From Nocardioides conyzicola (GTDB lineage Bacteria > Actinomycetota > Actinomycetes > Propionibacteriales > Nocardioidaceae): a DNA stretch of 64,000 nt. Position numbers and translations under genes: made by a program. The stretch's first letter is position 1. Every line of letters begins with the position of its first letter. The notes beneath the pieces were generated by a model. That model searched no databases, had not been told where the DNA came from, and worked only from the letters and a program-made list of their open reading frames with translations. Location: positions 2,140,133-2,204,132 of the forward strand of contig NZ_BAABKM010000002.1 of NCBI RefSeq assembly GCF_039543825.1. Reading direction: 5' to 3'. Positions 1-64,000 of this stretch are shown here, piece after piece.

Positions 1-905
1 ATGACCGCGTTCATCGGGGTGCGGATCTCGTGGGACATGGTCGCCAGGAAGGCCGACTTGGCCGCGTTGGCGTCCTCCGCCGCGCTGCGCGCGACGACGA
101 GGTCGCGTTCGCGTCGGGCCGCCTCCAGCCGCTGGGCGTCCAGGGCTGCGGCCATCTCGTCGAGCCCCCGGCCGATCGCGCGGAACTCGTCGGGACCCCG
201 TTGCGGGCTGCGCGCGGTGAGGTCGCCGTCGCGCAGCTCGCCGATCGTGACCAGCAGCGCGTCCACGGGCTTGACCACCGCGGCCTGGAGCCGTCGGGAC
301 TGGAGCCCGATCACGACGATGCCGACCGCGAGCAGGGCGAGGCCGAGGGCGAGGGCGATCTGCAGGACGTGGGTGCGACGCTCCTCGAGGGTGGCGCTGG
401 CGTCGTCGGCGGCGGCCTGGGCCCGCTCGTGCGCGGAGCGGTAGTTGTCGAAGAGCGACTTGCCGATGCTGACGAGAGAGATCTCGGTCTCGCTGCTGGG
501 TGCGTCGGCGAACGTCGGTGCCTCGGCCAGCACTCGGGGGACCCACCGCTTCGTCCACTCGTCCTGACGTTCCTGCTGCGCGGCGAGCAGCTGTTCGAGC
601 TCCGGATCGCCGGACAGGTCGTCGGCCGCCGCCGCGAGCTGGACCTCGACATCGGCGCGGCCGCTCTCGTAGGGCTCGAGGAACCTGTCCTGACCGGTGA
701 TCAGGTACGCCCGCAGCGCGGTCTCCTGGTCGAGCATGTCGAGGTGGGCCTTGCGCAGCTCGCGCGCCCCGCTGGTCGCCCGGGAGGTGTCGGGGCCGAG
801 GACCAGGCCGAGATAGCTCAACAGCGAGATGTTGACGATGGCGGCGACCGCCACCACCAGCAGGCCGGTGCGGGTGACGCGCGCGACCCGTTGGGCGAGG
901 TTCAC
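1..905 (-). CDS. Sensor histidine kinase with CHASE3 and HAMP domains (3' part outside window)
   Basis: Two-component sensor kinase, truncated by the window start. From the GTG at 905 the reading frame gives a first membrane segment at about residues 10-34, an extracytoplasmic CHASE3-like helical sensor (about 35-170, with the pattern LDQETALRAYLITGQD), a second membrane segment (about 178-200), a HAMP linker (about 200-255) and the start of a HisKA domain. The phospho-acceptor motif MSHEIRTPMNAV is readable, with its histidine near residue 292, only nine codons before the sequence ends. The ATPase domain and any receiver domain lie outside. No partner response regulator is visible, and the signal is unknown. 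A GTG start at this position is supported by the hydrophobic N-terminus but has only a weak ribosome site. Confidence 0.88.
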   Translation of the reverse strand, partial: MNLAQRVARVTRTGLLVVAVAAIVNISLLSYLGLVLGPDTSRATSGARELRKAHLDMLDQETALRAYLITGQDRFLEPYESGRADVEVQLAAAADDLSGDPELEQLLAAQQERQDEWTKRWVPRVLAEAPTFADAPSSETEISLVSIGKSLFDNYRSAHERAQAAADDASATLEERRTHVLQIALALGLALLAVGIVVIGLQSRRLQAAVVKPVDALLVTIGELRDGDLTARSPQRGPDEFRAIGRGLDEMAAALDAQRLEAARRERDLVVARSAAEDANAAKSAFLATMSHEIRTPMNAV

Positions 906-987
906 GGCTCAGGGTCCCACGCACCTCGGCGCGATCCGGCATCTGAGTCGGGAAGTCTTCGGCGTCGCGTCCCGGTAGGTTGAGCGC

Positions 988-1563
988 GTGCTGCTGTCAG
1001 ACCGCGACATCCTGGCCCAGATCGACGACGGCCGGATCGCGATGGAACCCTGGGATCCGGCGATGCTCCAGCCGTCGTCCATCGACGTGCGCCTCGACCG
1101 GTTCTTCCGGGTGTTCGAGAACCACAAGTACCCGCACATCGACCCGGCGGCCGACCAGTCCGACCTGACGCGCGAGGTGGAGCCGGAGGGCGACGAGCCG
1201 TTCATCCTGCACCCGGGGGAGTTCGTGCTCGGTTCGACGTACGAGGTGGTCACGCTGCCCGACGACATCGCGGCCCGGGTCGAGGGCAAGTCCTCGCTGG
1301 GCCGGCTGGGCCTGCTGACCCACGCGACCGCCGGCTTCGTCGACCCCGGCTTCTCCGGGCACGTGACGCTCGAGCTCGCCAACGTCGCGACGCTGCCGAT
1401 CAAGCTCTACCCCGGCATGAAGATCGGGCAGTTCTGCTTCTTCCGGCTGAGCTCGGCCAGCGAGCACCCGTACGGCTCGGAGAAGTACGGCTCCCGCTAC
1501 CAGGGCCAGCGCGGACCGACCCCGTCGCGCTCGTTCCAGAACTTCCACCGCACCCCGATCTAG
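988..1563 (+). CDS. dcd: dCTP deaminase (probably bifunctional, dUMP-forming)
   Basis: Cytosolic pyrimidine enzyme of the trimeric dUTPase/Dcd family, 191 residues, close to the roughly 190 residues of the mycobacterial enzyme. It starts at a GTG and begins [12 protein letters not shown]. Family motifs are intact: PSSIDVRLD near residue 30, GSTYE, and the core [14 protein letters not shown] followed by [11 protein letters not shown] and HVTLELANV, which carries the catalytic glutamate. Known for the family: actinobacterial Dcd converts dCTP directly to dUMP, combining deaminase and dUTPase activity. Which of the two activity types applies here is inferred from lineage. It stands alone, transcribed away from the kinase. 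Confidence 0.95.
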
Positions 1564-1578
1564 GTGGGTCGATGCAAG

Positions 1579-1597
1579 TTAGGTTAGCCTAACCTGC
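1579..1597. promoter_or_regulatory. IdeR/DtxR iron box overlapping the start region of the next gene
   Basis: The 19 bases TTAGGTTAGCCTAACCTGC match the classic DtxR/IdeR operator (consensus TTAGGTTAGSCTAACCTAA) at nearly every position. The core AGGTTAG-C-CTAACCT (1581-1595) is a perfect 7-1-7 palindrome. It ends at the base immediately before the ATG of the siderophore-interacting protein, so bound regulator would cover the transcription or translation start. Iron-replete repression is inferred from family knowledge. Confidence 0.9.
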
Positions 1598-2548
1598 ATG
1601 ACGACGACCCAGGAGTCCCTGCCGATGATCCTCGACGAGGTCGAGGTCGTGCGCGTCGACCGGCTGTCGCCGTCGTTCGTCCGGTTCGAGCTGGGGGGCG
1701 CGTGCCTGGCCGACTTCGGCGTCGACGGACCGCTCTACGACCAGCGGATCAAGCTGGTCTTCCCGGGCGTGCCCGGCGGCCCGCCGCCGTCGTTCGCCGG
1801 GGCCGACGACTCCTGGTACGACACCTGGCTGAAGCGCCCGGTCGAGGAGCGCGGCCACATGCGGACCTACACGATCCGCGACGTACGCGGCGAGGGCGTC
1901 GACACGCGCCTGGTCGTCGACATCGTCGTCCACCCGGACGAGCACGGCGCCCCGGGGCCGGGCTGCGCCTGGGCGGCCCGCGCGGCGGTCGGTGACCGCC
2001 TGGTCGTCATCGCGCCGCGGCGGGGCCAGCTCTACGGCGGCATCGAGTTCGACCCGGGTACGGCGAGGCGGCTGCTGCTCGTGGGCGACGAGACCGCGGT
2101 CCCGGCGATCTGCTCGATCCTCGAGGACCTGCGTCACGACGCCGTCGGCGCGGCGTACCTCGAGGTGCCGTCCTCCGCGGACGTGCTGACGGTGCAGCAC
2201 CCGGAGGGCGTCGAGGTGGTGTGGGTGGCCCGCGACGGGGAGCCCCACGGCGCCCGGCTCCACCGGGCGGTGCTCGAGCACCTCGGCGTCGGGGGCGCGC
2301 CGATCGACGAGCCCGACGAGGTCGACCCCGACCTGTGGGAGACCCCGACGTACTCGTCGTCCGGGGAGGAGGTCGAGACCGCTGCGACCGTGGTGGGCCA
2401 CGACCTGGACGGCATCTACGCCTGGATCGCCGGCGAGTCCGGCGTCGTGACCGCCCTGCGGCGGGTCCTCGTCAAGGACCTCGAGGTCGACCGCCGCCAG
2501 GTCGCCTTCATGGGCTACTGGCGCCGCGGCGTCTCCATGGCCTCCTGA
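1598..2548 (+). CDS. Siderophore-interacting protein (FAD-dependent ferric-siderophore reductase)
   Basis: Cytosolic flavoprotein of the SIP/ViuB family (FAD-binding 9 plus SIP C-terminal domain), 316 residues, the usual length. It releases iron by reducing imported ferric siderophores. Visible motifs are MRTYTIRDVR near residue 87 (the RxYTxR flavin-binding signature), LLVGDETAVPAI near 162 and the C-terminal AGESG...RRQVAFMGYWRRG block typical of SIPs. The ATG at 1598 directly abuts an iron box and has no ribosome site, so the message may be leaderless. A second ATG at 1625 is the alternative start. No siderophore biosynthesis or uptake gene is adjacent. Iron regulation is well supported by the operator. 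Confidence 0.93.
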   Translation: MTTTQESLPMILDEVEVVRVDRLSPSFVRFELGGACLADFGVDGPLYDQRIKLVFPGVPGGPPPSFAGADDSWYDTWLKRPVEERGHMRTYTIRDVRGEGVDTRLVVDIVVHPDEHGAPGPGCAWAARAAVGDRLVVIAPRRGQLYGGIEFDPGTARRLLLVGDETAVPAICSILEDLRHDAVGAAYLEVPSSADVLTVQHPEGVEVVWVARDGEPHGARLHRAVLEHLGVGGAPIDEPDEVDPDLWETPTYSSSGEEVETAATVVGHDLDGIYAWIAGESGVVTALRRVLVKDLEVDRRQVAFMGYWRRGVSMAS

Positions 2549-2551
2549 GAC

Positions 2552-2707
2552 TCAGTTGTCGATGCGGTCCGCGAACCGGCGGAGCCGCAGGGCGAGCAGG
2601 TGCCGGTGCGAGCTGGCGGGCATCTTCGGTGAGCTGGCGCGAGCGATCCGCTCGGCGATCTGCTGACGGTTGACCTCGGCGTCGAGGACGACGTTGCTGT
2701 ACTCCAT
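2552..2707 (-). CDS. Hypothetical small protein, last gene of the RHH/DUF4097 operon
   Basis: A 51-residue protein beginning MEYSNVVLDAEVNRQQIAER. The ATG at 2707 is chosen because AGAGGAG lies at ribosome-site distance upstream. The protein is basic, probably helical, with no membrane segment or cysteine. It is the third minus-strand gene after the RHH regulator (3663-4220) and DUF4097 protein (2755-3576), and probably shares their transcript. I do not recognise the family. A longer in-frame extension to 2890 is unlikely because it runs into the preceding gene. Confidence 0.6.
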   Translation of the reverse strand: MEYSNVVLDAEVNRQQIAERIARASSPKMPASSHRHLLALRLRRFADRIDN

Positions 2708-2754
2708 GGCAGTGCTCCTCTGGTGCTTGGTCGGACGGGGATCGGACGGGGTGC

Positions 2755-3576
2755 TCAGGACTCGATGAGCAGGATGTCGCCGCTCACGGTGCGGGCCCGG
2801 ACCTCGACGTGGTCGGCGCCCTCCTCGGGCTTGCCGGCACTGGTGAGCCCGGACCGGATCGCGCCGGTGACGGTCGAGATGTCGGTCCACACGGGGACGC
2901 CGGCGGGGATGCCGATGCGGACGTCCCCGGACGCGCCCTTGACGCTGACCCGGCCGCGGTGGGCGCGGGCGACCACCAGGTCGCCGGAGCCGGTGGTCAG
3001 GGAGACGTCCAGGGTCGAGTCGCCGACCTCGAGGTCGCCGGACCCGGTCTTGACGACGGTCTGGCCGTTGCTGCTTGCCATCCGCACGTCGCCGGACCCC
3101 GTCGAGATCGAGGTGACGGCTCGCGTCTCGCCGATGACGATGTCGCCGGAGCCGCTCTTGATCTTCAGGGCGCCGCCGGCCGCCTCGATCCGGATGTCGC
3201 CGGAGCCCGTCTCGGTGAGCAGCGGCCCGGTGACGGCGTCGAGCTGCACGTTGCCGGAGCCGCTCTTCACCTGGGCCGTGCCGAGGGTGCCGCGGACCGC
3301 GACGTCGGCGCTGCCGGTGCGGACGACCGCGTTGCTGTCGGTCGGCAGGGTGATGCGTACGTCGAGGCGCGAGTCGCCGCCGAAGAGCCCGCCGCGCTTG
3401 GGGCCGATGACGGTGATCTGGTTGCCGTCGTGCCGGACCGACGCCTGGTCGGCGTCCCGGCCGGTGACCTCGACGCGGGTCTCCGCGGTCTCGGTGGCCG
3501 TGACGTCGAGGCTGCCCTTGCCGATCTCGACGAAGAGCTCGACGGGGTGAGGGGTGTCGAACTGGTGCTGGGTCAT
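2755..3576 (-). CDS. DUF4097-family beta-strand repeat protein
   Basis: A 273-residue protein made largely of short beta-strand repeats with the signature SGSGDI/TGSGDV, seen at least seven times between about residues 90 and 230. This is the hallmark of the DUF4097/adhesin-like beta-solenoid family. No signal peptide or membrane anchor is visible, so it is probably cytoplasmic or peripheral. Molecular function is unknown. In actinobacteria such proteins are often encoded beside small RHH or PadR regulators, as here. It follows the RHH gene with a gap of about 86 bases. The start ATG at 3576 is preceded by AGGAGC. Confidence 0.85.
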   Translation of the reverse strand: MTQHQFDTPHPVELFVEIGKGSLDVTATETAETRVEVTGRDADQASVRHDGNQITVIGPKRGGLFGGDSRLDVRITLPTDSNAVVRTGSADVAVRGTLGTAQVKSGSGNVQLDAVTGPLLTETGSGDIRIEAAGGALKIKSGSGDIVIGETRAVTSISTGSGDVRMASSNGQTVVKTGSGDLEVGDSTLDVSLTTGSGDLVVARAHRGRVSVKGASGDVRIGIPAGVPVWTDISTVTGAIRSGLTSAGKPEEGADHVEVRARTVSGDILLIES

Positions 3577-3662
3577 GTCGGTTGCTCCTGGATGAGGGTG
3601 TGGTCGTCCACGGGGCCGGCGGTGCCGGTCCCGGAGATGGAGTGATTGCTAGGGGGCGGGGG

Positions 3663-4220
3663 TCAGACCCACCCGGACATGCGCTTGCCGGGGCGCTTGC
3701 CGCCGAAGGGGTCGGTGCCGCCGAACGGGTCGTTGCCGCCGACGAACGGGATGCTCGAGAGGTCGATGTCGACGTTGATCGCGCCCTCGCGGGTGGCGCC
3801 GCGGACGATGTTGACCAGCCAGGTGTTGAGCGAGTGGCCGGAACGGTTGGCGAGCTCCTCGGCCCGGGTCTTCACCGACTCGGGGATGCGCAGCGTGATC
3901 CGGGCGACGCTGCCGTCGTCCTCGGTCTCGTCGACGCCGGGCGGCGGGGGCGGGGCCGGAGCGGCCGGCGGTGCGGGCGGCGGGGCGTGCACCGCGAACT
4001 CCAGCTCCCGGCCGTTGAGCCGGACGTCGACGCCGCCCGACGGGAGCTCCGCGGTGATCTCGGCGGCTGCCTGCGACACGGCCTCCATGAGCGCCAGTCG
4101 GGCGGCGGGGTCGAGGGCGAAGGCGAGGCGCTCCGTGACGGCGCGCGCCTCCGGGCCGGCCGCGTCGGCGGCGGCGAGCAGGTCGCGACGCAGGCTCTCG
4201 ACGTACGGGGTGATGTCCAT
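3663..4220 (-). CDS. Ribbon-helix-helix (HicB/Arc-like) DNA-binding protein
   Basis: A 185-residue protein with a helical N-terminal part (1-65), a short beta segment (LPSGGVDVRLNGRELEF), a proline/alanine linker (about 80-98) and a C-terminal RHH module: ARITLRIPESVKTRAEELANRSGHSLNTWLVNIVR (the beta strand and helices of the MetJ/Arc fold, given here only as a landmark near 108-142) without its usual toxin partner. The tail is Gly/Phe-rich (FGGTDPFGGKRPG). It heads the operon with DUF4097. The ATG at 4220 is preferred; an in-frame GTG at 4229 is also possible. An array of TGACGTCA sites lies directly upstream, which suggests autoregulation. No toxin gene is adjacent, so a toxin-antitoxin role is not supported. 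Confidence 0.8.
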   Translation of the reverse strand: MDITPYVESLRRDLLAAADAAGPEARAVTERLAFALDPAARLALMEAVSQAAAEITAELPSGGVDVRLNGRELEFAVHAPPPAPPAAPAPPPPPGVDETEDDGSVARITLRIPESVKTRAEELANRSGHSLNTWLVNIVRGATREGAINVDIDLSSIPFVGGNDPFGGTDPFGGKRPGKRMSGWV

Positions 4221-4231
4221 GTGCACCACGA

Positions 4232-4292
4232 TGACATCATCGTGACGTCACGTCAAGTGTGAAGTGACGTCAGATGACGCCAGGTGACGTCA
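4232..4292. promoter_or_regulatory. Helically phased array of TGACGTCA palindromes (putative RHH operator)
   Basis: Perfect TGACGTCA palindromes occur at 4243-4250, 4265-4272 and 4285-4292. Near copies are TGACATCA at 4232-4239 and TGACGCCA at 4275-4282. Start-to-start spacings are 11, 22, 10 and 10 bases, so sites fall on one face of the helix. RHH proteins such as MetJ (metbox AGACGTCT), Arc and Omega bind tandem short sites cooperatively, so the adjacent RHH protein is the likely ligand. The array sits between the divergent RHH gene and the symporter gene and could control both. Confidence 0.7.
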
Positions 4293-4412
4293 CCTGGCTT
4301 CACCCGACGTGGGCGAGGCGCCGATGGGTTTGTGGACGGAGGCTGATGGGCACGAGGTCCGGTGGTCCCTCCGGGAGTTCACCACCGGATCGGTGCACGA
4401 GAGGCGCACTCA

Positions 4413-6158
4413 ATGTCGAGTCCGACAGTCCTGGCCAGCACGCTCATCGACGCCAAGTTCGTCGACTACCTGATCATCCTTCTGTACTTCGGGGTCGTGA
4501 TGGGCATCGGGCTGCTGGCCCGACGCCAGGTCTCGGACTCGCTCGACTTCTTCCTGTCCGGGCGATCACTGCCCGCCTGGGTCACCGGCCTGGCGTTCAT
4601 CTCCGCCAACCTCGGCGCGGTCGAGATCATGGGCATGTCGGCCAACGGCGCGCAGTTCGGCCTGCCGGCCGTCCACTATTTCTGGGTCGGCGCGATCCCC
4701 GCGATGCTCTTCCTCGGCGTCGTGATGATGCCGTTCTACTACGGCTCCAAGGTGCGCTCGGTCCCCGAGTTCATGTTCCGCCGGTTCGGCACCGGCGCCC
4801 ACCTGGTCAACTCGATCTCGTTCGCGGTGGCGCAGCTGCTGATCGCGGGCATCAACCTCTTCCTGCTCGGCAGCATCGTGCACGCGCTGCTCGGCTGGCC
4901 GCTGTGGGTCGCCCTGATCGTCGCCGCCGTCATCGTGCTCTCCTACATCACCCTCGGCGGCCTGAGCGCCGCGATCTACAACGAGGTGCTGCAGTTCTTC
5001 GTGATCGTGGCCGCGCTGCTGCCGCTCACCCTGATCGGCCTGCACCGGGTCGGTGGCTGGGACGGCCTGACCGACGGCATCACCAAGGCCGCCGACGCGA
5101 ACCCCGGCACCGTGGCGCCTGCTGCCGACCAGCTCAACTCCTGGCCGGGCAACGCGCTGACCGGCTTCACCTCGGACTTCTGGTCGGTCGTCGGCATCGT
5201 CTTCGGCCTCGGCTTCGTGCTCTCCTTCGGCTACTGGACGACCAACTTCGTCGAGGTCCAGCGAGCGATGGCCTCCAACTCGATCTCGTCGGCGCGCAAG
5301 ACCCCGATCATCGGCGCCTTCCCGAAGATGTTCATCCCCTTCATCACGATCATCCCCGGCATGATCGCGGCGGTGCTGGTCACCGACATCGCGAAGGTCA
5401 AGGCGGGGGAGGCGGTCGCAGGCGGGGCCTCGGGGGAGGGAGTGACGTACAACGACTCGTTGCTGTTGCTGATGCGGGACGTCCTGCCCAACGGCCTGCT
5501 GGGCGTGGCGATCGCGGGCCTGCTGGCGGCGTTCATGGCCGGTATGGCAGCCAACATCTCGGCGTTCAACACCGTCTGGAGCTACGACCTCTGGCAGCGG
5601 TACGTCGTCAAGGACCGCAGCGACGAGTACTACCTGCTGGTCGGTCGCATCGCCACCGTCGCGGCGGTCGTGATCGCGATCTTCACGGCCAGCCTGGCGT
5701 CGAACTTCTCGAACATCATGAACTACCTGCAGACGCTCTTCGGGTTCTTCAACGCACCGCTCTTCGCCACCTTCATCCTCGGTATGTTCTGGAAGCGGAT
5801 GACGCCGACCGCGGGATGGGTCGGTCTGGTGGCCGGTACCGTCTCCGCCGTCGCCGTGGCCTTCCTGAGCGAGGACGCCTTCGGTTCGTGGAGCACCGGC
5901 GCCATCCCCATCGGGGGACAGGGTGCGTCGTTCGTCGCTGCCGGTGCGGCCTTCGTGGTCGACATCCTGCTCAGCATCGTGGTCTCGCTGGTGACGAAGC
6001 CGAAGGAGGCGTCCGAGCTCCGGGGTCTCGTCTACTCCGAGACTCCGCGCGAGGATCTCGTCGATCCCGACGAGGCCGCGCGTCCGTGGTACCAGCGCAC
6101 CCTGCCGCTCGCCGGCATCGCGCTGGTGCTGGTCATCATCCTGAACCTGATCTTCTGA
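4413..6158 (+). CDS. Sodium:solute symporter family transporter
   Basis: An integral membrane transporter of the SSS family, 581 residues with about 14 predicted hydrophobic segments. Family features are FFLSGRSLPAWVTGLAFISANLGA near residues 45-68 (the conserved Na+-site region), GGLSAAIYNEVLQFF near 180 and FMAGMAANISAFNTVW near 375. The ATG at 4413 is chosen because GAGAGGCG lies at ribosome-site distance; an upstream in-frame ATG at 4362 would add residues not typical of the family. Substrate cannot be read from sequence; sugar/inositol-type relatives are the closest by memory. It is followed 10 bases later by a small membrane protein. Confidence 0.9.
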   Translation: MSSPTVLASTLIDAKFVDYLIILLYFGVVMGIGLLARRQVSDSLDFFLSGRSLPAWVTGLAFISANLGAVEIMGMSANGAQFGLPAVHYFWVGAIPAMLFLGVVMMPFYYGSKVRSVPEFMFRRFGTGAHLVNSISFAVAQLLIAGINLFLLGSIVHALLGWPLWVALIVAAVIVLSYITLGGLSAAIYNEVLQFFVIVAALLPLTLIGLHRVGGWDGLTDGITKAADANPGTVAPAADQLNSWPGNALTGFTSDFWSVVGIVFGLGFVLSFGYWTTNFVEVQRAMASNSISSARKTPIIGAFPKMFIPFITIIPGMIAAVLVTDIAKVKAGEAVAGGASGEGVTYNDSLLLLMRDVLPNGLLGVAIAGLLAAFMAGMAANISAFNTVWSYDLWQRYVVKDRSDEYYLLVGRIATVAAVVIAIFTASLASNFSNIMNYLQTLFGFFNAPLFATFILGMFWKRMTPTAGWVGLVAGTVSAVAVAFLSEDAFGSWSTGAIPIGGQGASFVAAGAAFVVDILLSIVVSLVTKPKEASELRGLVYSETPREDLVDPDEAARPWYQRTLPLAGIALVLVIILNLIF

Positions 6159-6168
6159 GGAGCCTGTC

Positions 6169-6429
6169 ATGGCAGAGAACCAGCACACAGCAGGTGCCTT
6201 CGACATCCGCAACATCATCGGCGGCCTGATCGGCGTCTACGGCGTGATCCTCACGGTGATGGGCCTCGTCGGGGACCAGGAGCAGGACAAGACCGGCGGC
6301 GTCAACGCCAACCTGTGGGCGGGACTGGTGATGCTCGCCATCGGCGCCGCCTTCCTCGTCTGGGCGCGGGTGCGCCCGGTCGTCGTACCGGAGCACCCGA
6401 CCCAGGAGCGTCAGGACGACGCGGGGTAG
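6169..6429 (+). CDS. Small two-helix membrane protein paired with the symporter
   Basis: An 86-residue protein with two hydrophobic segments, about residues 13-35 (IIGGLIGVYGVILTVMGLV) and 48-67, and a short charged C-terminus. The ribosome site TGAGGAG overlaps the symporter stop, so the two are surely co-transcribed and probably translationally coupled. Small membrane partners next to SSS transporters are common in actinobacteria; an assembly or regulatory role is inference. Its 3' end overlaps the convergent PASTA gene by 19 bases. Confidence 0.8.
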   Translation: MAENQHTAGAFDIRNIIGGLIGVYGVILTVMGLVGDQEQDKTGGVNANLWAGLVMLAIGAAFLVWARVRPVVVPEHPTQERQDDAG

Positions 6430-7370
6430 AGCGCGACGCTCTCGATCCGCTCGCCCCGGTCGCGGTAGAGCTCGACGCGCAGCGGGCAGCCGGTGCGGTC
6501 GGCCGACCGGATGATGAAGGCCACCACGTTCGTCTTGGCCCCGATGGACGGGTCGGGCTCGCCGCACTGGTTGGTGCCGTCGGTCGGCGCGACGATCCGG
6601 AGGGCGGGGACGGCGTACGTCAACGGGTGCTCCTGCACCAGGGCGACGTCGGCGGTGGCGCGCCGCAGTGCCGTCAGCACGTGGCTCGCCCGCCAGGAGT
6701 CCGGGTCGGCGGCCTCGGCGCCGGTCAGCAGCTGTGCCGACCCGTCGCTGGGGTAGACCCACACGCGCGGGGCGAACGACGGCGCCGGCCCATGGCCGTT
6801 GGCCCAGTCGAGCACCTCCCAAGCGAGCTGCCGCTCGGCGTAGTCGGTCAGGCAGGAGACGTCGGCCGGTAGTGCCGTGTAGACGACGACGTGGTCGCCG
6901 CGGCTGATCTCCGCGCCTGCGGCGGGCTCGCTCGCCACGACGCGGTCGCGCACCTCGCAGGACCGGAACGGGCGCTGCTGGACCTCGAGACCGCGCTTCT
7001 TCAGCAGCGTGCTCGCCGCGGCCCCGTCGTACCCGAACAGCGAGGGCATCTGGTCGGCGCGCAGGTGGTCGGCGGGCGGGGCGTCCGGTCGGGCCAGCGC
7101 GAAGACCGCCCCCGCCGCAACCACCACGATGGCCAGCGCGGCCACCGCCGGCCAGCGTCTGCTGCGGGGTCGGTCAGGCGGGCCGAGGACCGCGTCGGCG
7201 AGCGCTCGGCGGACGAGCAGGTCAGGGTCCTCCGCGCGCCTGATCCGGGCCTGCTGCCGGGCCAGCACCTGCTCGACGACCGTCGGCGCCTGCTCCGGTT
7301 CGACCCCGAGATCCTCGGCCGTGCGCAGCAGCGTGTGCCACCGTGCGTCGCGATACTCCCGGGGATCCAT
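6411..7370 (-). CDS. Single-pass membrane protein with a PASTA domain
   Basis: A 319-residue protein. A cytoplasmic N-terminal region (1-72) is rich in charge, one membrane segment covers about 73-93 (WPAVAALAIVVVAAGAVFAL), and an extracellular part follows. Residues about 107-155 fit a PASTA module (MPSLFGYDGAAASTLLKKRGL ... SEPAAGAEISRGDHVVVYT). The remaining C-terminal domain has four cysteines (CLTDY, CGEPD, CPLRV and one in the PASTA region) and is unrecognised. There is no kinase domain, so it is not PknB itself. PASTA domains bind peptidoglycan fragments or beta-lactams in known proteins. The ATG at 7370 starts in a region without an obvious operon partner. Confidence 0.8.
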   Translation of the reverse strand: MDPREYRDARWHTLLRTAEDLGVEPEQAPTVVEQVLARQQARIRRAEDPDLLVRRALADAVLGPPDRPRSRRWPAVAALAIVVVAAGAVFALARPDAPPADHLRADQMPSLFGYDGAAASTLLKKRGLEVQQRPFRSCEVRDRVVASEPAAGAEISRGDHVVVYTALPADVSCLTDYAERQLAWEVLDWANGHGPAPSFAPRVWVYPSDGSAQLLTGAEAADPDSWRASHVLTALRRATADVALVQEHPLTYAVPALRIVAPTDGTNQCGEPDPSIGAKTNVVAFIIRSADRTGCPLRVELYRDRGERIESVALYPASS

Positions 7371-7413
7371 GCCGACTCCTGTTCGGAGCCGACGCTACGC
7401 CTGGATGGGGGCC

Positions 7414-7486
7414 GTGCGGGTTTCACCGGGTGCCCGGTGAAACCCGCACGACACGCCGGGTCGGTACGGCGTGTCGTGCGGGTTTC
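7414..7486. repeat. Palindromic repeat element, family A, intergenic copy
   Basis: Two overlapping perfect hairpins share one strand. The first pairs GTGCGGGTTTCACCGGG (7414-7430) with 7433-7449 around a 2-base loop. The second pairs GAAACCCGCACGACACGCCG (7439-7458) with 7467-7486 around an 8-base loop, a 20-bp perfect stem. They are mutually exclusive structures. The same 20-mer and the same 8-base loop spacing recur inside hutF at 49787-49830. This copy lies between the EtfD-like stop and the PASTA gene start and may act as a terminator. Confidence 0.85.
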
Positions 7487-7503
7487 GGCCGACAACCCAG
7501 CGG

Positions 7504-10500
7504 TCAGAGGTCGAAGAGGGACCCGGCTCCGTGGATGTCGACGTCGGTCTTCGGCTGGTGGGCCTCGCCGCTGGACGCCGGCTTCGGCTTCTCCTCCGGA
7601 TCGGCCTCGGGCTCGGCCTCGGCCGCTGCCTCCGGCTCGGGCTCGGCGGCGGGCTCCGGCTCGGGCGATGCGCTGGGCTCGGGTGCCTCAGCGGCTACGG
7701 GCTCGTCGCTTGCGGCGGCGGTTGCCGCCGCGCTGAGAGCCGCCCCGTCGGGGACCCCGGTCGGTGCCTCGGCCTCGGGCTCTGCCTTCGCTTCCGCCTC
7801 CGGCTCCGGCTCGGGCTGGGGCTCAGCGGGTGTCTCCGGCTTCGCAGCGGGCGCGGCCGGCTCGGGGGCGGCGATGTCGAAGAGGGACCCGCTCTCCGGG
7901 ATCGAGGCGGCGGGAGCTGCGGCCGGCGCGGGCTCGGCCTTCGCCTCCGGCTCGGCAGGGGCCTCGGGCTCCGGCTCCGGCTCCGTCTCGGGCTCCGGCT
8001 CAGCGGGTGTCTCCGGCTTCGCAGCGGGCGCGGCCGGCTCGGGGGCGGCGATGTCGAAGAGGGATCCGCTCTCCGGGATCGAGGCGGCGGGAGCTGCGGC
8101 CGGCGCGGGCTCGGCCTTCGCCTCCGGCTCGGCAGGGGCCTCCGGCTCCGACTCGGGCTCAGCGGGTGTCTCCGCCTTTGCAGCGGGCGCGGCCGGCTCG
8201 GGGGCGGCGATGTCGACGAGCGACCCGCTCTCCGGGACGGCTGCGGCGGGAGCTGCCTCGGCCTTCGGCTCGGCCTTGGGCTCCGCCTCGGCCTTCGGCT
8301 CCGGCTCCGGCGAGGACTTCGCTGCGGGTGCGGCCGGCTCGTCGGCGGCGATGTCGAAGAGAGAGCCACCTCCGGAGGCAGCCTTCGACGGCTCGGGCTC
8401 GGGCTCGGTCTCGGCAGCGGTCTCGGTCTCGGGCTCGGCCACCTCCTCGGCGGGGGTGTCGAAGAGCGAGCCGCCGGACGGTGCGGGCTTCTCGACGGGT
8501 GCGTCGTCGGCAGGCGCGTCGAAGAGGGACGAGCCGCCGGAGGCCTTGGCGGCTGGGCCGGCGTCCGCGGTCTCGACCACCGTGTCCTCGGTGATGGTCT
8601 CGTCGCCGGCCTCAGGCTCGGCCTTCGTCTCGACCGCCTTCGTCTCGACCGGCTTCGTCTCGGGACTGGCACCGGGTGCGAGCTTGGTCGCCATCTCGCC
8701 CTTGATCGACGACAGCAGCATCTGCGCGACGTCGAGGATCTCGACCTCCTCGCGCGCCTCGCCGGCGGCCTGCTGGGCGGTGAGGCCGTCGGACAGCATC
8801 ACCCGGCAGAAGGGGCAGCCGACCGCGATCTGGTCGGCGCCGGTGCCGACGGCCTCCTTGGTGCGGTTGACGTTGATCCGCTCGCCGAGCTTCTCCTCCA
8901 TCCACATGCGCGCGCCACCGGCACCGCAGCAGAAGGACTTCTCGGAGTTGCGCTCCATCTCGACGAACTCGGCACCGGGCAGGATCTGGAGCAGCTCGCG
9001 CGGGGGCGTGTAGACGCCGTTGTGACGGCCGATGTAGCAGGGGTCGTGGTACGTGATCGAGCGCTTGTGCGCACCCGGGCCGTCGGCGACCGGGGTCAGC
9101 TTGCCCTCGCGCACCAGGCGGTTGAGCAGCTGCGTGTGGTGCACGACCTCGAGCTCGACGCCGAACTCCTTGTACTCGTTCTTGAGCGTGTTGAAGCAGT
9201 GCGCACAGGTCGACACGACCTTCTTGACCTTGTACTCCTTGAAGGTCTCGACGTTCTGCTGCGCGAGGCCCTGGAACACGAACTCGTTGCCGGCCCGTCG
9301 AGCCGGGTCGCCGGTGCACGTCTCGCCGTTGCCGAGCACACCGAACGAGACGCCCGCGATGTCGAGCAGCTCGGCCACGGCGCGCGTGGTCTTCTTGGCC
9401 CGATCCTCGTACGCGCCGGCGCAGCCGACCCAGAACAGCCAGTCGACCTCGTCGAGCGACTCGATCGTCTCGCCGACGACCTTCACCTCGAAGTCGAGGC
9501 CCTTCGCCCAGTCCAGGCGCGCGTTGGGCGACATGTTCCAGGGGTTGCCCTTGTTCTCCAGCCCCTTGAAGAGGCCGTTGAGCTCCGCCGGGAAGTTCGA
9601 CTCCACCAGGACCTGGTAGCGCCGCATGTCGACGATGTGGTCGACGTGCTCGATGTCGACCGGGCACTGCTGCACGCAGGCGCCGCACGACGTGCAGGAC
9701 CAGAGGACGTCCTCGTCGATGACGAAGGCGCCGTCGGTCGGGTTGTAGAACCAGTCGGCGACGTCGGTGCCCGACCCGGCAGCCGGGTCGGCGTCGGTCT
9801 TGCCGATCAGGGCGCGGGGTTCGTCGCCCTCGGCCGCGCCGGCATGGGCGTACGCCGCGTCGCGCAGCCCCATGATCATCAGCTTGGGGGACAGCGGCTT
9901 CTCGGTGTTCCAGGCCGGGCACTGCGACTGGCAGCGACCGCACTCGGTGCAGGTCGTGAAGTCGAGGATGCCCTTCCAGCTGAAGTCGTCGATCGAGCCG
10001 ACGCCGAGCGTGGCGTCCTCATCGAGGTCGTCGATGTCGTCGAGCGTGATCGCCTTGCCGTCCGACGTGAGCGGCTTGAGCGCGCCGAGCGCGGTCGTGG
10101 CGCCGTCGGTGTCGCGGCCCGTCGCCTCGCGCTTGAACCAGATGTTGAACCACGCGGTGAACCGGTGCCAGGCGACACCCATCGTGAGGTTGCGGGCGAT
10201 CACGAGCAGCCACACCATCGCGAGCACGATCTTGAACATCGCGATGCCGTAGACGATGTTCTCGAGGGTGTCGTGGCCGTCGGGGTAGAGGTTCGAGAAG
10301 GTGGCGCTCACCGGGTAGTGGAAGCGGCTGGCCTCGGGGTCGAGCTTGTACTCCGCACCCCGGATGAAGAGGATCGCCGAGCCCTCGAGCAGGGCCATCG
10401 CCTCGACGAAGTACGCCTGCCAGAAGTTCGAGCCGTAGAAGCGGCTGTCGCGGCCCTTGCGGCGCGGGTGGTTGAGCTGGCGGTAGACGATCAGGAAGAC

Positions 10501-10869
10501 GATGCCGACCGTGCTCAGCACGCCGAGCGACTCCATGACCCACTCGTAGAGGAAGAAGTGGCCGATGATCGGCAGCGCGAACTCGGGGCTGAAGAGCTGG
10601 AAGTAGCCGGTCAGCACGGAGGCGCTGAGCACGATGAACCCGGCGTACACGAACCAGTGCATGATGCCGACCCAGTGCCACTGCAGCATCCGGGTGTGGA
10701 GGAACGTCTCCTTGATCATCGTCAGGCTGCGCTTGTACGGCTGGTCGGTGCGCCCCGTCACCGACTGGCCCTGGCGCAGCACCGCCAGCATCTGGCGCAC
10801 CGCCCGGGTCAGGATGACGACGGCGACGGCCGTGATGGCGAGCGAGACGACGATGGCGAAGATCTGCAT
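7504..10869 (-). CDS. EtfD-like membrane Fe-S oxidoreductase with a long repetitive C-terminal tail
   Basis: An 1121-residue protein resembling Mycobacterium tuberculosis Rv0338c/EtfD, which passes electrons from the electron-transfer flavoprotein (fatty-acid beta-oxidation) to menaquinone. The N-terminus (1 to about 250) has several membrane helices with histidines. Two 4Fe-4S clusters follow: CTECGRCQSQCP near 305 and CTSCGACVQQCP near 393. Two CCG/heterodisulfide-reductase-type domains end with FCCGAGGARMWM near 645 and GCPFCRVML near 685. The tail from about 726 to 1121 is unusual: Ala/Pro/Glu-rich, low complexity, with seven SLFD-like motifs and DNA-level tandem repeats. The catalytic core is complete, so the protein should be functional. 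The tail is probably disordered. No etfAB is in the window. Confidence 0.9.
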   Translation of the reverse strand: MQIFAIVVSLAITAVAVVILTRAVRQMLAVLRQGQSVTGRTDQPYKRSLTMIKETFLHTRMLQWHWVGIMHWFVYAGFIVLSASVLTGYFQLFSPEFALPIIGHFFLYEWVMESLGVLSTVGIVFLIVYRQLNHPRRKGRDSRFYGSNFWQAYFVEAMALLEGSAILFIRGAEYKLDPEASRFHYPVSATFSNLYPDGHDTLENIVYGIAMFKIVLAMVWLLVIARNLTMGVAWHRFTAWFNIWFKREATGRDTDGATTALGALKPLTSDGKAITLDDIDDLDEDATLGVGSIDDFSWKGILDFTTCTECGRCQSQCPAWNTEKPLSPKLMIMGLRDAAYAHAGAAEGDEPRALIGKTDADPAAGSGTDVADWFYNPTDGAFVIDEDVLWSCTSCGACVQQCPVDIEHVDHIVDMRRYQVLVESNFPAELNGLFKGLENKGNPWNMSPNARLDWAKGLDFEVKVVGETIESLDEVDWLFWVGCAGAYEDRAKKTTRAVAELLDIAGVSFGVLGNGETCTGDPARRAGNEFVFQGLAQQNVETFKEYKVKKVVSTCAHCFNTLKNEYKEFGVELEVVHHTQLLNRLVREGKLTPVADGPGAHKRSITYHDPCYIGRHNGVYTPPRELLQILPGAEFVEMERNSEKSFCCGAGGARMWMEEKLGERINVNRTKEAVGTGADQIAVGCPFCRVMLSDGLTAQQAAGEAREEVEILDVAQMLLSSIKGEMATKLAPGASPETKPVETKAVETKAEPEAGDETITEDTVVETADAGPAAKASGGSSLFDAPADDAPVEKPAPSGGSLFDTPAEEVAEPETETAAETEPEPEPSKAASGGGSLFDIAADEPAAPAAKSSPEPEPKAEAEPKAEPKAEAAPAAAVPESGSLVDIAAPEPAAPAAKAETPAEPESEPEAPAEPEAKAEPAPAAAPAASIPESGSLFDIAAPEPAAPAAKPETPAEPEPETEPEPEPEAPAEPEAKAEPAPAAAPAASIPESGSLFDIAAPEPAAPAAKPETPAEPQPEPEPEAEAKAEPEAEAPTGVPDGAALSAAATAAASDEPVAAEAPEPSASPEPEPAAEPEPEAAAEAEPEADPEEKPKPASSGEAHQPKTDVDIHGAGSLFDL
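7822..8260. repeat. Imperfect tandem repeats in the EtfD-like tail
   Basis: Repeat units begin with CTCAGCGGGTGTCTCCG at 7822, 7999 and 8158 (plus strand), giving spacings of 177 and 159 bases, both multiples of three (59 and 53 codons). Units 1 and 2 are almost identical over about 140 bases. They encode ESGSLFDIAAPEP followed by Pro/Glu/Ala spacers of variable length. Near-identical DNA suggests recent duplication and probable length variation among strains. Confidence 0.8.
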
Positions 10870-10987
10870 GGAGCGGGACTCCCTCGACGGGCGGCAGTCG
10901 GGCGTGTGGTGCGACGCCGTACGGCGCGCCGTGAGCCTAGTTCCCCGTGCTCCTCGACGTCAGTCCCGCCTGGCGTGAGAAGAATCC

Positions 10988-10999
10988 TACCGGCAGGTA
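10988..10999. promoter_or_regulatory. Possible operator upstream of the EtfD-like gene
   Basis: TACCGGCAGGTA is palindromic except for one central base pair and lies about 120 bases upstream of the ATG at 10869. TACC/GGTA-armed sites are used by several actinobacterial TetR-type fatty-acid regulators, which would suit a beta-oxidation electron acceptor. This rests on one short site only. Confidence 0.25.
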
Positions 11000-11014
11000 A
11001 CTTCAGGGGGTGTG

Positions 11015-13438
11015 TCAGGCCCGCTTGATCGCAGCGACCTTGCCGGCCTTGGAGAACCGCACCTTCATCATCACCTTCGGGTCCGAGCCCGTCTTGGCAC
11101 AGAAGGAGTACGTCGTGCCCAGCCGCTCGTAGGGCTGGCCGACGGCCTTCATCACGGCGGTCGTCGACATCCCGCGGTGGAGGAGCCTCTCGACCTTCGC
11201 GACCCGCTTGCGCAGGCCCGGGTTGCGGCACGAGTCGGGGTCGACGCCGTCGGCCCGCTCCCACATCTGCAGGTAGGCCTCGGCGCCCCGCGCCATGTCG
11301 TCCTCGATCTTGGCGCCGTCACCCTTCTTCTGGCTGTCGGCCACCTTGGTGAGGTCCTGGATCCAGTCGGGGTAGAGGCCGTATTGGGCGACGCCGTCGG
11401 CGTTGATGTCGTAGACGCGCTGGCCGGCGTGCTGCTTGTCGACCGTCACGCCGCCGAGACCCTTGAACGGGTACGTGACGGGGTTGGCGACGTCGGTGCC
11501 GCGCGGGTCGCCCTGCGCGCCGAGGCCGTTCATGTCGGCGCCGTAGCCGATGCCCCAGTAGTAGCGCTTGTCCGCCCAGCCGATGTGCGTGCGCCACTTC
11601 TCGACGAAGCCCGTCGAGTCGCCGGCGTACGGCGTGATGAAGCCGCCCTCCTGGTAGATCCGCGGGTAGGAGTCGGGCGTCGACCACGAGTGGCTGGAGA
11701 CCACGCCGTGGTAGCCGAGGTCGTCGATCTGGTCGAGCGCGGAGGCGCGGGCCTTCACGCTCATGTGGTCGGGGTCGAAGACGATGTGCCGCTGGGCGAG
11801 CGCCTGGATCGTGTGCTTGCCGAGGGTGGTCAGGCCGCGGGAGTTGCAGTGGTGCGCGGGGCCGTAGACCGGCAGGGCCGTGTGCAGGTTGTCGAAGAGC
11901 TGGCCGATGGCCCCGAAGAGCGCGTCCTGCTGCTCAGCGGAGATCTCCGGCGCCGCGACCTGGTCGCGGTCGTGGGACTCGCCGTCGGCCGGCTCGCAGT
12001 GCCGCATGTCCCAGAAGGAGCCGGTCTCCAGGAAGTTGGCCGTGTTGACGGCGACGCCGACCGCGCCGTTGTCGCCGGCGACGCCGGACAGCGCGTTGTC
12101 GAACTTGTTGACGAGCTCGACCTGGCGCACGCCGAGCTTCTTGAGGCTGTCGAGCTGGGCGTCGATGTCGCCGATGTCGCACTGCGGCACGTCGAGCTTC
12201 ATCGTGCAGCCGAACGGGACGCTGGTCTCCATGCCCATCACCACGGCGAGCTTGCCGGCGTTGATGACCTTGCGCGCCTCGAAGGGCGTCTTGACGATCC
12301 GGTAGAAACCCTTGCCGGGCCCGCCGAACTGGGCGTCGATGTAGTCCTGCATGTCGTACATGTCCTGCGCCTCGCGGCGCACGGTGGTCATGTCGTCGCA
12401 CTTGGCGTACGCGGCGCTCTTCTTGAGCGGGTAGACCTGGCAGAGCTTGTTGTTCTCGACGAGGAGGTTGACGAAGATCCGCTGGCCGCCGCGCCAGGAC
12501 CGCTCGAGCCAGCGGTAGTAGGTGCCCTCGTGGGTCAGCGACTCCGGCGCCGGCCAGTCCTTGAACGTCGGCCAGCCGATCGGGTCGTGGTGCGCCTCGC
12601 CGGAGAGCACCGACTCCAGGACGCCGCCGTACCCGCCGGTCGTGGTGTGGTCCGGGCAGTCGACCAGGGCGTACGGCGCGCCGTACTGGTCCCACGGCTT
12701 GCCGCAGTGCGCGGCTCCACCCAGGAACTCGAAGGCCATGCCGTGGGTGTGCGCGTCGACGTACCCGCGCACCTCCTGGTACGGCGTCACGCCGGCGTGC
12801 GGGCGCCCGGAGACGTCGATCTGCGACTCGGGGTAGGCGGCGCAGCCGGTGGTGCGCGTCAGCGCGAAGGAGGACCTGCCGCCGATGGTCAGCGGCGAGC
12901 CGTGGTTGGCGAAGGTGAAGCGGTCGCCCGACCGACGCGCGGTCCACACCGTGGTCGCGCCCGGGGCGGTGGCCCTCTTGCCGCCGGCGATGACGAACGC
13001 CCGGTCGGCGTCGTAGAGCAGGTAGTCGCCCAGGTCGGTGGGCTTGAAGAAGATCGGGTCGCCGGCGAGGGAGTAGCAGCCGTTGGCCATCGCGTAGCGG
13101 TCCTGCGGGTGCTTCTTGCGGGGCCGCGTGACCGCGGCCGTCGTGAGCTTCGGGTCGGGCAGCCCGCGCTCCTTCTCGACGTACGACGCGCTCGCGGCCC
13201 GGTCGGCGGCGGTGGTCGGGTCCTTGGTCGACTTGCCGAGGTCGCCGGCCCGGGAGAGCGCGTTCTTGTCGGCCTTCATGCCGGCGAGGGCGTTCTGGGC
13301 GTAGGCGTAGCGGCCCGACAGGCTCCCCTCGCGGACCCCCGCTGGGCCGCCGAGCGCGACGGCGGTCGCCACGAGAGCGGCGGCGGTGGCCACCGCGACG
13401 ACGATGCGGCGGCTCGAACGGGTGGGCTCACTCGACAT
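11015..13438 (-). CDS. Large secreted protein with an amidohydrolase/membrane-dipeptidase-like core
   Basis: An 807-residue exported protein. A signal peptide is evident (SSRRIVVAVATAAALVATAVA, about residues 8-28). Metal-hydrolase-like landmarks follow: VDAHTHG near 231 (HxH), FDPDHMSVKA, VVSSHSW and GIGYGADMNGL, the order seen in membrane dipeptidase/M19-like barrels. Several cysteines suggest disulfides. The residues around 130-220 resemble a small beta-trefoil or carbohydrate-binding-like segment (SLAGDPIFFKPTDLGDYLLYD), but this is uncertain. The ATG at 13438 is chosen because GGAGCG precedes it; a 13-codon longer start exists. Similar actinobacterial proteins are often annotated as factor-5/8-type or hypothetical. 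Substrate unknown. Confidence 0.65.
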   Translation of the reverse strand: MSSEPTRSSRRIVVAVATAAALVATAVALGGPAGVREGSLSGRYAYAQNALAGMKADKNALSRAGDLGKSTKDPTTAADRAASASYVEKERGLPDPKLTTAAVTRPRKKHPQDRYAMANGCYSLAGDPIFFKPTDLGDYLLYDADRAFVIAGGKRATAPGATTVWTARRSGDRFTFANHGSPLTIGGRSSFALTRTTGCAAYPESQIDVSGRPHAGVTPYQEVRGYVDAHTHGMAFEFLGGAAHCGKPWDQYGAPYALVDCPDHTTTGGYGGVLESVLSGEAHHDPIGWPTFKDWPAPESLTHEGTYYRWLERSWRGGQRIFVNLLVENNKLCQVYPLKKSAAYAKCDDMTTVRREAQDMYDMQDYIDAQFGGPGKGFYRIVKTPFEARKVINAGKLAVVMGMETSVPFGCTMKLDVPQCDIGDIDAQLDSLKKLGVRQVELVNKFDNALSGVAGDNGAVGVAVNTANFLETGSFWDMRHCEPADGESHDRDQVAAPEISAEQQDALFGAIGQLFDNLHTALPVYGPAHHCNSRGLTTLGKHTIQALAQRHIVFDPDHMSVKARASALDQIDDLGYHGVVSSHSWSTPDSYPRIYQEGGFITPYAGDSTGFVEKWRTHIGWADKRYYWGIGYGADMNGLGAQGDPRGTDVANPVTYPFKGLGGVTVDKQHAGQRVYDINADGVAQYGLYPDWIQDLTKVADSQKKGDGAKIEDDMARGAEAYLQMWERADGVDPDSCRNPGLRKRVAKVERLLHRGMSTTAVMKAVGQPYERLGTTYSFCAKTGSDPKVMMKVRFSKAGKVAAIKRA

Positions 13439-13522
13439 GTGGCGCTCCTTCAGGGCTGCTGGCCACTCCAACGACACAGATGCCCCGGGGTCACCCGCCC
13501 TGAACCTGGGTCCATCGGATGT

Positions 13523-14461
13523 CTAGGGCGCCGGGCTCGCGATCGGCGTCGTGGCAGGCCGCCAGCCGAGGCCGGCCACCGCTGCCAGGATCAGCACGCC
13601 GCCGACGACCCCCGCCGGTCCGAGCCGTTCGTCGAGGAGGGCGGAGGCCAGCACGGCGGCGGTCAGCGGCTCGAGCAGGGTCGCGATGACCGCCGAGCTG
13701 CCGGGGGCGGTGCGCAGCCCGGCGTAGAAGAGCAGGTAGGCGACCGCCATCGTGAGCACGCCGAGGTAGACGAGGGTCCCCGCGACCACCGGGTCGCCCC
13801 ACGCGCCGACGTCCAGCCCGGTGACGAGCGCCAGCGGCGTCAGCGCGATAGCGCCCACGGTCGTGCTGGCGGTGGCCAGGCACAGCGGCCCGGTCGACCG
13901 GGCGAGCCCGTGGCCGACGAGCGTCGTCAGGGCGTACGCCGTACCGGAGCCGATCGACGCCAGCACGCCGGCAACCGGGTGCGGACCCCCGGCCGACCCG
14001 GCGGAGGCGCTGACGAGGACCAGGCCGACGAGGGCTGCGACGAGCACCAGGACGTCACCGGTGCCCGGTCGCCGCCGGTGCCGGACGCTCTCGACCACCG
14101 TCACGATCATCGGAGCCAGCCCGAGGCTGACCACCGTCGACACGGTGACCCCGACGGCGACGACGGCGGCGAAGTAGAGGGCCTGGTACGTCGCGGTGGC
14201 GACGCCGATCACCAGGACCCGCCCCGGGTGCCGGCGCACGAGGTCGCCCAGGGCGCCGAGCTGCCGGACGAGGCCGACCGCGACCAGCAGGGCGACCGCG
14301 CCGATCACCATCCGCCACGCGCTGATCGTGACGACGGACATCGGTTGGGCTTCTCGGATCACGTGGACCGCAAGGCCGCCGGTGCCCCACAGGACGCCGG
14401 CGAGACAGATCTGGAGCAGGCCGAGGCCCGCGCGAGGGGGTGTCGTGCTCAGCCGGTCCAC
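13523..14461 (-). CDS. EamA/DMT-family membrane transporter
   Basis: A 312-residue protein with ten hydrophobic segments arranged as two EamA repeats (about 12-145 and 160-300). LAGVLWGTGGLAVHVI opens repeat one and GSGTAYALTTLVG opens repeat two, both typical of drug/metabolite exporters. It starts at a GTG that overlaps the end of the IclR gene by 13 bases, so the two are one operon. Substrate unknown; an exporter or importer regulated by the adjacent IclR protein is likely. Confidence 0.88.
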   Translation of the reverse strand: MDRLSTTPPRAGLGLLQICLAGVLWGTGGLAVHVIREAQPMSVVTISAWRMVIGAVALLVAVGLVRQLGALGDLVRRHPGRVLVIGVATATYQALYFAAVVAVGVTVSTVVSLGLAPMIVTVVESVRHRRRPGTGDVLVLVAALVGLVLVSASAGSAGGPHPVAGVLASIGSGTAYALTTLVGHGLARSTGPLCLATASTTVGAIALTPLALVTGLDVGAWGDPVVAGTLVYLGVLTMAVAYLLFYAGLRTAPGSSAVIATLLEPLTAAVLASALLDERLGPAGVVGGVLILAAVAGLGWRPATTPIASPAP

Positions 14462-15210
14462 CCGCCGATCCGACGCGTGATGCTGGTCGCCGTGGCGGTG
14501 ACGTCGGCGGCCAGGGCGGCAGCGTCCGGGCCATCGTCGGTGTCGGGGTAGGTGACGGCCACGGCGGCCACCGGGTGCTGGTTGTGGTCGGCCACCGCGA
14601 CGGCGACGCTGGACAGCCCCGGCGTCACCTCGCCGTCCTCGACGGCGTACCCGCGCTGGCGGGTGTCGGTCAGCAGCCGCCGCAGCGCGCTCAGCGTGCT
14701 CGGCCCGAGCCCGTGCCGGTCGACGAAGTCCGACGGCTGCGAGTAGAGCGCGCGCACCTGGGGTGCGGGCAGCTGGGCGAGGATCGCGCGGCCGCTCGCG
14801 GTCAGCTGCGCCGGCAGGCGTACGCCGACGTCGGTGACGAGCGGCGGCCGGCCGGGCGCCCGCTCCTCCACGACGTACAGCACCTCACGCCCGTGCAGGA
14901 CGGCCAGGTGGGCGGACTGCCCGAGCCGGTCGACGAGCGCGGCCAACGGTCGTCGGGCCAGTCGTTGCAAGGGCTCCTGGCGCGCGTAGCCGCTGCCGAG
15001 CTCGAACGCCGCGAGCCCGAGACCGTAGCGGTGCTCCTCGGCGAGGTGCACCACGAAGCCTTCCTCGATCATGGCGTTGAGCAGGTGGTACGTCGTGCTC
15101 CGGGGCAGGTCGCAGGCGCGCATGATCCGGTCGAGCGGCACCGGGTCGGGCTGGCCGGCCAGGAACCGCAGCACCCGCATCGCGCGCGTCGCTGCGGGCA
15201 CCTGGCTCAT
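14449..15210 (-). CDS. IclR-family transcriptional regulator
   Basis: A 253-residue regulator. The N-terminal winged helix (about 5-70) includes LDRIMRACDLPRSTTYHLLNAMIEEGFV, characteristic of IclR. The C-terminal effector domain (about 80-250) includes LTASGRAILAQLP and RGYAVEDGEVTPGLSSVAVAV, the conserved effector-pocket block. It is the first gene of an operon with the EamA transporter. The ligand is unknown. It lies 3.2 kb from hutH, but no link to histidine catabolism is shown. Confidence 0.93.
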   Translation of the reverse strand: MSQVPAATRAMRVLRFLAGQPDPVPLDRIMRACDLPRSTTYHLLNAMIEEGFVVHLAEEHRYGLGLAAFELGSGYARQEPLQRLARRPLAALVDRLGQSAHLAVLHGREVLYVVEERAPGRPPLVTDVGVRLPAQLTASGRAILAQLPAPQVRALYSQPSDFVDRHGLGPSTLSALRRLLTDTRQRGYAVEDGEVTPGLSSVAVAVADHNQHPVAAVAVTYPDTDDGPDAAALAADVTATATSITRRIGGWTG

Positions 15211-15239
15211 GCCCGAAGGCTACGGCCAGACGGGCGGTC

Positions 15240-15605
15240 CTACAGCGTGCGACCACCCGCATCGCCGGGCTGGTAGCCGTCGGCGCGGTGGTCGACGTCC
15301 GGGTCGATCGCGTCGGCCTGGCGCAGCACGTCCTCGTGGCGCGCCTGGTCCATCTCGAGCTGGCGCTGCGCCTCGGCGGCCTCCTGCTCGACGCGCTCGG
15401 CCTCCGCGCGGGCGAGGTCGGCGCGGGCGGCGGCCTCGGCGGCCTGCTGGCCCGACTGGTCGATCTCCGTGCGGTGGACGTCGGCCTCGGACCGGATCTC
15501 GGCCGCGACCTGACGGTGCTTGGTCTGCCGGCGCCGGCTGGCCAGGTAGGCCACGACTGCGATCAGCAGCACGATGACGACGACAGCGATGATGAGGTAG
15601 GTCAT
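15240..15605 (-). CDS. Membrane-anchored coiled-coil protein
   Basis: A 121-residue protein. One membrane segment lies at the extreme N-terminus (TYLIIAVVVIVLLIAVVAYL, residues 2-21), followed by a basic stop-transfer RRRQTKHR and a long Ala/Glu/Gln/Arg-rich coiled coil (about 35-100), then an acidic Asp/Gly tail. This N-anchor, cytoplasmic-coil design is common in actinobacterial small envelope proteins of unknown role. I prefer the ATG at 15605, right before the hydrophobic segment; a GTG at 15638 would add 11 residues. Confidence 0.7.
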   Translation of the reverse strand: MTYLIIAVVVIVLLIAVVAYLASRRRQTKHRQVAAEIRSEADVHRTEIDQSGQQAAEAAARADLARAEAERVEQEAAEAQRQLEMDQARHEDVLRQADAIDPDVDHRADGYQPGDAGGRTL

Positions 15606-15641
15606 ACCCCGGCTGGTACCCGACGGACGCGGAAGCACTCC

Positions 15642-16847
15642 TCAGGACAGCGCGCGCTCCTCGCGCACCGGGATCAGCGGCACCGCCACCAGGGGGAAGA
15701 GGGCGCCGAGCGCGAACGCGGCGGCGTACCCCCACTGCCCGATCGCGAGCCCGGCGAGCGGGGGTACGGCGGAGGCCGCGAGGAACTGGGCCGTGTTCTG
15801 CACCCCGAGCGCCCGGCCGGACCAGAACGGCCCGGACCGCTCGGCCACGGCGGTGAACGCCAGGCCGTTGTCGGCCACGGTGACCAGCGTCGCCACCACG
15901 ACCAGGAGCACGGCGACGGCCAGGTCGAGGGCCGCGGTCAGGCCGAGCAGCGCCATCGTGGCGGCCGCGGCGAGGGCCACCCAGCGCAGGGGCCGCATCC
16001 GGGCGCCGACGACGTCGGAGAGGTGGCCCGCCCCGATCCGGCCGAGGGCTCCGGCGACCTGCGCGACCGCGACGATCGCGCCCGCTGCGGCCGGTGACCA
16101 GTCGCGGTCGGTCACCAGCCACACCAGCGCGAACGACCAGACCAGGAACTGCGGGACGACCAGCAGCACCGAGACGCCGTGGATCCGGGCCAGGTAGGAG
16201 TCCTGGCGGTACGGGTTGACGACGGCGGTGCCCGCGCGACGCTCGGGACGCGGGGGGTCCACGACGACGGCCGCGACGAGGACGGCTGCGAGGGCGCAGG
16301 CGACCGTCGGCACCCACAGCGCCGCGTGGACGCCGTGCGCGGAGGCGATGACGGCGATCGAGATCGCGGCGACGCCGACGCCGACCGGCTGCGCCATCTG
16401 GCGGATGCCCATCGCCAGGCCGCGTCGCTCGGGCGGGAACCAGCCGACGACCACGCGGCCGCTGGCGGCGTTGGTGCTGGCCGCCGCGGCGCCGGCGAGG
16501 AAGAGGGTGACGACGAGCAGGGCCAGACCGCCGGTCAGCGCGGCGGCGACGCCGAAGGCGACGGTCGCCGACAGCCCGACGAGCAGCACGAACCGCTCCC
16601 CCCGACGGTCGGTGACCCAGCCCCAGGCGACCAGGGTCAGCATCACGCCGATCGTCGGCGCGGCCGCGACCAGGCCCGCCCTCGCGAGGCTCAGGCCGCC
16701 CTGCTCGTGCAGCGTCGGGATCAGGAACGCGGGTCCGTGCATCATCACGGCGGCCGCCGCCTGCGCGAGCGTGCTGGCGGCGAGCATCGTCCACCGCCGT
16801 GCGGTGGAGACGCTGCGGGCCGGCGCGGCCTGTTGACGGAGGGACAC
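15642..16847 (-). CDS. MFS transporter (12-helix, NarK/OFA-like)
   Basis: A major facilitator superfamily protein of about 401 residues with twelve hydrophobic segments. The loop 2-3 motif is visible as GWVTDRRGERF near 72. GRVVVGWFPPERRGLAMGIRQ near 127 resembles the helix-4/5 loop of CP-family and OFA-type carriers. The GTG at 16847, with GAGGG upstream, gives a normal N-terminus; an upstream in-frame extension to 16967 adds unfitting sequence. Substrate is unknown. It is followed in the same direction by the coiled-coil protein, 36 bases downstream. Confidence 0.88.
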   Translation of the reverse strand: MSLRQQAAPARSVSTARRWTMLAASTLAQAAAAVMMHGPAFLIPTLHEQGGLSLARAGLVAAAPTIGVMLTLVAWGWVTDRRGERFVLLVGLSATVAFGVAAALTGGLALLVVTLFLAGAAAASTNAASGRVVVGWFPPERRGLAMGIRQMAQPVGVGVAAISIAVIASAHGVHAALWVPTVACALAAVLVAAVVVDPPRPERRAGTAVVNPYRQDSYLARIHGVSVLLVVPQFLVWSFALVWLVTDRDWSPAAAGAIVAVAQVAGALGRIGAGHLSDVVGARMRPLRWVALAAAATMALLGLTAALDLAVAVLLVVVATLVTVADNGLAFTAVAERSGPFWSGRALGVQNTAQFLAASAVPPLAGLAIGQWGYAAAFALGALFPLVAVPLIPVREERALS

Positions 16848-16932
16848 GCCCTCAGTCAACGCCGCGCCGGCCCTCAGGTCGTCGTACGTCTTGCAGGGTG
16901 GCCTGTGAGATGGCCGACCCAGTGGCTGCCGG

Positions 16933-18231
16933 TCAGTGGGCGCTGCGGCGCACCTGCATCCGGGCATTGCCGAGGTCGATCACGGCGCCGGTGCCGTCGA
17001 GCAGCTTGATCCGCAGCGCGATCACGGACAGGCCGTTCTTGGACTTCTCCGTCACGGACCGCTGGAGCTTCGCGACGCCGGGGATCTCGAGCACGCCGGT
17101 GTCGGGGAACTTCCGCGGCTCACCGTTGACCACGATCGTGCCGATCGTGGTGCCCTTCGTGCTCCGGTTGAGCTTCCGCAGGTGGGAGCCGGTGCGGGAG
17201 ACGTTGACCTGGCCGACGATGCCCTCGATGCGGAGCTGGTCACCCAGGCTGAAGGAGGCGACGCGGCTGCGCGTGTAGCCCCACGCCTTCTTGCCGTTCT
17301 GCTTCGCCATCTCCTCGCTCTTGGCGACGCCGACCGCGACCTGCCCGCCGAGGTCGGTGGAGGACGCGGAGCGGGTCTTGACCACGCCGTCGGTGCCCTG
17401 GCAGGGCATCTTCAGCAGGGTGTTGCGGCCGAGGCCGACCACGCCGGAGGCGGCGTTGCCGGTGACGGCGGCCGACTGACCGCTGAAGAGGCCGGTCTGC
17501 ACGCCGGACAGGATCTGCGCCACGGCGTGCGCGACCCGCACGGTGCTGTGGGTCGCGAACAGCTCCACCTTGAGGCCGTTGGAGTAGGCGCGGGCGCCGT
17601 TCTTGGTCGTGGGGGTGTTGGACGCCGCGACGGTCACCTTCGCGAAGCCGGGGATCGTGACGGGCCGTCCCGGGGCCGGGATCGGGAAGTCCTGGGCGGG
17701 ACCGACCGGGCCGGCGAACGTGAGCCGCGCGAGGTCGGTGTTGGTCGACGTCTTGAACTTCGAGCCGTCGTGGTAGGCGCGGGCCGTCGAGGAGACGGCG
17801 TTCAGGGTGAGCGTGCCGAGCGGGGAGTCGCTGAGCACGACCTTGCCGATCGTGTTGCGCGCCCAGGACGAGACGACGCCGCCCTTGCGGGTGGTCCACA
17901 CGCGGGTCTTCGCCGCGCTGATGGTGCCGAGGCCGGGCAGGGTGACGCCGGCGATGTTGTTGGTGTGGTGGAGGCCCGCTCGGTTGGTGCAGCCGATGAC
18001 CTCCCAGGCGGTGCCACCCGAGTCGGTGGGCACGTCGCCGCCGGTGGCGCGGGTGCTGTAGCCCCAGGCGCGGAGCGCGAACGGCGTCGCGTTCGGGTCC
18101 TTGGGCTTGTGGGCCGAGGACCGGTCACTGGTGCCGGGTCCGGCGGAGGCCGGAGCGATGACGACGGTGGCCGGTGCGGCCGCCGCCAGGACCGCGAGCG
18201 CGGCCACGGTGGTGCGAGTCTTGAGTCGCAT
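16933..18231 (-). CDS. Secreted choice-of-anchor-P-like protein
   Basis: A 432-residue exported protein. The signal peptide is clear: MRLKTRTTVAALAVLAAAAP followed by an Ala-Ser-Ala cleavage region near 31. The ATG at 18231 has GGAGGG at ribosome-site distance. The mature part alternates beta-rich segments with repeated tripartite patterns (FALRAWGYSTRA, KAWGYTRSRVASFSLG), which match actinobacterial proteins named choice-of-anchor P. It has few cysteines and no LPXTG or lipobox. The anchoring mode and function are unknown. Confidence 0.7.
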   Translation of the reverse strand: MRLKTRTTVAALAVLAAAAPATVVIAPASAGPGTSDRSSAHKPKDPNATPFALRAWGYSTRATGGDVPTDSGGTAWEVIGCTNRAGLHHTNNIAGVTLPGLGTISAAKTRVWTTRKGGVVSSWARNTIGKVVLSDSPLGTLTLNAVSSTARAYHDGSKFKTSTNTDLARLTFAGPVGPAQDFPIPAPGRPVTIPGFAKVTVAASNTPTTKNGARAYSNGLKVELFATHSTVRVAHAVAQILSGVQTGLFSGQSAAVTGNAASGVVGLGRNTLLKMPCQGTDGVVKTRSASSTDLGGQVAVGVAKSEEMAKQNGKKAWGYTRSRVASFSLGDQLRIEGIVGQVNVSRTGSHLRKLNRSTKGTTIGTIVVNGEPRKFPDTGVLEIPGVAKLQRSVTEKSKNGLSVIALRIKLLDGTGAVIDLGNARMQVRRSAH

Positions 18232-18356
18232 GTGGGTTTCCCTCCCGATAAGGCTCACCCAGGAACTCTCCGCCCGAGCGAGTAGTGCGTGGTGTTCCCC
18301 CCATTCCCCAGGTCAACTCCTGCCGGGGGTCTGGGGTGACGGGTGACGCACATCAC

Positions 18357-18372
18357 GTCTCGGATCCCAGAC
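18357..18372. promoter_or_regulatory. Shared 16-bp hut-associated box upstream of hutH
   Basis: GTCTCGGATCCCAGAC, 57 bases before the hutH ATG. Its exact reverse complement occurs before hutU (22341-22356) and a close version before the M20 peptidase gene (47808-47823). The near-palindromic form and placement suggest an operator. The regulator is not identified. The surrounding 197-base gap (18232-18428) otherwise shows no gene. Confidence 0.65.
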
Positions 18373-18428
18373 GGCGACCGGGTCGCCGGCCCTGGCCGCC
18401 GTCCGACCGGGCGACGAGGATGGCGGGC

Positions 18429-19997
18429 ATGACGACCGGCGCCCCTGACCTGCCCACGACCATCGAGGTCGGCGTCGGTGCCGTGTCGTTCGACGACCTG
18501 CTCGCGGTGGCCCGGTACGGCGCCGCGGTGCGTCTTGCCGAGGACGCCCTGGCCGCGATCGACCGCGCCCGGGCGGTCGTCGAGGAGCTGGCCGGCGCGC
18601 CGACCCCGGCGTACGGGATCTCGACCGGCTTCGGCGCGCTCGCCACCCGGCACATCCCGACCGAGATGCGCGCCCAGCTCCAGCGGTCGCTGGTGCGCTC
18701 GCACGCGGCGGGCTCGGGTCCCGAGGTCGAGCGCGAGGTGGTGCGCGCGCTGATGCTGCTGCGCCTCTCGACGCTGGCGACCGGCCACACCGGCGTACGC
18801 CGGGAGACGGCCGAGCTGCTCGCCGGGCTGCTGTCCCACGGCATCACCCCGGTGGTGCGCGAGTACGGCTCGCTCGGGTGCTCCGGCGACCTCGCGCCGC
18901 TGTCGCACTGCGCCCTGGCGCTGATGGGCGAGGGCGAGGTGCGCGACGCGACCGGGACGTTGATGCCGGCGGCCGAGGCGCTCGCGGCGGCCGGGCTGAC
19001 GCCCGTCGAGCTGGCCGCCAAGGAGGGCCTGGCGCTGATCAACGGCACCGACGGCATGCTCGGCATGCTGGTGATGGCGATCGCCGACCTGCGGATGCTG
19101 CTCCGGACGGCGGACGTCGCGGCCGCCATGTCGGTCGAGGGCCAGCTCGCCACCGACCGGGTCTTCGCTGCCGAGCTGCAGGCGATCCGGCCGCACCCCG
19201 GGCAGGCGCTGTCGGCGGCCAACCTGGTCGCGCTGCTCGCCGGCTCGGGCGTCGTCGCGTCCCACCGCGGTCCCGACTGCAACCGGGTCCAGGACGCGTA
19301 CTCGTTGCGCTGCTCGCCCCAGGTCCAGGGTGCCGCCCGCGACACCGTCGAGCACGCCGCGATGGTGGCCGGCCGCGAGCTCGCGTCAGCGGTCGACAAC
19401 CCGGTGGTGCTGGCGGAGGACGGACGGGTCGAGTCCAACGGCAACTTCCACGGGGCGCCGGTCGCGTACGTGCTCGACTTCCTCGCGATCGTCGCCGCGG
19501 ACGTGGCGTCGATCAGCGAGCGGCGTACGGACCGCTTCCTCGACAAGGCCCGCAACCACGGACTCCCGCCGTTCCTCGCCCACGACCCGGGCGTCGACAG
19601 CGGCCACATGATCGCGCAGTACACCCAGGCCGCGATCGTCTCGGAGATGAAGCGTCTCGCGGTGCCGGCCTCGGTCGACTCGATCCCGTCGAGCGCCATG
19701 CAGGAGGACCACGTGTCGATGGGCTGGTCGGCCGCGCGCAAGCTGCGCCGCTCGGTCGACGGGTTGACCCGGGTCGTCGCGATCGAGGTGCTCACGGCCG
19801 CCCGCGCGCTCGACTTCCGGCGCCCGCTCGAGCCGTCGCCCGCGACCGGTGCCGTCGTCGCGCTGCTGCGCTCGTCCGGCATCGAGGGGCCGGGCCCCGA
19901 CCGCTACCTGTCGCCCGAGATCGAGGCTGCGGTCGCACTCGTCCGGACCGGCGCGGTGCTCGCAGCCGCGGAGTCGGTGGTCGGCGAGCTGGCCTAG
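18429..19997 (+). CDS. hutH: Histidine ammonia-lyase
   Basis: First step of histidine breakdown: L-histidine to trans-urocanate and ammonia, in the cytosol. It has 522 residues, normal for the family. Motifs are YGISTGFGALATRHI near 62-76 (catalytic Tyr), YGSLGCSGDLAPLSHCAL near 146, and PSSAMQEDHVSMGW near 420. The cofactor triad is Cys151-Ser152-Gly153 rather than Ala-Ser-Gly; the Streptomyces griseus enzyme also uses CSG, so this is a working MIO-type lyase. The ATG at 18429 is preferred; an ATG three codons upstream (18420) is possible. A 16-bp box shared with hutU lies 57 bases upstream. The stop overlaps the convergent neighbour by 4 bases. Confidence 0.95.
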   Translation: MTTGAPDLPTTIEVGVGAVSFDDLLAVARYGAAVRLAEDALAAIDRARAVVEELAGAPTPAYGISTGFGALATRHIPTEMRAQLQRSLVRSHAAGSGPEVEREVVRALMLLRLSTLATGHTGVRRETAELLAGLLSHGITPVVREYGSLGCSGDLAPLSHCALALMGEGEVRDATGTLMPAAEALAAAGLTPVELAAKEGLALINGTDGMLGMLVMAIADLRMLLRTADVAAAMSVEGQLATDRVFAAELQAIRPHPGQALSAANLVALLAGSGVVASHRGPDCNRVQDAYSLRCSPQVQGAARDTVEHAAMVAGRELASAVDNPVVLAEDGRVESNGNFHGAPVAYVLDFLAIVAADVASISERRTDRFLDKARNHGLPPFLAHDPGVDSGHMIAQYTQAAIVSEMKRLAVPASVDSIPSSAMQEDHVSMGWSAARKLRRSVDGLTRVVAIEVLTAARALDFRRPLEPSPATGAVVALLRSSGIEGPGPDRYLSPEIEAAVALVRTGAVLAAAESVVGELA

Positions 19998-21241
19998 CTG
20001 TCGCCGATGCGGACGGTCACGGTGTGGCTCGCTCCGTCGGTTGACACGAGGGCCAGGTAGCCCTGGCCGGAGATCGTCCGGGCGACGTCGTGGGGCAGTG
20101 ACGGAGGCCGCGTCCCCAGGCAGCTGAGGACGCTGGTGCACGGCGCCGGGGGAGCGTCCGCGGCCCAGGTCAGCGTCCAGCCGGTCGTCGCGGCGGGCCC
20201 GACCACCTCGATCGAGTGGTCGCCGGTGAGGTCGAAGAGCGCCAGTCCGGCCAGGTCGTGGCCGGCCGTCAGCTCGAGATCACCGGACCCGTCGACGTGT
20301 CCCGGGTCGACGCTCCTCAGCGTGAGCGACCCCTGGGCGCGGGGGGTGTTCGGCGTGACGCGGGCGACGTACGCGCCCGGAGCGAGGTGCCACGGACCTC
20401 CCGTGCGGGTGGGGTCGGGCTGCCCGCCGAGCGGCTCGACGTCGACGGGGCCGGGCCCGGTCGAGATCCACGTGTCGTCGGCGACGGAGAAGCGGACGGC
20501 GTACTCACCCACCGGCCGGCCCCCGACCGGCGCGAGCTTGACCGGCGGCCCGTCCACCTGACCCGCGAGCTTCGTCGGCGTGACGAGGCAGACCCGGGCG
20601 CCGGCGGCGACGACGGTGTACCTGCCCCGCTTCCTCGGCGGCACGGGCACCAGCAGCCTGCCGTCCTCGAAGACGAGGCGGTCGCCGTAGCCCACCGCCC
20701 GGCTGCCGTCGGGGCCGACCACGCCGGCGTGGCGGCCGAGCAGGATCACGCGTCCCTTCTCCGGCGGGACGAAGCTCGCCGCGTCGCTGTACCCCTTGTG
20801 CTCCCGGAGCCTGACGGGTGCGCCGTTGGGCTCGAGCCGGAGGTCCCGGAACGGCACCGCCCGCAGCGAGTAGGCGGCCTCGTCGCCGGGGCACGGCCTG
20901 TAGGTCCACGACCAGGTGCCGGTCCTCGACAGCCGGGTCGTGGGGTCGAGCGTGGCCATCGCGAGCGTGGCGCCGCGCGGGCCGCGGAGGGTGAAGGTCT
21001 GGGTGCAGGAGGTCATCGGCAGCGGCTGCACGAAGACCTGGACCACGTCGCCCTTCCTTGCCCGGTGCTTGAGGGTGACCGGCTTGCCGGGACGTCCGTG
21101 GACGACGGGGATCGGACGTGGCACGGTGTCCGTCCGGAACACCTCGGGCTGGTCCCGGGACTCTGCGGGCCCGGTCGTGCTCGTCGACAGACCGGCGAGC
21201 AGCAGCACCGCCGTCAGCGCAGGCATGACCCGCATCCGCAT
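19994..21241 (-). CDS. Secreted hypothetical protein
   Basis: A 415-residue exported protein with a signal peptide (MRMRVMPALTAVLLLAGLS, cleavage near 20-27). The mature part is rich in beta-strand and Pro/Gly with a few cysteines (TSCTQTF, RPCPGD, ARVCLV, APCTSVLSCLG). I recognise no catalytic motif or known domain. There is no membrane anchor or lipobox. Its 3' end overlaps hutH by 4 bases in convergent orientation, a positional relation only. Confidence 0.65.
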   Translation of the reverse strand: MRMRVMPALTAVLLLAGLSTSTTGPAESRDQPEVFRTDTVPRPIPVVHGRPGKPVTLKHRARKGDVVQVFVQPLPMTSCTQTFTLRGPRGATLAMATLDPTTRLSRTGTWSWTYRPCPGDEAAYSLRAVPFRDLRLEPNGAPVRLREHKGYSDAASFVPPEKGRVILLGRHAGVVGPDGSRAVGYGDRLVFEDGRLLVPVPPRKRGRYTVVAAGARVCLVTPTKLAGQVDGPPVKLAPVGGRPVGEYAVRFSVADDTWISTGPGPVDVEPLGGQPDPTRTGGPWHLAPGAYVARVTPNTPRAQGSLTLRSVDPGHVDGSGDLELTAGHDLAGLALFDLTGDHSIEVVGPAATTGWTLTWAADAPPAPCTSVLSCLGTRPPSLPHDVARTISGQGYLALVSTDGASHTVTVRIGDS

Positions 21242-21300
21242 CTGCCACCTCCCCGTAGGACCCGGTCAGTGTGGCAGAGATCGCCTCCCGGGGAGACGGT

Positions 21301-21957
21301 TCAGGAGGGGCGACGGAGGCGGGTGAGGCGCCAGATCGTGTAGCCCTGGAACGCGAGGTAGGCGATGCCGAGCGCGAGCGCCAGCCAGGCGTAGGAGTGT
21401 CCGCCGGGCGAGCCCACGTAGCAGGTCGAGGACTCCGTCACCTGGCTGCCCTCGGTGACCCGGACGGGGTCGGAGCAGCTGCCGTCCGAGGAGCTGGTGG
21501 TGAACGACGCCACCAGGACCACGAACACCAGCGGGAAGCCGGTGGCCAGGCCGGCGAGGCCCAGCGCCTTCTCCCGGCCGGTCCAGGTCTTCGACACGGC
21601 GAGCAGCACGATGCCGGCCACCCACGCGACCGCGCCGAGGGGCCAGAGGATGAACAGCAGCTCGGCGACGACCAGGCAGATGATCGCGCTGGTCTCCACC
21701 GTCCGCGACGCCCGAGGTGCGGGCGGCGCGACGTACACGGGAGGGCCGGCGGCCGCCACCACCTCGGCGGGCGGGCCCAGCCGGTCGAGCGTCGTCCGTA
21801 CGTCGGCCTCGCCACTCTCGGGTCGCAGTGCCGAGACGAGGTGCTCCCGGATGTCCTCGACCAGCTCGCGCGCCTGGTCGGGTGGCAGCTGCCGGGCCCG
21901 GGCCTCCAGCTCCTGGAGGTACGCCGAGGCCAGGGGGTGCAGCTCGTCGGTGTTCAT
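21301..21957 (-). CDS. Membrane protein with N-terminal permease-prefix (HAAS-like) domain
   Basis: A 218-residue protein. Residues 1-70 form a helical prefix (LASAYLQELEARARQLPPDQ ... ELVEDIREHL), typical of HAAS/DUF1700 proteins that are regulated by PadR. Four hydrophobic segments follow (about 90-110, 113-130, 137-158 and 190-210). Its ATG overlaps the PadR stop codon as ATGA, so the two are translationally coupled. Such PadR-membrane protein pairs are usually self-contained envelope-stress or resistance modules; the function here is unknown. Confidence 0.82.
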   Translation of the reverse strand: MNTDELHPLASAYLQELEARARQLPPDQARELVEDIREHLVSALRPESGEADVRTTLDRLGPPAEVVAAAGPPVYVAPPAPRASRTVETSAIICLVVAELLFILWPLGAVAWVAGIVLLAVSKTWTGREKALGLAGLATGFPLVFVVLVASFTTSSSDGSCSDPVRVTEGSQVTESSTCYVGSPGGHSYAWLALALGIAYLAFQGYTIWRLTRLRRPS

Positions 21958-22292
21958 GAGTTCCTTCCTTCGAGGACCTCGTCGACGGCCTTCTTGAAGT
22001 CCGTCCACGATCCGCGGAACTGCTCCAGCGCCCGGCGGCCGCGTGGAGTGAGGCGGTAGTAGCGACGCGGCGGGCCGCTCGGCGACTCCTGCCAGCTGGT
22101 GGCGACGAGCTCGTCCTTGCGGAGCCGGCTCAGCAGCGGGTAGATGGTGCCCTCGCTGGCGACCAGCCCGGCGTCCGACAGCTCGGTCACCAGGTCGTAG
22201 CCGTAGCGCTCCTCGTCGGCGAGCAGCGCCAGCACGCAGTGCTCCAGGACGCCCCGCCGGAGCTGCGCGACGGCGGAGTCGATCGGGGGCAC
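21954..22292 (-). CDS. PadR-family transcriptional regulator
   Basis: A 112-residue winged-helix protein starting at GTG (22292): LRRGVLEHCVLALLADEERY then GYDLVTELSDAGLVASEGTIYPLLSRLRKDELV and YYRLTPRGRRALEQF, the standard PadR helix-wing pattern without the long C-terminal extension. A promoter reads into it with TTGCAC (22327-22322, minus strand), 17 bases, TACCCT (22304-22299), then 6 bases to the GTG, so the message is probably leaderless. A perfect 7-bp inverted repeat overlaps the -35. It probably represses its own operon. Confidence 0.9.
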   Translation of the reverse strand: MPPIDSAVAQLRRGVLEHCVLALLADEERYGYDLVTELSDAGLVASEGTIYPLLSRLRKDELVATSWQESPSGPPRRYYRLTPRGRRALEQFRGSWTDFKKAVDEVLEGRNS

Positions 22293-22312
22293 AGATGCAG
22301 GGTAGTGCCGGG

Positions 22313-22331
22313 TACCTTGTCGTGCAAGGTA
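22313..22331. promoter_or_regulatory. Putative PadR operator over the PadR promoter
   Basis: TACCTTG-TCGTG-CAAGGTA, a perfect 7-5-7 inverted repeat. It overlaps the -35 hexamer of the leaderless padR promoter described with the gene and sits about 20 bases upstream of its GTG. Autorepression by the PadR protein is inferred from position and symmetry. Confidence 0.65.
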
Positions 22332-22340
22332 ACAGTCGAG

Positions 22341-22356
22341 GTCTGGGATCCGAGAC
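22341..22356. promoter_or_regulatory. Shared 16-bp hut-associated box upstream of hutU
   Basis: GTCTGGGATCCGAGAC, the exact reverse complement of the box before hutH, 79 bases upstream of the hutU ATG. It lies 9 bases from the PadR operator in the same intergenic region, so the two control systems share this space. Confidence 0.65.
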
Positions 22357-22434
22357 GTTGCTCGCCTCCCGGTGCTGGCGTGGTCTCGGGAGGCAGGCGT
22401 TGGATGGGGGCATCCCCGTCCCAGAGGAGCCGCG

Positions 22435-24105
22435 ATGAACGACTCGCCCCGGAACCCCCGGTTGCCCATCCATGCCGCGCACGGCACCGAGCTGACCGCG
22501 AAGTCGTGGCAGACCGAGGCGCCGCTGCGGATGCTGATGAACAACCTCGACCCCGAGAACGCCGAGCGTCCCGAGGACCTCGTCGTGTACGGCGGCACCG
22601 GCAAGGCCGCGCGCAGCTGGGAGGCGTACGACGCCCTGGTGCGCACCCTCACCACGCTCGAGGACGACGAGACGATGCTCGTGCAGTCCGGCAAGCCGGT
22701 CGGCGTGATGCGCACCAGCCCCTGGGCGCCACGCGTCCTGATCGCCAACTCCAACCTGGTGGGCGACTGGGCCAACTGGGAGGAGTTCCGCCGGCTCGAG
22801 GACCTGGGGCTGACGATGTACGGCCAGATGACCGCCGGGTCCTGGATCTACATCGGCACCCAGGGGATCCTGCAGGGGACCTTCGAGACCTTCGCCGCCG
22901 TCGCCGACAAGCGGTTCGGCGGCACCCTGGCCGGCACCATCACCGTGACCGCCGGCCTCGGCGGCATGGGCGGGGCCCAGCCGCTCGCCGTCACCATGAA
23001 CGACGGCGTGGTGATCTGCATCGAGTGCGACCAGAGCCGCATCGCGCGCCGGATCGAGCACCGCTACCTCGACGTCCAGGCCGCGTCGCTGGAGGAGGCC
23101 GTGGAGATGGCCGTCGCCGCCCGCGACGAGCGCCGCCCGCTCTCCATCGGCGTCCTCGGCAACGCGGCGGAGATGCTGCCCGCGCTGCTCGACTCGGACG
23201 CCCCGATCGACATCGTCACCGACCAGACCTCGGCCCACGACCCGCTCTTCTACCTGCCGGTCGGCGTGCCGTTCGAGGAGTGGCAGGCGCAGCGCGAGGC
23301 CGACCCGGCCGGGTTCACCAAGGCCGCGCAGGCGTCGATGGCCACCCACGTCCGGGCGATGGTCGAGTTCCAGGACAAGGGCGCCGAGGTCTTCGACTAC
23401 GGCAACTCGATCCGCGACGAGGCCCGCAAGGGCGGATACGACCGCGCGTTCGACTTCCCCGGCTTCGTGCCGGCGTACATCCGACCCCTCTTCTGCGAGG
23501 GCAAGGGCCCCTTCCGCTGGGCCGCGCTGTCCGGCGACCCGGCGGACATCGCCGCCACGGACAAGGCGATCCTCGAGCTCTTCCCCGACAACGAGCGGCT
23601 GCGGAAGTGGATCACCATGGCGGGGGAGAAGGTCGCCTTCCAGGGTCTGCCCGCGCGCATCTGCTGGCTGGGGTACGGCGAGCGCCACCTCGCGGGGCTG
23701 AAGTTCAACGAGATGGTCGCGTCCGGCGAGCTCAAGGCGCCGATCGTGATCGGCCGCGACCACCTCGACTGCGGGTCGGTCGCCTCGCCGTACCGCGAGA
23801 CCGAGGCGATGCTCGACGGCTCCGACGCCATCGCGGACTGGGCGATCCTCAACGCCCTGGTCAACACGGCGTCCGGCGCGTCCTGGGTGTCCTTCCACCA
23901 CGGCGGCGGCGTCGGCATGGGCCGCTCGCTGCACGCCGGCCAGGTCTGCGTGGCCGACGGCAGCGAGCTCGCCGCCCAGAAGATCGAGCGGGTCCTCACC
24001 AACGACCCCGGCATGGGCGTGATCCGCCACGTCGACGCGGGCTACGACCGCGCGGTCGAGGTCGCCGAGGAGCGGGGGGTCCGGATCCCGGTGCGCGAGG
24101 GCTGA
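22435..24105 (+). CDS. hutU: Urocanate hydratase
   Basis: Second step of histidine catabolism: urocanate to 4-imidazolone-5-propionate, using tightly bound NAD+ as electrophile. It has 556 residues, the usual length. Conserved blocks are [66 protein letters not shown] and the nucleotide-binding [14 protein letters not shown]; the catalytic-region cysteine lies in the [16 protein letters not shown] segment ([14 protein letters not shown]). The ATG at 22435 has AGAGGAGC at ribosome-site distance. It is monocistronic: the next gene is convergent, with stops three bases apart. Confidence 0.96.
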
Positions 24106-24108
24106 CCC

Positions 24109-24894
24109 TCACCGGCACCCGCCGCCGCTCACGCACGACTTGCGCGCGGTGCCCTTGCGTGCCGCGGCGGGGACGGTGGCGCTGTCGTCCAGCACGGTCA
24201 CGGAGCCGACACCCGGGGTGCCGCTGGTCGCGCTGCCGCCGCTCGCCCCCGAGGTGCAGCCGCCGGAGAGGTTGACCGTGTGGTCACCGGCCGGGACCGG
24301 GCCGTCGGTGATGCCCGCGAGGTGGATCGCCGGGAAGCCGGCGTAGTCGAAGCTGATCGAGACCGCCTCGCCGAGCTGCATCGAGCTGGACACGACCGGC
24401 GTCCCGTCGACCGCGATCCACCACCGCACGAAGCTGGACGACGGGCACTGGAGCTGCCCGCTCCCGGTGAAGTCGACGAGCAGGCGTCCCGCCTTCGTCG
24501 TCGTGAACGTCGCGGCGGACGTCGTCACCCCCGCCGCCGGCAGCGTCGCGCTGCCGCCGAGGCCGACCACCTGGTTGGCCTCGGCCTTCGTCAGGTACGC
24601 CGCAGCCGGCGACCCCGCGAGCCGGTCGGCGTCGGTGGCCCTGGCTGCCTTGGCCACGGTGCCGACGATGTTGCTCGGCAGGCGGCCGGTGCGCTTGCTG
24701 GTCGCGACCAGCTTGCCCTTGCGGGCCTTGATGCTGGCGGCCGAGCCGACGGCGTGCTTGTGGTCGACGGTGTCGGCGTTCAGTGCCTTGGCGATGGCCG
24801 GACCGCCGGCGAGGCCGACGGACGTGATCAGGGCGGCGGCCGACAGCACGACGGCGACCCGGTTCCCCGTGCGGGGGGCTGAGTTGGTGGGCAT
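24109..24894 (-). CDS. Secreted hypothetical protein
   Basis: A 261-residue exported protein. The signal-like segment is at 11-36 (RVAVVLSAAALITSVGLAGG). An A/D/K-rich stretch with KALNADTVDHKHAVG and TDADRLAGSPAAAYLTKAEA resembles the collagen-like or phage-tail-type surface proteins of actinobacteria, followed by a beta-sandwich-like C-terminal region with a Gly/Ser-rich loop (CTSGASGGSATSG) and cysteines near the end. Function unknown. It stands alone between hutU and the RpiR regulator. The ATG at 24894 gives the compact signal peptide. Confidence 0.6.
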   Translation of the reverse strand: MPTNSAPRTGNRVAVVLSAAALITSVGLAGGPAIAKALNADTVDHKHAVGSAASIKARKGKLVATSKRTGRLPSNIVGTVAKAARATDADRLAGSPAAAYLTKAEANQVVGLGGSATLPAAGVTTSAATFTTTKAGRLLVDFTGSGQLQCPSSSFVRWWIAVDGTPVVSSSMQLGEAVSISFDYAGFPAIHLAGITDGPVPAGDHTVNLSGGCTSGASGGSATSGTPGVGSVTVLDDSATVPAAARKGTARKSCVSGGGCR

Positions 24895-24967
24895 CTGCCA
24901 ACGGTGCGCCGCACTCCCGGGACGCACATGACCCGTCTGGGGTGTATCCAGCGCCGGGTGCGGTGCC

Positions 24968-25852
24968 TCAGTCCGGGTCGGAGCCCGGCTGGTGCAGCCA
25001 GGTGTCGACCTGGCCCTCGTAGGCCTCCAGCCGGTCCTGGGTACGCCGGGGGTGGGTGCTCGCGACGCCGTCCAGCAGCGCCATCGCCAGCACGACGGGT
25101 GCGGCGTGGGAGTCGAAGACCATGCCGGTGCCGACGGGAGCGACCAGCACGTGGTCGGCGTCGTCGGCGAAGTCGACGAACGGCGTGTCGACCAGCAGCA
25201 CCGTCGGGATGCCCAGGTCGCGCGCGTGCCGCAGCGCCCGGACGGTGGAGGCGGGGTAGCGCGGCATGGCGACCACGACCACCGCGGCGCCGCCGGCGTG
25301 GTGCATCTGGGTCAGGGCGTCGGTCGCGGTGTCGGCGTCGGTGACCAGCCGGACGTCGTCGACGATGCGCCGCGCGAAGTAGGCGGCGTACGACGCGAGC
25401 GCGGCCGAGGCGCGGATCCCGACGATGCCCAGGACCCGGGCGTCGGCGAGCGTGGCGACGGCGGCGGTCATGGCGGGCGAGCCCAGCGTGCCGCGCAGCG
25501 CGGACAGGTTGGCCTCGGCCTCGGCGACCGGGTCGGCCGGGGCGAGGTCGTGCGGCTCGGGGCCGCCGCCGAGGATCACCGTGCGCAGCGCGGCCCGGAA
25601 GTCGGCGTACGTCGCGAAGCCCAGCGTCGAGGCGAACCTGGTCACCGTCGGCTGGCTGACGCCGGCCCGGAGGGCGGCCTCGGACGTGGAGAGGAAGGCG
25701 GCATCGGGCATGGTGTCCATGAACGACTGCGCCACCCGGCGCTGGGTCGGCGACAGCCGGTGGCTGCGACACTGCTCCACCAGCCACTGGCGGGCAGCGG
25801 TCGCACTGCGGACCGGGTCCAAGCCGCCGTCCTCGCCGGCACGCTGCGTCAC
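24968..25852 (-). CDS. RpiR/MurR-family transcriptional regulator
   Basis: A 294-residue regulator. The N-terminal HTH (about 28-85) has LSPTQRRVAQSFMDTMPDAA ... TSEAALRAGVSQPTVTRFAS LGF, typical of RpiR. The C-terminal SIS domain (about 115-265) has VLGIVGIRASAALASYAAYF. SIS domains of this family bind phosphosugars or related small ligands. The GTG at 25852 is chosen because GAGGAGGG lies just upstream; the longer frame to 25906 reads through that site. It is divergent from the OCD/lyase operon, with 90 bases between starts, and probably controls it. A 6-bp inverted repeat (CGGCGC at 25880-25885, GCGCCG at 25893-25898) lies between them. Confidence 0.9.
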   Translation of the reverse strand: MTQRAGEDGGLDPVRSATAARQWLVEQCRSHRLSPTQRRVAQSFMDTMPDAAFLSTSEAALRAGVSQPTVTRFASTLGFATYADFRAALRTVILGGGPEPHDLAPADPVAEAEANLSALRGTLGSPAMTAAVATLADARVLGIVGIRASAALASYAAYFARRIVDDVRLVTDADTATDALTQMHHAGGAAVVVVAMPRYPASTVRALRHARDLGIPTVLLVDTPFVDFADDADHVLVAPVGTGMVFDSHAAPVVLAMALLDGVASTHPRRTQDRLEAYEGQVDTWLHQPGSDPD

Positions 25853-25942
25853 ACGTCCCTCCTCCAGCTCGGCCCACCTCGGCGCGACGGTTGCGCCGGG
25901 TCCCATCCTTGCTTGTCCCGCCCCCTACGAAATGAGGCATCC

Positions 25943-26965
25943 ATGACGACGAGCGGCGACGGCCTCTGGCTGCGCTTCGTCTCCGGCCCCGACATCGACG
26001 CCCTGGGCCTGACGCCCGCCGACATCGTGGCGGCCGCGTCCGAGGTGGTCGCCGCCCACGGTCGCGGCGAGACGGTGTTCGAGCCGCGCACCCACCTCGA
26101 GCCCGACAACGACGGCCGCGGTCACTTCAACGTGCTCCGCGGACACGTCTCCACCCTGGGCGACCACGGGGTCAGCGGCATCAAGGTCGTCGGCGACTTC
26201 GTGTCCAACTACGAGGTGGGGCTGCCGAGCGAGCTCGCGCTGCTGACGCTCTACGACCCGTGGACCGGCGTGCCCCGGGCCATCCTCGACGCCACGCTGA
26301 TCACCGAGGCCCGCACCGGTGCGATGACCGCGGTGGGCGCCCGGCACCTGGCCCGCCCGGACGCCAAGGTGCTCGGCCACATCGGCGCCCGCGGCACCGC
26401 GCACTCCAACATCGTGATGCTCGACGCGATGTTCGACCTCGACGAGATCCGGGTGACCAGCCGGCGGCCCGAGTCGCGCGAGGCGTTCGCCGAGCAGCTG
26501 CGCGCGGAGCTGTCCACGCCGGTCGTCGTCACCGAGTCGGCCGCCGAGACCATCGACGGCGCGGACATCGCCGTCGAGGCGACGCGTCTGCGCGAGCCGG
26601 CGTCGCTGATCACCGGCGACCTGCTCGCGCCGGGCTCCCTGCTGGTGCCCTACGGCACGATCAGCGCGCTCGACCCGGACCTGCTCGACGTCGTCGACAA
26701 GGTCGTCGTGGACGACTGGCGCGAGGCGCAGGCCGGCAGCTTCGGCGCCCTGCGTCCGCACCTGCGATCGGGTGCGCTGACCCGCGGCACCCTGCACGCG
26801 GAGCTCGGCGAGGTCGTGACCGGCGCACGACCGGGGCGCGAGAACGACCAGGAACGCATCCTCTTCTGGCACCGCGGCCTGTCGATCCTCGACGTCGCCG
26901 TCGGCCACCTCATCCTCGAGCGCGCGGAGGCCGCGGACCTCGGGACGATGGTGCGGTTCCGATGA
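25943..26965 (+). CDS. Ornithine cyclodeaminase/mu-crystallin family protein
   Basis: A 340-residue NAD(P)-dependent Rossmann enzyme. The family pattern is visible: VSGIKVVGDFVSNYEVGLPSE, LYDPWTGVPRAILDATLITEARTGAMTAVGARHLA and the nucleotide-binding LGHIGARGTAHSNIVML (a variant of GxGxQA, with Arg-Gly in place of the usual pair). Members include ornithine cyclodeaminase, alanine dehydrogenase and ketimine reductases. It is the first gene of a two-gene operon. Its stop overlaps the ATG of the next, MIO-less lyase. The specific substrate cannot be read; reduction or deamination of an imino or amino acid in the same pathway is inferred. Confidence 0.85.
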   Translation: MTTSGDGLWLRFVSGPDIDALGLTPADIVAAASEVVAAHGRGETVFEPRTHLEPDNDGRGHFNVLRGHVSTLGDHGVSGIKVVGDFVSNYEVGLPSELALLTLYDPWTGVPRAILDATLITEARTGAMTAVGARHLARPDAKVLGHIGARGTAHSNIVMLDAMFDLDEIRVTSRRPESREAFAEQLRAELSTPVVVTESAAETIDGADIAVEATRLREPASLITGDLLAPGSLLVPYGTISALDPDLLDVVDKVVVDDWREAQAGSFGALRPHLRSGALTRGTLHAELGEVVTGARPGRENDQERILFWHRGLSILDVAVGHLILERAEAADLGTMVRFR

Positions 26966-28416
26966 CCGTCGTCGTCGACGGGCCGGAGGACCTGGACCGC
27001 CGCGCCGTGCTCGCGGTCGCGCACGGCGCACCGGTGCGGCTGACCGACGCGCTGCTCGGGCGCTTGGCCGCGGGCCGCCGTACGGCGCTGGCGGCCCTGG
27101 CCGACGGGCCCGACGTCTACGGCGTCACGACCGGCATGGGGGCGCTGAGCGACACCCGGCTCGACGCCGCCGAGCAGGCCGACCACTCGCGGCGGCTGAT
27201 GCTGGCCCGGGCGGTCGGCGGTCCGCCGTACCTGTCGCGCACCGAGACCCGCGCGCTGCTCGCCGTGCGCCTGCGGATGTTCCTGGCCGGCGACGCGGCC
27301 GTGTCGGCCGGGCTGTGCTCGTGGCTGGTCACGCTCCTCGACCACGACGCGCTGCCGGACGTGCCGCGCACCGGCTCCGGGGCGGCGGGCGAGATCCTGC
27401 CGCTCGCCCATGCCTGGGGACACCTCGCCGGCGTGGGTCGGCCGCTCGACACCGGTGGCGCGGAGCCGCCGCGGCTCGGCCCCAAGGAGGGCATCGCGCT
27501 GCTCGCCGGCGTCCCGACGGCCACGGCGCTCGCGGCCCTGCGCGGCACCGACCTGGACCGGTTGGTCGCCCAGACCACGGTGGTCGCGGCCGCCGGGATC
27601 GTGCTGCTGGGCGCGAGCCGCGACCCCTACCTGCCGGCGGTCGCCCGCGGTGACGCCGAGCTCGCCGCGGTCCTCGCCGGTCTGGGGGAGTACGTCGGCC
27701 CGCTCGCCGAGCCGCGGCACCTGCAGGCCCCGGTCTCGGTCCGGGTCGCCGGGCCGGTGCTGGCCCACCTGCGGCGCGAGGAGGCCCGCCTGGGCGACGT
27801 GGTCGACCGGGCGCTCGCCGCCGTCGCCGACTCCCCGGCGTACCTCTCGACGGAGGACGGCGAGCGCTTCGTGGGGACGCCGAGCTTCCACGGGCTCGAC
27901 CACGCCGCGGGCTTCGACGCCGCGCGTGCGGCGGTGGTGCACGCGGCCGCGGTCGGCGCCGCCCGCCTGCACCGGCTCCTGGACCCGGCGGTGACCGGGC
28001 TCCCGGCCCAGCTCAGCGCCGACCCCGGGCCCCAGGCCGGGCTCACCCCCGTGCACAAGCGTGCGGTCGCCGTCGTCCACGAGGTCGCCGGCTGGCCCGC
28101 GACCCACGTGTCGCCGATGGAGACCTCGAACGGCCAGGAGGACGTGCAGACCTTCGCGCTCGAGGCCGCGGAACGACTGCGGCTCGCCCTCGAGGCCGCC
28201 GAGACGGTGCTGGCCTGCGAGCTGCTCGCGCTGCACCAGGCGCGGCTGCTGGCGCCGGAGCGGATGGGGGCGGCCCGGGGCGACCTGTCCCTGCTGCTCG
28301 ACCAGGTGTCCGAGGTGCTGCCCGCCGGGATCGAGGACCGGCCCTGGGGCGAGGACGTCGAGCGGCTCCGCGAGCTGCTCAGGAGCGGCTGGGCGCAGCG
28401 CCCGTCGAGCCCCTGA
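26962..28416 (+). CDS. Histidine/phenylalanine ammonia-lyase-fold protein lacking the MIO triad (paralog 1)
   Basis: A 484-residue member of the aromatic amino acid lyase superfamily. The fold and general acid-base landmarks are present: YGVTTGMGALSDT with Tyr53, GPKEGIALLAGVPTAT, and ETSNGQEDVQTFALEAAERL near 395, equivalent to the QEDHVSM helix. The cofactor segment reads TGSGAAGEILPLAHA. In alignment with GASGDLAPLA, the triad becomes Ala141-Ala142-Gly143, so the serine needed to form 4-methylideneimidazole-5-one is missing. Ergothionase, which removes trimethylamine from ergothioneine, is a known member without MIO. A betaine lyase is therefore likely. The ATG overlaps the OCD stop (ATGA). 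The 3' end overlaps the convergent lacI-type gene by 38 bases. Confidence 0.85.
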   Translation: MTVVVDGPEDLDRRAVLAVAHGAPVRLTDALLGRLAAGRRTALAALADGPDVYGVTTGMGALSDTRLDAAEQADHSRRLMLARAVGGPPYLSRTETRALLAVRLRMFLAGDAAVSAGLCSWLVTLLDHDALPDVPRTGSGAAGEILPLAHAWGHLAGVGRPLDTGGAEPPRLGPKEGIALLAGVPTATALAALRGTDLDRLVAQTTVVAAAGIVLLGASRDPYLPAVARGDAELAAVLAGLGEYVGPLAEPRHLQAPVSVRVAGPVLAHLRREEARLGDVVDRALAAVADSPAYLSTEDGERFVGTPSFHGLDHAAGFDAARAAVVHAAAVGAARLHRLLDPAVTGLPAQLSADPGPQAGLTPVHKRAVAVVHEVAGWPATHVSPMETSNGQEDVQTFALEAAERLRLALEAAETVLACELLALHQARLLAPERMGAARGDLSLLLDQVSEVLPAGIEDRPWGEDVERLRELLRSGWAQRPSSP

Positions 28417-29392
28417 CGACCAGGCTCGGCGAGATCGTGATGGTGCGCAGCGGCTGGTCGTCGTCGATGGCGGCCAGCAGCTGACCGACGGCCGCGTCGA
28501 CGACCGCACCGCGTCCCCAGTCCACCGTGGTCAGCCCCGGACCGGCGAGGTCGGCGAACTCGACGTCCTCGAAGCCCACCACGGACAGGTCCCCGGGCAC
28601 GTCGAGCCCGAGCTCCCGGGCGGCGCGCAGCACGCCGAACGCGAACGAGTCGGTCAGGCAGAACGCCGCCGTCGGCCGGTCCGGTCCGGTCAGCGCGGCC
28701 GCCAGGTGGTTGGTCATGGTCGCGGGGTCGGCGGTCGCGGGCGGGGTGCGGACCAGGTCGACGACCATGCCGCAGCGCTTGGCCTCGCGGGCCACCAGTC
28801 GCTCCGCCGGGCGGTCGGGCGTGCTGGGCCGCTCGGGCAGCACGGCGGCGATGCGGCGGTGGCCGAGCCCGGCGAGGTGGTCGAAGACGAGCGCGAAGCC
28901 GGCGGCGTTGTCGAAGACGACGGCGCCGGCCGAGGGCGCCTCGGCGAGGCGGTCGCCGATCGCGACCACGGGGAGCTGGCGGGCCAGGTCCTCCCACTGC
29001 GGGGCGAACGGGTCGAGCGGCGCGACCATCAGCCCGTCGGGGCGCTGGTCGCGGAGCCGGGCCAGCAGCGCCTCCTCGCGCTCCGGGTGGCCGTCGGCAT
29101 CGGCCACCAGGGAGTGCCGACCCTGCGCGAGCAGCGCCCGGGCGAGGTCGGCGGTGAGGGACTGCTGCCAGAGGTCGCGGGTGGAGCCGCACAGCACGGC
29201 GACGGTGCGTGAACGTCCGCTCGCGAGCGCGGAGGCGATCGGGTTGATCTGGTAGCCGAGGGCCGTCGCGGCCTCCTGCACTCGCCGGACCGTGTCGTCC
29301 GAGCCGCGCTCGCCCCGGAGCGCGTACGAGACGGTCGCCGGCGCGAGGCCGACGGCGTCCGCGACGTCCTGGAGCGTGGGGCGCTTAGGCAC
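28379..29392 (-). CDS. LacI-family transcriptional regulator
   Basis: A 337-residue repressor. The N-terminal HTH is PTLQDVADAVGLAPATVSYALRG (landmark region 5-27) and the hinge helix includes NPIASALASGRSRTVAVL near 50-67. The periplasmic-binding-like effector domain covers 60-330, with VAIGDRLAE and SVVGFEDVEFADLAGPGLTTV typical. It starts at a GTG. It is divergent from the amidohydrolase/CDO operon, whose start codon is overlapped by a perfect palindrome TGAAGCGCTTCA, a LacI-type operator. Control of that operon is therefore well supported. Ligand unknown. Confidence 0.93.
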   Translation of the reverse strand: MPKRPTLQDVADAVGLAPATVSYALRGERGSDDTVRRVQEAATALGYQINPIASALASGRSRTVAVLCGSTRDLWQQSLTADLARALLAQGRHSLVADADGHPEREEALLARLRDQRPDGLMVAPLDPFAPQWEDLARQLPVVAIGDRLAEAPSAGAVVFDNAAGFALVFDHLAGLGHRRIAAVLPERPSTPDRPAERLVAREAKRCGMVVDLVRTPPATADPATMTNHLAAALTGPDRPTAAFCLTDSFAFGVLRAARELGLDVPGDLSVVGFEDVEFADLAGPGLTTVDWGRGAVVDAAVGQLLAAIDDDQPLRTITISPSLVVRGSTGAAPSRS

Positions 29393-29437
29393 GGGTCGAG
29401 CATATGGCGCGCCGCCGACACTCCTCGGCGTGTGGGC

Positions 29438-29466
29438 TTGCGCTTCGTTAAGTGCAGTGGTTTAGT
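29438..29466 (+). promoter_or_regulatory. Promoter of the amidohydrolase/CDO operon (leaderless)
   Basis: TTGCGC (29438-29443), a 17-base spacer and TTTAGT (29461-29466), followed by 7 bases and the ATG at 29474. Transcription would begin at or within a few bases of the start codon, giving a leaderless mRNA. There is no ribosome site upstream of this ATG, which agrees. Confidence 0.55.
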
Positions 29467-29473
29467 AGGTAAT

Positions 29474-30436
29474 ATGAAGCGCTTCACTTCCCCGGAGAGC
29501 GCCGGCGGCGGGACCCAGCTGGCGGTCGGACCCGTCGCTGACTGCCACCAGCACCTCTGGCCCGAGGCCTTCATCGACGAGCTCCGTCGCCGCTCCCACG
29601 GCCCCCGGCTCCGGGGCTGGGAGCTGCTCCTGGACGGCGAGCCGGCGTACGCCGTCGACCCGGCCGCCCACGACCTCGCCGCCCGGCGCGCGATCGACGC
29701 CGCCGACGGCATCGACCTCACCGTGCTCTCGCTGTCCAGCCCCCTCGGCATCGAGACGATGGCCCCCGACGAGGCCGCGCCCCTGCTCGACGCCTGGCAC
29801 GACCTCGCCGACGACCTGGAGCGCCGCGACGTCGACGGGTACGCCGTCTGGGCGGCCGTCAACGTCGTCGAGCCCGACCTGGCGGCCCTCGCGACGACGC
29901 TGCGGCACCCGCGCGTGCGCGGCCTGCAGGTGCCCGCGACCGCCCTCCTCGACCCGGCCGCCCTGGAGCGGCTGGCGCCGGTGCTCGCCGTCGTGCAGGC
30001 GGCCGACCTGCCGGTGCTCGTGCACCCCGGCCCGGCGACCGCGTCCGACCTGGTCCCCGGCTGGTGGCCCGCGCTCACGTCGTACACCGCGCAGCTCACG
30101 GCGGCCTGGTTCGCCTGGCACGTCGCCGGCCGCGCGCTGCTGCCCCAGCTGCGGATCGCGTTCGTCGGCCTCGCCGGTCTCGCACCGCTCCACCACGAGC
30201 GCCTCGGTCAGCGCGGCGGAGCGCTCGGGCCGATCGACCCGCTCGTGCACTACGAGACCTCGTCGTACGGCATGCGCGCGATCGACGCCCTGATCCGCGT
30301 CGTCGGCATCGACCCGATCGTGCACGGGTCCGACCGGCCCTACGCCCTCCCCACCGATCCCGGACTCGGCGATGCCTTCAGCCACGCCTTGTTCGTCGCC
30401 AATCCCGCCCACCTCATGAACGGAGCACCGCGATGA
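29474..30436 (+). CDS. Amidohydrolase-2 family protein
   Basis: A 320-residue TIM-barrel metal enzyme of the amidohydrolase/ACMSD-like family. The N-terminal ligand pair is DCHQHLWPE near 23 (HxH); LVHPGPA near 181 gives the next His, and HGSDRPYALP near 285 gives the Asp. The family contains hydrolases and decarboxylases of ring compounds. The gene is first in an operon: its stop overlaps the ATG of the thiol-dioxygenase-like gene (ATGA). Its promoter is under a LacI operator. A role in opening or decarboxylating the ring product of the neighbouring lyases is inference. Confidence 0.82.
   Translation: MKRFTSPESAGGGTQLAVGPVADCHQHLWPEAFIDELRRRSHGPRLRGWELLLDGEPAYAVDPAAHDLAARRAIDAADGIDLTVLSLSSPLGIETMAPDEAAPLLDAWHDLADDLERRDVDGYAVWAAVNVVEPDLAALATTLRHPRVRGLQVPATALLDPAALERLAPVLAVVQAADLPVLVHPGPATASDLVPGWWPALTSYTAQLTAAWFAWHVAGRALLPQLRIAFVGLAGLAPLHHERLGQRGGALGPIDPLVHYETSSYGMRAIDALIRVVGIDPIVHGSDRPYALPTDPGLGDAFSHALFVANPAHLMNGAPR
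29475..29486. promoter_or_regulatory. LacI-type operator overlapping a start codon
   Basis: TGAAGCGCTTCA, a perfect 12-bp palindrome with the central CG typical of LacI/GalR-family operators. It begins at the second base of the ATG at 29474, at about +1 to +12 of the predicted transcript. Repressor bound here would block initiation. The LacI-type gene starts 83 bases away. Confidence 0.75.
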
Positions 30437-30981
30437 CCCTCGCCCCTGCACAGCCCTCGGCCGTCGCCGCGTGTGCGCTCACCGCGGACCAGCTGCCGTC
30501 GCTGCCCGGCCGCGTCCTCGACCCGCAGGAGCTGCTCGCCTGGGTGCGCGAGCTGGCCGCCGACCCGGAGCTCTGGGAGCAGCACGTCCGGCACGACACC
30601 GACGGCCGGCACTTCGTGTCGCTCTACCGCGACGCCGACATCGACGTCTGGCTGCTGTGCTGGAACACCGTCGACGACACCGGCTGGCACGACCACGACA
30701 CGTCGTCCGGCGCGGTCGCGGTCACCCAGGGCGCGGTCGTCGAGAACCGGCCGCGCCTCGGTGGCGAGCCGGCGACCCGCACGGTGGGCGCGGGCCGGTC
30801 GTTCGCGTTCGGCCCTGACCACATCCACCGGATGGCGGGCGCCATCGACGGCTCGGTCTCGATCCACGCCTACTCGCCGCCGCTGTGGCGGATGGGTCAG
30901 TACTCCATCAGCTCGTCCGGCGTGATGCGCCGCTACTCCGTCTCGTACGCCGACGAGCTCCGCCCGCTGGTGGGCGACTAG
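30433..30981 (+). CDS. Cysteine-dioxygenase-family cupin (thiol dioxygenase-like)
   Basis: A 182-residue cupin of the cysteine dioxygenase type I superfamily. The iron ligands are readable as GWHDHDTSSGAVAVTQG near 93 (HxH) and FGPDHIHRMAG near 120-130 (third His). YSPPLWRMGQY near 150 matches the C-terminal CDO tyrosine region. These enzymes use Fe(II) and O2 to oxidise thiols to sulfinates. It is co-translated with the amidohydrolase. In this setting it hints that the pathway's substrate carries sulfur. The family also includes 3-mercaptopropionate and other thiol dioxygenases, so cysteine itself need not be the substrate. Confidence 0.82.
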   Translation: MTLAPAQPSAVAACALTADQLPSLPGRVLDPQELLAWVRELAADPELWEQHVRHDTDGRHFVSLYRDADIDVWLLCWNTVDDTGWHDHDTSSGAVAVTQGAVVENRPRLGGEPATRTVGAGRSFAFGPDHIHRMAGAIDGSVSIHAYSPPLWRMGQYSISSSGVMRRYSVSYADELRPLVGD

Positions 30982-32436
30982 CTACAGGCTGCGCAGCAGC
31001 TCCACGGCCGCCTCGAGCTCCGGACCGACCACGTGGTCGCGCCGTACGTCGGGCAGCGCCGCGTCGGCGCGCGCGAAGAGGTCGGCCGCCGGGCAGTCGA
31101 CGACCCGGCCGGGGTCGAGGCGCAGGGCGCGCACCGCAGCGACCAGCTCGCAGGCGAGCAGCTCGGGCAGCAGCCCCAGGAGGTCGTGGCTCGCCCAGGC
31201 GGCCTGCGTCGAGTGGCTCGCGTGCTCCTCGAGGCCGAGCGACAGGACGGCACGCTGGGCGGTGACCGGAGCGGCGGTCGCCCGGATGCGCGCCAGCAGG
31301 TCGGCCGCGACGTACTCGACGATCATCAGCCCCGAGCTGCCCGCCGGGCCGTCGGCGAGGAAGCTCGGCAGCCCGGTCAGGTCGGGCTCGAGCAGCGCCG
31401 CGAGCCGCGCCGTCGACAGGGTGAGGGCCGGTACGGCGGCGGCGCGCACGGCGTCGAGCGCGGCCGCGAGCCGCTGGGTCAGGAACTGGCCGTGGTGCAA
31501 CGTGGTGCCGTCGACGACCAGGGGGTTCTCCGCCGCGGCGCCGATCTCGGCGGCGAGGGCCCGGTCGGCGGCGCCCAGCGCCTCCTCCCACGGGCCGTGG
31601 ACCTGCGGCACGGCGCGCAGCCCGAACGGGTCCTGGAGACGGGCGGACGCACGCGCCGGCCCGGTGAGCAGCGAGGTCAGGCGGGCGGCCACCTCGGCGG
31701 CGTACGGGTCGTCCTTGGCGGCGTGCACCCGCGGGTCGTAGGCCTGCAGGGAGCCCCGGAGGGCGAGGTGGGACAGCGCGGCGGTCTGCTCAGCGGCCCG
31801 GGCCAGCGCGGCGAGGCCGGTCACGGCGATCGAGCCGACGGCGGCGGTCAGGGCGTTGCTGCTCGCGAACGGGAGGGCGTCGCCGTCGGCGACGGGGGCG
31901 GCCGCGGCGGACCCGTGCCGCCACGGCAGCTCGCCGACCAGGGTGAGGCCCAGCTCGGAGAGCGCGGTCAGGTCGGCGGTGCCGATGCCGCCGTACGTGT
32001 GGAGGCGAGGCACGGCGCCGACGGCGAGCGCCTCGGCCAACGTCTGCACCAGCGCCGGGTCGACCCCGGAGCCGCCGCGGAGCAGCTGGTGGAGGCGCAC
32101 GAGCATGGTCCCGCGGGCGACCTCGTCGCTCAGCTCGGGCCCGAAGGCGCCGGCGTGGCTGCGCCACAGTCTGAGCGTGTGGCTGTCGTTGTCGGCGGGC
32201 TCTGCTTCGATGGTGACGTGACGCAACGCGCCGACGCCCGTGGTCAGGCCGTAGACCGCGCCCTCGGCACGTGCGGAGTCCAGGCCCGCGCGCGCCCGAC
32301 GGACCGGGGCCAGCGCGTCGCCGTCGTACTCCTCGAGCCGCACCTCGATCCCGGCGGTGCCGGGGTCGGCCGCGTAGGCCGCGACGTCGGCCGGGCGCAG
32401 GCCCGGCGAGGCGATGTGCCGCGTGGTCGACGTCAT
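30982..32436 (-). CDS. Histidine/phenylalanine ammonia-lyase-fold protein lacking the MIO triad (paralog 2)
   Basis: A 484-residue member of the aromatic amino acid lyase superfamily, equal in length to paralog 1 but clearly divergent from it. VYGLTTGVGALRHVTIE gives the catalytic Tyr62. GLEEHASHSTQAAWASHDLL is equivalent to the C-terminal acidic helix. The cofactor region reads YGGIGTADLTALSELGLTLVGE. Against GVGASGDLAPL this replaces Ala-Ser-Gly by Thr153-Ala154 and deletes one residue before Asp155-Leu, so MIO cannot form. It is convergent with the CDO-like gene (stops abut) and divergent from the betaine-type ABC operon 101 bases away. A MIO-independent elimination on an amino-acid betaine is inferred. 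Confidence 0.82.
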   Translation of the reverse strand: MTSTTRHIASPGLRPADVAAYAADPGTAGIEVRLEEYDGDALAPVRRARAGLDSARAEGAVYGLTTGVGALRHVTIEAEPADNDSHTLRLWRSHAGAFGPELSDEVARGTMLVRLHQLLRGGSGVDPALVQTLAEALAVGAVPRLHTYGGIGTADLTALSELGLTLVGELPWRHGSAAAAPVADGDALPFASSNALTAAVGSIAVTGLAALARAAEQTAALSHLALRGSLQAYDPRVHAAKDDPYAAEVAARLTSLLTGPARASARLQDPFGLRAVPQVHGPWEEALGAADRALAAEIGAAAENPLVVDGTTLHHGQFLTQRLAAALDAVRAAAVPALTLSTARLAALLEPDLTGLPSFLADGPAGSSGLMIVEYVAADLLARIRATAAPVTAQRAVLSLGLEEHASHSTQAAWASHDLLGLLPELLACELVAAVRALRLDPGRVVDCPAADLFARADAALPDVRRDHVVGPELEAAVELLRSL

Positions 32437-32537
32437 GGCCGCATCCTATTCAGCGGACTCGCTAAGTCGAATAACTTCATTCACATAGACTCCTTCGACA
32501 TGCTCCTCAACATCAGCCCCTCGGCAGGAGGACACCG
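32437..32537. promoter_or_regulatory. AT-richer divergent promoter region between lyase paralog 2 and the ABC operon
   Basis: These 101 bases are noticeably AT-richer than their surroundings (for example TAAGTCGAATAACTTCATTC at 32463-32482), as expected for back-to-back promoters. It contains AAGT-N6-ACTT (32464-32477). The plus-strand gene has a strong ribosome site GGCAGGAGG before its GTG. I cannot place the -10 and -35 elements with confidence. Confidence 0.4.
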
Positions 32538-33584
32538 GTGATCGAGTTCGACGACGTCACGAAGAGGTACCCCGACGGCACCGTTGCCGTCGGCAACCTC
32601 TCCATGACCATCCCCACCGGCGCCATCACGGTGCTCGTGGGTCCCTCCGGGTGCGGCAAGACCACGTCGCTGCGGATGATCAACCGGATGATCGACCCGA
32701 CCTCGGGCACGATCCGGATCGACGGCCAGGACGTCACGTCCCAGGACCCGGCGCTGCTGCGCCGCTCGATCGGCTACGTCATCCAGCACGCCGGGCTCTT
32801 CCCGCACCGCACCGTGGTCGACAACGTCGCGACGGTGCCCGTGCTCAACGGCCTCCCGCGCAAGCAGGCCCGGGCCCAGGCCTACGAGCTGCTCGAGCGC
32901 GTCGGCCTCACCGCCGGCATGGCCGACCGCTACCCGGTCCAGCTCTCCGGCGGTCAGCAGCAGCGGGTCGGAGTCGCCCGCGCGCTCGCGGCGGACCCGC
33001 CGGTGATGCTGATGGACGAGCCGTTCTCGGCCGTCGACCCGGTGGTCCGGGAAGGCCTGCAGAAGGAGTTCCTGCGGCTGCAGGGCGAGCTCGGCAAGAC
33101 CATCGTGATGGTCACCCACGACATCGACGAGGCCATCAAGCTCGGCGACCACGTCGCGGTCTTCGCCGAGGGCGGCCGCCTGGCCCAGCTGTCGACGCCC
33201 GAGGACCTGCTGTCGCAGCCCGCCGACGACTTCGTCGCCGGCTTCGTGGGCCGCGACCGCGGCTACCGCGGCCTGTCCTTCGCGGGCTCGGCCGACCTCG
33301 CCGTCGAGCCGGTCACCGCGGAGGTGGAGGGCCTGCGCCTCTCGCTGGACGACGCCGGCCGGCCGCTGGGCTGGGCCGGGTCGGGCGGCCTCCTCCCGAC
33401 GGAGGGCACCTACCACGTCGGCGACAGCCTGCGGGTGGTCACCGACCTGACGCTGCTGTCGCCCGCCGGCGCCGCCGTCCGCGTCGACGCCGACGGCCGG
33501 GCCGACGGGATCGTGCGGCAGAGCGCGCTCTCGGCGTACCTCCGGGAGCGCCAGCTCGGCCGTCTGCGGTCGGCGGAGGCGTGA
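32538..33584 (+). CDS. Quaternary-amine (betaine-type) ABC transporter ATP-binding protein
   Basis: A 348-residue ATPase of the OpuCA/ProV group. Walker A is GPSGCGKTT near 35, signature LSGGQQQRVGVARAL near 136, Walker B VMLMDEPFSAVDP near 157, and the H-loop VTHDIDEA near 192. The C-terminal 100 residues replace the usual tandem CBS domains with a degenerate region, so osmotic gating by CBS may be absent. It starts at GTG with GGCAGGAGG upstream. It is first of a four-gene operon with two permeases and a binding lipoprotein, and divergent from MIO-less lyase 2. Confidence 0.93.
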   Translation: MIEFDDVTKRYPDGTVAVGNLSMTIPTGAITVLVGPSGCGKTTSLRMINRMIDPTSGTIRIDGQDVTSQDPALLRRSIGYVIQHAGLFPHRTVVDNVATVPVLNGLPRKQARAQAYELLERVGLTAGMADRYPVQLSGGQQQRVGVARALAADPPVMLMDEPFSAVDPVVREGLQKEFLRLQGELGKTIVMVTHDIDEAIKLGDHVAVFAEGGRLAQLSTPEDLLSQPADDFVAGFVGRDRGYRGLSFAGSADLAVEPVTAEVEGLRLSLDDAGRPLGWAGSGGLLPTEGTYHVGDSLRVVTDLTLLSPAGAAVRVDADGRADGIVRQSALSAYLRERQLGRLRSAEA

Positions 33585-33585
33585 G

Positions 33586-34254
33586 GTGAACTTCTTCGAG
33601 GAGGTCCGCGAGTACCTCCGGATCAACCACGAGACGGTCGTCCAGGCCCTGGTCCAGCACATCTGGCTGGCGCTGCTGCCGGTGGCGATCGCCTTCGCCC
33701 TGTCGCTGCCGATCGGCTGGGCCGTGGCACGCTTCGGCTGGGTCCGCCACCCGGTCCTGACGCTGAGCAGCATCATCTACACGGTGCCGTCCTTGGCACT
33801 CCTGCTCCTGCTCCCGGGCATCCTGCACACCAGCTTCCTCGACCCGCTCAACGTGGTCATCGCGCTCACGCTCTACAGCCTCGCCCTGCTGGTGCGGGCG
33901 GTCGTCGACGGGCTGGAGTCGATCGACGACCAGGTCGTCCAGTCCGCCACCGCCATGGGCTACCGGCCGGCCCGGCGCTGGTTCACCGTCGACCTCCCGC
34001 TGGCGCTGCCCGTCATCCTGTCCGGGCTCCGGGTCGCCACGGTCGCCAACATCAGCATGGTGTCGGTGGCAGCGCTGATCGGGATCGGCGGCCTCGGTCA
34101 GCTCTTCACCCGCGGCTTCCAGTTGCAGTTCTACGCGCCTCCGATCGCCATCGGCCTGGTGCTCTCGGTGCTGCTCGCCCTGATCGCCGACACGATCATC
34201 GTGCTGGTGCAGCGCGTCGCCACTCCGTGGACCCGGGCGGGAGGTGCCCGATGA
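33586..34254 (+). CDS. Betaine-type ABC transporter permease 1
   Basis: A 222-residue inner-membrane permease with about six hydrophobic segments, of the OpuCB/OpuCD group. The cytoplasmic EAA-like loop is DDQVVQSATAMGYRPARRWFTVDLPLALP near 125-153, and GIGGLGQLFTRG follows. It starts with GTG one base after the ATPase stop. Its stop overlaps the ATG of permease 2 (ATGA). Two different permeases with one ATPase fit the heteromeric OpuC arrangement. Confidence 0.92.
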   Translation: MNFFEEVREYLRINHETVVQALVQHIWLALLPVAIAFALSLPIGWAVARFGWVRHPVLTLSSIIYTVPSLALLLLLPGILHTSFLDPLNVVIALTLYSLALLVRAVVDGLESIDDQVVQSATAMGYRPARRWFTVDLPLALPVILSGLRVATVANISMVSVAALIGIGGLGQLFTRGFQLQFYAPPIAIGLVLSVLLALIADTIIVLVQRVATPWTRAGGAR

Positions 34255-34994
34255 ACGCCAGCACCTTCGACTTCCTCTTCAACGGGTCCTACTGGACGTG
34301 GAGCAACTACGACAGCTTCCCGCACCGGATCGTCGAGCACCTGCAGTACTCCATGGTCGCCCTGGCGATCGCCTTCGTGGTGGCGTTCCCGATCGGGCTG
34401 CTCATCGGCCACACCAACCGCGGCTCCTTCTTCGCGATCAACGTCGGCAACGCCGGCCGCGCGCTGCCGACCCTGGGCGTGCTGATGCTGGTGCTCGCGC
34501 TGGTCGGCACCGGCCTGGTCCCGGTCACGGTCGCGCTGGTGATCCTGGCGATCCCGCCAATCCTGACGACGACGTACGCCGGGATCCGCTCGGTCTCGGA
34601 CGCGTCGGTCGACGCCGCCCGGGGGGTCGGCATGCGGGAGTGGCAGATCGTCAAGGACGTCGAGGTGCCGATCGCCCTCCCGATCATCTTCGGCGGGATC
34701 CGCAACGCGACGCTCCAGGTGATCTCGACCGCGACGATCGCCGGGTACGTCGGGTTGGGCGGTCTCGGCCGCTACCTGTTCGACGGCCTCGCGCTCTACG
34801 ACTACCCGCGGATCGTCGCGGGCTCCGTGCTGGTCGCGCTGCTGGCGGTGATCATCGACCTGGTGCTCGGCCTGGTGCAGCGCCTGGTCGTCTCACCCGG
34901 CGTCGACGGCCGCGCCGTCAAGGGCCGGCGTCGGACAGCCGCGACCGGCCCCGCGCTGTCCGTGACCACCGAGGAGGCCGCCCGACCTGCCTGA
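34251..34994 (+). CDS. Betaine-type ABC transporter permease 2
   Basis: A 247-residue permease, homologous to permease 1 but with an N-terminal extension (FNGSYWTWSNYDSFPHRIVE). The EAA loop is SDASVDAARGVGMREWQIVKD and the final block is GLGGLGRYLFDGLALYD. The ATG at 34251 has GGGAGGTG at ribosome-site distance inside permease 1. The binding protein starts 46 bases downstream. Confidence 0.92.
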   Translation: MNASTFDFLFNGSYWTWSNYDSFPHRIVEHLQYSMVALAIAFVVAFPIGLLIGHTNRGSFFAINVGNAGRALPTLGVLMLVLALVGTGLVPVTVALVILAIPPILTTTYAGIRSVSDASVDAARGVGMREWQIVKDVEVPIALPIIFGGIRNATLQVISTATIAGYVGLGGLGRYLFDGLALYDYPRIVAGSVLVALLAVIIDLVLGLVQRLVVSPGVDGRAVKGRRRTAATGPALSVTTEEAARPA

Positions 34995-35040
34995 CTCCGC
35001 ACCACCACCATCCGCACCGCACACACCCGAGAGGTCCACC

Positions 35041-35976
35041 ATGTTCCGACGCAAGCGATTGCCCGTACTCGTCAGCCTGGCCGCCGTCGCGGCCTTCGCG
35101 CTGGCCGGTTGCGGGTCCGACGACAGCAAGGCCGACGACCCCTTCTCCAACGGCGGGGGTGACAAGGGCACCATCGTGATCGGCTCCGCGAACTTCCCGG
35201 AGAGCGAGCTGCTCATGCAGATGTACGCCCAGACCCTGGAGGCCGCCGGCGCCAAGGTGGAGACCAAGCCCAACATCGGCGCCCGCGAGATCTACATGAA
35301 GGCCTTCGAGTCCGGCGACATCGACCTGCTGCCGGAGTACAACGGCGCGCTGCTGTCCTACCTGTCGCCCGACGGCGTCCCGGAGGGCACGACCTCCCCG
35401 GAGGACGTCTACGCCGCGCTGCAGAAGGTGCTGCCCGACGGCAGCGAGACCCTCCCGCAGTCGGCCGCCGAGGACAAGGACACGCTGACGGTCACCAAGG
35501 AGACCGCCGACAAGTACAGCCTGTCCACGATCGAGGACCTGAAGCCGGTCGCCGACAAGCTCGTCGTGGGCGCCGGTGCGGAGTGGCGTGAGCGCTACCA
35601 GGGCCTGATCGGCCTCAAGGAGCTGTACGGCGTGGAGTTCAAGGAGTTCAAGCCGCTCGACTCCGGCGGCCCGCTCACCATCGCCGCGCTGAAGGACGGC
35701 TCCATCGACGTCGGCAACGTCTTCTCGACCGACTCGGCGATCTCGACCAACGACTGGGTGGTGCTCGGCGACCCGAAGAACCTCTACACGTCGCAGAACA
35801 TCGTCCCGCTGATCCAGTCGGACGTCGTGACCCCTGAGGTGACCAAGGCGCTCAACGCCCTCTCCGAGGCGCTGACCACCGAGAACCTCACCGAGGCGCT
35901 CGCCAAGGTGCAGGTCGACAAGCAGGACCCGGTCACCGTCGCGAAGGACTTCCTCGCGGCCAACAACCTGAGCTGA
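35041..35976 (+). CDS. Betaine-type ABC transporter substrate-binding lipoprotein
   Basis: A 311-residue lipoprotein of the OpuAC/OpuCC group. The signal ends in the lipobox LAGCG with Cys23. IVIGSANFPESELLMQMYAQ near 46-65 and DIDLLPEYNGALLSYL near 100 are the family signatures. Known ligands in this family are glycine betaine, carnitine, choline and, for EgtU-type proteins, ergothioneine. The ligand of this copy cannot be read from sequence alone. A strong hairpin terminator follows at 35991-36028. Confidence 0.92.
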   Translation: MFRRKRLPVLVSLAAVAAFALAGCGSDDSKADDPFSNGGGDKGTIVIGSANFPESELLMQMYAQTLEAAGAKVETKPNIGAREIYMKAFESGDIDLLPEYNGALLSYLSPDGVPEGTTSPEDVYAALQKVLPDGSETLPQSAAEDKDTLTVTKETADKYSLSTIEDLKPVADKLVVGAGAEWRERYQGLIGLKELYGVEFKEFKPLDSGGPLTIAALKDGSIDVGNVFSTDSAISTNDWVVLGDPKNLYTSQNIVPLIQSDVVTPEVTKALNALSEALTTENLTEALAKVQVDKQDPVTVAKDFLAANNLS

Positions 35977-35990
35977 CCGCTCGACCCGAC

Positions 35991-36028
35991 AGCGGCATGA
36001 CCGGCGCACCCGCGCCGGTCATGCCGCT
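35991..36028. terminator. Hairpin terminator after the ABC operon
   Basis: AGCGGCATGACCGGCGC (35991-36007) pairs perfectly with 36012-36028 around a four-base ACCC loop, a 17-bp GC-rich stem. A short T-containing run follows (TCTGATTT). It sits 15 bases after the binding-protein stop. Confidence 0.8.
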
Positions 36029-36075
36029 TCTGATTTCGGCCGGTGCGGTGCTCGGCCGTGTGCCACAGTGAGCGC

Positions 36076-37086
36076 GTGAGCCAGCAGCCGGCCCGTTCTC
36101 GGGCAACGTTGACCGACATCAGCTCCCGCGCCTGGGAGCACCCCGCCGACCAGGGCGCGCTGGTGGCGCTCCGCAAGCTCAAGGGCTTCGACACCGTGCT
36201 CAAGGCGATGTCGGGCCTCTTCAACGAGCGCGCCGTACGCCTGGTCTTCCTCGGGTCCGCGATCCGCGTCGACGAGCGGCAGTTCCCTCGGCTGCACCGG
36301 CTCCTGGGCGAGGTCGGCCGCACGCTCGACGCCCCGGAGCTGCCGGAGCTGTACGTCGTGGCCAACCCGGTGCCGGGTGCGCTGACCATCGGCATGAACA
36401 AGCCGTTCATCGTCCTCAACTCGGGTCTGGTCGACCTGCTCGACGAGGACGAGCTGCGCTTCGTCGTCGCGCACGAGCTCGGCCACGCGATGAGCGGGCA
36501 CGCGGTCTACCAGACGCTGCTCCAACGGCTGATCCAGTTCTCGGGCGTGCTCACCGCGATCCCGCTGACCGGCCTCGGCATCCGCGCGATCGTCGCGGCG
36601 CTCTACGAGTGGTCGCGCAAGTCGGAGCTGTCCGCCGACCGCGCCGGCCTGCTCGCGACGCAGGACCCGGCGACGGCGTTCCGGGTCCACATGAAGCTCG
36701 CCAGCGGCGGCCACCTCGAGGACCTCGACGCGACCTCGTTCTTCGCGCAGGGCCAGGAGTACGACGAGGCCGACCTGCGCGACTCCGTGCTCAAGATCCT
36801 GCTGGTCGAGAACCGCTCCCACCCGTTCCTCGTCGTCCGGGCCACCGAGCTGCGGCGCTGGGTCGACTCCGGCGAGTACACCCGCATCCTCGCCGGCGAA
36901 TACCCGCGCCGGCAGGACGACGACGAGGCCAAGGTCTCGGAGGCTGCGAAGGCCGCGGCCCGCAGCTACTCCGAGAGCTTCAAGCAGAGCCAGGACGCCG
37001 TCGGCAAGATGGTGCACGACGTCGCCGGCCTCCTCGGCAGCGCCAAGGTCTGGCTGGACGAGACCTTCCGCCGCAACGACGAGTGA
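36076..37086 (+). CDS. M48-family zinc metallopeptidase
   Basis: A 336-residue peptidase. Zinc motif is FVVAHELGHAMSGHAV near 131-146 (HExxH-type HELGH), with the third ligand probably in the ELSADRAG segment near 186. NSGLVDLLDEDELRF precedes it, as in M48/HtpX-like enzymes. There is moderate hydrophobicity near 155-175 (SGVLTAIPLTGLGIRAIVA) but no clear multi-pass HtpX topology. The GTG at 36076 is chosen over an upstream ATG at 36043, which would read through the likely promoter. Role unknown; protein quality control is typical of the family. Confidence 0.88.
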   Translation: MSQQPARSRATLTDISSRAWEHPADQGALVALRKLKGFDTVLKAMSGLFNERAVRLVFLGSAIRVDERQFPRLHRLLGEVGRTLDAPELPELYVVANPVPGALTIGMNKPFIVLNSGLVDLLDEDELRFVVAHELGHAMSGHAVYQTLLQRLIQFSGVLTAIPLTGLGIRAIVAALYEWSRKSELSADRAGLLATQDPATAFRVHMKLASGGHLEDLDATSFFAQGQEYDEADLRDSVLKILLVENRSHPFLVVRATELRRWVDSGEYTRILAGEYPRRQDDDEAKVSEAAKAAARSYSESFKQSQDAVGKMVHDVAGLLGSAKVWLDETFRRNDE

Positions 37087-37124
37087 CGAGTTCAGGACCA
37101 GCCCCGCTCGGGTAGGAGCCCGCC

Positions 37125-38600
37125 ATGAGCGCCGACACCGGAACCGGATCCACCCTCGGCCAGCAGCTCGTGCGGCGCAAGCCGATCAAGCTCCAGAGCG
37201 GCCCGCACGACGGACCCGACCTCAAGCGCAGCTTCGGCACGTTCCAGCTGATGATGTTCGGCGTCGGCGCGACCGTCGGCACCGGCATCTTCTTCGTGCT
37301 CCAGGAGGCCGTGCCGGACAGCGGGCCGGCGGTGATCATCTCGTTCCTGGTCGCCGGCCTCGGTGCCGGGCTGTCGGCCCTCTGCTACGCGGAGGTCGCG
37401 AGCGCGATCCCGGTCAGCGGCTCGACCTACTCCTACGCCTACCACGCGCTCGGCGAGCTGGTGGCGGTGGTAATCGCCGCCTGCGTGCTCCTGGAGTACG
37501 GCGTCTCGAGCGCGGCCGTCGCCGTGGGCTGGAGCGGCTACTTCAACGAGCTGCTCGACAACGTCTTCGGCTTCTCGCTGCCGGACGCCCTGTCGTACTC
37601 CCCGATCCCCTACGAGGACAACACCACCGGCCTCATCAACCTCCCGGCGGTCGTGCTGGTGATGATGTGCATGGTGCTGCTGATCCGGGGCGCGAGCGAG
37701 TCGGCGCGGGTCAACACGGTCATGGTGCTGATCAAGCTCGGCGTCCTGCTGATGTTCGTGGTCATCGGGCTCACGGCCTGGAACGGCGACCACTTCGACG
37801 GCTTCTGGGACAAGGGTGCGGCCGGCATCTCGGCCGCTGCCGGGACGATCTTCTTCTCGTTCATCGGCCTCGACGCCGTCTCCACGGCGGGTGAGGAGGT
37901 GCGGGACCCGCAGAAGGCGCTGCCCCGCGCGATCATGGGGGCGCTGGCCGTCGTGGTCACGGTCTACGTGCTGGTGGCGATCGCCGGGCTGGCGGCTCAG
38001 CCCGCCTCGGAGTTCTCCGACCCGGAGCAGCAGGACGCCGGTCTCGCGGTGATCCTGGAGAACGTCACCGGGCACGCCGCGTGGGGGACGGTGCTCGCGG
38101 CCGGCGCGGTGATCTCGATCTTCTCGGTCACGCTGGTCACGCTCTACGGCCAGACCCGCATCCTCTTCGCGATCGGCCGCGACGGCATGCTGCCGGAGAG
38201 GTTCTCGTCGGTGAACCCGCGCACGCTCACGCCCACGTTCAACACGATCGTCGTCGCGATCGTGGTCGCCCTGATCGGTGGGTTCGTCCCGGCCGACTAC
38301 CTCTGGGACACCGTGTCGATCGGCACGCTGATGGCGTTCATCGTCGTCGCGGTCGGGGTGATCGTGCTCCGTCGTACGCAACCCGACCTGGAGCGACCCT
38401 TCCGCGTCCCCCTGTTCCCCTTCGTCCCGATCCTGACGGTCGCGGTCTGCATCTACATCCTGTCCGGGCTGGCCGGCGTCACGTGGCTCATCTTCGGCTC
38501 CTGGCTGCTGGTCGTGCTCGCGTTCTACTTCCTGTGGGGACGGCGGCACGCCGCCCTCAACCGCGGCGTCGTCGCCGACACCGAGGTGCCTCAGTCATGA
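37125..38600 (+). CDS. Amino acid permease (APC superfamily, CAT-like)
   Basis: A 491-residue transporter with 12 to 14 hydrophobic segments. The first core helix carries GVGATVGTGIFF near 46, the substrate-site signature of APC carriers. CYAEVASAIPVSGSTYSYAYHALGE and FFSFIGLDAVSTAGEEVRDPQKALPRAI fit the cationic amino acid transporter (YfnA/CAT) branch. Its stop overlaps the start of the universal stress protein (ATGA), so the two are coupled, and a small protein follows. Exact substrate is unknown. Confidence 0.92.
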   Translation: MSADTGTGSTLGQQLVRRKPIKLQSGPHDGPDLKRSFGTFQLMMFGVGATVGTGIFFVLQEAVPDSGPAVIISFLVAGLGAGLSALCYAEVASAIPVSGSTYSYAYHALGELVAVVIAACVLLEYGVSSAAVAVGWSGYFNELLDNVFGFSLPDALSYSPIPYEDNTTGLINLPAVVLVMMCMVLLIRGASESARVNTVMVLIKLGVLLMFVVIGLTAWNGDHFDGFWDKGAAGISAAAGTIFFSFIGLDAVSTAGEEVRDPQKALPRAIMGALAVVVTVYVLVAIAGLAAQPASEFSDPEQQDAGLAVILENVTGHAAWGTVLAAGAVISIFSVTLVTLYGQTRILFAIGRDGMLPERFSSVNPRTLTPTFNTIVVAIVVALIGGFVPADYLWDTVSIGTLMAFIVVAVGVIVLRRTQPDLERPFRVPLFPFVPILTVAVCIYILSGLAGVTWLIFGSWLLVVLAFYFLWGRRHAALNRGVVADTEVPQS

Positions 38601-39472
38601 CGATCGTCGTCGGGCACCCGACCCGGACGCACGACCGCTCCGCGGTGTCCCTCGGCGCGATGCTCGCCCGGTCCCTGAGCACCGACCTGCTCGTGGTCTC
38701 GGTCGTGCCGGCGCAGTGGCCGACCCTGGTCGCCGGCAACGTGGACCGTGAATACGCCGCGTGGGCGCACGAGGTCGGAGCCGCGGCCGTCGCCGACGCC
38801 GAGCGGGTGCTGGCGGAGGTGGCCGGCGACCTCGAGGCACGGGCGGTCGCCGTCCCGGGTCGATCGGTGCCAGCAGCCCTGCTGGAGCAGGCACGCTCGG
38901 TCGACGCCGGCCTGGTCGTCGTCGGCTCCGCCGCGGACGGGCCGTGGGAGCGCGTCGCGCTCGGTTCCACCGCGGACCACCTGCTGCACTCCGCCCACGT
39001 GCCGGTCGCGGTGGCGCCGCGCGGCTTCGCCACCCATGCCGTCCCCCGCTTCACCCGGGCGACCTGCGCCTTCCGAGCCGACCGTGCCTCTGCCGAGGTG
39101 CTCCGGCGGACGACCGAGATCTGCGCGTCGGCCGGCGCCGCCGTCCGGATCGCGACCTTCGGCGTGCTCGGCAAGACGATGTACCCGCCCGAGGTCCGCG
39201 GCGAGCAGGACGTGCTCGCCTCGTTCGTCGAGCAGGCCGAGGCGGCGCTGCGGGAAGCCGCGGCCGCCACCGGGCTGCGCGAGGTCGACCACGTCGTCGC
39301 CACGGGACCGGACTGGGCGTCGGCGGTCGGCCGGCTGGAGTGGCGGCACGACGACGTGCTCGTGCTCGGTTCGTCTCCGCGCGGCGTCCTGGCCCGGGTC
39401 TTCATCGGGTCCCACGCCAGCCGGATCATCCGGCACTCTCCCGTCCCGGTCGTGGTCGTGCCGGAGTCGTGA
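38597..39472 (+). CDS. Universal stress protein with two UspA domains
   Basis: A 291-residue tandem UspA protein. Domain one (1-140) ends in LVVVGSAADGPWERVALGSTADHLL, and domain two (150-291) ends in DVLVLGSSPRGVLARVFIGSHASR; both carry the G-x2-G-x9-G(S/T) ATP-binding pattern, the first more completely. Fusion or coupling of UspA to an APC permease is common, and the domain often regulates the transporter. It is linked by stop-start overlaps to the permease upstream and to the small protein downstream. Confidence 0.9.
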   Translation: MTIVVGHPTRTHDRSAVSLGAMLARSLSTDLLVVSVVPAQWPTLVAGNVDREYAAWAHEVGAAAVADAERVLAEVAGDLEARAVAVPGRSVPAALLEQARSVDAGLVVVGSAADGPWERVALGSTADHLLHSAHVPVAVAPRGFATHAVPRFTRATCAFRADRASAEVLRRTTEICASAGAAVRIATFGVLGKTMYPPEVRGEQDVLASFVEQAEAALREAAAATGLREVDHVVATGPDWASAVGRLEWRHDDVLVLGSSPRGVLARVFIGSHASRIIRHSPVPVVVVPES

Positions 39473-39756
39473 GCTCCCTCGTCGACCGGGTCCCCGACGG
39501 CTGGTCGGTGGCGACGTACGCCGGGCGCCGGTACGGCGTCACCAAGGAGACGCGGGCCGACGGCCGCGCGATCTCGGTCTACGCCGAGGAGCTCGGCGGC
39601 ACGGACGTGGTCAGCACCAACGTCTACGTCACGACGAGCGGTGAGGAGCTGCGACCGTGCGAGATGCCGGCGGAGAAGGTGCTGGCCTTCCTCAGGGACG
39701 CGGTGTTCAGCGAGGAACCGCGTGGCCCCCGGGCGCCAGGAGACCGAACTCGCTGA
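39469..39756 (+). CDS. Hypothetical small protein in the permease/UspA operon
   Basis: A 95-residue protein beginning MSSLVDRVPDGWSVATYAGR. The GTG start overlaps the UspA stop (GTGA), which supports it. The sequence predicts a small alpha/beta domain with a final helix (PAEKVLAFLRDAVF). I do not recognise a named family, though short actinobacterial proteins with DGWSV...YGVTKE starts are familiar. A composite inverted repeat starts at the stop codon. Confidence 0.65.
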   Translation: MSSLVDRVPDGWSVATYAGRRYGVTKETRADGRAISVYAEELGGTDVVSTNVYVTTSGEELRPCEMPAEKVLAFLRDAVFSEEPRGPRAPGDRTR

Positions 39757-39866
39757 CACTTGGCACTGGGGGCCCACGTGGGTCTGGCGCTCTTTCCGCG
39801 TAGGCCCCCAGTGCCAAGTGCTCGTGAGGGCGATCGTGACCCGCGGACGAGGGACGTGTCAGCGAG
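39749..39866. repeat. Composite inverted-repeat element (family B)
   Basis: An 18-bp perfect inverted repeat, CACTTGGCACTGGGGGCC at 39757-39774 with its complement at 39803-39820, encloses a 28-base loop. A second, outer inverted repeat uses CTCGCTGACAC (39749-39759) with its complement at 39856-39866. The left arm is shared, so two alternative pairings exist. It spans the gap between convergent genes and overlaps their ends. It differs in sequence from the family A element. Confidence 0.7.
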
Positions 39867-41052
39867 CCAGGTGGAGTGGGATCGGTCGGACGCGAACTCC
39901 GGAGACGCCGTTGGCGGGCGACACGATCGCCGTGAGCCGCCGCACTCCCGATGCCGGCACCACGAAGGGAAGTCGAGCGCGGCAGCCCACGAGCCGTGTC
40001 CGTGCGAGCCGGGCGCCGTCATGCCCTGACGCGGTGACGGCTCGCAGCGACACCTGTTGTCCCCCGCAAGGGGCGACGGTGACGACGGCGACGCCCGGGC
40101 GACCGGGCCGGGGCGTGCGGGCAAGGCGGAGCGTCACCTTGGCGGCAACGCGCACGCGGATCGTCGCCATCGAGGTCGTGATGGGGTGGTCGTCGGGGAC
40201 GGCGTACCTCCAGCGGTAGCGCATCGATCGTTCGGGGCGAACGGTCGCGGTCGCAACGCCGTCGGCGTCGGTGGTCGCGGTCGTGATCAGCCGCTCCTTC
40301 TTCGAACGGATGGGTCGTCCCCAGAGCTGGAACGGCGTGCCCGGTTGACCGTCACCGTCGGCGATCGATCGCAGCGTCACCTGGCGCCCGTACGTGATGC
40401 CGAGCTCGCGATCGCCCACCACCCACGGGGTCACACGCTGCTTGAACTCGAGGACGCGGTCGACACCGGCGACAGCCAGGTGGAGCCGGCTGACCTGGTA
40501 CCCGTCGGCAGTGCCTGGCGCGCAGCCGCCCGCGAGCGAGATCGATGCGGGCTCCGATGCCTCGGCGTGTCCGGTGATGTAGTCGGCGAGCGTCGACCGC
40601 GTCTGACCGCCGTGCCCGTCGTACCAGTCGAAGAAGACATCGGCGAAGACGTCGGTCGTGGCCCAGTGATGGATGTACGCGCCCGGCACCAGAGCGGAAC
40701 CGGTGATCTCACGAGAGGGGATCGAGACCTGAACTCGGACCGGATCCCCGAGGCCCGTCGTCACGGTGGGCTCGAACGCCGACAGCGAGGAGAGCGAGGC
40801 GACCCCGAAGGACAGTCCGACGGCGGTGGTGTCACTCGCCGTCAACACCAGGCTGTCGTCGCTGTAGAAGTAGTAGGGCCCGATCGACGAAGTCTCGGGC
40901 TTCGCACAATCGATGGCGGTGAAGGTGAGGCCGTCGGGCATCCCGGCCCGCCACACCTCGGTAACCGGTGCCGTGTCGTCGGCTCCGGCCGGGAGGACTG
41001 GTGGCAGCCCCAGGAGCGCCAGTCCCAAGACGACGAGGAGGGTGCGGCGCAT
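39859..41052 (-). CDS. Secreted hypothetical protein
   Basis: A 397-residue exported protein with a signal peptide (MRRTLLVVLGLALLGLPPVL, cleavage near AGA at about 24). The ATG at 41052 has GGGAGC upstream. The mature region is beta-rich, with cysteines near 50, 190 and two in the C-terminal part. It ends with immunoglobulin-like beta repeats (VTLRSIADGDGQPGTPFQLW and a second module). Codon choice looks slightly less GC-extreme than its neighbours, which may mean separate origin. Function unknown. Confidence 0.62.
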   Translation of the reverse strand: MRRTLLVVLGLALLGLPPVLPAGADDTAPVTEVWRAGMPDGLTFTAIDCAKPETSSIGPYYFYSDDSLVLTASDTTAVGLSFGVASLSSLSAFEPTVTTGLGDPVRVQVSIPSREITGSALVPGAYIHHWATTDVFADVFFDWYDGHGGQTRSTLADYITGHAEASEPASISLAGGCAPGTADGYQVSRLHLAVAGVDRVLEFKQRVTPWVVGDRELGITYGRQVTLRSIADGDGQPGTPFQLWGRPIRSKKERLITTATTDADGVATATVRPERSMRYRWRYAVPDDHPITTSMATIRVRVAAKVTLRLARTPRPGRPGVAVVTVAPCGGQQVSLRAVTASGHDGARLARTRLVGCRARLPFVVPASGVRRLTAIVSPANGVSGVRVRPIPLHLAR

Positions 41053-41162
41053 CAACAGCTCCCGAGAACGGTGACAGGGTGGCGACACGGTAGTCGACAA
41101 CAGCCGTTGGCCGGAGCGATATCGCTGCACATAGACGGGATGGTGCCTCCGGGACGCGACCT

Positions 41163-41594
41163 TCAGCGAGGACTGTCCAGGATCATCGTGACCGGCCCGT
41201 CGTTGACCGAAGCGACCTGCATGTCCGCACCGAAGACGCCGGTCTCGACGTGCGCGCCGAGCTCGCGCAGGGCGGCGCAGACAGCGTCGTACAGGGGCTC
41301 GGAGACGGGGCCGGGGGCGGCGGCCTGCCAGGTGGGACGCCGGCCCTTGCGGGCGTCGCCGTACAACGTGAACTGGCTGACGACGAGCACGGGCGCCGCG
41401 ACGTCGGAGGCCGACCGCTCCTCGCGCAGGAGGCGGAGGTCCCAGATCTTGCGGGCGGTCCAGGCGACGTCGGCCGGGCCGTCGTCGTGGGTGACGCCGA
41501 GGTAGACGAGCAGTCCGGGTCCCTCGACCGCGCCGACGATCTGGCCGTCGACGGTGACGCTGGCGCCGAGGACGCGCTGGACGACCGCGCGCAT
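41163..41594 (-). CDS. dtd: D-aminoacyl-tRNA deacylase
   Basis: A 143-residue proofreading enzyme that hydrolyses D-aminoacyl-tRNAs (and glycyl-tRNA-Ala) in the cytosol. Length and motifs are typical: [17 protein letters not shown] at the start, [12 protein letters not shown] near 70-81 (SQxT) and NDGPVTMIL near 130, carrying the Gly-cisPro that gives chiral selectivity. The ATG shares one base with the stop of the upstream CitE-like gene (TGATG), so it is the third gene of a coupled operon. Confidence 0.95.
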
Positions 41595-42460
41595 CAGCCC
41601 TGGAGGGCCTGGATCGCGTCGTGGATGTCGAGGGTGCGGCGGGCGGACTCGACGTGGAGGTTCTCGACCATCCGGCCGTGGTAGGTGACGACGCCGGAGC
41701 CCCTGCCGTCCTCGAAGGCCTGGATGAGCCCGCGGGCGTCCTCGACCGCCTGCTCGCTCGGCGCGAAGGCGGCGTTGGCGCCCTCGACCTGGCCAGGGTG
41801 GATCAGTGTCTTGCCGTCGAAGCCCAGCTGCCGGCCCTGGTCGCACTCGGCGAGGAAGCCGTCGGTGTCCTTCACGTCGTTGTAGACGCCGTCGAGGATC
41901 GAGATGCCGGCGGCGCGGGCGGCGAGGAGCGCGGTGTGCAGGCTGGGCAGGATCGGGGCGCGGCCGGGCACGTGCTCGGCGTACAGCTCCTTGACCAGGT
42001 CGTTGGTGCCCATCACGAAGCAGCTCAGCCGTGCCGACGCGCGGGCGATGCTGAGGACGTCGAGGACGGCGACGGGCGTCTCGATCATCGCCCAGAGCTT
42101 GGTGTGCTCGGGCGCGCCGTGCTGCTCGAGGGCGGACACCAGCCGGACGACCTCGTCGGCGCTGTTGACCTTGGGGACGACGACCGCGGCGGGGCCGGCC
42201 TGGGCGGCGGCTCGGAGGTCGTCGTCGTGCCACTCGGTGCCGATGCCGTTGACGCGGATGGTGAGGGTCCGGCGGCCGTAGTCGCCGGAGGACACGGCTG
42301 CGGCAGCGGCCTCGCGGGCGGCCGGCTTGGCGTCGGGTGCGACGGCGTCCTCGAGGTCGAAGATGACGGCGTCGACCGGCAGGGTCTTCGCCTTCTCCAG
42401 CGCCTTGGCGTTGGAGCTGGGCATGTAGAGGACGCTGCGCAGGGGCGTGAACTCGGTCAT
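41594..42460 (-). CDS. CoA-ester lyase (HpcH/HpaI, CitE-like)
   Basis: A 288-residue TIM-barrel enzyme. [17 protein letters not shown] near 8, [17 protein letters not shown] near 29 (Mg-binding DLED), [16 protein letters not shown] and [15 protein letters not shown] (second acidic ligand) place it among CitE/malyl-CoA lyase-like proteins. [21 protein letters not shown] closes the pattern. It overlaps the preceding, longer CitE-like gene by 4 bases. Functional options are citramalyl- or malyl-CoA lyase or thioesterase; the pair suggests related reactions on two substrates. Confidence 0.88.
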
Positions 42461-43548
42461 GCGCTCTCCACCTCGATGGCGTCGTACGCCTTCTTGAGCT
42501 CGGGGTCGATCGCCGCCAGCTGCTCGGCGAGCTCGACCATCACCAGGCACTGCTTGAGGGACGCGTCGTCCTCCATCTTGCCGTCGAGCATCACCGCGCC
42601 GGTGCCGTCGCCCATGGCCGCCGCGACCCGGCGGGCGTGCGCGACGTCCTCGACGCTCGGGCTGAACACCCGGTTGGCGATCGCGATCTGCTTGGGGTGC
42701 AGGCTCCAGGTGCCGACGCACCCGAGCAGGAACGCGTTGCGGAACTGGTCCTCGCAGGCGACCACGTCGGTGATGTCGCCGAACGGCCCGTAGTAGGGGT
42801 AGATGCCGTGCATCGCGCAGGCGTCGACCATGCGCGCGATCGTGTAGTGCCAGAGGTCCTGCTGGTACGTCGCGCGCGGGGCGTCGTAGTCGGTGACGCC
42901 GAGGTCGTTGCGGGGCGGGTCCTGGCGGACCAGGTAGCCGGGGTGGCCGCCGCCGACCCGGGTCGTCTTCATCCGGCGGTCGGCGGCGAGGTCGGCCGGG
43001 CCGAGGCTCAGGCCCTGCATCCGCGGCGACGCGCCACAGATCTCCTCGACGTTGGCCACGCCGCGGGCGGTCTCGAGGATCGCGTGGACCAGGATCGGGC
43101 GGTCGAGGCCGGCCTTGGCCTCGAGCTGGGCGAGCAGCCGGTCGACGTAGTGGATGTCCTCGGCGCCCTGGACCTTCGGCACCATGATCACGTCGAGCTT
43201 GTCGCCGATGGCGGGGACCAGTGTGGTGAGGTCGTCGAGCGCCCACGGGCTGTCGAGCGAGTTGATCCGGGTCCACAGCTGCGTCGGTCCGAAGTCGGTC
43301 CGCTGCGCGATCTCGACCAGGCCCTCGCGCGCGGCGACCTTGTTGTCGGCCTTGACGGCGTCCTCGAGGTTGCCGAGGAGGACGTCGACGGTCCCGACCA
43401 TGTCGGGGATCTTCGCCGCCATCTTCGGGTTGCTGGGGTCGAAGAAATGGATCGCCCGGCTCGGCCTCGCCGGGATGTCGGTCAGGGGCGTCGGGGCGCC
43501 CACGGCCAGGGGTCGGAAGAAGTCCTTCGGGCTCTGCGATCCACTCAT
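42457..43548 (-). CDS. CoA-ester lyase, long form (malyl-CoA/methylmalyl-CoA lyase-like)
   Basis: A 363-residue HpcH/HpaI-family protein with an N-terminal extension and the long-form architecture of beta-methylmalyl-CoA/malyl-CoA lyases. Markers are [20 protein letters not shown] near 31, [14 protein letters not shown] near 57 (metal DA pair), [19 protein letters not shown] near 152 and [20 protein letters not shown] near 295. It is the first gene of the operon with the short CitE and dtd. A role in an acyl-CoA assimilation route is inferred. Confidence 0.88.
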
Positions 43549-43600
43549 GGGGCGGAACGTAGCAGCGGATCGCTACCCGCCGGTATGACCGATCTGACAG

Positions 43601-44446
43601 TCAGGCGTACGTGTAGAACCCGCGGCCGGTCTTCCGACCGAGCAGCCCGGCGTCGACCATCCGCTGCAGCAGCGGCGGGGCGGCGTACAGCGGCTCCTTG
43701 AACTCGTCGTACAGCGACTCGGCGACGGCCTTGGTGGTGTCCAGACCGATCAGGTCGGCGAGGGCGAGCGGTCCCTGCGGGTGTGCGGCACCCAGCACGA
43801 GCCCGCGGTCGATGTCCTCGGCGGAGGCGAAGCCGGACTCGAACATCCGGATCGCCGAGAGGATGAACGGGATCAGCAGCGCGTTGACCACGAAGCCCGC
43901 CCGGTCCTGGCAGTCGATCGCCTGCTTGCCCAGCGACCCCTCGACCCAGGCGCGCGAGCGCGCGGTCGTGTCCGGCGACGTCAGCAGCGACGGCACCAGC
44001 TCGACGAGCTGCAGCACCGGCACCGGGTTGAAGAAGTGGATGCCGATCACCTGCGTGGGGCGGGAGGTGACCACGCCCAGCTTCATGATCGGGATCGACG
44101 AGGTGTTGGACGCCAGGATCGCGTCCGGCGCCTCGACGATCTCGTCGAGCCGCTTGAAGAGCGCGACCTTCGCCGCCTCGTCCTCCACGATCGCCTCGAC
44201 CACGACGTCGCGGTCGGCGACGGAGCCGAGGTCGGTCTCCACCCGGATCAGCGCGAGCACGTCGCCGGCGGCGTCGATCTTGCCCTTCGCCTCGGCGCGC
44301 TGCAGCGACTTCTCCAGCCGTGCGAGCGCCGCCTTGCCGGCCTCCTCGTTGGACTCCACGACGATGACGTCATGCCCCGCGCGGGCGCTGACCTCGGCGA
44401 TGCCCGACCCCATCAGGCCACCACCGACCACTGCGACGTTCTTCAT
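43601..44446 (-). CDS. 3-hydroxyacyl-CoA (3-hydroxybutyryl-CoA) dehydrogenase
   Basis: A 281-residue NAD-dependent dehydrogenase. Rossmann motif VAVVGGGLMGSGIAEVSARAGHDV near 4-27; catalytic block ASNTSSIPI near 112 and IGIHFFNPVPVLQLVELV near 133, including the catalytic His. The C-terminal dimerisation domain has GFVVNALLIPFILSAI. It matches the Hbd/FadB2 type acting in butyrate or poly-hydroxybutyrate metabolism. Its ATG overlaps the stop of the DUF1992 gene (ATGA), and GGAGAGGGAG provides a strong ribosome site. Confidence 0.93.
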   Translation of the reverse strand: MKNVAVVGGGLMGSGIAEVSARAGHDVIVVESNEEAGKAALARLEKSLQRAEAKGKIDAAGDVLALIRVETDLGSVADRDVVVEAIVEDEAAKVALFKRLDEIVEAPDAILASNTSSIPIMKLGVVTSRPTQVIGIHFFNPVPVLQLVELVPSLLTSPDTTARSRAWVEGSLGKQAIDCQDRAGFVVNALLIPFILSAIRMFESGFASAEDIDRGLVLGAAHPQGPLALADLIGLDTTKAVAESLYDEFKEPLYAAPPLLQRMVDAGLLGRKTGRGFYTYA

Positions 44447-44988
44447 GTGTCTCCCTCTCCAGAAGTACGTCGATTCCACCAGTGCCGCTTCGGCGGCGGT
44501 GCAGCGGGTGCGCTCCTCGGGACCCGGCGGGCCGCCCGCCGCTCCTGCCAGGCGGCGACCGTGGCGTCGACGTCGCGCGGCATCGTGACCAGCGGCGGGC
44601 CGGCGGGAAGCGAGTAGCGCGCCTTGATCACGCGCTCGTTGAAGTCCTCCACCTCGCGGCGTACGTCCTTCTCGACGTTGAGCTTGTCGAGCCGGCCGTC
44701 GAGCTCCGCGTCCTCCTTGCGGAGCGTGACGCTGGGCGGGAGCACGACGATCCGCTCGCGCTCGACCAGCTTCTTGACCCACCAGTCGGGGTCGTGCTCG
44801 CCGCCGAGGCCCTCGATCGGCTTGCCGGCGCCGGCGAGGTTGTCGAAGGCCCCGCGCTCCTGCGCCTGCCGGATCTGCAGGTCCACCCAGGTGCTCTGGT
44901 GCTGGATCCTGGCGGCCGCGGCCGCCCGGTCCGCCTCGCGACTGCGCGGCTGGGCCCGGTCCTGGTCCTGGTCGTCCGGTTGCGGCAT
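44443..44988 (-). CDS. DUF1992 (DnaJ-homologue-like) protein
   Basis: A 181-residue protein with the DUF1992 core WVDLQIRQAQERGAFDNLAGAGKPIEGL near 34-61 and WVKKLVERERI near 68. This domain occurs in DNAJC28-type proteins; its biochemical role is unknown. The C-terminal part is basic and Arg/Trp-rich (RRAARRVPRS). It is coupled to the downstream dehydrogenase by a four-base overlap. Confidence 0.85.
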   Translation of the reverse strand: MPQPDDQDQDRAQPRSREADRAAAAARIQHQSTWVDLQIRQAQERGAFDNLAGAGKPIEGLGGEHDPDWWVKKLVERERIVVLPPSVTLRKEDAELDGRLDKLNVEKDVRREVEDFNERVIKARYSLPAGPPLVTMPRDVDATVAAWQERRAARRVPRSAPAAPPPKRHWWNRRTSGEGDT

Positions 44989-45015
44989 CGGGCATCACCT
45001 CCTGCCCGACCCAGG

Positions 45016-46461
45016 TTACTGAACCAGCGGTAGCGCTGGCTCCTCGGCGATCTGCTTCGGCATCATCAGCAGGGCGAGCGCGGCGAGCAGCGCGGCGACC
45101 GCGCAGATCGTCCACACGGTCATGTAGCCGGACAGCGGCGCGTGGCCCTCGGTCGGGTCGTCGATCGACCCGGTGGCCGACAGGGCGATGGCGAAGACGG
45201 CGGAGGCGATCGCGCCGCCGATGGTCTTCGTCGCGTTGGTCATGCCGGTGGCGAAGCCGGTGCGCTCGGAGGGAGCGGCCGCCGCAGCGGTCGCGGGCAG
45301 GGCGGCGACGAGGGCGCCCGACCCGAGGCCGGCCACCGCCATGTTGATCAGCGCCTGCCAGGTCTCGTGGTGGAAGGGCAGCCACAGGGCGTAGCCGACC
45401 GCGATCAGCACCGACGACATCACGAGGGCGTTGCGCGGCCCGAGCAGGCGCGCGGTCAACGGCAGGGTGAACGCGCCGATCGCGAGGAAGATGACGTAGA
45501 CCCCGATCAGCGTCGACACGAAGCCGGCGCTCGCGCCGAGCCCGTAGCCGGCGACGTCGGGGTCCGTGCGGGCGAAGGTCGACAGCGGGATCTGGGCCCC
45601 GAGCACCGACATGCCGAAGAGGAACGCCGTCAGCTGCACCGGCCACTGGCCGGGCGTCCGCAGCAGGCGTACGTCGACGAGCGGCTCGCCCTGACCGAGC
45701 TCGTAGCGGCCGAAGACGTAGAGCACCACCAGGCCGAGCAGGATCAGCGCCCAGGGGAGCGGGCTGCCGGGGCCCTCGAGCCGGATGGCGATCAGGCCGC
45801 CCATCACCAGGCCGACCGAGGAGGTGAGGAGGACGAGACCACCGCCGTCGATGCCGCCGGTGGCGGTGCCCTCCATGTCCTCGATGCCGAACCAGATCAC
45901 GACGAAGCACAGCGTGACGGCGATCGCCGGGAGCGACAGCAGCGCCGTCATCGACATCACCCCGACCAGCGCGCCGCTGGTGAGCGCCCCGATGATGACG
46001 GCCAGCTCGAGCGCCCCCACCAGGATCGCGGCGGACCGGCGGGTGAGGTGGTGCTGGCGCCCGGTGCCCGCCGTACGCCGGTAGATGATCGCGACCTCGA
46101 GCGGCAGCCACACGACGTACGCACCCTGGAGCGCGGAGCCGACGAGGAAGGTGGCGAAGGACGGCGCGAACGCCATGGTCCACGACCCGAGCGCCGTGAC
46201 GGCGGTCGAGAGCAGCAGCACCTTCTTGTGGCCGACCAGGTCGCCCATCCGGGCGAGCGGCGGCACGACGAGAGCGGAGACGATGAGCTGCGCCGCCTCG
46301 AACCAGTTGACGTCCGCGTCGGCGATGTCGAGGTGGTCGGCGATGTCGCTGAAGATCGGCGTGTAGTAGCCCTGCAGGATGCCGCTGGCCAGCTCCACGC
46401 AGACCAGGAAGCCGACGATCGCGAAGAGGCCCTTGGTCCGCGGATCGGTGAGCGTCGTCAT
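45016..46461 (-). CDS. MFS transporter (14-helix DHA2-like)
   Basis: A 481-residue major facilitator protein with about 14 hydrophobic segments. The loop motif is LARMGDLVGHKKVLLLST near 70. QGAYVVWLPLEVAIIYRR replaces the usual G-rich helix 5 motif. TGFATGMTNATKTIGGAIASAVFA near 395 is the helix-11 antiporter-like block. This architecture is frequent among drug-efflux DHA2 carriers. Its ATG overlaps the stop of the M20 peptidase gene, so both form one operon; the substrate may be linked to that peptidase. Confidence 0.9.
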   Translation of the reverse strand: MTTLTDPRTKGLFAIVGFLVCVELASGILQGYYTPIFSDIADHLDIADADVNWFEAAQLIVSALVVPPLARMGDLVGHKKVLLLSTAVTALGSWTMAFAPSFATFLVGSALQGAYVVWLPLEVAIIYRRTAGTGRQHHLTRRSAAILVGALELAVIIGALTSGALVGVMSMTALLSLPAIAVTLCFVVIWFGIEDMEGTATGGIDGGGLVLLTSSVGLVMGGLIAIRLEGPGSPLPWALILLGLVVLYVFGRYELGQGEPLVDVRLLRTPGQWPVQLTAFLFGMSVLGAQIPLSTFARTDPDVAGYGLGASAGFVSTLIGVYVIFLAIGAFTLPLTARLLGPRNALVMSSVLIAVGYALWLPFHHETWQALINMAVAGLGSGALVAALPATAAAAAPSERTGFATGMTNATKTIGGAIASAVFAIALSATGSIDDPTEGHAPLSGYMTVWTICAVAALLAALALLMMPKQIAEEPALPLVQ

Positions 46462-47783
46462 CCCGGGATCCTTTCGATCAGGCGCTGGTACCAGCGCACG
46501 CCGTCGACGAAGGCGTCGACCCCGAGGTGTTCGTCGTACGAGTGGATCGACTCACGCTGCGCCTTGGTCATCCGGAACGGGGCGAACCGGTAGACCCGGG
46601 AGCAGATCTCCGTGAAGAACCGCGAGTCGGTGGCGGCCATCATGACGTACGGCGACGGGATCGCGTCGGGAAAGACCTCGGTGATCGTCGACTCGATCAG
46701 GCCGAAGGCCTCGTCGTCGTACGGCGAGACCGGGCTCGGCTCGTTCTCCTCCACGACCGTGATCTGGACCTGGTCGTCGTCGATCGCCTTGCGGACGTGC
46801 TCGAGCACGCCGGCGACGGTGTCGCCGACCATGATCCGGATGTTGACGCCGGCCTTGGCGGTCGACGCGATCACGTTGAGCGCGGGGGAGCCGGAGAGCG
46901 TGGTGATCGCGAACGTGGTCCGCGTCATCGCAGCCGGCTCGGCGCCGGCCGCGATGAGGGCGCGGGTCAGCACCGGCCGCATCCTCTCGGCGTTGGCCAG
47001 CAGCGGCCGGAGCGGGCGGGAGGCGTGGGGGGCCATCCGCCGCAGCAGCTCGAGAGTGGGGTCGGGGACGCTCGCGGCCATCTGGTGGCGGTCGAGCCGG
47101 GTGAGTGCCTTGGCCAGCCGCACCGTGGGGCCGTTGCGCTGGGGGGTCGAGGCGTGACCGCCGCGACCGTCCACGCGGAGCTCGAGCGACGTGACGCCCT
47201 TCTCGGTGACGCCGACGACGCCGACCGGGGCGGAGACGCCCGGGAACGCCTCGGACGCGATCGCGCCACCCTCGTCGACCACGAACCACGGGGTGACGCC
47301 GCGGCGCCGCAGCTCCTCGACCGCGAGGACGGCCGACGTGCCGGAGACCTCCTCGTTGCAGCCGAACGAGAGCCACACGTCCTGCTCCGGGACGAACCCC
47401 TGCCCCAGGAGCGTCTCGACGGCCACGCAGATGGCCACCAGCTCGCCCTTGTCGTCGAGGGTGCCCCGGCCCCAGATGGCGCCGTCGTGGATCTCCGCGC
47501 CGAAGGGCGGGTGCTGCCACGGCGCGTCCTCCTCGACGGGGACGACGTCGAGGTGGGCCATCAGCACCACCGGTCGGTCGGTGCTGCGGCCGGCCCAGTG
47601 GAAGAGCAGGCCGTGGGTGTCGACGCGGGTCAGCTCGAGCTCCTCGTGGAGCAGTGGGAACTGCCGCGCGAGCTCCGCGACGAACGCGTCGAACGCGGCC
47701 ACGTCGACGAGGTCCGGGTCCCGGTGGGAGACCGTGGGGATGCGGACCAGGGCCTGCAGCTGGGCGACGGCGGGATCGATCAC
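46458..47783 (-). CDS. M20-family zinc peptidase/amidase
   Basis: A 441-residue metallohydrolase, longer-form like PM20D1/carboxypeptidase S. Metal ligands: MAHLDVVPV near 75, GRGTLDDKG near 105 (bridging Asp), SFGCNEEVSG near 140 (catalytic Glu-Glu) and a late His near 418 (ESIHSYDEHLGV). It starts at GTG. On the minus strand TACTGT (47795-47790) lies 6 bases before the GTG, so the message is probably leaderless, and the 16-bp hut-like box (47808-47823) covers its -35 region. That suggests co-regulation with hutH and hutU. Substrate could be a dipeptide or N-acyl amino acid. Confidence 0.88.
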   Translation of the reverse strand: MIDPAVAQLQALVRIPTVSHRDPDLVDVAAFDAFVAELARQFPLLHEELELTRVDTHGLLFHWAGRSTDRPVVLMAHLDVVPVEEDAPWQHPPFGAEIHDGAIWGRGTLDDKGELVAICVAVETLLGQGFVPEQDVWLSFGCNEEVSGTSAVLAVEELRRRGVTPWFVVDEGGAIASEAFPGVSAPVGVVGVTEKGVTSLELRVDGRGGHASTPQRNGPTVRLAKALTRLDRHQMAASVPDPTLELLRRMAPHASRPLRPLLANAERMRPVLTRALIAAGAEPAAMTRTTFAITTLSGSPALNVIASTAKAGVNIRIMVGDTVAGVLEHVRKAIDDDQVQITVVEENEPSPVSPYDDEAFGLIESTITEVFPDAIPSPYVMMAATDSRFFTEICSRVYRFAPFRMTKAQRESIHSYDEHLGVDAFVDGVRWYQRLIERIPG

Positions 47784-47807
47784 GCGAGCACAGTAGACCG
47801 CCCGAGG

Positions 47808-47823
47808 GTCTCGGATGCGAGAC
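47808..47823. promoter_or_regulatory. Shared 16-bp hut-like box upstream of the M20 peptidase/MFS operon
   Basis: GTCTCGGATGCGAGAC, differing by two bases from the box before hutH. It is centred on the predicted -35 of the leaderless M20 promoter, 25 bases from the GTG. Confidence 0.55.
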
Positions 47824-47856
47824 CGTGGGTCGGTGTGGCTCGTTGACCGGCGGTCG

Positions 47857-48483
47857 CTACGCCGATGGACTGGTGGGGTGCCCCCAGCTGCCGCGATGGA
47901 CCAGGTCGGCGATCGGCTTGCGGGCGCGCCGGGTGGGCGAGCCCTTCGCGCCCTCGGCGGTCGCGGCGTGGCCGATGGTCACGACGCCGACCGGGTCGAA
48001 GTCGTCCGGGATGCCGAACGTCTCGCGCACGGCGGCGTCCTTCTCCGGTGGGATGCCGATGAAGCAGGAGCCGAGCCCGGCGTCGGTGGCCGTCTGCAGG
48101 ATCAGGAGCGCGGCCATCGCGGTGTCCATGTCCCAGAACGGCTTCGGCCAGCGCGCCTCGTCCTCGTCGGTCCAGCCCTTGTCGCCCTCGGCGTACCGGC
48201 TCAGGTAGGCGGCCTTGCTGGAGCACGGCAGGATCACGACCGGCGCCTTCATCATCCCGGTCAGCCACTCGTCGGGCTCGTCGATGTCGTCGGCGGCGGC
48301 CACCCAGAACCGCCGTACGTCGTCGGGGGTGTCGAGCACCAGGAACGCCCAGCCCTGGCTGAAGCCCGCGTTGGGGGCGCGCGTCGCGTTGCGCAGCGAC
48401 AGGTCCACGATGGCAGGGTCGACCGGGTCGGTCGTGTAGTTGCGGACCATCTTGCGGTGACGGACGACGTCCTGGAATTCCAT
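47857..48483 (-). CDS. Nitroreductase-family flavoprotein
   Basis: A 208-residue FMN oxidoreductase. MEFQDVVRHRKMVRNY at the N-terminus carries the FMN-phosphate arginines (RHRKMVRNY); NATRAPNAGFSQGWAFLVL near 33 and GLGSCFIGIPPE near 134 are typical. The C-terminal RRARKPIADLVHRGSWG matches actinobacterial nitroreductases. The ATG at 48483 lies only 10 bases from the divergent GTG of the AllC-like gene. Physiological substrate unknown. Confidence 0.9.
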   Translation of the reverse strand: MEFQDVVRHRKMVRNYTTDPVDPAIVDLSLRNATRAPNAGFSQGWAFLVLDTPDDVRRFWVAAADDIDEPDEWLTGMMKAPVVILPCSSKAAYLSRYAEGDKGWTDEDEARWPKPFWDMDTAMAALLILQTATDAGLGSCFIGIPPEKDAAVRETFGIPDDFDPVGVVTIGHAATAEGAKGSPTRRARKPIADLVHRGSWGHPTSPSA

Positions 48484-48493
48484 GGAGTGAAGA

Positions 48494-49678
48494 GTGCCTG
48501 ACGACTTCGAGCGGATGTGGACCGACCTCGCCCCGGTGGGACGGTCCACTGCCTCCGGTGGCTACTTCCGGCAGCCGTTCACGACCCCGGAGCGCGAGCT
48601 GTCGGCGTGGTTCGTCGAGCAGTGCACCGCCCGCGGACTGCGGGTGGAGAGCGACGACTTCGGCAACGTCGTCGGCTGGTGGGACACCGGCTCCGGCCCT
48701 GCGGTCCTCACCGGCTCGCACCTCGACTCGGTGCTCGACGGCGGGGCGTACGACGGCCCGCTCGGTGTCGTCTCCGCGCTGGCGGCCGTCGACCTGATGC
48801 GCGCGCGTGGCGTCGTGCCGACCCGCCCGGTCGGCGTGTCGGTGTTCGTGGAGGAGGAGGGGTCGCGGTTCGGGCTCGCGTGCCTGGGGTCGCGGCTGGC
48901 GACGGGCGTCCTGGACTGGGACGCGGCGCGGGTGCTGACCGACCGTGACGGCGTGGCGCTCGGCGACGTCGTGGCGGGCGGGTCGTCGTCGTTGCTGGCG
49001 TCCGTCGGCACCTTCGTCGAGCTGCACGTCGAGCAGGGCCGCGACCTCGTGGACCGGGGGGCAGCGGTCGGGGTGGCGAGCGAGATCTGGCCGCACGGGC
49101 GCTATCGCTTCGACTTCACCGGGGCCGCCAACCACGCCGGGACCACGCGGATGGAGGACCGTGAGGACCCGATGCTGACCTACGCGATGACCGTGCTCGC
49201 GGCCAACAAGCAGGCGCGGCTGGCCGGCCAGCGGGCGACCTTCGGGCGGGTGGCGGTGGAGCCCAACGGGACCAACGCCGTGCCGTCGAGCGTGACCGCG
49301 TGGCTCGACGCGCGCTGCTCGACCGACGACGCGCTCGCCGAGCTGGTGTCGGTGATCTCGGCCCAGGCGTCCGACCGGGCGTCGCGCGACGGCACGTCGC
49401 TGGTGGTGACCGCCGAGTCGGTGTCGTCGTCGGTCGCGTTCGACCCCGCCCTCGCCGCGGCCGTCGCCGCCGACCACGAGGGCGGCGACTGGCCGGTCAT
49501 CCCGACCCAGGCCGGTCACGACGCCGGCATCCTGTCCGCGGCCGGCATCCCGACCGCGATGCTCTTCGTCCGCAACCCGACCGGGATCTCGCACTCCCCG
49601 CTCGAGCAGGCGTCGATCCCCGACTGCCTGGTGGGTGTCTCCGCCCTCGCGGACACGCTGGAGAGGCTGACCGCATGA
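48494..49678 (+). CDS. AllC-like Zn amidase (M20 hydantoinase/carbamoylase family) in the hut operon
   Basis: A 394-residue amidohydrolase of the allantoate amidohydrolase/N-carbamoylase group. Metal-binding GSHLDSVLDGGAYDGPLGV near 74-92, FVEEEGSRFG near 117, ELHVEQG near 176 and the C-terminal GHDAGILS are present. It is the first gene of an operon with hutF and hutI, coupled by ATGA overlap. By memory, streptomycete hut clusters show the same order. Because no HutG is present, the inferred role is removal of formyl from N-formyl-L-glutamate. A start at ATG 48515 is an alternative that leaves more room for a promoter. Confidence 0.85.
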   Translation: MPDDFERMWTDLAPVGRSTASGGYFRQPFTTPERELSAWFVEQCTARGLRVESDDFGNVVGWWDTGSGPAVLTGSHLDSVLDGGAYDGPLGVVSALAAVDLMRARGVVPTRPVGVSVFVEEEGSRFGLACLGSRLATGVLDWDAARVLTDRDGVALGDVVAGGSSSLLASVGTFVELHVEQGRDLVDRGAAVGVASEIWPHGRYRFDFTGAANHAGTTRMEDREDPMLTYAMTVLAANKQARLAGQRATFGRVAVEPNGTNAVPSSVTAWLDARCSTDDALAELVSVISAQASDRASRDGTSLVVTAESVSSSVAFDPALAAAVAADHEGGDWPVIPTQAGHDAGILSAAGIPTAMLFVRNPTGISHSPLEQASIPDCLVGVSALADTLERLTA

Positions 49679-51024
49679 GCTCGGCGTACCTCTTGGAGCG
49701 CGCCTGGGTGGACGGCGCCGTCCTCGACGACGTGCTGGTGGAGATCGAGGACGGTCGGTTCGTGGGGGTTTCACCGGCTGACCGCCGAAACCCGCACGAC
49801 ACGCCGAGCGGCGACGGCGTGTCGCGCGGGGGTCGGCGGCCGACCGGTGAAACCCGCAGGCTCCCCGGCCTCACTCTCCCTGGCCTCGCCAACTGCCACA
49901 GCCACGCCTTCCACCGCGCGCTGCGGGGGCGGACCCAGCGCGAGCGCGGCACGTTCTGGACCTGGCGGGAGCAGATGTACGGCGTGGCCGGGCGGCTCGA
50001 CCCGGACAGCTACTTCGCCCTCGCCCGGGCGACGTACCGCGAGATGGTCGCGGCCGGGATCACCAGCGTCGGGGAGTTCCACTACCTGCACCACCAGCCC
50101 GACGGCACGCCGTACGCCGACCCCAACGCGATGGGGCACGCGCTGGTGATGGCGGCGCAGGAGGCCGGGATCCGGATCAGCCTGCTGGACACCTGCTACC
50201 TCAGCAGCGGGTTCGGCCGCGCGCCCGAGGGGGCCCAGGTCCGCTACACCGACGGCGACGCCGCGCGGTGGGCGGAGCGGATGGCCGCGATCGAGCACCC
50301 GCACGTCGGCGCCGCGATCCACTCCGTCCGCGCGGTGCCGCGCGAGCAGCTCGCGACGGTCGTCGAGGCGGCCCAGGGGAGACCGCTGCACGTCCACCTC
50401 TCGGAGCAGGTCGCCGAGAACGACGCCTGCCTCGCGACGTACGGCGTCACCCCGACCCAGCTGCTCCACGACGCCGGTGCCCTCGGGCCCCGCACCACGG
50501 CCGTGCACGCCACCCACCTCACCGGTGCCGACATCACCCACCTCGGCACCACGCGGACCCGCGCCTGCTTCTGCCCGACCACCGAGCGCGACCTCGGCGA
50601 CGGCATCGGGCCCGGCCGCGCCCTCGAGCGGGCCGGCGCGACGATCACCCTCGGCTCCGACAGCCACGCGGTCATCGACCTCCTCGAGGAGATGCGCGCC
50701 CTCGAGATGGACGAGCGGCTCGCCACCCAGCAGCGCGGCCACTGGACCGCCGCCGAGCTGCTCGCCGCGGGCACCGCCCACGAGTCGATCGGGTTCGCGG
50801 ACGCCGGCTCCATCGCCGTCGGCCAGCGCGCCGACCTGGTCACGATCGACACCACCAGCACGCGGACCGCCGGGACCGGCGCCGACGAGGCCACCGCCGT
50901 CTTCGCCGCCACCGCCGCCGACGTCACGCACGTGGTCGTCGACGGCCAGGTGGTCGCCACCCGCGACGACCACGAGGACATCGGCCGCGAGCTCGCGGCC
51001 GCGATCGGCAGACTGCTCCCATGA
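49675..51024 (+). CDS. hutF: Formimidoylglutamate deiminase, carrying an in-frame palindromic insert
   Basis: A 449-residue amidohydrolase converting N-formimidoyl-L-glutamate to N-formyl-L-glutamate and ammonia. Family motifs: [19 protein letters not shown] near 63-81 (Zn HxH), [19 protein letters not shown] near 240, HATHLTGAD, and [11 protein letters not shown] near 322 (Asp ligand). Residues about 31-60 are not family sequence: they are encoded by a 90-base palindromic element that also occurs at 7414-7486. The insert lies in a variable loop before the first metal ligands and keeps the frame, so activity is probably retained. The ATG overlaps the AllC-like stop. Confidence 0.92.
49766..49855. 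repeat. Palindromic repeat element, family A, inside hutF
   Basis: Ninety bases bounded by GGGTTTCACCGG (49766-49777) and its complement CCGGTGAAACCC (49844-49855). An inner hairpin starts with GAAACCCGCACGACACGCCG (49787-49806), identical to 7439-7458, then an 8-base loop and CGGCGTGTCGCGCGGG (49815-49830), one mismatch from the intergenic copy. Length is 30 codons, so the host frame is kept. Confidence 0.85.
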
Positions 51025-52187
51025 CGAGCACCGTGATCACCCACATCGGCGAGCTGGTCACCAACGACCCGGACGCCACGGACCTCCTCGGCGCCATCGA
51101 GCACGCGGCGCTCGTCATCGAGGGCACGAAGGTCGCCTGGGTCGGCCCGGCCGCCGACGCCCCGCCGGCCGACGAGCAGTACGACGCCGGCGGCCGCGCC
51201 GTCCTCCCCGGTTTCGTCGACTCCCACTCGCACCTGGTCTTCGCCGGCGACCGGTCCCAGGAGTTCGCGGCCCGGATGACCGGCACGCCGTACGCCGCGG
51301 GCGGCATCCGCACCACCGTCGCCGCCACCCGCGCCGCCACCGACGAGCAGCTCACCGCCCACGTCGCCCGCCTGGTCGCGGAGATGCGCCGGCAGGGCAC
51401 CACCACCGTCGAGATCAAGAGCGGCTACGGCCTGACCGTGCGGGACGAGGCCCGGAGCCTCGCCGTCGCGCGGCAGTTCACCGAGGAGACGACGTTCCTC
51501 GGCGCCCACGTCGTGCCGGAGGGAGATCCGGGGGACTACGTCGACCTCGTCACCGGCCCCATGCTCGACGCGGCCAAGGAGCACGCCCGCTGGATCGACG
51601 TCTTCTGCGAGCAGGGCGCCTTCGACGAGGACCAGGCGCGCGCGATCCTCGCCGCCGGTGCCGCTGCCGGGCTGCGCGGGCGGCTGCACGCCAACCAGCT
51701 GACCTACGGCCCGGGCGTCCGCCTGGCCGCCGAGCTCGGCCTGGTCGCGGTCGACCACTGCACCTACCTCGCCGACGAGGACGTCGCCGCGCTGCGCGAC
51801 TCCGGCACCATCGCGACCCTGCTGCCCGGTGTCGAGTTCTCGACCAAGCAGCCCTACCCCGACGCGCGGCGGCTGATCGACGCCGGCGTGACGGTGGCGC
51901 TCGCCTCCGACTGCAACCCGGGCTCCTGCTTCACCAGCTCGCTGCCGCTCTGCATCGCCCTCGCCGTCCGCGAGATGGGCATGTCGCCCGCCGAGGCCGT
52001 CCACGCCGCGACGTACGTCGGCGCCCAGGCCCTCGACCGCGACGACGTCGGCACCCTCACCGTCGGCAGTCGCGCCGACCTGATGGTGCTCGACGCCCCG
52101 AGCCACGTGCACCTCGCCTACCGCCCCGGCGTCCCGCTCGTCGCCGCCACCTGGGTCGGTGGCCGCCCCGTCGTCACCGGAGGGTGA
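51021..52187 (+). CDS. hutI: Imidazolonepropionase
   Basis: A 388-residue amidohydrolase converting 4-imidazolone-5-propionate to N-formimidoyl-L-glutamate, the third step of histidine catabolism. Motifs: [17 protein letters not shown] near 61 (metal HxH), [12 protein letters not shown] near 130, [22 protein letters not shown] near 225, VDHCTYL and [17 protein letters not shown] near 294 (Asp ligand), all as in HutI. The ATG overlaps the hutF stop (ATGA). It is last in the AllC-like/hutF/hutI operon. Confidence 0.96.
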
Positions 52188-52227
52188 GCCGCGTGGGCAC
52201 CGATGAGTTTCGCCTGCTCCACCGATC

Positions 52228-52878
52228 ATGGTGTCCATGAAGCTGCTCCTCACCTCCGGTGGCGTCACCAACCCGTCCATCGAGGCCGCACTGGTCGACC
52301 TGCTGGGCAAGCCGATCGCCGACGCCACCGCGCTCTGCGTCCCGACCGCGCAGTGGGGACACCCGATGTGCGGTCCCACCTCGGTGCGGCGGTTCGTCGT
52401 CGGCGGGCTGCCGGACCTGGGCTGGGGGTCGGTGGGCCTGCTCGAGCTCACGGCGCTGCCCACGATCGACCCGGAGCGCTGGGTCCCCTGGGTCCGTGAG
52501 GCCGACGTCCTGCTGGTCGACGGGGGCGACGCGACGTACCTCTGCCACTGGCTGCGGGAGTCCGGCCTCGCGGACCTGCTGCCGTCCCTGACCGAGACGG
52601 TGTGGGTGGGCGTCAGCGCCGGCAGCATGGTGCTGACCCCGCGGATCGGCGACCTCTTCGTCGAGTGGGCGGGCGCACCGGACGACCGCACGCTCGGTGT
52701 CGTCGACTTCTCGATCTTCCCGCACCTGGACGTGTTCCCGGACAACACCCTGGCTGCAGCGCACGAGTGGGCCGCCGGCATCGGCGGGCCGGCGTACGTC
52801 CTCGACGACGAGAGCGCCGTCCGCGTGGTCGACGGCGAGGTCGACGTCGTCTCCGAGGGGCAGTGGCACCGCCTCTGA
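52228..52878 (+). CDS. Peptidase S51-like (PepE/cyanophycinase-type) protein
   Basis: A 216-residue class-I glutamine-amidotransferase-like fold protein of the peptidase E group. MKLLLTSGGVTNPSIEAAL opens it; VLLVDGGDATYLCHWLRESG near 91 and the nucleophile elbow VWVGVSAGSM near 127, with the catalytic Ser, are diagnostic. FSIFPHLDVFPDNT near 160 probably carries the His. Members cleave Asp-X dipeptides or cyanophycin, but many relatives are uncharacterised. Two start codons (ATG 52228 or 52237) are possible; the ribosome site is weak. Confidence 0.83.
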   Translation: MVSMKLLLTSGGVTNPSIEAALVDLLGKPIADATALCVPTAQWGHPMCGPTSVRRFVVGGLPDLGWGSVGLLELTALPTIDPERWVPWVREADVLLVDGGDATYLCHWLRESGLADLLPSLTETVWVGVSAGSMVLTPRIGDLFVEWAGAPDDRTLGVVDFSIFPHLDVFPDNTLAAAHEWAAGIGGPAYVLDDESAVRVVDGEVDVVSEGQWHRL

Positions 52879-52984
52879 GGCGCTCTAAGGCCGCTGGGGA
52901 CCTCAGATAGGGCTCCTGCCCGATGTGCCGGCCTACCTCAGACGACGAACCTCGTCTCATCACCGAGGAGCTGAGGAGCCCACC

Positions 52985-53137
52985 ATGTACGACAACACCA
53001 TCCACCGCGAGTACGTGAAGTCCGAGCTGGAGTACCGGCTCAACCGCATCCAGTCCGACATCGCCGGGCGCCGCAAGAGGCGCCGGATGAGCCGGGTCGA
53101 CGACGCCGACGGACTGAGCTGGACCAAGGTGCGCTGA
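52985..53137 (+). CDS. Hypothetical small basic protein
   Basis: A 50-residue protein beginning MYDNTIHREYVKSELEYRLN with an Arg/Lys-rich middle (GRRKRRRMSR). The start has GAGGAGCTGAGGAGC upstream, a strong ribosome site. It precedes the large LuxR regulator by 13 bases and is probably co-transcribed with it. It loosely resembles the 51-residue protein at 2552-2707 in size and N-terminal pattern. Function unknown. Confidence 0.6.
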   Translation: MYDNTIHREYVKSELEYRLNRIQSDIAGRRKRRRMSRVDDADGLSWTKVR

Positions 53138-53150
53138 GAGGCGCGCGGAA

Positions 53151-56120
53151 ATGGCCCAGCAGACGACAACAGAAAACGGGATCATGGGCGACGTGGCACA
53201 CACCAGTCGCACCCTGGTCGGGCGAGACGCCGAGCTGACGGAAGTGGCATCGTCGCTCGGCGTCTCCGCGTCCGACGACGGTACGACGGGCGTGGTGCTC
53301 CTCTCGGGCGACGCCGGCGTCGGCAAGACCCGGCTGCTCGTGGAGCTGCGCGACCTCGCCTTCACCGAGGGCTGGCAGGTCTTCGCGGGCCACTGCCTCG
53401 ACTTCGGCGACAGCGCGCTGCCGTACCTCCCGTTCTCCGAGGTGCTCGGCCGCCTCGCCGTGGACCTGCCCGAGGTCGTCGAGCGCGTCGCCGGCCAGTA
53501 CCCCGCCCTCGCCCGCCTCCAGCCCGGCCGTCGGGTCATGGGCGGCGAGGACCGCAACACCGAGCAGGGCTCCGCGCTCGACCGCTCCGACCTCTTCGAG
53601 GCGGTGCACGTGCTCCTCGAGACCGCCGCCGAGAAGGCGCCGGTGCTGCTGGTCATCGAGGACACCCACTGGGCGGACCAGTCGACCCGCGACCTCCTCA
53701 GCTTCCTCTTCTCCCGCCCCTTCACCGGCCCGGTGGCCGTGGTCGCGTCGTACCGCTCCGACGACCTGCACCGCCGCCACCCGCTCCGCCGTCAGGTAGC
53801 CGAGTGGTCGCGGTTCCGCGGCGTCCACCGGGTCGCGCTGTCCCCGTTGCCGGACGACGCCGTCCGTGCGCTGATCGCCGAGCTGGTCCCGGAGGGGCTG
53901 GCCGAGAAGGAGCTCGCCGACATCGTCGACCGCGCCGAGGGCAACGCGTTCTTCGTCGAGGAGCTCAGCAGCGCCGCCGCCGGACCCGGCCGCTGGGTGC
54001 CGGCCGACCTCGCCGACGTGCTGCTCGTCCGCCTCGACCGCCTCGACGACAACGCCCGCCAGGTGGTCCGGGCGGCCAGCGCGTCCGGCCGCAAGGTCTC
54101 GCACGAGATGCTCGCCGCCTCCTCCGGCCTCGGCGACGCGGAGCTCGACGAGGGCCTGCGCAAGGCCGTCGAGATGAACGTCCTGGTCGCCAGCGAGGGC
54201 CGCTACAGCTTCCGGCACGCGCTCCTCGGCGAGGCGGTGTACGACGACCTGCTCCCCGGCGAGCGGGTCCGGCTGCACGCGCAGTACGTCGCGGCGCTGC
54301 AGTCGGGAGCCGCCCGCGGCACGGCCGCGGAGCTGGCCCGGCACGCCCGCCTCGCCATGGACCTCGACGCGGCGCTCTCGGCCAGCATCCGGGCCGGGCA
54401 CGAGGCCTGGGACGTCGGCGGGCCCGACGAGGCGGCGTACCACTACCAGCAGGCGCTGGAGCTGCTCGCCGACCCGCGCCGCTGCGAGCGGGCCGACGTC
54501 GACATCTCCAAGCTCGTCACGAACGCCGCCGACGCGCTGAGCGAGAGCGGGGACCCGCAGCGGGCCGTGGCACTGATCCAGGAGCAGCTCGACCGCCTGC
54601 CCGCCGAGGCGCCGCCCGAGTGGCGCTCGCGGATGCTGACCATGCGCGCCGGGATCATGATCGTCGTCGACACCGACGAGGACCCGGTCGAGATCTCGGC
54701 CGAGGCGCTGGCCCTGGCCCCGGAGGGCGAGAACCACTGGCGTGCCCGCGCCCTCACGACCCACGCCCGGGTGCTCGCCGGGATGGGCCGCTACGAGGAG
54801 GCGCAGGCCGTGGGCATGGAGGCGCTGGCGCTCAACGAGCGGCTCGACCTCAACCAGCTCGCCTCCGAGGTGATCACCACCCTGAGCGGCCTCAAGAAGA
54901 CCGGGCCGAAGGAGGGCCTCCGCTCGGCCCTGGTCGAGGCGGTGGCCCGAGCCGAGGAGGCCGACGCCGTCCAGGCGGAGCTGCGCGGCCGGTTCCTGCT
55001 CGGTCGGTCGTTCGAGGACTGGGCGGAGTTCGACCAGGCGGAGGCGTGGTTCCGCAGCGGGATCGACCGGGCCGTCGCGGCCGGGGTGCCGTTTGCGCCG
55101 TACGCCTTCGAGTGCCGGGTGCAGCTGACCTGGATCCGGATGGTGCGCGGCGGCTGGGACGACGTGCTCGAGCTCACCGACCTGCGCCAGGAGTCGCCGC
55201 CCCCGATCCCGCGGGCGATCCTCGACGCGCTGCGGATGACCGTCGAGCAGGGTCGGGGCGCCGACGTCGCGGCCGCTGCCCGCAAGCTGCGCCGCTTCTG
55301 GTCGCGCGAGGGTGCGGTGGCCGTCCACTCGGCCGCGCTCGAGATGGTCCAGGCCGGCCGGGCCGGCGACCCCGGCGCCGCGATCCAGGTGTACGACGAC
55401 GTGGTGGCCGTGCTCGGTCGGATGTGGCACGAGTGGTTCAGCGCCCGGATCCGCTTCGGCGCGATCGCGATCGGGGCGGTCGCCCAGACGATGCCGGCGC
55501 TGTCCGGGGCCGAGCGGGCGGCGTACCTCCACCGCGTCGAGCAGATCAGCGACGACGGGCACACCGTCGTGCAGCGCTACTCCGACCCCTCCGGCCACTG
55601 GGGCCCGGAGGGTCGGGCCTGGAAGAAGCGGCTCGACGCCGAGACGCTGCGCGTGCGCTGGCTGGCCGGCATCGACGCGCCGCCGCAGGACGTCCTCGTC
55701 GAGACCTGGCGGGAGACCGTCATCGCGTTCGAGGACTTCGACAACGTGCACGAGCTGGCCCGGGTCCGCACGATCCTGGCCGGCATCCTCCGTGCGACGG
55801 GCGACACCGCCGGTGCCCGCGAGCAGGGCGACCTCGCCCGCGAGGCGGCGCACGCCCTGGGCGCGACGCCGCTGCTCGACGAGCTCCGGGCACTGGGCTC
55901 GGCGCCGGTCCGCGCGGAGACGGCGACCGACACGCTCACCCCGCGCGAGACCGAGATCCTGACGCTGGTGGCGGAGGGCCGGTCCAACGGCGAGATCGCC
56001 AAGCAGCTCTTCATCAGCGCCAAGACGGTCTCCGTCCACGTCTCCAACGTGCTCGCCAAGCTCGAGGCGTCCGGCCGGACCGAGGCCGCCGCCATCGCGC
56101 GTCGTCGCGGGCTGATCTAG
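53151..56120 (+). CDS. Large ATP-binding LuxR-family regulator (LAL/MalT type)
   Basis: A 989-residue regulator. N-terminal AAA ATPase (about 20-290): TLVGRDAEL, P-loop SGDAGVGKTRLLVEL near 52, Walker B VLLVIEDTHWADQSTRD near 165. The middle (about 390-890) is tetratricopeptide-like helical repeats. The C-terminal LuxR HTH (about 925-985) reads LTPRETEILTLVAEGRSNGE followed by IAKQLFISAKTVSVHVSNVL. These large ATP-binding LuxR proteins sense small ligands and often sit beside secondary-metabolite or catabolic genes. The target is not known, but the acidic-peptide operon starts 122 bases downstream. Confidence 0.9.
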   Translation: MAQQTTTENGIMGDVAHTSRTLVGRDAELTEVASSLGVSASDDGTTGVVLLSGDAGVGKTRLLVELRDLAFTEGWQVFAGHCLDFGDSALPYLPFSEVLGRLAVDLPEVVERVAGQYPALARLQPGRRVMGGEDRNTEQGSALDRSDLFEAVHVLLETAAEKAPVLLVIEDTHWADQSTRDLLSFLFSRPFTGPVAVVASYRSDDLHRRHPLRRQVAEWSRFRGVHRVALSPLPDDAVRALIAELVPEGLAEKELADIVDRAEGNAFFVEELSSAAAGPGRWVPADLADVLLVRLDRLDDNARQVVRAASASGRKVSHEMLAASSGLGDAELDEGLRKAVEMNVLVASEGRYSFRHALLGEAVYDDLLPGERVRLHAQYVAALQSGAARGTAAELARHARLAMDLDAALSASIRAGHEAWDVGGPDEAAYHYQQALELLADPRRCERADVDISKLVTNAADALSESGDPQRAVALIQEQLDRLPAEAPPEWRSRMLTMRAGIMIVVDTDEDPVEISAEALALAPEGENHWRARALTTHARVLAGMGRYEEAQAVGMEALALNERLDLNQLASEVITTLSGLKKTGPKEGLRSALVEAVARAEEADAVQAELRGRFLLGRSFEDWAEFDQAEAWFRSGIDRAVAAGVPFAPYAFECRVQLTWIRMVRGGWDDVLELTDLRQESPPPIPRAILDALRMTVEQGRGADVAAAARKLRRFWSREGAVAVHSAALEMVQAGRAGDPGAAIQVYDDVVAVLGRMWHEWFSARIRFGAIAIGAVAQTMPALSGAERAAYLHRVEQISDDGHTVVQRYSDPSGHWGPEGRAWKKRLDAETLRVRWLAGIDAPPQDVLVETWRETVIAFEDFDNVHELARVRTILAGILRATGDTAGAREQGDLAREAAHALGATPLLDELRALGSAPVRAETATDTLTPRETEILTLVAEGRSNGEIAKQLFISAKTVSVHVSNVLAKLEASGRTEAAAIARRRGLI

Positions 56121-56170
56121 CCGCTCCCCGGACGGGCGTGAGCCCCGGACGGGGTGGGTACCGCACGGCT

Positions 56171-56203
56171 GGTGCCGCCCCGCCTTGTGGCGGAGTCGGC
56201 ACC
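56171..56203. terminator. Nested hairpin between the LuxR gene and the acidic-peptide operon
   Basis: GGTGCCG (56171-56177) pairs with CGGCACC (56197-56203), enclosing CCGCC-TTGT-GGCGG (56180-56193). The structure follows the LuxR stop by about 50 bases. No T-run follows it, so it may be a terminator or an attenuator of the downstream operon. Confidence 0.45.
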
Positions 56204-56242
56204 GCAGCAGACTGGCGAACACATCGACACCCAGGAGGACGC

Positions 56243-56488
56243 ATGACGAACACTCCCGAAGAGCCGCTCAGCGACGACGACATCACGACCTCGGGCACCG
56301 GCACGGGCGCCGTCCCCGGCGGCGACGCCGACGGCACCGACGGTGGCGACAGCGACGGCACGGACGGCGACGCGACCGACACCACGGACGGTGACGGCAG
56401 CGACGGCGGCGACAGCGACGGCACCGACGGTGACGGCAGCGACGGTGACGGCACCGACGGTGGCGACAGCGACGGCACCGACTCCTGA
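56243..56488 (+). CDS. Asp/Gly/Thr/Ser repeat peptide, possible substrate of the adjacent oxygenase
   Basis: An 81-residue, extremely acidic protein. Residues 1-25 (MTNTPEEPLSDDDITTSGTG and following) are leader-like and non-repetitive. From about 28 to the end it is a run of DG(T/S)DG and DGGDSDGTDG units. It has no cysteine, aromatic or basic residue. AGGAGG precedes the ATG. Its TGA is followed with no gap by the GTG of a JmjC/cupin oxygenase, so translation is coupled. Options: a modified ribosomal peptide precursor, a Ca2+-binding acidic spacer or a hydroxylation substrate. It is real by coding context; function is unproven. Confidence 0.72.
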   Translation: MTNTPEEPLSDDDITTSGTGTGAVPGGDADGTDGGDSDGTDGDATDTTDGDGSDGGDSDGTDGDGSDGDGTDGGDSDGTDS

Positions 56489-57604
56489 GTGACTGCTCTC
56501 GACCTGCTCAGCGGTGACGCCCAGACCTTCCTCGCGAAGGTCTGGGCGTCCCGCGTGCACCTGCACCGGACCGACCCGGCCGACCTCGTCGGGCTGCTCT
56601 CGCTCGACGACGCCGACCACCTGCTGACCTCGACGGCCATCCGTACGCCGGCCGTCCGGGTCGCCCAGGACGGCTCGGTGCTCCCGGAGTCGTCGTACAC
56701 CCGCAACGCGACGCTCGCCGGCAAGCCCGTCACGGGCCTGGTCGACGCCCGCAAGGTGCTCGCCCTCTTCGACGGCGGCGCGACGGTCGTCTTCCAGGGG
56801 CTGCAGCGCTACTGGCCGCCGCTGACCCGGCTGATCGCCGAGCTCGAGCTCGAGCTCGGCCACCCCTGCCAGGCCAACGCCTACCTGACCCCGCCCGGGT
56901 CGCAGGGCTTCGCCGTGCACTCCGACTCGCACGACGTCTTCGTCTTCCAGACCGCCGGCTCCAAGCTGTGGGAGGTCCACGGCCCCGACGGCCCCGACGA
57001 GGTGCTGCTGGAGCCGGGCCTCTCGATGTACCTGCCCACCGGCACCCCGCACGCCGCCCGCGCCCAGGACACCGTCTCCCTTCACGTCACCCTCGGCATC
57101 AACCAGCTCACCTGGCGCGGCCTGGTCGAGCGGTCGGTCCAGCCGGTGCTCGCGGAGGTCGCCGACGAGCACCTGCCGGCCGGCTACCTCGACGACCCAT
57201 CGCTGCTCGCCGACGCGCTCGCCGACCGGCTCGAGGAGCTCGCCGACGCCGTACGCCGGGTCGACGCACCTGCCGCCGTCGAGGCCGAGATCCGGCGGTT
57301 CCTGACCACCCGGCCGCCGCGGCTGGCCGGCGGGCTGCACGACGTGCTCGGTCGCGAGTCGATCGACGCCACGACCCGGCTGCGCCGCCGGATCGGCCAC
57401 CCCTGCGTCCTGCTCGACCGCGGCGACCAGGTCGAGGTGCTGCTCGGCGACCGCAGCCTGACCATGCCCGCCCGCGTCCGCCCGGCCGTCGACGAGATCC
57501 GGGCGCGCGGCGAGCTCACCCCCGCCGACCTGCCGCTGGACCCGCAGAGCGCGCTGGTCCTCTGCCGCCGTCTCGTCCGCGAGGGTCTCTTGGAGATCGC
57601 ATGA
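56489..57604 (+). CDS. JmjC/cupin-4 type 2-oxoglutarate oxygenase (ROXA/MINA53-like)
   Basis: A 371-residue protein. The cupin core has NAYLTPPGSQGFAVHSDSHD near 130-149 (HxD iron-binding pair), VFQTAGSKLWEVHGP, and GTPHAARAQDTVSLHVTLGI near 185 (third His). This matches bacterial ROXA and eukaryotic MINA53/NO66, which hydroxylate ribosomal proteins. A winged-helix-like C-terminal region (about 270-371) is also typical. It starts directly after the acidic peptide stop. A protein or peptide hydroxylase is the likely activity. Confidence 0.86.
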   Translation: MTALDLLSGDAQTFLAKVWASRVHLHRTDPADLVGLLSLDDADHLLTSTAIRTPAVRVAQDGSVLPESSYTRNATLAGKPVTGLVDARKVLALFDGGATVVFQGLQRYWPPLTRLIAELELELGHPCQANAYLTPPGSQGFAVHSDSHDVFVFQTAGSKLWEVHGPDGPDEVLLEPGLSMYLPTGTPHAARAQDTVSLHVTLGINQLTWRGLVERSVQPVLAEVADEHLPAGYLDDPSLLADALADRLEELADAVRRVDAPAAVEAEIRRFLTTRPPRLAGGLHDVLGRESIDATTRLRRRIGHPCVLLDRGDQVEVLLGDRSLTMPARVRPAVDEIRARGELTPADLPLDPQSALVLCRRLVREGLLEIA

Positions 57605-57657
57605 ACACCCCACGAAGCCGCTCGCTTCGCTCGCGGCTCCGCAGGGACCCCGGGTGA
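57601..57657 (+). CDS. Possible 18-residue Arg-rich ORF linked by overlaps on both sides
   Basis: The ATG at 57601 overlaps the oxygenase stop (ATGA) and its TGA overlaps the next GTG start (GTGA). It encodes MNTPRSRSLRSRLRRDPG, with seven arginines. The DNA also forms a hairpin (AGCCGC-N11-GCGGCT, 57616-57638) of a kind common between actinobacterial genes. It could be a translated coupling peptide or just spacer. Confidence 0.3.
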   Translation: MNTPRSRSLRSRLRRDPG

Positions 57658-58559
57658 GCCAGCCGACAGCTGGGTTCCGATGCGCGGCCGAGAGCCTGCT
57701 GCGCGACGAACCCCCCGCCGGCACCGCCACCCACGTCCGCACCTGGCTGCTCCTCGAGCACGTCGGACCGTGGGGTGACAAGGCCCTGCGCGACGCCCGC
57801 CTGCCCGACGGGCTGGGCGCGGAGCTCCAGCGACGCGCGGCCGAGCACCGCGCCAAGATCCTGCTGATCCGGCGCTTCAGCTCGACGCCCGACGGCGACG
57901 GGCTGCGCGTCTTCGCGGCGTACGCCGACCCGGAGCATCCGCGCCTCGAGGCCGGCCGTCTCGCCGACCCGCGCGAGGTGCTCGACGTCGACCTCGGGTC
58001 GCTCCGCCGGGGCGGCACGAGCGGCCTGGCGGCGTACGACGGATCGGTCTTCTGCGTCTGCACCAACGGCCGCCACGACGCCTGCTGCGCCGAGCGCGGC
58101 CGGCCGGTCGCCAAGGCGCTCGACGCCGCCCACCCCGAGGAGACCTGGGAGGTCTCCCACATCGGCGGCGACCGGTTCGCGGCCAACATGGTCGTGCTGC
58201 CGCACGGCCTCTACTACGGGCGACTCGACCCGGTGTCGGCGATCACCGTCGCCGGCTCCCACCTCGCGGGCGAGCTCGACCTCGACCACCTCCGCGGCCG
58301 GTCGTCCTACCCGATGCCCGTCCAGGCGGCCGAGGTCCACCTGCGTCGCGACCTCGGCGTCACGCGCCGCGACGACGTCGTGTTCACCGGTCGGGTGACG
58401 GACGGTGACCTCACGACCGCGACGTTCGCGGTCGCGGGCGCGACGTACGACGTGCGGGTCCGCACCGTCCGGGCCACGACGGCGCGGCTGACCTGCAAGG
58501 CCGGCCGGGACAACCCGGTGCCGGCCCACGAGCTGGTGTCGCTCAGCCGCCGGTCCTGA
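57654..58559 (+). CDS. Sucrase/ferredoxin-like (Apd1-type) Fe-S protein
   Basis: A 301-residue thioredoxin-like ferredoxin family protein. The cysteine block FCVCTNGRHDACCAERGRPV near 132-151 and SHIGGDRFAANMVVLP near 168 (His-GG-x-RF) define the family. Related proteins bind a 2Fe-2S cluster. It is the last gene of the acidic-peptide/oxygenase operon, coupled by GTGA overlap. It may deliver electrons to an iron enzyme in the unit; 2-oxoglutarate oxygenases do not strictly need it, so this is inference. Confidence 0.85.
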   Translation: MSQPTAGFRCAAESLLRDEPPAGTATHVRTWLLLEHVGPWGDKALRDARLPDGLGAELQRRAAEHRAKILLIRRFSSTPDGDGLRVFAAYADPEHPRLEAGRLADPREVLDVDLGSLRRGGTSGLAAYDGSVFCVCTNGRHDACCAERGRPVAKALDAAHPEETWEVSHIGGDRFAANMVVLPHGLYYGRLDPVSAITVAGSHLAGELDLDHLRGRSSYPMPVQAAEVHLRRDLGVTRRDDVVFTGRVTDGDLTTATFAVAGATYDVRVRTVRATTARLTCKAGRDNPVPAHELVSLSRRS

Positions 58560-58591
58560 CCCCGGCCGGGCCCGACGGGCACACTGGGGTG

Positions 58592-59980
58592 ATGGCCGTC
58601 ACTCCCGACCACGTCGACCTCGCACCGCTCGCCGCCGCGCTGTCCGAGGGCGCGCTCGTCCTCGACGCCGAGCGGATGGACAAGTACCGCCGCGACCGGG
58701 CCCTCGACCCGGCCGCGGGTACGCCGCTCGCCGTCGTGCGCGCGACCTGCACCGCCGACGTGCAGGCGGCGGTCCGGTTCGCGGCCGAGCACGGGATCGG
58801 GGTCGTCCCGCGCGGTGCCGGCACGGGGCTCTCCGGCGGCGCGACCGCGCAGGACGGCTGCCTGGTCGTCTCGACCGAGCGGATGACCGCGATCGAGATC
58901 GACCCGACGACCCGGATCGCGGTCGTCGAGCCGGGTGCCCTCAACGTCGCGGTGAAGCAGGCGGCCGCGCAGCACGAGCTCTGGTACCCGCCCGACCCCT
59001 CGTCGTACGAGATCTGCTCCATCGGGGGCAACGTGGCGACCAACGCGGGTGGCCTGTGCTGCGTGAAGTACGGCGTCACGAGCGACTACGTGCTCGGGCT
59101 GACCGTGGTGCTCGCCGACGGGACCGCGGTCGACCTCGGCGGGCCGCGGCTCAAGGACGTCGCCGGCCTGTCGCTGACCAAGCTCTTCGTCGGCAGCGAG
59201 GGCACGCTCGGGATCGTCACCCGGGTCGTGCTGCGGCTGGTGCCCGCGCTGCAGGCGCCGTCGACGCTGGTGGCGACGTTCGGGTCGCTCGACGCCGCGA
59301 CCGCAGCGGTGCTCGACCTGACCCGGCGGCTGCGGCCGTCGATGCTCGAGTTCATGGACCGGACCTCGATCAACGCCGTCGAGGACCTCACCCGGATGGG
59401 CCTCGACCGCTCGGCCGAGGCGATGCTGGTGATGCAGTCCGACGAGCCCGGCGCGCGGGCCGCCGAGGAGATCGCCGAGATGGCGAAGATCTGCGACGGT
59501 CACGGCGCGGCCGAGGTGTTCCACACCGACGACCCCGAGGAGGGCGCGGCCTTCGTCGCCGCCCGGCGGATGGTGATCCCGGCGATGGAGCCGCGCGGGT
59601 CGCTGCTGCTCGAGGACGTCGGCGTCCCCCTGCCGCAGCTGGGCGCGCTGGTCCGCGGCATCGAGCGGATCGCGGCCGAGCACGACGTCCTCATCGCCGT
59701 CGTGGCGCACGCCGGCGACGGCAACACCCACCCGCTGGTGGTCTTCGACCCCGCCGACGCCGACCAGGCCGCCCGGGCGTCCGCGGCGTACGGCGCCGTG
59801 ATGGACCTGGGCATCGCGCTCGGCGGCACCATCACCGGCGAGCACGGGGTGGGCCGGCTCAAGCGACCCTGGCTCGGCGACTACCTCGGGCCCGACGTCC
59901 TCGCCCTCAACCAGCGGGTCAAGAACGCGCTCGACCCGCAGGGGATCCTCAACCCGGGCGCGGTCTTCGAGCACCACTGA
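58592..59980 (+). CDS. FAD-linked oxidase (GlcD/D-lactate dehydrogenase type)
   Basis: A 462-residue flavoprotein of the VAO/GlcD family. The FAD-binding PCMH domain has VVPRGAGTGLSGGATAQDG near 75 and CSIGGNVATNAGGLCCVKYG near 144. The C-terminal oxidase domain has VVAHAGDGNTHPLVVFDP near 370 and GGTITGEHGVGRLKRPWL near 410, typical of glycolate or D-lactate/2-hydroxyacid dehydrogenases. No Fe-S partner subunit (GlcF) is adjacent, which favours a stand-alone D-2-hydroxyacid dehydrogenase. A GTG one codon upstream is an equal start. Confidence 0.92.
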   Translation: MAVTPDHVDLAPLAAALSEGALVLDAERMDKYRRDRALDPAAGTPLAVVRATCTADVQAAVRFAAEHGIGVVPRGAGTGLSGGATAQDGCLVVSTERMTAIEIDPTTRIAVVEPGALNVAVKQAAAQHELWYPPDPSSYEICSIGGNVATNAGGLCCVKYGVTSDYVLGLTVVLADGTAVDLGGPRLKDVAGLSLTKLFVGSEGTLGIVTRVVLRLVPALQAPSTLVATFGSLDAATAAVLDLTRRLRPSMLEFMDRTSINAVEDLTRMGLDRSAEAMLVMQSDEPGARAAEEIAEMAKICDGHGAAEVFHTDDPEEGAAFVAARRMVIPAMEPRGSLLLEDVGVPLPQLGALVRGIERIAAEHDVLIAVVAHAGDGNTHPLVVFDPADADQAARASAAYGAVMDLGIALGGTITGEHGVGRLKRPWLGDYLGPDVLALNQRVKNALDPQGILNPGAVFEHH

Positions 59981-60015
59981 CCGTTTCCGTCCGTCGGTGA
60001 CGGGTACCCAGAGGT

Positions 60016-61320
60016 GTGACCGCGGACCTCGTCTACCTCGTGGCCGGCGGCAGCCTCCTGCTGGCGATCGTGCTGCCTGCGCTGCTCGACCGGTGGGCGA
60101 TCTCTGCGCCGATGGTGCTGGTCGCGGTCGGCATCGGCCTGGGGTTCACCTCGCTGCCCGACGGCATGCCCCTGGACCCGCAGGCCAACCGGGCCGCCAT
60201 CGAGCACGTCACCGAGCTGGCCGTGCTGGTCGCCCTGATGGGGGTCGGGCTGGCGCTCGACCGTCCGCTGTCGTTCCGCGACCGCGGGTCCTGGCGCAAG
60301 TGGAGCTCCACCTGGCGGCTCCTCGGCATCACCATGCCGCTGTGCATCGGCGCGATCGCCCTGCTGGCGTGGGGCGCCGGCGTGGCCCCGGCCGCCGCCC
60401 TCCTGCTCGGCGCGGTCCTCGCGCCCACCGACCCGGTGCTCGCCTCCGACGTCCAGGTGGCCGGACCGCAGACCGGCGAGGACGAGGAGGTCGACGAGTC
60501 CGACGAGCTCCGCTTCGCCCTGACCTCAGAGGCCGGCCTCAACGACGGGCTGGCCTTCCCGTTCGTGTACGCCGCGATCCTGCTCGCGACCGAGGGTGCC
60601 GTGCACCACTGGGCGCTGGAGTGGGTGGGCTTCTACCTCGTCGGCAAGATCGTCCTCGGCGTGCTCGCCGGCATCGTCGTCGGTCGCGTGCTCGCGTACG
60701 TCGCCTTCCGGTCCGCCAGCCCGTCGCTCCGCGTGGCCGAGCGCGGCGAGTCACTCCTGGCGCTCGCCGCCCTGATCTCGGCGTACGGCGTCGCGGAGGT
60801 GATCGGCGGCTACGGCTTCCTCGCGGTCTTCGTCTGCGCGATGACCTTCCGCTCCGCCGAGCGCGCCCACGACTACCACGCGGCGATGCACCAGGTCGCC
60901 GAGCGGCTCGAGCGGCTCCTCACGCTCTTCGTGCTGCTCGTGCTCGGCATCGCGCTGTCCCGCGGCCTGCTCGCCAGCCTCGACTGGCGCGGCGTCGCGA
61001 TCGGGCTCGGGCTGATCCTCGTCGTCCGACCTGTCGCCGGGCTGGTCGCCCTGTCGCCGATGGGTCCCTGGGAGTCGCAGCTGACCGGCCGGCAGCGCTG
61101 GGCGGCCGCGTTCTTCGGCGTCCGCGGGGTCGGCTCGATCTACTACCTCGCGTACGCCTCCGGAGAGTCGGCCGAGCTGGGCACCGACTGGCTGTGGTCG
61201 ACGGTCGCCTTCACGATCGTCGCCTCTGTGCTCGTGCACGGCGCCCTCGCCTCGCCGCTGATGCGGCTCGTCGACCCAGGCCCGGACCCCGACTCGGAGC
61301 TCAGCCGAACAGCGCCATGA
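60016..61320 (+). CDS. Cation:proton antiporter (CPA1/NhaP type)
   Basis: A 434-residue membrane antiporter with 12 to 13 hydrophobic segments. LAPTDPVLASDVQ near 136 and FALTSEAGLNDGLAFPFVYA near 167 carry the conserved transport Asp residues of the CPA1 (NhaP-like) family. AAFFGVRGVGSIYYLAY near 370 is the other family block. Starts at GTG. It probably exports Na+ or K+ for H+. Its 3' end overlaps the convergent SDR gene by 20 bases. Confidence 0.92.
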   Translation: MTADLVYLVAGGSLLLAIVLPALLDRWAISAPMVLVAVGIGLGFTSLPDGMPLDPQANRAAIEHVTELAVLVALMGVGLALDRPLSFRDRGSWRKWSSTWRLLGITMPLCIGAIALLAWGAGVAPAAALLLGAVLAPTDPVLASDVQVAGPQTGEDEEVDESDELRFALTSEAGLNDGLAFPFVYAAILLATEGAVHHWALEWVGFYLVGKIVLGVLAGIVVGRVLAYVAFRSASPSLRVAERGESLLALAALISAYGVAEVIGGYGFLAVFVCAMTFRSAERAHDYHAAMHQVAERLERLLTLFVLLVLGIALSRGLLASLDWRGVAIGLGLILVVRPVAGLVALSPMGPWESQLTGRQRWAAAFFGVRGVGSIYYLAYASGESAELGTDWLWSTVAFTIVASVLVHGALASPLMRLVDPGPDPDSELSRTAP

Positions 61321-62020
61321 CGTGCTTGTTGAGGTCCGGGTAGCGCAGCAGGTGCGCGCCGCCGTTGATGTCCAGGACCTCGCCGGTGATCCACGCCGCC
61401 GTGGCCAGGTAGACGGCGGCGTCGGCGATCTCCTCGGGCGTGCCGGGGCGTCCGAGCGGGGTGTTGGCGACGTAGTCGTCCTCGATCCCCGGGATGTCCA
61501 TCGCCGGCTGGGTCAGCGGCGTGACGACCAGGCCGGGCGCGATCGCGTTGACCCGGATCCCGCGCGACCCGAGCTCGAGCGCGGTGACCTCGGTCAGCAT
61601 GGAGAGGCCGGCCTTCGCGGCGCAGTACGGCGCGAGCCCGGCCCCCGGCTGGCGGGCGTTCAGCGAGGAGAGCGAGATGATCGTGCCGCCGGCGCCGAGC
61701 CGCTGACCGGCGTGCTTCATCACGATGAAGGCGCCCGTCAGGCAGACGTCCACCACCCGGCGCCACTCGGCGACGTCGAGGTCGGTGACCAGGCCCAGGG
61801 TCGAGACCCCCGCGCTGTTCACCACGACGTCGAGTCGGCCGTGCGAGGCGAGCACCCCGTCCAGGAACGCCGCGACCGTGGCCTCGTCGGTCACGTCGAC
61901 GGCGGGCAGGTCGGCGACCTCGACCCGCCACCCCTCCGCGGCGTACCGGGTGGCGATCGCCGCACCGATCCCCGACGCTCCTCCGAACACCACCGCGATG
62001 CGGCTGGACTCCTCGCTCAT
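61301..62020 (-). CDS. Short-chain dehydrogenase/reductase
   Basis: A 239-residue SDR. Cofactor motif VVFGGASGIGAAIATRYA near 9-26 (TGxxxGxG variant starting with GGASGIG), NSAGVS near 68 (NAG variant), the catalytic serine in SLSSLNA near 117 and YCAAKAGL near 132 (YxxxK). The C-terminal GEVLDINGGAHL is typical. It is divergent from the flavin monooxygenase gene, sharing a 64-base promoter region with a TetR-type palindrome. A role in alcohol/ketone conversion alongside the monooxygenase is inferred. Confidence 0.93.
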   Translation of the reverse strand: MSEESSRIAVVFGGASGIGAAIATRYAAEGWRVEVADLPAVDVTDEATVAAFLDGVLASHGRLDVVVNSAGVSTLGLVTDLDVAEWRRVVDVCLTGAFIVMKHAGQRLGAGGTIISLSSLNARQPGAGLAPYCAAKAGLSMLTEVTALELGSRGIRVNAIAPGLVVTPLTQPAMDIPGIEDDYVANTPLGRPGTPEEIADAAVYLATAAWITGEVLDINGGAHLLRYPDLNKHVMALFG

Positions 62021-62046
62021 GTGGACCCTCTCCCAGGTGACGCGTT

Positions 62047-62064
62047 AGTTGACGCGTGTCAACT
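62047..62064. promoter_or_regulatory. TetR-type operator between the SDR and monooxygenase genes
   Basis: AGTTGAC-GCGT-GTCAACT, a perfect 7-4-7 inverted repeat, lies between the divergent starts (62020 minus and 62085 plus). The TetR-family gene is the second gene of the plus-strand operon, so it is the likely binder and would control both directions. Confidence 0.65.
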
Positions 62065-62084
62065 TAGGGCCTAGCGTCCCCAGC

Positions 62085-63431
62085 GTGCTACCCACCACAG
62101 CAGTCATCGGAGCGGGCATCAGCGGGCTCACGGCCAGCAAGATGCTCGGGGACTACGGGGTGCCGTACACGACCTTCGAGGCCTCCGACCGGGTCGGCGG
62201 CAACTGGGCGTTCGGCAACCCCAACGGGCACAGCAGCGCCTACCGCTCTCTGCACATCGACACGTCGAAGCACCAGCTGTCCTTCCGGGACTTCCCGATG
62301 CCGGACGACTACCCCGACTTCCCGCACCACACCCTGATCAAGGAGTACCTCGACTCGTACGCCGACGCGTTCGGCCTGCGCGAGCGCATCGAGTTCCAGA
62401 ACGGCGTGGTGCACGCCGAGCGCCTCCCCGGCGGTGGCTGGGAGATCCTCGACCAGGCGGGGCAGACCCGGCGCTTCGACCTGCTCGTCGTCGGCAACGG
62501 CCACCACTGGGACCCGCGGATGGCCGACTTCCCCGGCGAGTTCACCGGCCAGTCGATCCACTCCCACCACTACATCGACCCGTGGACGCCGCTCGACCTG
62601 ATGGACAAGCGGATCCTGGTCGTCGGCCTGGGCAACAGCGCCGCCGACGTCACCGTCGAGCTGTCCCAGCGGTCGCTGCGCAACGAGGTCACGCTGTCGA
62701 CCCGCAGCAGCGCCTGGATCGTGCCCAAGCTGGTCGGCGGCAAGGCCGCCGACATGAACTACCGGACCATCCCGCAGATCCCGCTGTCCTGGCAGCGGAA
62801 GGCGGCCCAGTGGGGCCAGCGCTTCACCTACTCCGACCCGACGCTCTACGGCCTGCCGGCGCCCAACCACAAGTTCTTCGAGGCGCACCCGACCCAGTCG
62901 GGCGAGCTGCCGCTGCGGCTGAAGTCGGGTGACGTCACCCCGAAGGGCAACGTGGCCCGCCTCGACGGCGAGACCGTGCACTTCGAGGACGGCACGTCGG
63001 CGGACTTCGACGTGATCATCTACGCCACCGGCTACAACCTGACCTTCCCCTTCTTCGACCCCGCGTTCCTGCACGCGCCCGACAACCGGATCGACCTCTA
63101 CAAGCGGATCATCAAGCCGGGCGTCGACGACCTGCTCTTCGCCGGGTTCGCCCAGTCGACGCCGACGCTCTTCCCGTTCGTCGAGAGCCAGGCTCGGCTG
63201 ATCGCGGCGTACGCCGTGGGGGAGTACGTGCCCCCGTCGGTCGAGGAGATGCAGGCGGTGATCAAGGCCGACGACGAGCTCTACATGGGCCACATGCTCG
63301 ACCGACCGCGGCACACCCACCAGCTCGACTACTTCGTCTACGAGCACCAGATGCGCACCAAGGAGCTCCCGAGCGGCCGCGCCCGCGCGCAGGCACAGGG
63401 CGCGCCGGTGCTGGCGGGTCGGGCCTCGTGA
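62085..63431 (+). CDS. Flavin-containing monooxygenase (EthA/BVMO-like)
   Basis: A 448-residue FAD/NADPH monooxygenase. FAD motif VIGAGISGLTASKML near 6 (GxGxxG), NADPH motif ILVVGLGNSAADVTVEL near 181 (GxGxSA variant), and YATGYNLTFPFFDP near 323 (the ATGY block of FMOs). FMO/BVMO-type linker FSGxxxHxxxW is present as FTGQSIHSHHYIDPW near 154-168. It oxidises ketones, amines or sulfides. Starts at GTG, and the stop overlaps the TetR start. With an EthR-like partner it resembles the ethA-ethR pair, but in one operon. Confidence 0.9.
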   Translation: MLPTTAVIGAGISGLTASKMLGDYGVPYTTFEASDRVGGNWAFGNPNGHSSAYRSLHIDTSKHQLSFRDFPMPDDYPDFPHHTLIKEYLDSYADAFGLRERIEFQNGVVHAERLPGGGWEILDQAGQTRRFDLLVVGNGHHWDPRMADFPGEFTGQSIHSHHYIDPWTPLDLMDKRILVVGLGNSAADVTVELSQRSLRNEVTLSTRSSAWIVPKLVGGKAADMNYRTIPQIPLSWQRKAAQWGQRFTYSDPTLYGLPAPNHKFFEAHPTQSGELPLRLKSGDVTPKGNVARLDGETVHFEDGTSADFDVIIYATGYNLTFPFFDPAFLHAPDNRIDLYKRIIKPGVDDLLFAGFAQSTPTLFPFVESQARLIAAYAVGEYVPPSVEEMQAVIKADDELYMGHMLDRPRHTHQLDYFVYEHQMRTKELPSGRARAQAQGAPVLAGRAS

Positions 63432-64000
63432 ACCGGGCCGCGACCAAGGGCGACGGCCGCCGCGCCGCGCTCCTCGAGGCGCTCGACCACCACCTCCGCG
63501 ACGCCGGGCCGGGCGCGAGCCTCGACGCCATCAACGTCGCCGACCTCTCGCGCCGCGCGGGCGTCACGCGCTCGGCCTTCTACTTCTACTTCGACAACAA
63601 GGCGGCGGCCGTCGCCGCCCTGATGGAGGAGATGTACGACGACGCCTGGGACGCCGCCGAGCTGGACGGCGACGACGACGAGGGCATGCAGCTCCGGGTG
63701 ACGAGCGCGATCCGCGCGATCTTCCGGGGCTGGTCGCACCGCACCCACATCTACCGCGCGATGCTCGAGGCCCGCGCCGGCAACCCCGCCGTACGCGAGC
63801 AGTGGGACTCCTTCCAGGAGTCCTTCGTCGTCGTGCTCGCGGCCGTGATCGAGGGCGAGCGGACCGCCGGCGTCGCGCCCGCGGGTGCCGACCCGACCGC
63901 GATCGCCACCGCGCTGCTCGACCTCAACGACCGGACCCTCGAGCGGCTGGTCCATGCGCCGGCCGACTTCGACTGGGACCGGCACGTCGAGGCGGTCGTC
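63428..64000 (+). CDS. TetR-family regulator, EthR-like (3' end outside window)
   Basis: The first 191 residues of a TetR regulator. HTH: NVADLSRRAGVTRSAFYFYFDNKAAAVAALM near 37-67, the TetR signature. The ligand domain contains ALLDLNDRTLERLVH near 158, resembling EthR's LNxMNERTL region. It starts at GTG overlapping the monooxygenase stop. A matching inverted repeat lies at 62047-62064. The last few residues are missing. Confidence 0.88.
   Translation, partial: MNRAATKGDGRRAALLEALDHHLRDAGPGASLDAINVADLSRRAGVTRSAFYFYFDNKAAAVAALMEEMYDDAWDAAELDGDDDEGMQLRVTSAIRAIFRGWSHRTHIYRAMLEARAGNPAVREQWDSFQESFVVVLAAVIEGERTAGVAPAGADPTAIATALLDLNDRTLERLVHAPADFDWDRHVEAVV

Follow-up and report, generated by a model that had tools for sequence, protein, structure and literature searches.

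A candidate ergothioneine salvage island with two cofactor-less relatives of histidine ammonia-lyase in Nocardioides conyzicola

Introduction

What might a bacterium do with two enzymes of the histidine ammonia-lyase (HAL) family that both lack the MIO cofactor triad? The question is raised by an island at positions 24968-35976 of the stretch of Nocardioides conyzicola DNA analysed here (64,000 nucleotides, hereafter the window). The conversion of ergothioneine, native or oxidised, into glutamate, sulfite and trimethylamine by aerobic bacteria has been only partly described, and the island supplies a candidate gene for every step after ergothioneine dioxygenase (ETDO). We consider it probable that the island serves ergothioneine salvage, in which ETDO and an amidohydrolase would yield hercynine, two MIO-less lyases would remove trimethylamine, and both branches would end at urocanate.

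Organization of the island

All eleven genes that a preliminary description had placed in the island were confirmed:

24968-25906, minus strand: RpiR-type regulator (PF01418 and PF01380), divergent to the OCD gene
25943-26965, plus strand: OCD/mu-crystallin-family enzyme (PF02423, E 1.4e-51)
26962-28416, plus strand: lyase 1, HAL family without the MIO triad (PF00221, E 2.2e-70)
28379-29392, minus strand: LacI-type regulator (PF00356 and PF13377), divergent to amidohydrolase-CDO
29474-30436, plus strand: amidohydrolase, candidate ergothioneine-sulfinate hydrolase (PF04909, E 2.6e-09)
30433-30981, plus strand: ETDO orthologue, previously "CDO-like cupin"
30982-32436, minus strand: lyase 2, HAL family without the MIO triad (PF00221, E 3.9e-90)
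32538-33584, plus strand: importer ATPase, Opu type (reading frame; homologues in 35/78 ETDO loci)
33586-34254, plus strand: importer permease 1 (reading frame; homologues in 36/78 ETDO loci)
34227-34994, plus strand: importer permease 2 (reading frame; homologues in 34/78 ETDO loci)
35041-35976, plus strand: binding lipoprotein, OpuC type (PF04069, E 8.1e-54)

The window reading frames overlap by 4 bp between OCD and lyase 1 and between the amidohydrolase and CDO genes. The three transcription units proposed earlier are better described as three divergent pairs: RpiR against OCD-lyase 1, LacI against amidohydrolase-CDO, and lyase 2 against the importer. Genes of the hut pathway are present in the same window:

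18429-19997, plus strand: HutH, canonical, triad Cys-Ser-Gly (best of the genome's three PF00221 genes, E 9.4e-185)
22435-24105, plus strand: HutU, urocanase, predicted acceptor of island urocanate (sole PF01175 match in the genome)
48506-52193, plus strand: lower hut genes, comprising M20 hydrolase 48506-49669, HutF 49681-50961 and HutI 51021-52193 (aligned spans)

Recurrence in other genomes

The island was compared with 78 named genome loci chosen by the dioxygenase alone, with presence decided by bit-score cut-offs that we set and loci truncated by contig ends scored as missing; by this count the amidohydrolase is present in 76, LacI in 60, lyase 2 in 49, OCD in 31 and lyase 1 in 29. Eight scored genes (OCD, lyase 1, LacI, amidohydrolase, CDO, lyase 2, importer ATPase and binding protein) stand all together in 23 of the 78, which supports the proposed recurrence across Actinobacteria. 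In these ETDO-selected loci the grouping exceeds chance, and parts of the island recur in many actinobacteria. The notion of a single eight-gene system holds in that the genes recur together, but it has to accommodate two modules able to separate. The lyase 2-LacI-amidohydrolase-CDO module occurs alone in Streptosporangiaceae-type loci, and OCD-lyase 1 has the importer as its neighbour in G061 as well as in several phylum-wide genomes; genes in unannotated loci were called with a simple codon-usage script.

A set of 147 Propionibacteriales genomes, which do not form an independent sample (one genus, g7, supplies 38 of the 49 that bear ETDO), shows lyase 2 co-occurring with ETDO in 43/44 genomes. 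Counting against the preferred explanation, lyase 2 is missing from 6 of the 49 ETDO-bearing genomes, and the genus that dominates, g7, has a lyase 2 of just 43-46% identity, which lies some 12-20 kb from ETDO where one contig lists both coordinates. A plasmid search with ETDO matched one Nonomuraea record, and a plasmid search with lyase 1 at E 1e-20 gave no match.

The dioxygenase and its partner

The product of 30433-30981 is about 64% identical to the solved ETDO (PDB 8qfl-8qfr), well above its identity to cysteine dioxygenases, and the three His ligands (His86, His88 and His145) and the active-site Tyr147 are kept in 24/24 sequences. Judged by sequence and by a structural model, the "CDO-like cupin" is an ETDO orthologue, so that the core of the island is not, as first thought, undescribed; the lyases, amidohydrolase, OCD enzyme and binding protein were compared by sequence. 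The amidohydrolase has no close solved relative, and its pairing with ETDO is kept in nearly every ETDO locus (76/78). Nalivaiko, Vasseur and Seebeck reportedly described in 2024 a pair formed by ETDO and an ergothioneine-sulfinate hydrolase that gives hercynine. ETDO and the overlapping amidohydrolase are candidates for such a pair; the chemistry ascribed to them here is taken from that reported pair, a point that we count against the explanation.

Lyase 2 and the predicted elimination of trimethylamine

Residues of the lyases are numbered as Tyr53, His83, Gln277, Arg283, Glu414 and His416, which we take to be PpHAL numbering, transferred onto the window HutH by motif. Residue alignment, from which sequences outside 400-600 residues or below 150 bits were excluded, confirmed that both lyases lack the MIO triad (Ala/Cys-Ser-Gly): it is absent from 33/33 lyase 1 and lost in 48/48 lyase 2 sequences, and HutH sequences keep it in 8/8. 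The earlier suggestion of a pair of lyases, each lacking the cofactor and acting on one of two related betaines, is supported. Lyase 2 keeps the equivalents of all six residues in 48/48 sequences, and it retains the imidazole-recognition residues of HAL without the cofactor. It forms its own clade in the tree (support 100/100). An Arthrobacter plasmid (L262) carries an importer-HutU-lyase-2-like arrangement without ETDO, in which the HutU paired with the lyase-2-like gene is 71% identical to the window HutU. Lyase 2 is predicted to be a hercynine trimethylamine-lyase that yields urocanate; it would need no electrophilic cofactor because the quaternary amine would already be a leaving group.

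Lyase 1 and the OCD-family enzyme

Lyase 1 has Arg at the His83 position in 33/33 sequences, and its clade (support 100/99) stands apart from the solved ergothionase. The OCD enzyme aligns over 22 sequences with a mean column identity of 71%; its nearest solved relative is an archaeal alanine dehydrogenase (E 2.6e-51), and amino or imino acids are the substrates of the nearest solved relatives. Lyase 1 and OCD constitute a separate module, present in Proteobacteria too. Most lyases of OCD-lyase modules carry Arg for His83, and hut, SsuA-type, YeiH and betaine-importer genes occur beside them. In phylum-wide genomes OCD adjoins an importer in 8/10 and an Arg83 MIO-less lyase in 7/10.

We propose that the module acts on S-oxidised ergothioneine, with removal of trimethylamine followed by reductive removal of sulfite to give urocanate (branch B). 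Thirteen plasmid OCD loci, hand-picked for diversity, mostly from match lists dominated by Rhizobium (69/84 records), and including the near-identical L263 and L269, have as neighbours an SsuA/PhnD-type binding protein (8), HutC (5), YeiH (3) and paired LLM oxidoreductases (3). The sulfur theme is proposed from the family annotations of such neighbours, with YeiH, HutC and LLM each in a minority of loci. At L267 OCD shares a hut operon with canonical HutH, at L273 it lies near canonical HutH, and no lyase was found adjoining it in L270 or L287-L289, so OCD does not necessarily act on what a lyase produces. His83 is retained in 2/10 MIO-less lyases that neighbour OCD on plasmids, which counts against branch B.

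The module could instead handle some other betaine with an anionic side chain, have no link to sulfur and share only the importer and the neighbourhood. Arg at the His83 position would suit any anionic side group, Proteobacteria have OCD-lyase pairs without ETDO, and the amino- or imino-acid substrates of the closest solved OCD relatives fit such a role. We regard this alternative as unlikely, though far from negligible: HutC or HutU adjoins OCD in 5 of the 13 plasmid loci, YeiH, SsuA-type or LLM genes lie beside many, and all 37 lyase-1 genomes among the 147 Propionibacteriales, most of them from one genus, also carry ETDO.

The importer

In EgtUC, E375 binds the imidazole and R379 forms a salt bridge to it, and glycine-betaine-specific ProX has Phe and Tyr at the EgtU G244 and F293 positions (PMC9732360). 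The island importer is likewise of the Opu-type ABC family, and its binding protein keeps the Glu375 and Arg379 equivalents in 18/18 sequences, the glutamate being present in Lmo1422 as well. At G244, at F293 and at a further five positions of the pocket, however, it departs from EgtU in 18/18, with the Phe and Tyr of ProX at the first two. An EgtU-type identity was rejected, since the published pocket signature is lacking.

The ProX-like residues would also fit an osmoprotectant system for glycine betaine or choline that is merely a neighbour of the other genes. This is improbable, as the importer adjoins the catabolic genes in separate arrangements, namely amidohydrolase-CDO-importer (L044, L058, L077), OCD-lyase 1-importer (L220, L290, L296) and importer-HutU-lyase 2 (L262), and the conserved Glu375 and Arg379 equivalents also speak against it, albeit with the glutamate shared by Lmo1422.

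A proposed pathway into the hut genes

In the salvage reading, the importer would bring in betaines, among them the antioxidant ergothioneine in native and oxidised form. In branch A, ETDO, placed by family membership and with its reaction taken from the orthologue, would make ergothioneine sulfinate, the amidohydrolase would hydrolyse this to hercynine and sulfite, and lyase 2, binding the imidazole as HAL does, would eliminate trimethylamine from hercynine. Branch B is the weaker of the two: lyase 1, in which Arg replaces the His that binds the imidazole, may remove trimethylamine from the sulfonate or sulfinate of ergothioneine, and OCD might then add hydride at C2 of 2-sulfo-urocanate and release sulfite. 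HutU, HutI and HutF would take over the urocanate, and the RpiR and LacI proteins would likely regulate the branches. The analysis supports the original reading of an ergothioneine- or hercynine-type betaine pathway draining into hutU. One urocanase was found in each of 14/14 cluster-bearing genomes checked, as in the window's own genome.

Labedella phragmitis, where HutH is missing from the hut run, makes the prediction sharp. In its assembly a single run contains the two lyases together with HutU, HutF and HutI and ends importer-HutU-M20-HutF-HutI-YeiH, and the lower hut genes of the window match Labedella proteins (tblastn) at 51% (M20), 54% (HutF) and 63% (HutI) identity. Only two PF00221 genes, neither with the triad, and no cofactor-type HutH were found in this draft of unstated completeness. 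In a 59-genome set, 28 genomes are urocanase-positive, and the 27 besides Labedella have a high-scoring HutH. We tentatively entertain a fuller scheme, somewhat against the balance of likelihood, in which OCD would be an NAD(P)H-dependent imidazole-2-sulfonate desulfonase and a new cofactor-free clade of HAL relatives would make urocanate from hercynine; a bacterium such as L. phragmitis would thus run a full hut pathway without histidine ammonia-lyase, with ergothioneine-type betaines as its sole input. Two Frigoribacterium genomes in which HutU adjoins the cluster carry a triad-bearing HutH elsewhere, which counts against the preferred explanation.

Relation to known systems

The island resembles the system of ETDO (PDB 8qfl-8qfr) and sulfinate hydrolase in the CDO fold, the three His ligands, the level of identity and the overlapping amidohydrolase gene, but in the island an importer, two MIO-less lyases, an OCD enzyme and hut genes stand alongside these. 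With the hut pathway it shares HutU, HutI and HutF as lower pathway, whereas entry is predicted to occur by trimethylamine elimination instead of HutH. A catabolic pathway for ergothioneine sulfonate has been published (Yan, Huang and Zhang 2022, cited in PMC13405746) and, to judge by its title, possibly matches the OCD-lyase 1 branch in its chemistry.

Ergothionase of Treponema denticola (PDB 6s7j/6s7q) is also a HAL-family enzyme without MIO, for which the predicted trimethylamine elimination is alike, while the substrates predicted for the island lyases are hercynine and S-oxidised ergothioneine. We give little credence to the proposal that one lyase is a true ergothionase converting ergothioneine to thiourocanate, with ETDO as a parallel route, for although both lyases resemble ergothionase in family and missing triad, and 6s7j and lyase 2 share the Tyr53, His83, Arg283 and Glu414 equivalents in the alignment, the tree places 6s7j among 10 further OCD-associated lyases (support 96/93), apart from lyase 1 and lyase 2, the 14 cluster genomes have no second, thiourocanate-type hydratase of the urocanase family, and the Arthrobacter plasmid pairs its lyase-2-like gene with a HutU close to that of the window.

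Our literature search, in which subscription journals were thinly covered, yielded no description that we recognised of a hercynine lyase, of this OCD role or of the combined island; ETDO and the ergothioneine-sulfonate pathway are known already, and the role of lyase 2 and the combined island may, on this weak indication, be new to print. If the predictions are true, trimethylamine-lyases that act on betaines would make up part of the database entries named "histidine ammonia-lyase". The two lyases have at least 1471 and at least 1620 relatives at E 1e-30 or better, a share of which bear MIO.

Layout and conservation of the island

All eleven genes that the preliminary description had placed in the island were found; RpiR, LacI and lyase 2 are on the minus strand and the other eight on the plus strand. 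The gene for an OCD/mu-crystallin-family enzyme (OCD) overlaps lyase 1, and the amidohydrolase, a candidate ergothioneine-sulfinate hydrolase, overlaps the CDO-like gene, by 4 bp in each case; lyase 1 and LacI lie tail to tail with a 38-bp overlap, and the ends of the CDO-like gene and lyase 2 abut, also tail to tail. The host genome (4.96 Mb, 7 contigs) contains three PF00221 genes (HutH, lyase 1 and lyase 2) and one urocanase. No match to an EgtD-type methyltransferase was found in it, so the host is probably not an ergothioneine maker by the usual route. The window also carries the lower hut genes:

48506-52193, M20, HutF and HutI genes

The CDO-like gene is an orthologue of ergothioneine dioxygenase (ETDO), an enzyme already described. 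Among 78 named loci selected by ETDO similarity, ETDO was present in 78, the amidohydrolase in 76, LacI in 60, lyase 2 in 49, the importer permeases in 36 and 34, its ATPase in 35, its binding protein in 34, OCD in 31, RpiR and lyase 1 in 29 each and HutU in 11; OCD and lyase 1 occurred together in 28. The gene set recurs, in that 23 of the 78 loci contain all eight of OCD, lyase 1, LacI, amidohydrolase, CDO, lyase 2, ATPase and binding protein. Conservation is modular, with large gene sets in Nocardioides, Actinoplanes/Paractinoplanes, Arthrobacter, Labedella and Frigoribacterium, and a smaller lyase 2-LacI-amidohydrolase-CDO set in many Streptosporangiaceae-type loci. ETDO, scored at E < 1e-50, was present in 49 of 147 Propionibacteriales genomes, accompanying lyase 1 in 37 of 37 genomes and lyase 2 in 43 of 44 (the exception being G077); of the 49, lyase 2 is missing from 6 and lyase 1 from 12. 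These co-occurrences are not independent events, because 38 of the 49 genomes belong to one genus. Two Nocardioides loci (L046 and L062) each carry two ETDO copies, L062 two amidohydrolases as well, and one of the duplicated sets adjoins an M48-type gene.

We infer every reaction of the island, its importer ligand and its regulation, and consider an ergothioneine-type substrate very probable. In searches of a literature collection with few subscription journals, we found no account of the role of lyase 2, of the proposed desulfonation by OCD or of the combined island.

The importer

The binding lipoprotein is of the OpuC type (PF04069). According to PMC9732360, G244 is invariant and F293 present in all EgtUs. 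In an alignment of the window's binding-protein family these positions are Phe and Tyr in 18/18 sequences, and K242, I243, Y337, Y341 and Y419 are replaced by Ala, Asn, Ala, Asp and Phe, each in 18/18; the equivalents of Glu375 and Arg379 are retained in all 18. Since its residues differ at these seven EgtU pocket positions, the suggestion of an EgtU-type importer was not borne out; glycine betaine is one possible ligand.

Residues and phylogeny of the lyases

Eight HutH, 33 lyase 1 and 48 lyase 2 sequences, including those of the window, were aligned, with residues numbered by PpHAL positions. The Cys-Ser-Gly triad is present in 8/8 HutH and absent from 48/48 lyase 2 and 33/33 lyase 1, in agreement with the description of both lyases as lacking the cofactor triad. 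The window's canonical HutH (18429-19997), like all eight compared, has Cys-Ser-Gly, not Ala-Ser-Gly. In lyase 2, the cofactor loop is shorter by one residue, the Asn195 column holds Ser, and the equivalents of Tyr53, His83, Gln277, Arg283, Glu414 and His416 are retained, each in 48/48; position 280 carries Phe in 30 sequences and Tyr in the other 18. Lyase 1 has Arg at the His83 position (33/33), Val (27) or Leu (6) at Tyr280, and Glu (27), Ala (4), Gln (1) or Asn (1) at Asn195, and retains Arg283 in 33/33 and Glu414 in 32/33.

In a 47-row tree, rooted for drawing only and so compatible with one or several losses of the cofactor, lyase 2 forms one branch (support 100/100; 17 rows, including Arthrobacter, Kribbella-type and G077 relatives) and lyase 1 another (100/99; 10 rows). 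The solved Treponema denticola ergothionase (6s7j), in contrast, falls in a different branch (96/93) with ten lyases associated with OCD, of which nine are from Proteobacteria and the tenth is from Streptomyces.

Lyase 2 and urocanate

Lyase 2 is probably a hercynine trimethylamine-lyase. Urocanate is predicted as its product from its residues, since histidine recognition without the cofactor would suit a quaternary-ammonium analogue of histidine, and from the gene orders and urocanase counts that follow. An Arthrobacter plasmid has the gene series importer ATPase-permease-permease-binding protein-HutU-lyase-2-like; HutF and M20 genes lie on the other strand, and the 19 kb read contain no ETDO. 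In L305 and L306 the lyase-2-like gene is divergent from importer genes and has no ETDO nearby (no ATPase gene was called in L306). Labedella phragmitis carries the run RpiR, OCD-lyase 1, LacI, amidohydrolase-ETDO, lyase 2, importer-HutU-M20-HutF-HutI-YeiH; PF00221 is represented in its 3.5-Mb assembly by just two genes, which both belong to the run, and the triad motif was not found in the loci carrying them.

Urocanase was detected in 28 of 59 genomes compared, Labedella among them. Of these 28, 27 match PF00221 with an E-value of 5.7e-129 or lower, and the triad motif was found in the loci of all 27, which are among the 28/28 checked loci that carry it; Labedella is the exception, with a best match of 1.7e-90. 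A hut run without HutH occurs in this one assembly. Two Frigoribacterium genomes (L080, L081) have HutU after the importer but a triad-bearing HutH elsewhere. Exactly one urocanase was present in 14/14 cluster genomes checked.

In G077, the sole genome among the 147 with lyase 2 but without ETDO, a HutI-like gene and a lyase-2-like gene stand together with a divergent gene resembling urocanase (36% to HutU) at L226, 5154-10584; this set may be a variant of the thiourocanate type.

The OCD-lyase 1 module

The OCD family is sharply bounded: 84 plasmid records were matched at 1e-60 with a Martelella query and 84 also at 1e-45 with the window protein, to which the 45 of 84 matches listed are 52-58% identical. 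OCD occurs in 11 of 296 Actinomycetota genomes, the window's own counted. In the other ten, where several stretches end at contig ends, OCD adjoins an importer in 8 genomes and a MIO-less lyase with Arg83 in 7; the stretch also holds a hut gene in 5 (L287, L288, L289, L291, L292), with a CDO-like gene present in four genomes and an amidohydrolase in one. No lyase was found adjoining OCD in L287-L289. In G061 the order OCD-lyase 1-importer stands apart from ETDO and lyase 2.

Thirteen hand-picked plasmid OCD loci (Alpha- and Betaproteobacteria, Streptomyces, Rhodococcus) include ten with a MIO-less lyase (Arg83 in 8, His kept in Polaromonas and Paraburkholderia), two with canonical HutH (L267, L273) and one, L270, where no lyase was found. 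They also carry HutC (5/13), HutU (2/13), an SsuA/PhnD-type binding protein (8/13), a YeiH-type "putative sulfate exporter" (3/13), paired LLM flavin oxidoreductases (3/13), an Opu-type importer (at least 5/13) and, in Streptomyces chartreusis, a CDO-like gene with an amidohydrolase (1/13). Among actinobacterial loci, L068, L071, L075, L078 and L308 have YeiH after the importer, and the Labedella run ends with it. The hut, Opu and sulfur-type neighbours therefore point jointly to imidazole, a quaternary amine and oxidised sulfur.

We infer, with about an even chance of being right, that OCD and lyase 1 act on S-oxidised ergothioneine (sulfonate or sulfinate). The anionic sulfur group would be bound by the arginine of lyase 1. 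OCD would then reduce C2 with release of sulfite; the solved structures closest to it are those of alanine dehydrogenase and of reductases acting on imines or ketimines. Reconstitution of an ergothioneine sulfonate pathway is indicated by the title of a paper (Yan, Huang and Zhang 2022) cited in PMC13405746. Because of the canonical-HutH loci, OCD may instead act on an imidazole sulfonate that no lyase produced. One of these loci, on a Comamonadaceae plasmid (L267, 4879-17496), places OCD within a full hut operon (canonical HutH, HutU, HutD, HutI, HutF, HutG) with an SsuA/PhnD-type binding protein and no MIO-less lyase in the stretch.

P0042, a lyase 1 homologue of 789 residues, contains PF00221 and PF02423 (OCD) in one protein, which suggests a fused lyase/OCD pair or a joined reading frame. 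A further set of MIO-less HAL-family lyases occurs in Microbacteriaceae-type genomes, where an LLM flavin-dependent oxidoreductase (32-34% to the Rhizobium LLM) stands immediately before each lyase (L309, 7526-10284; L311, 7342-10108; L312, 8170-11212; L313, 6837-9612); the set is possibly a third module.
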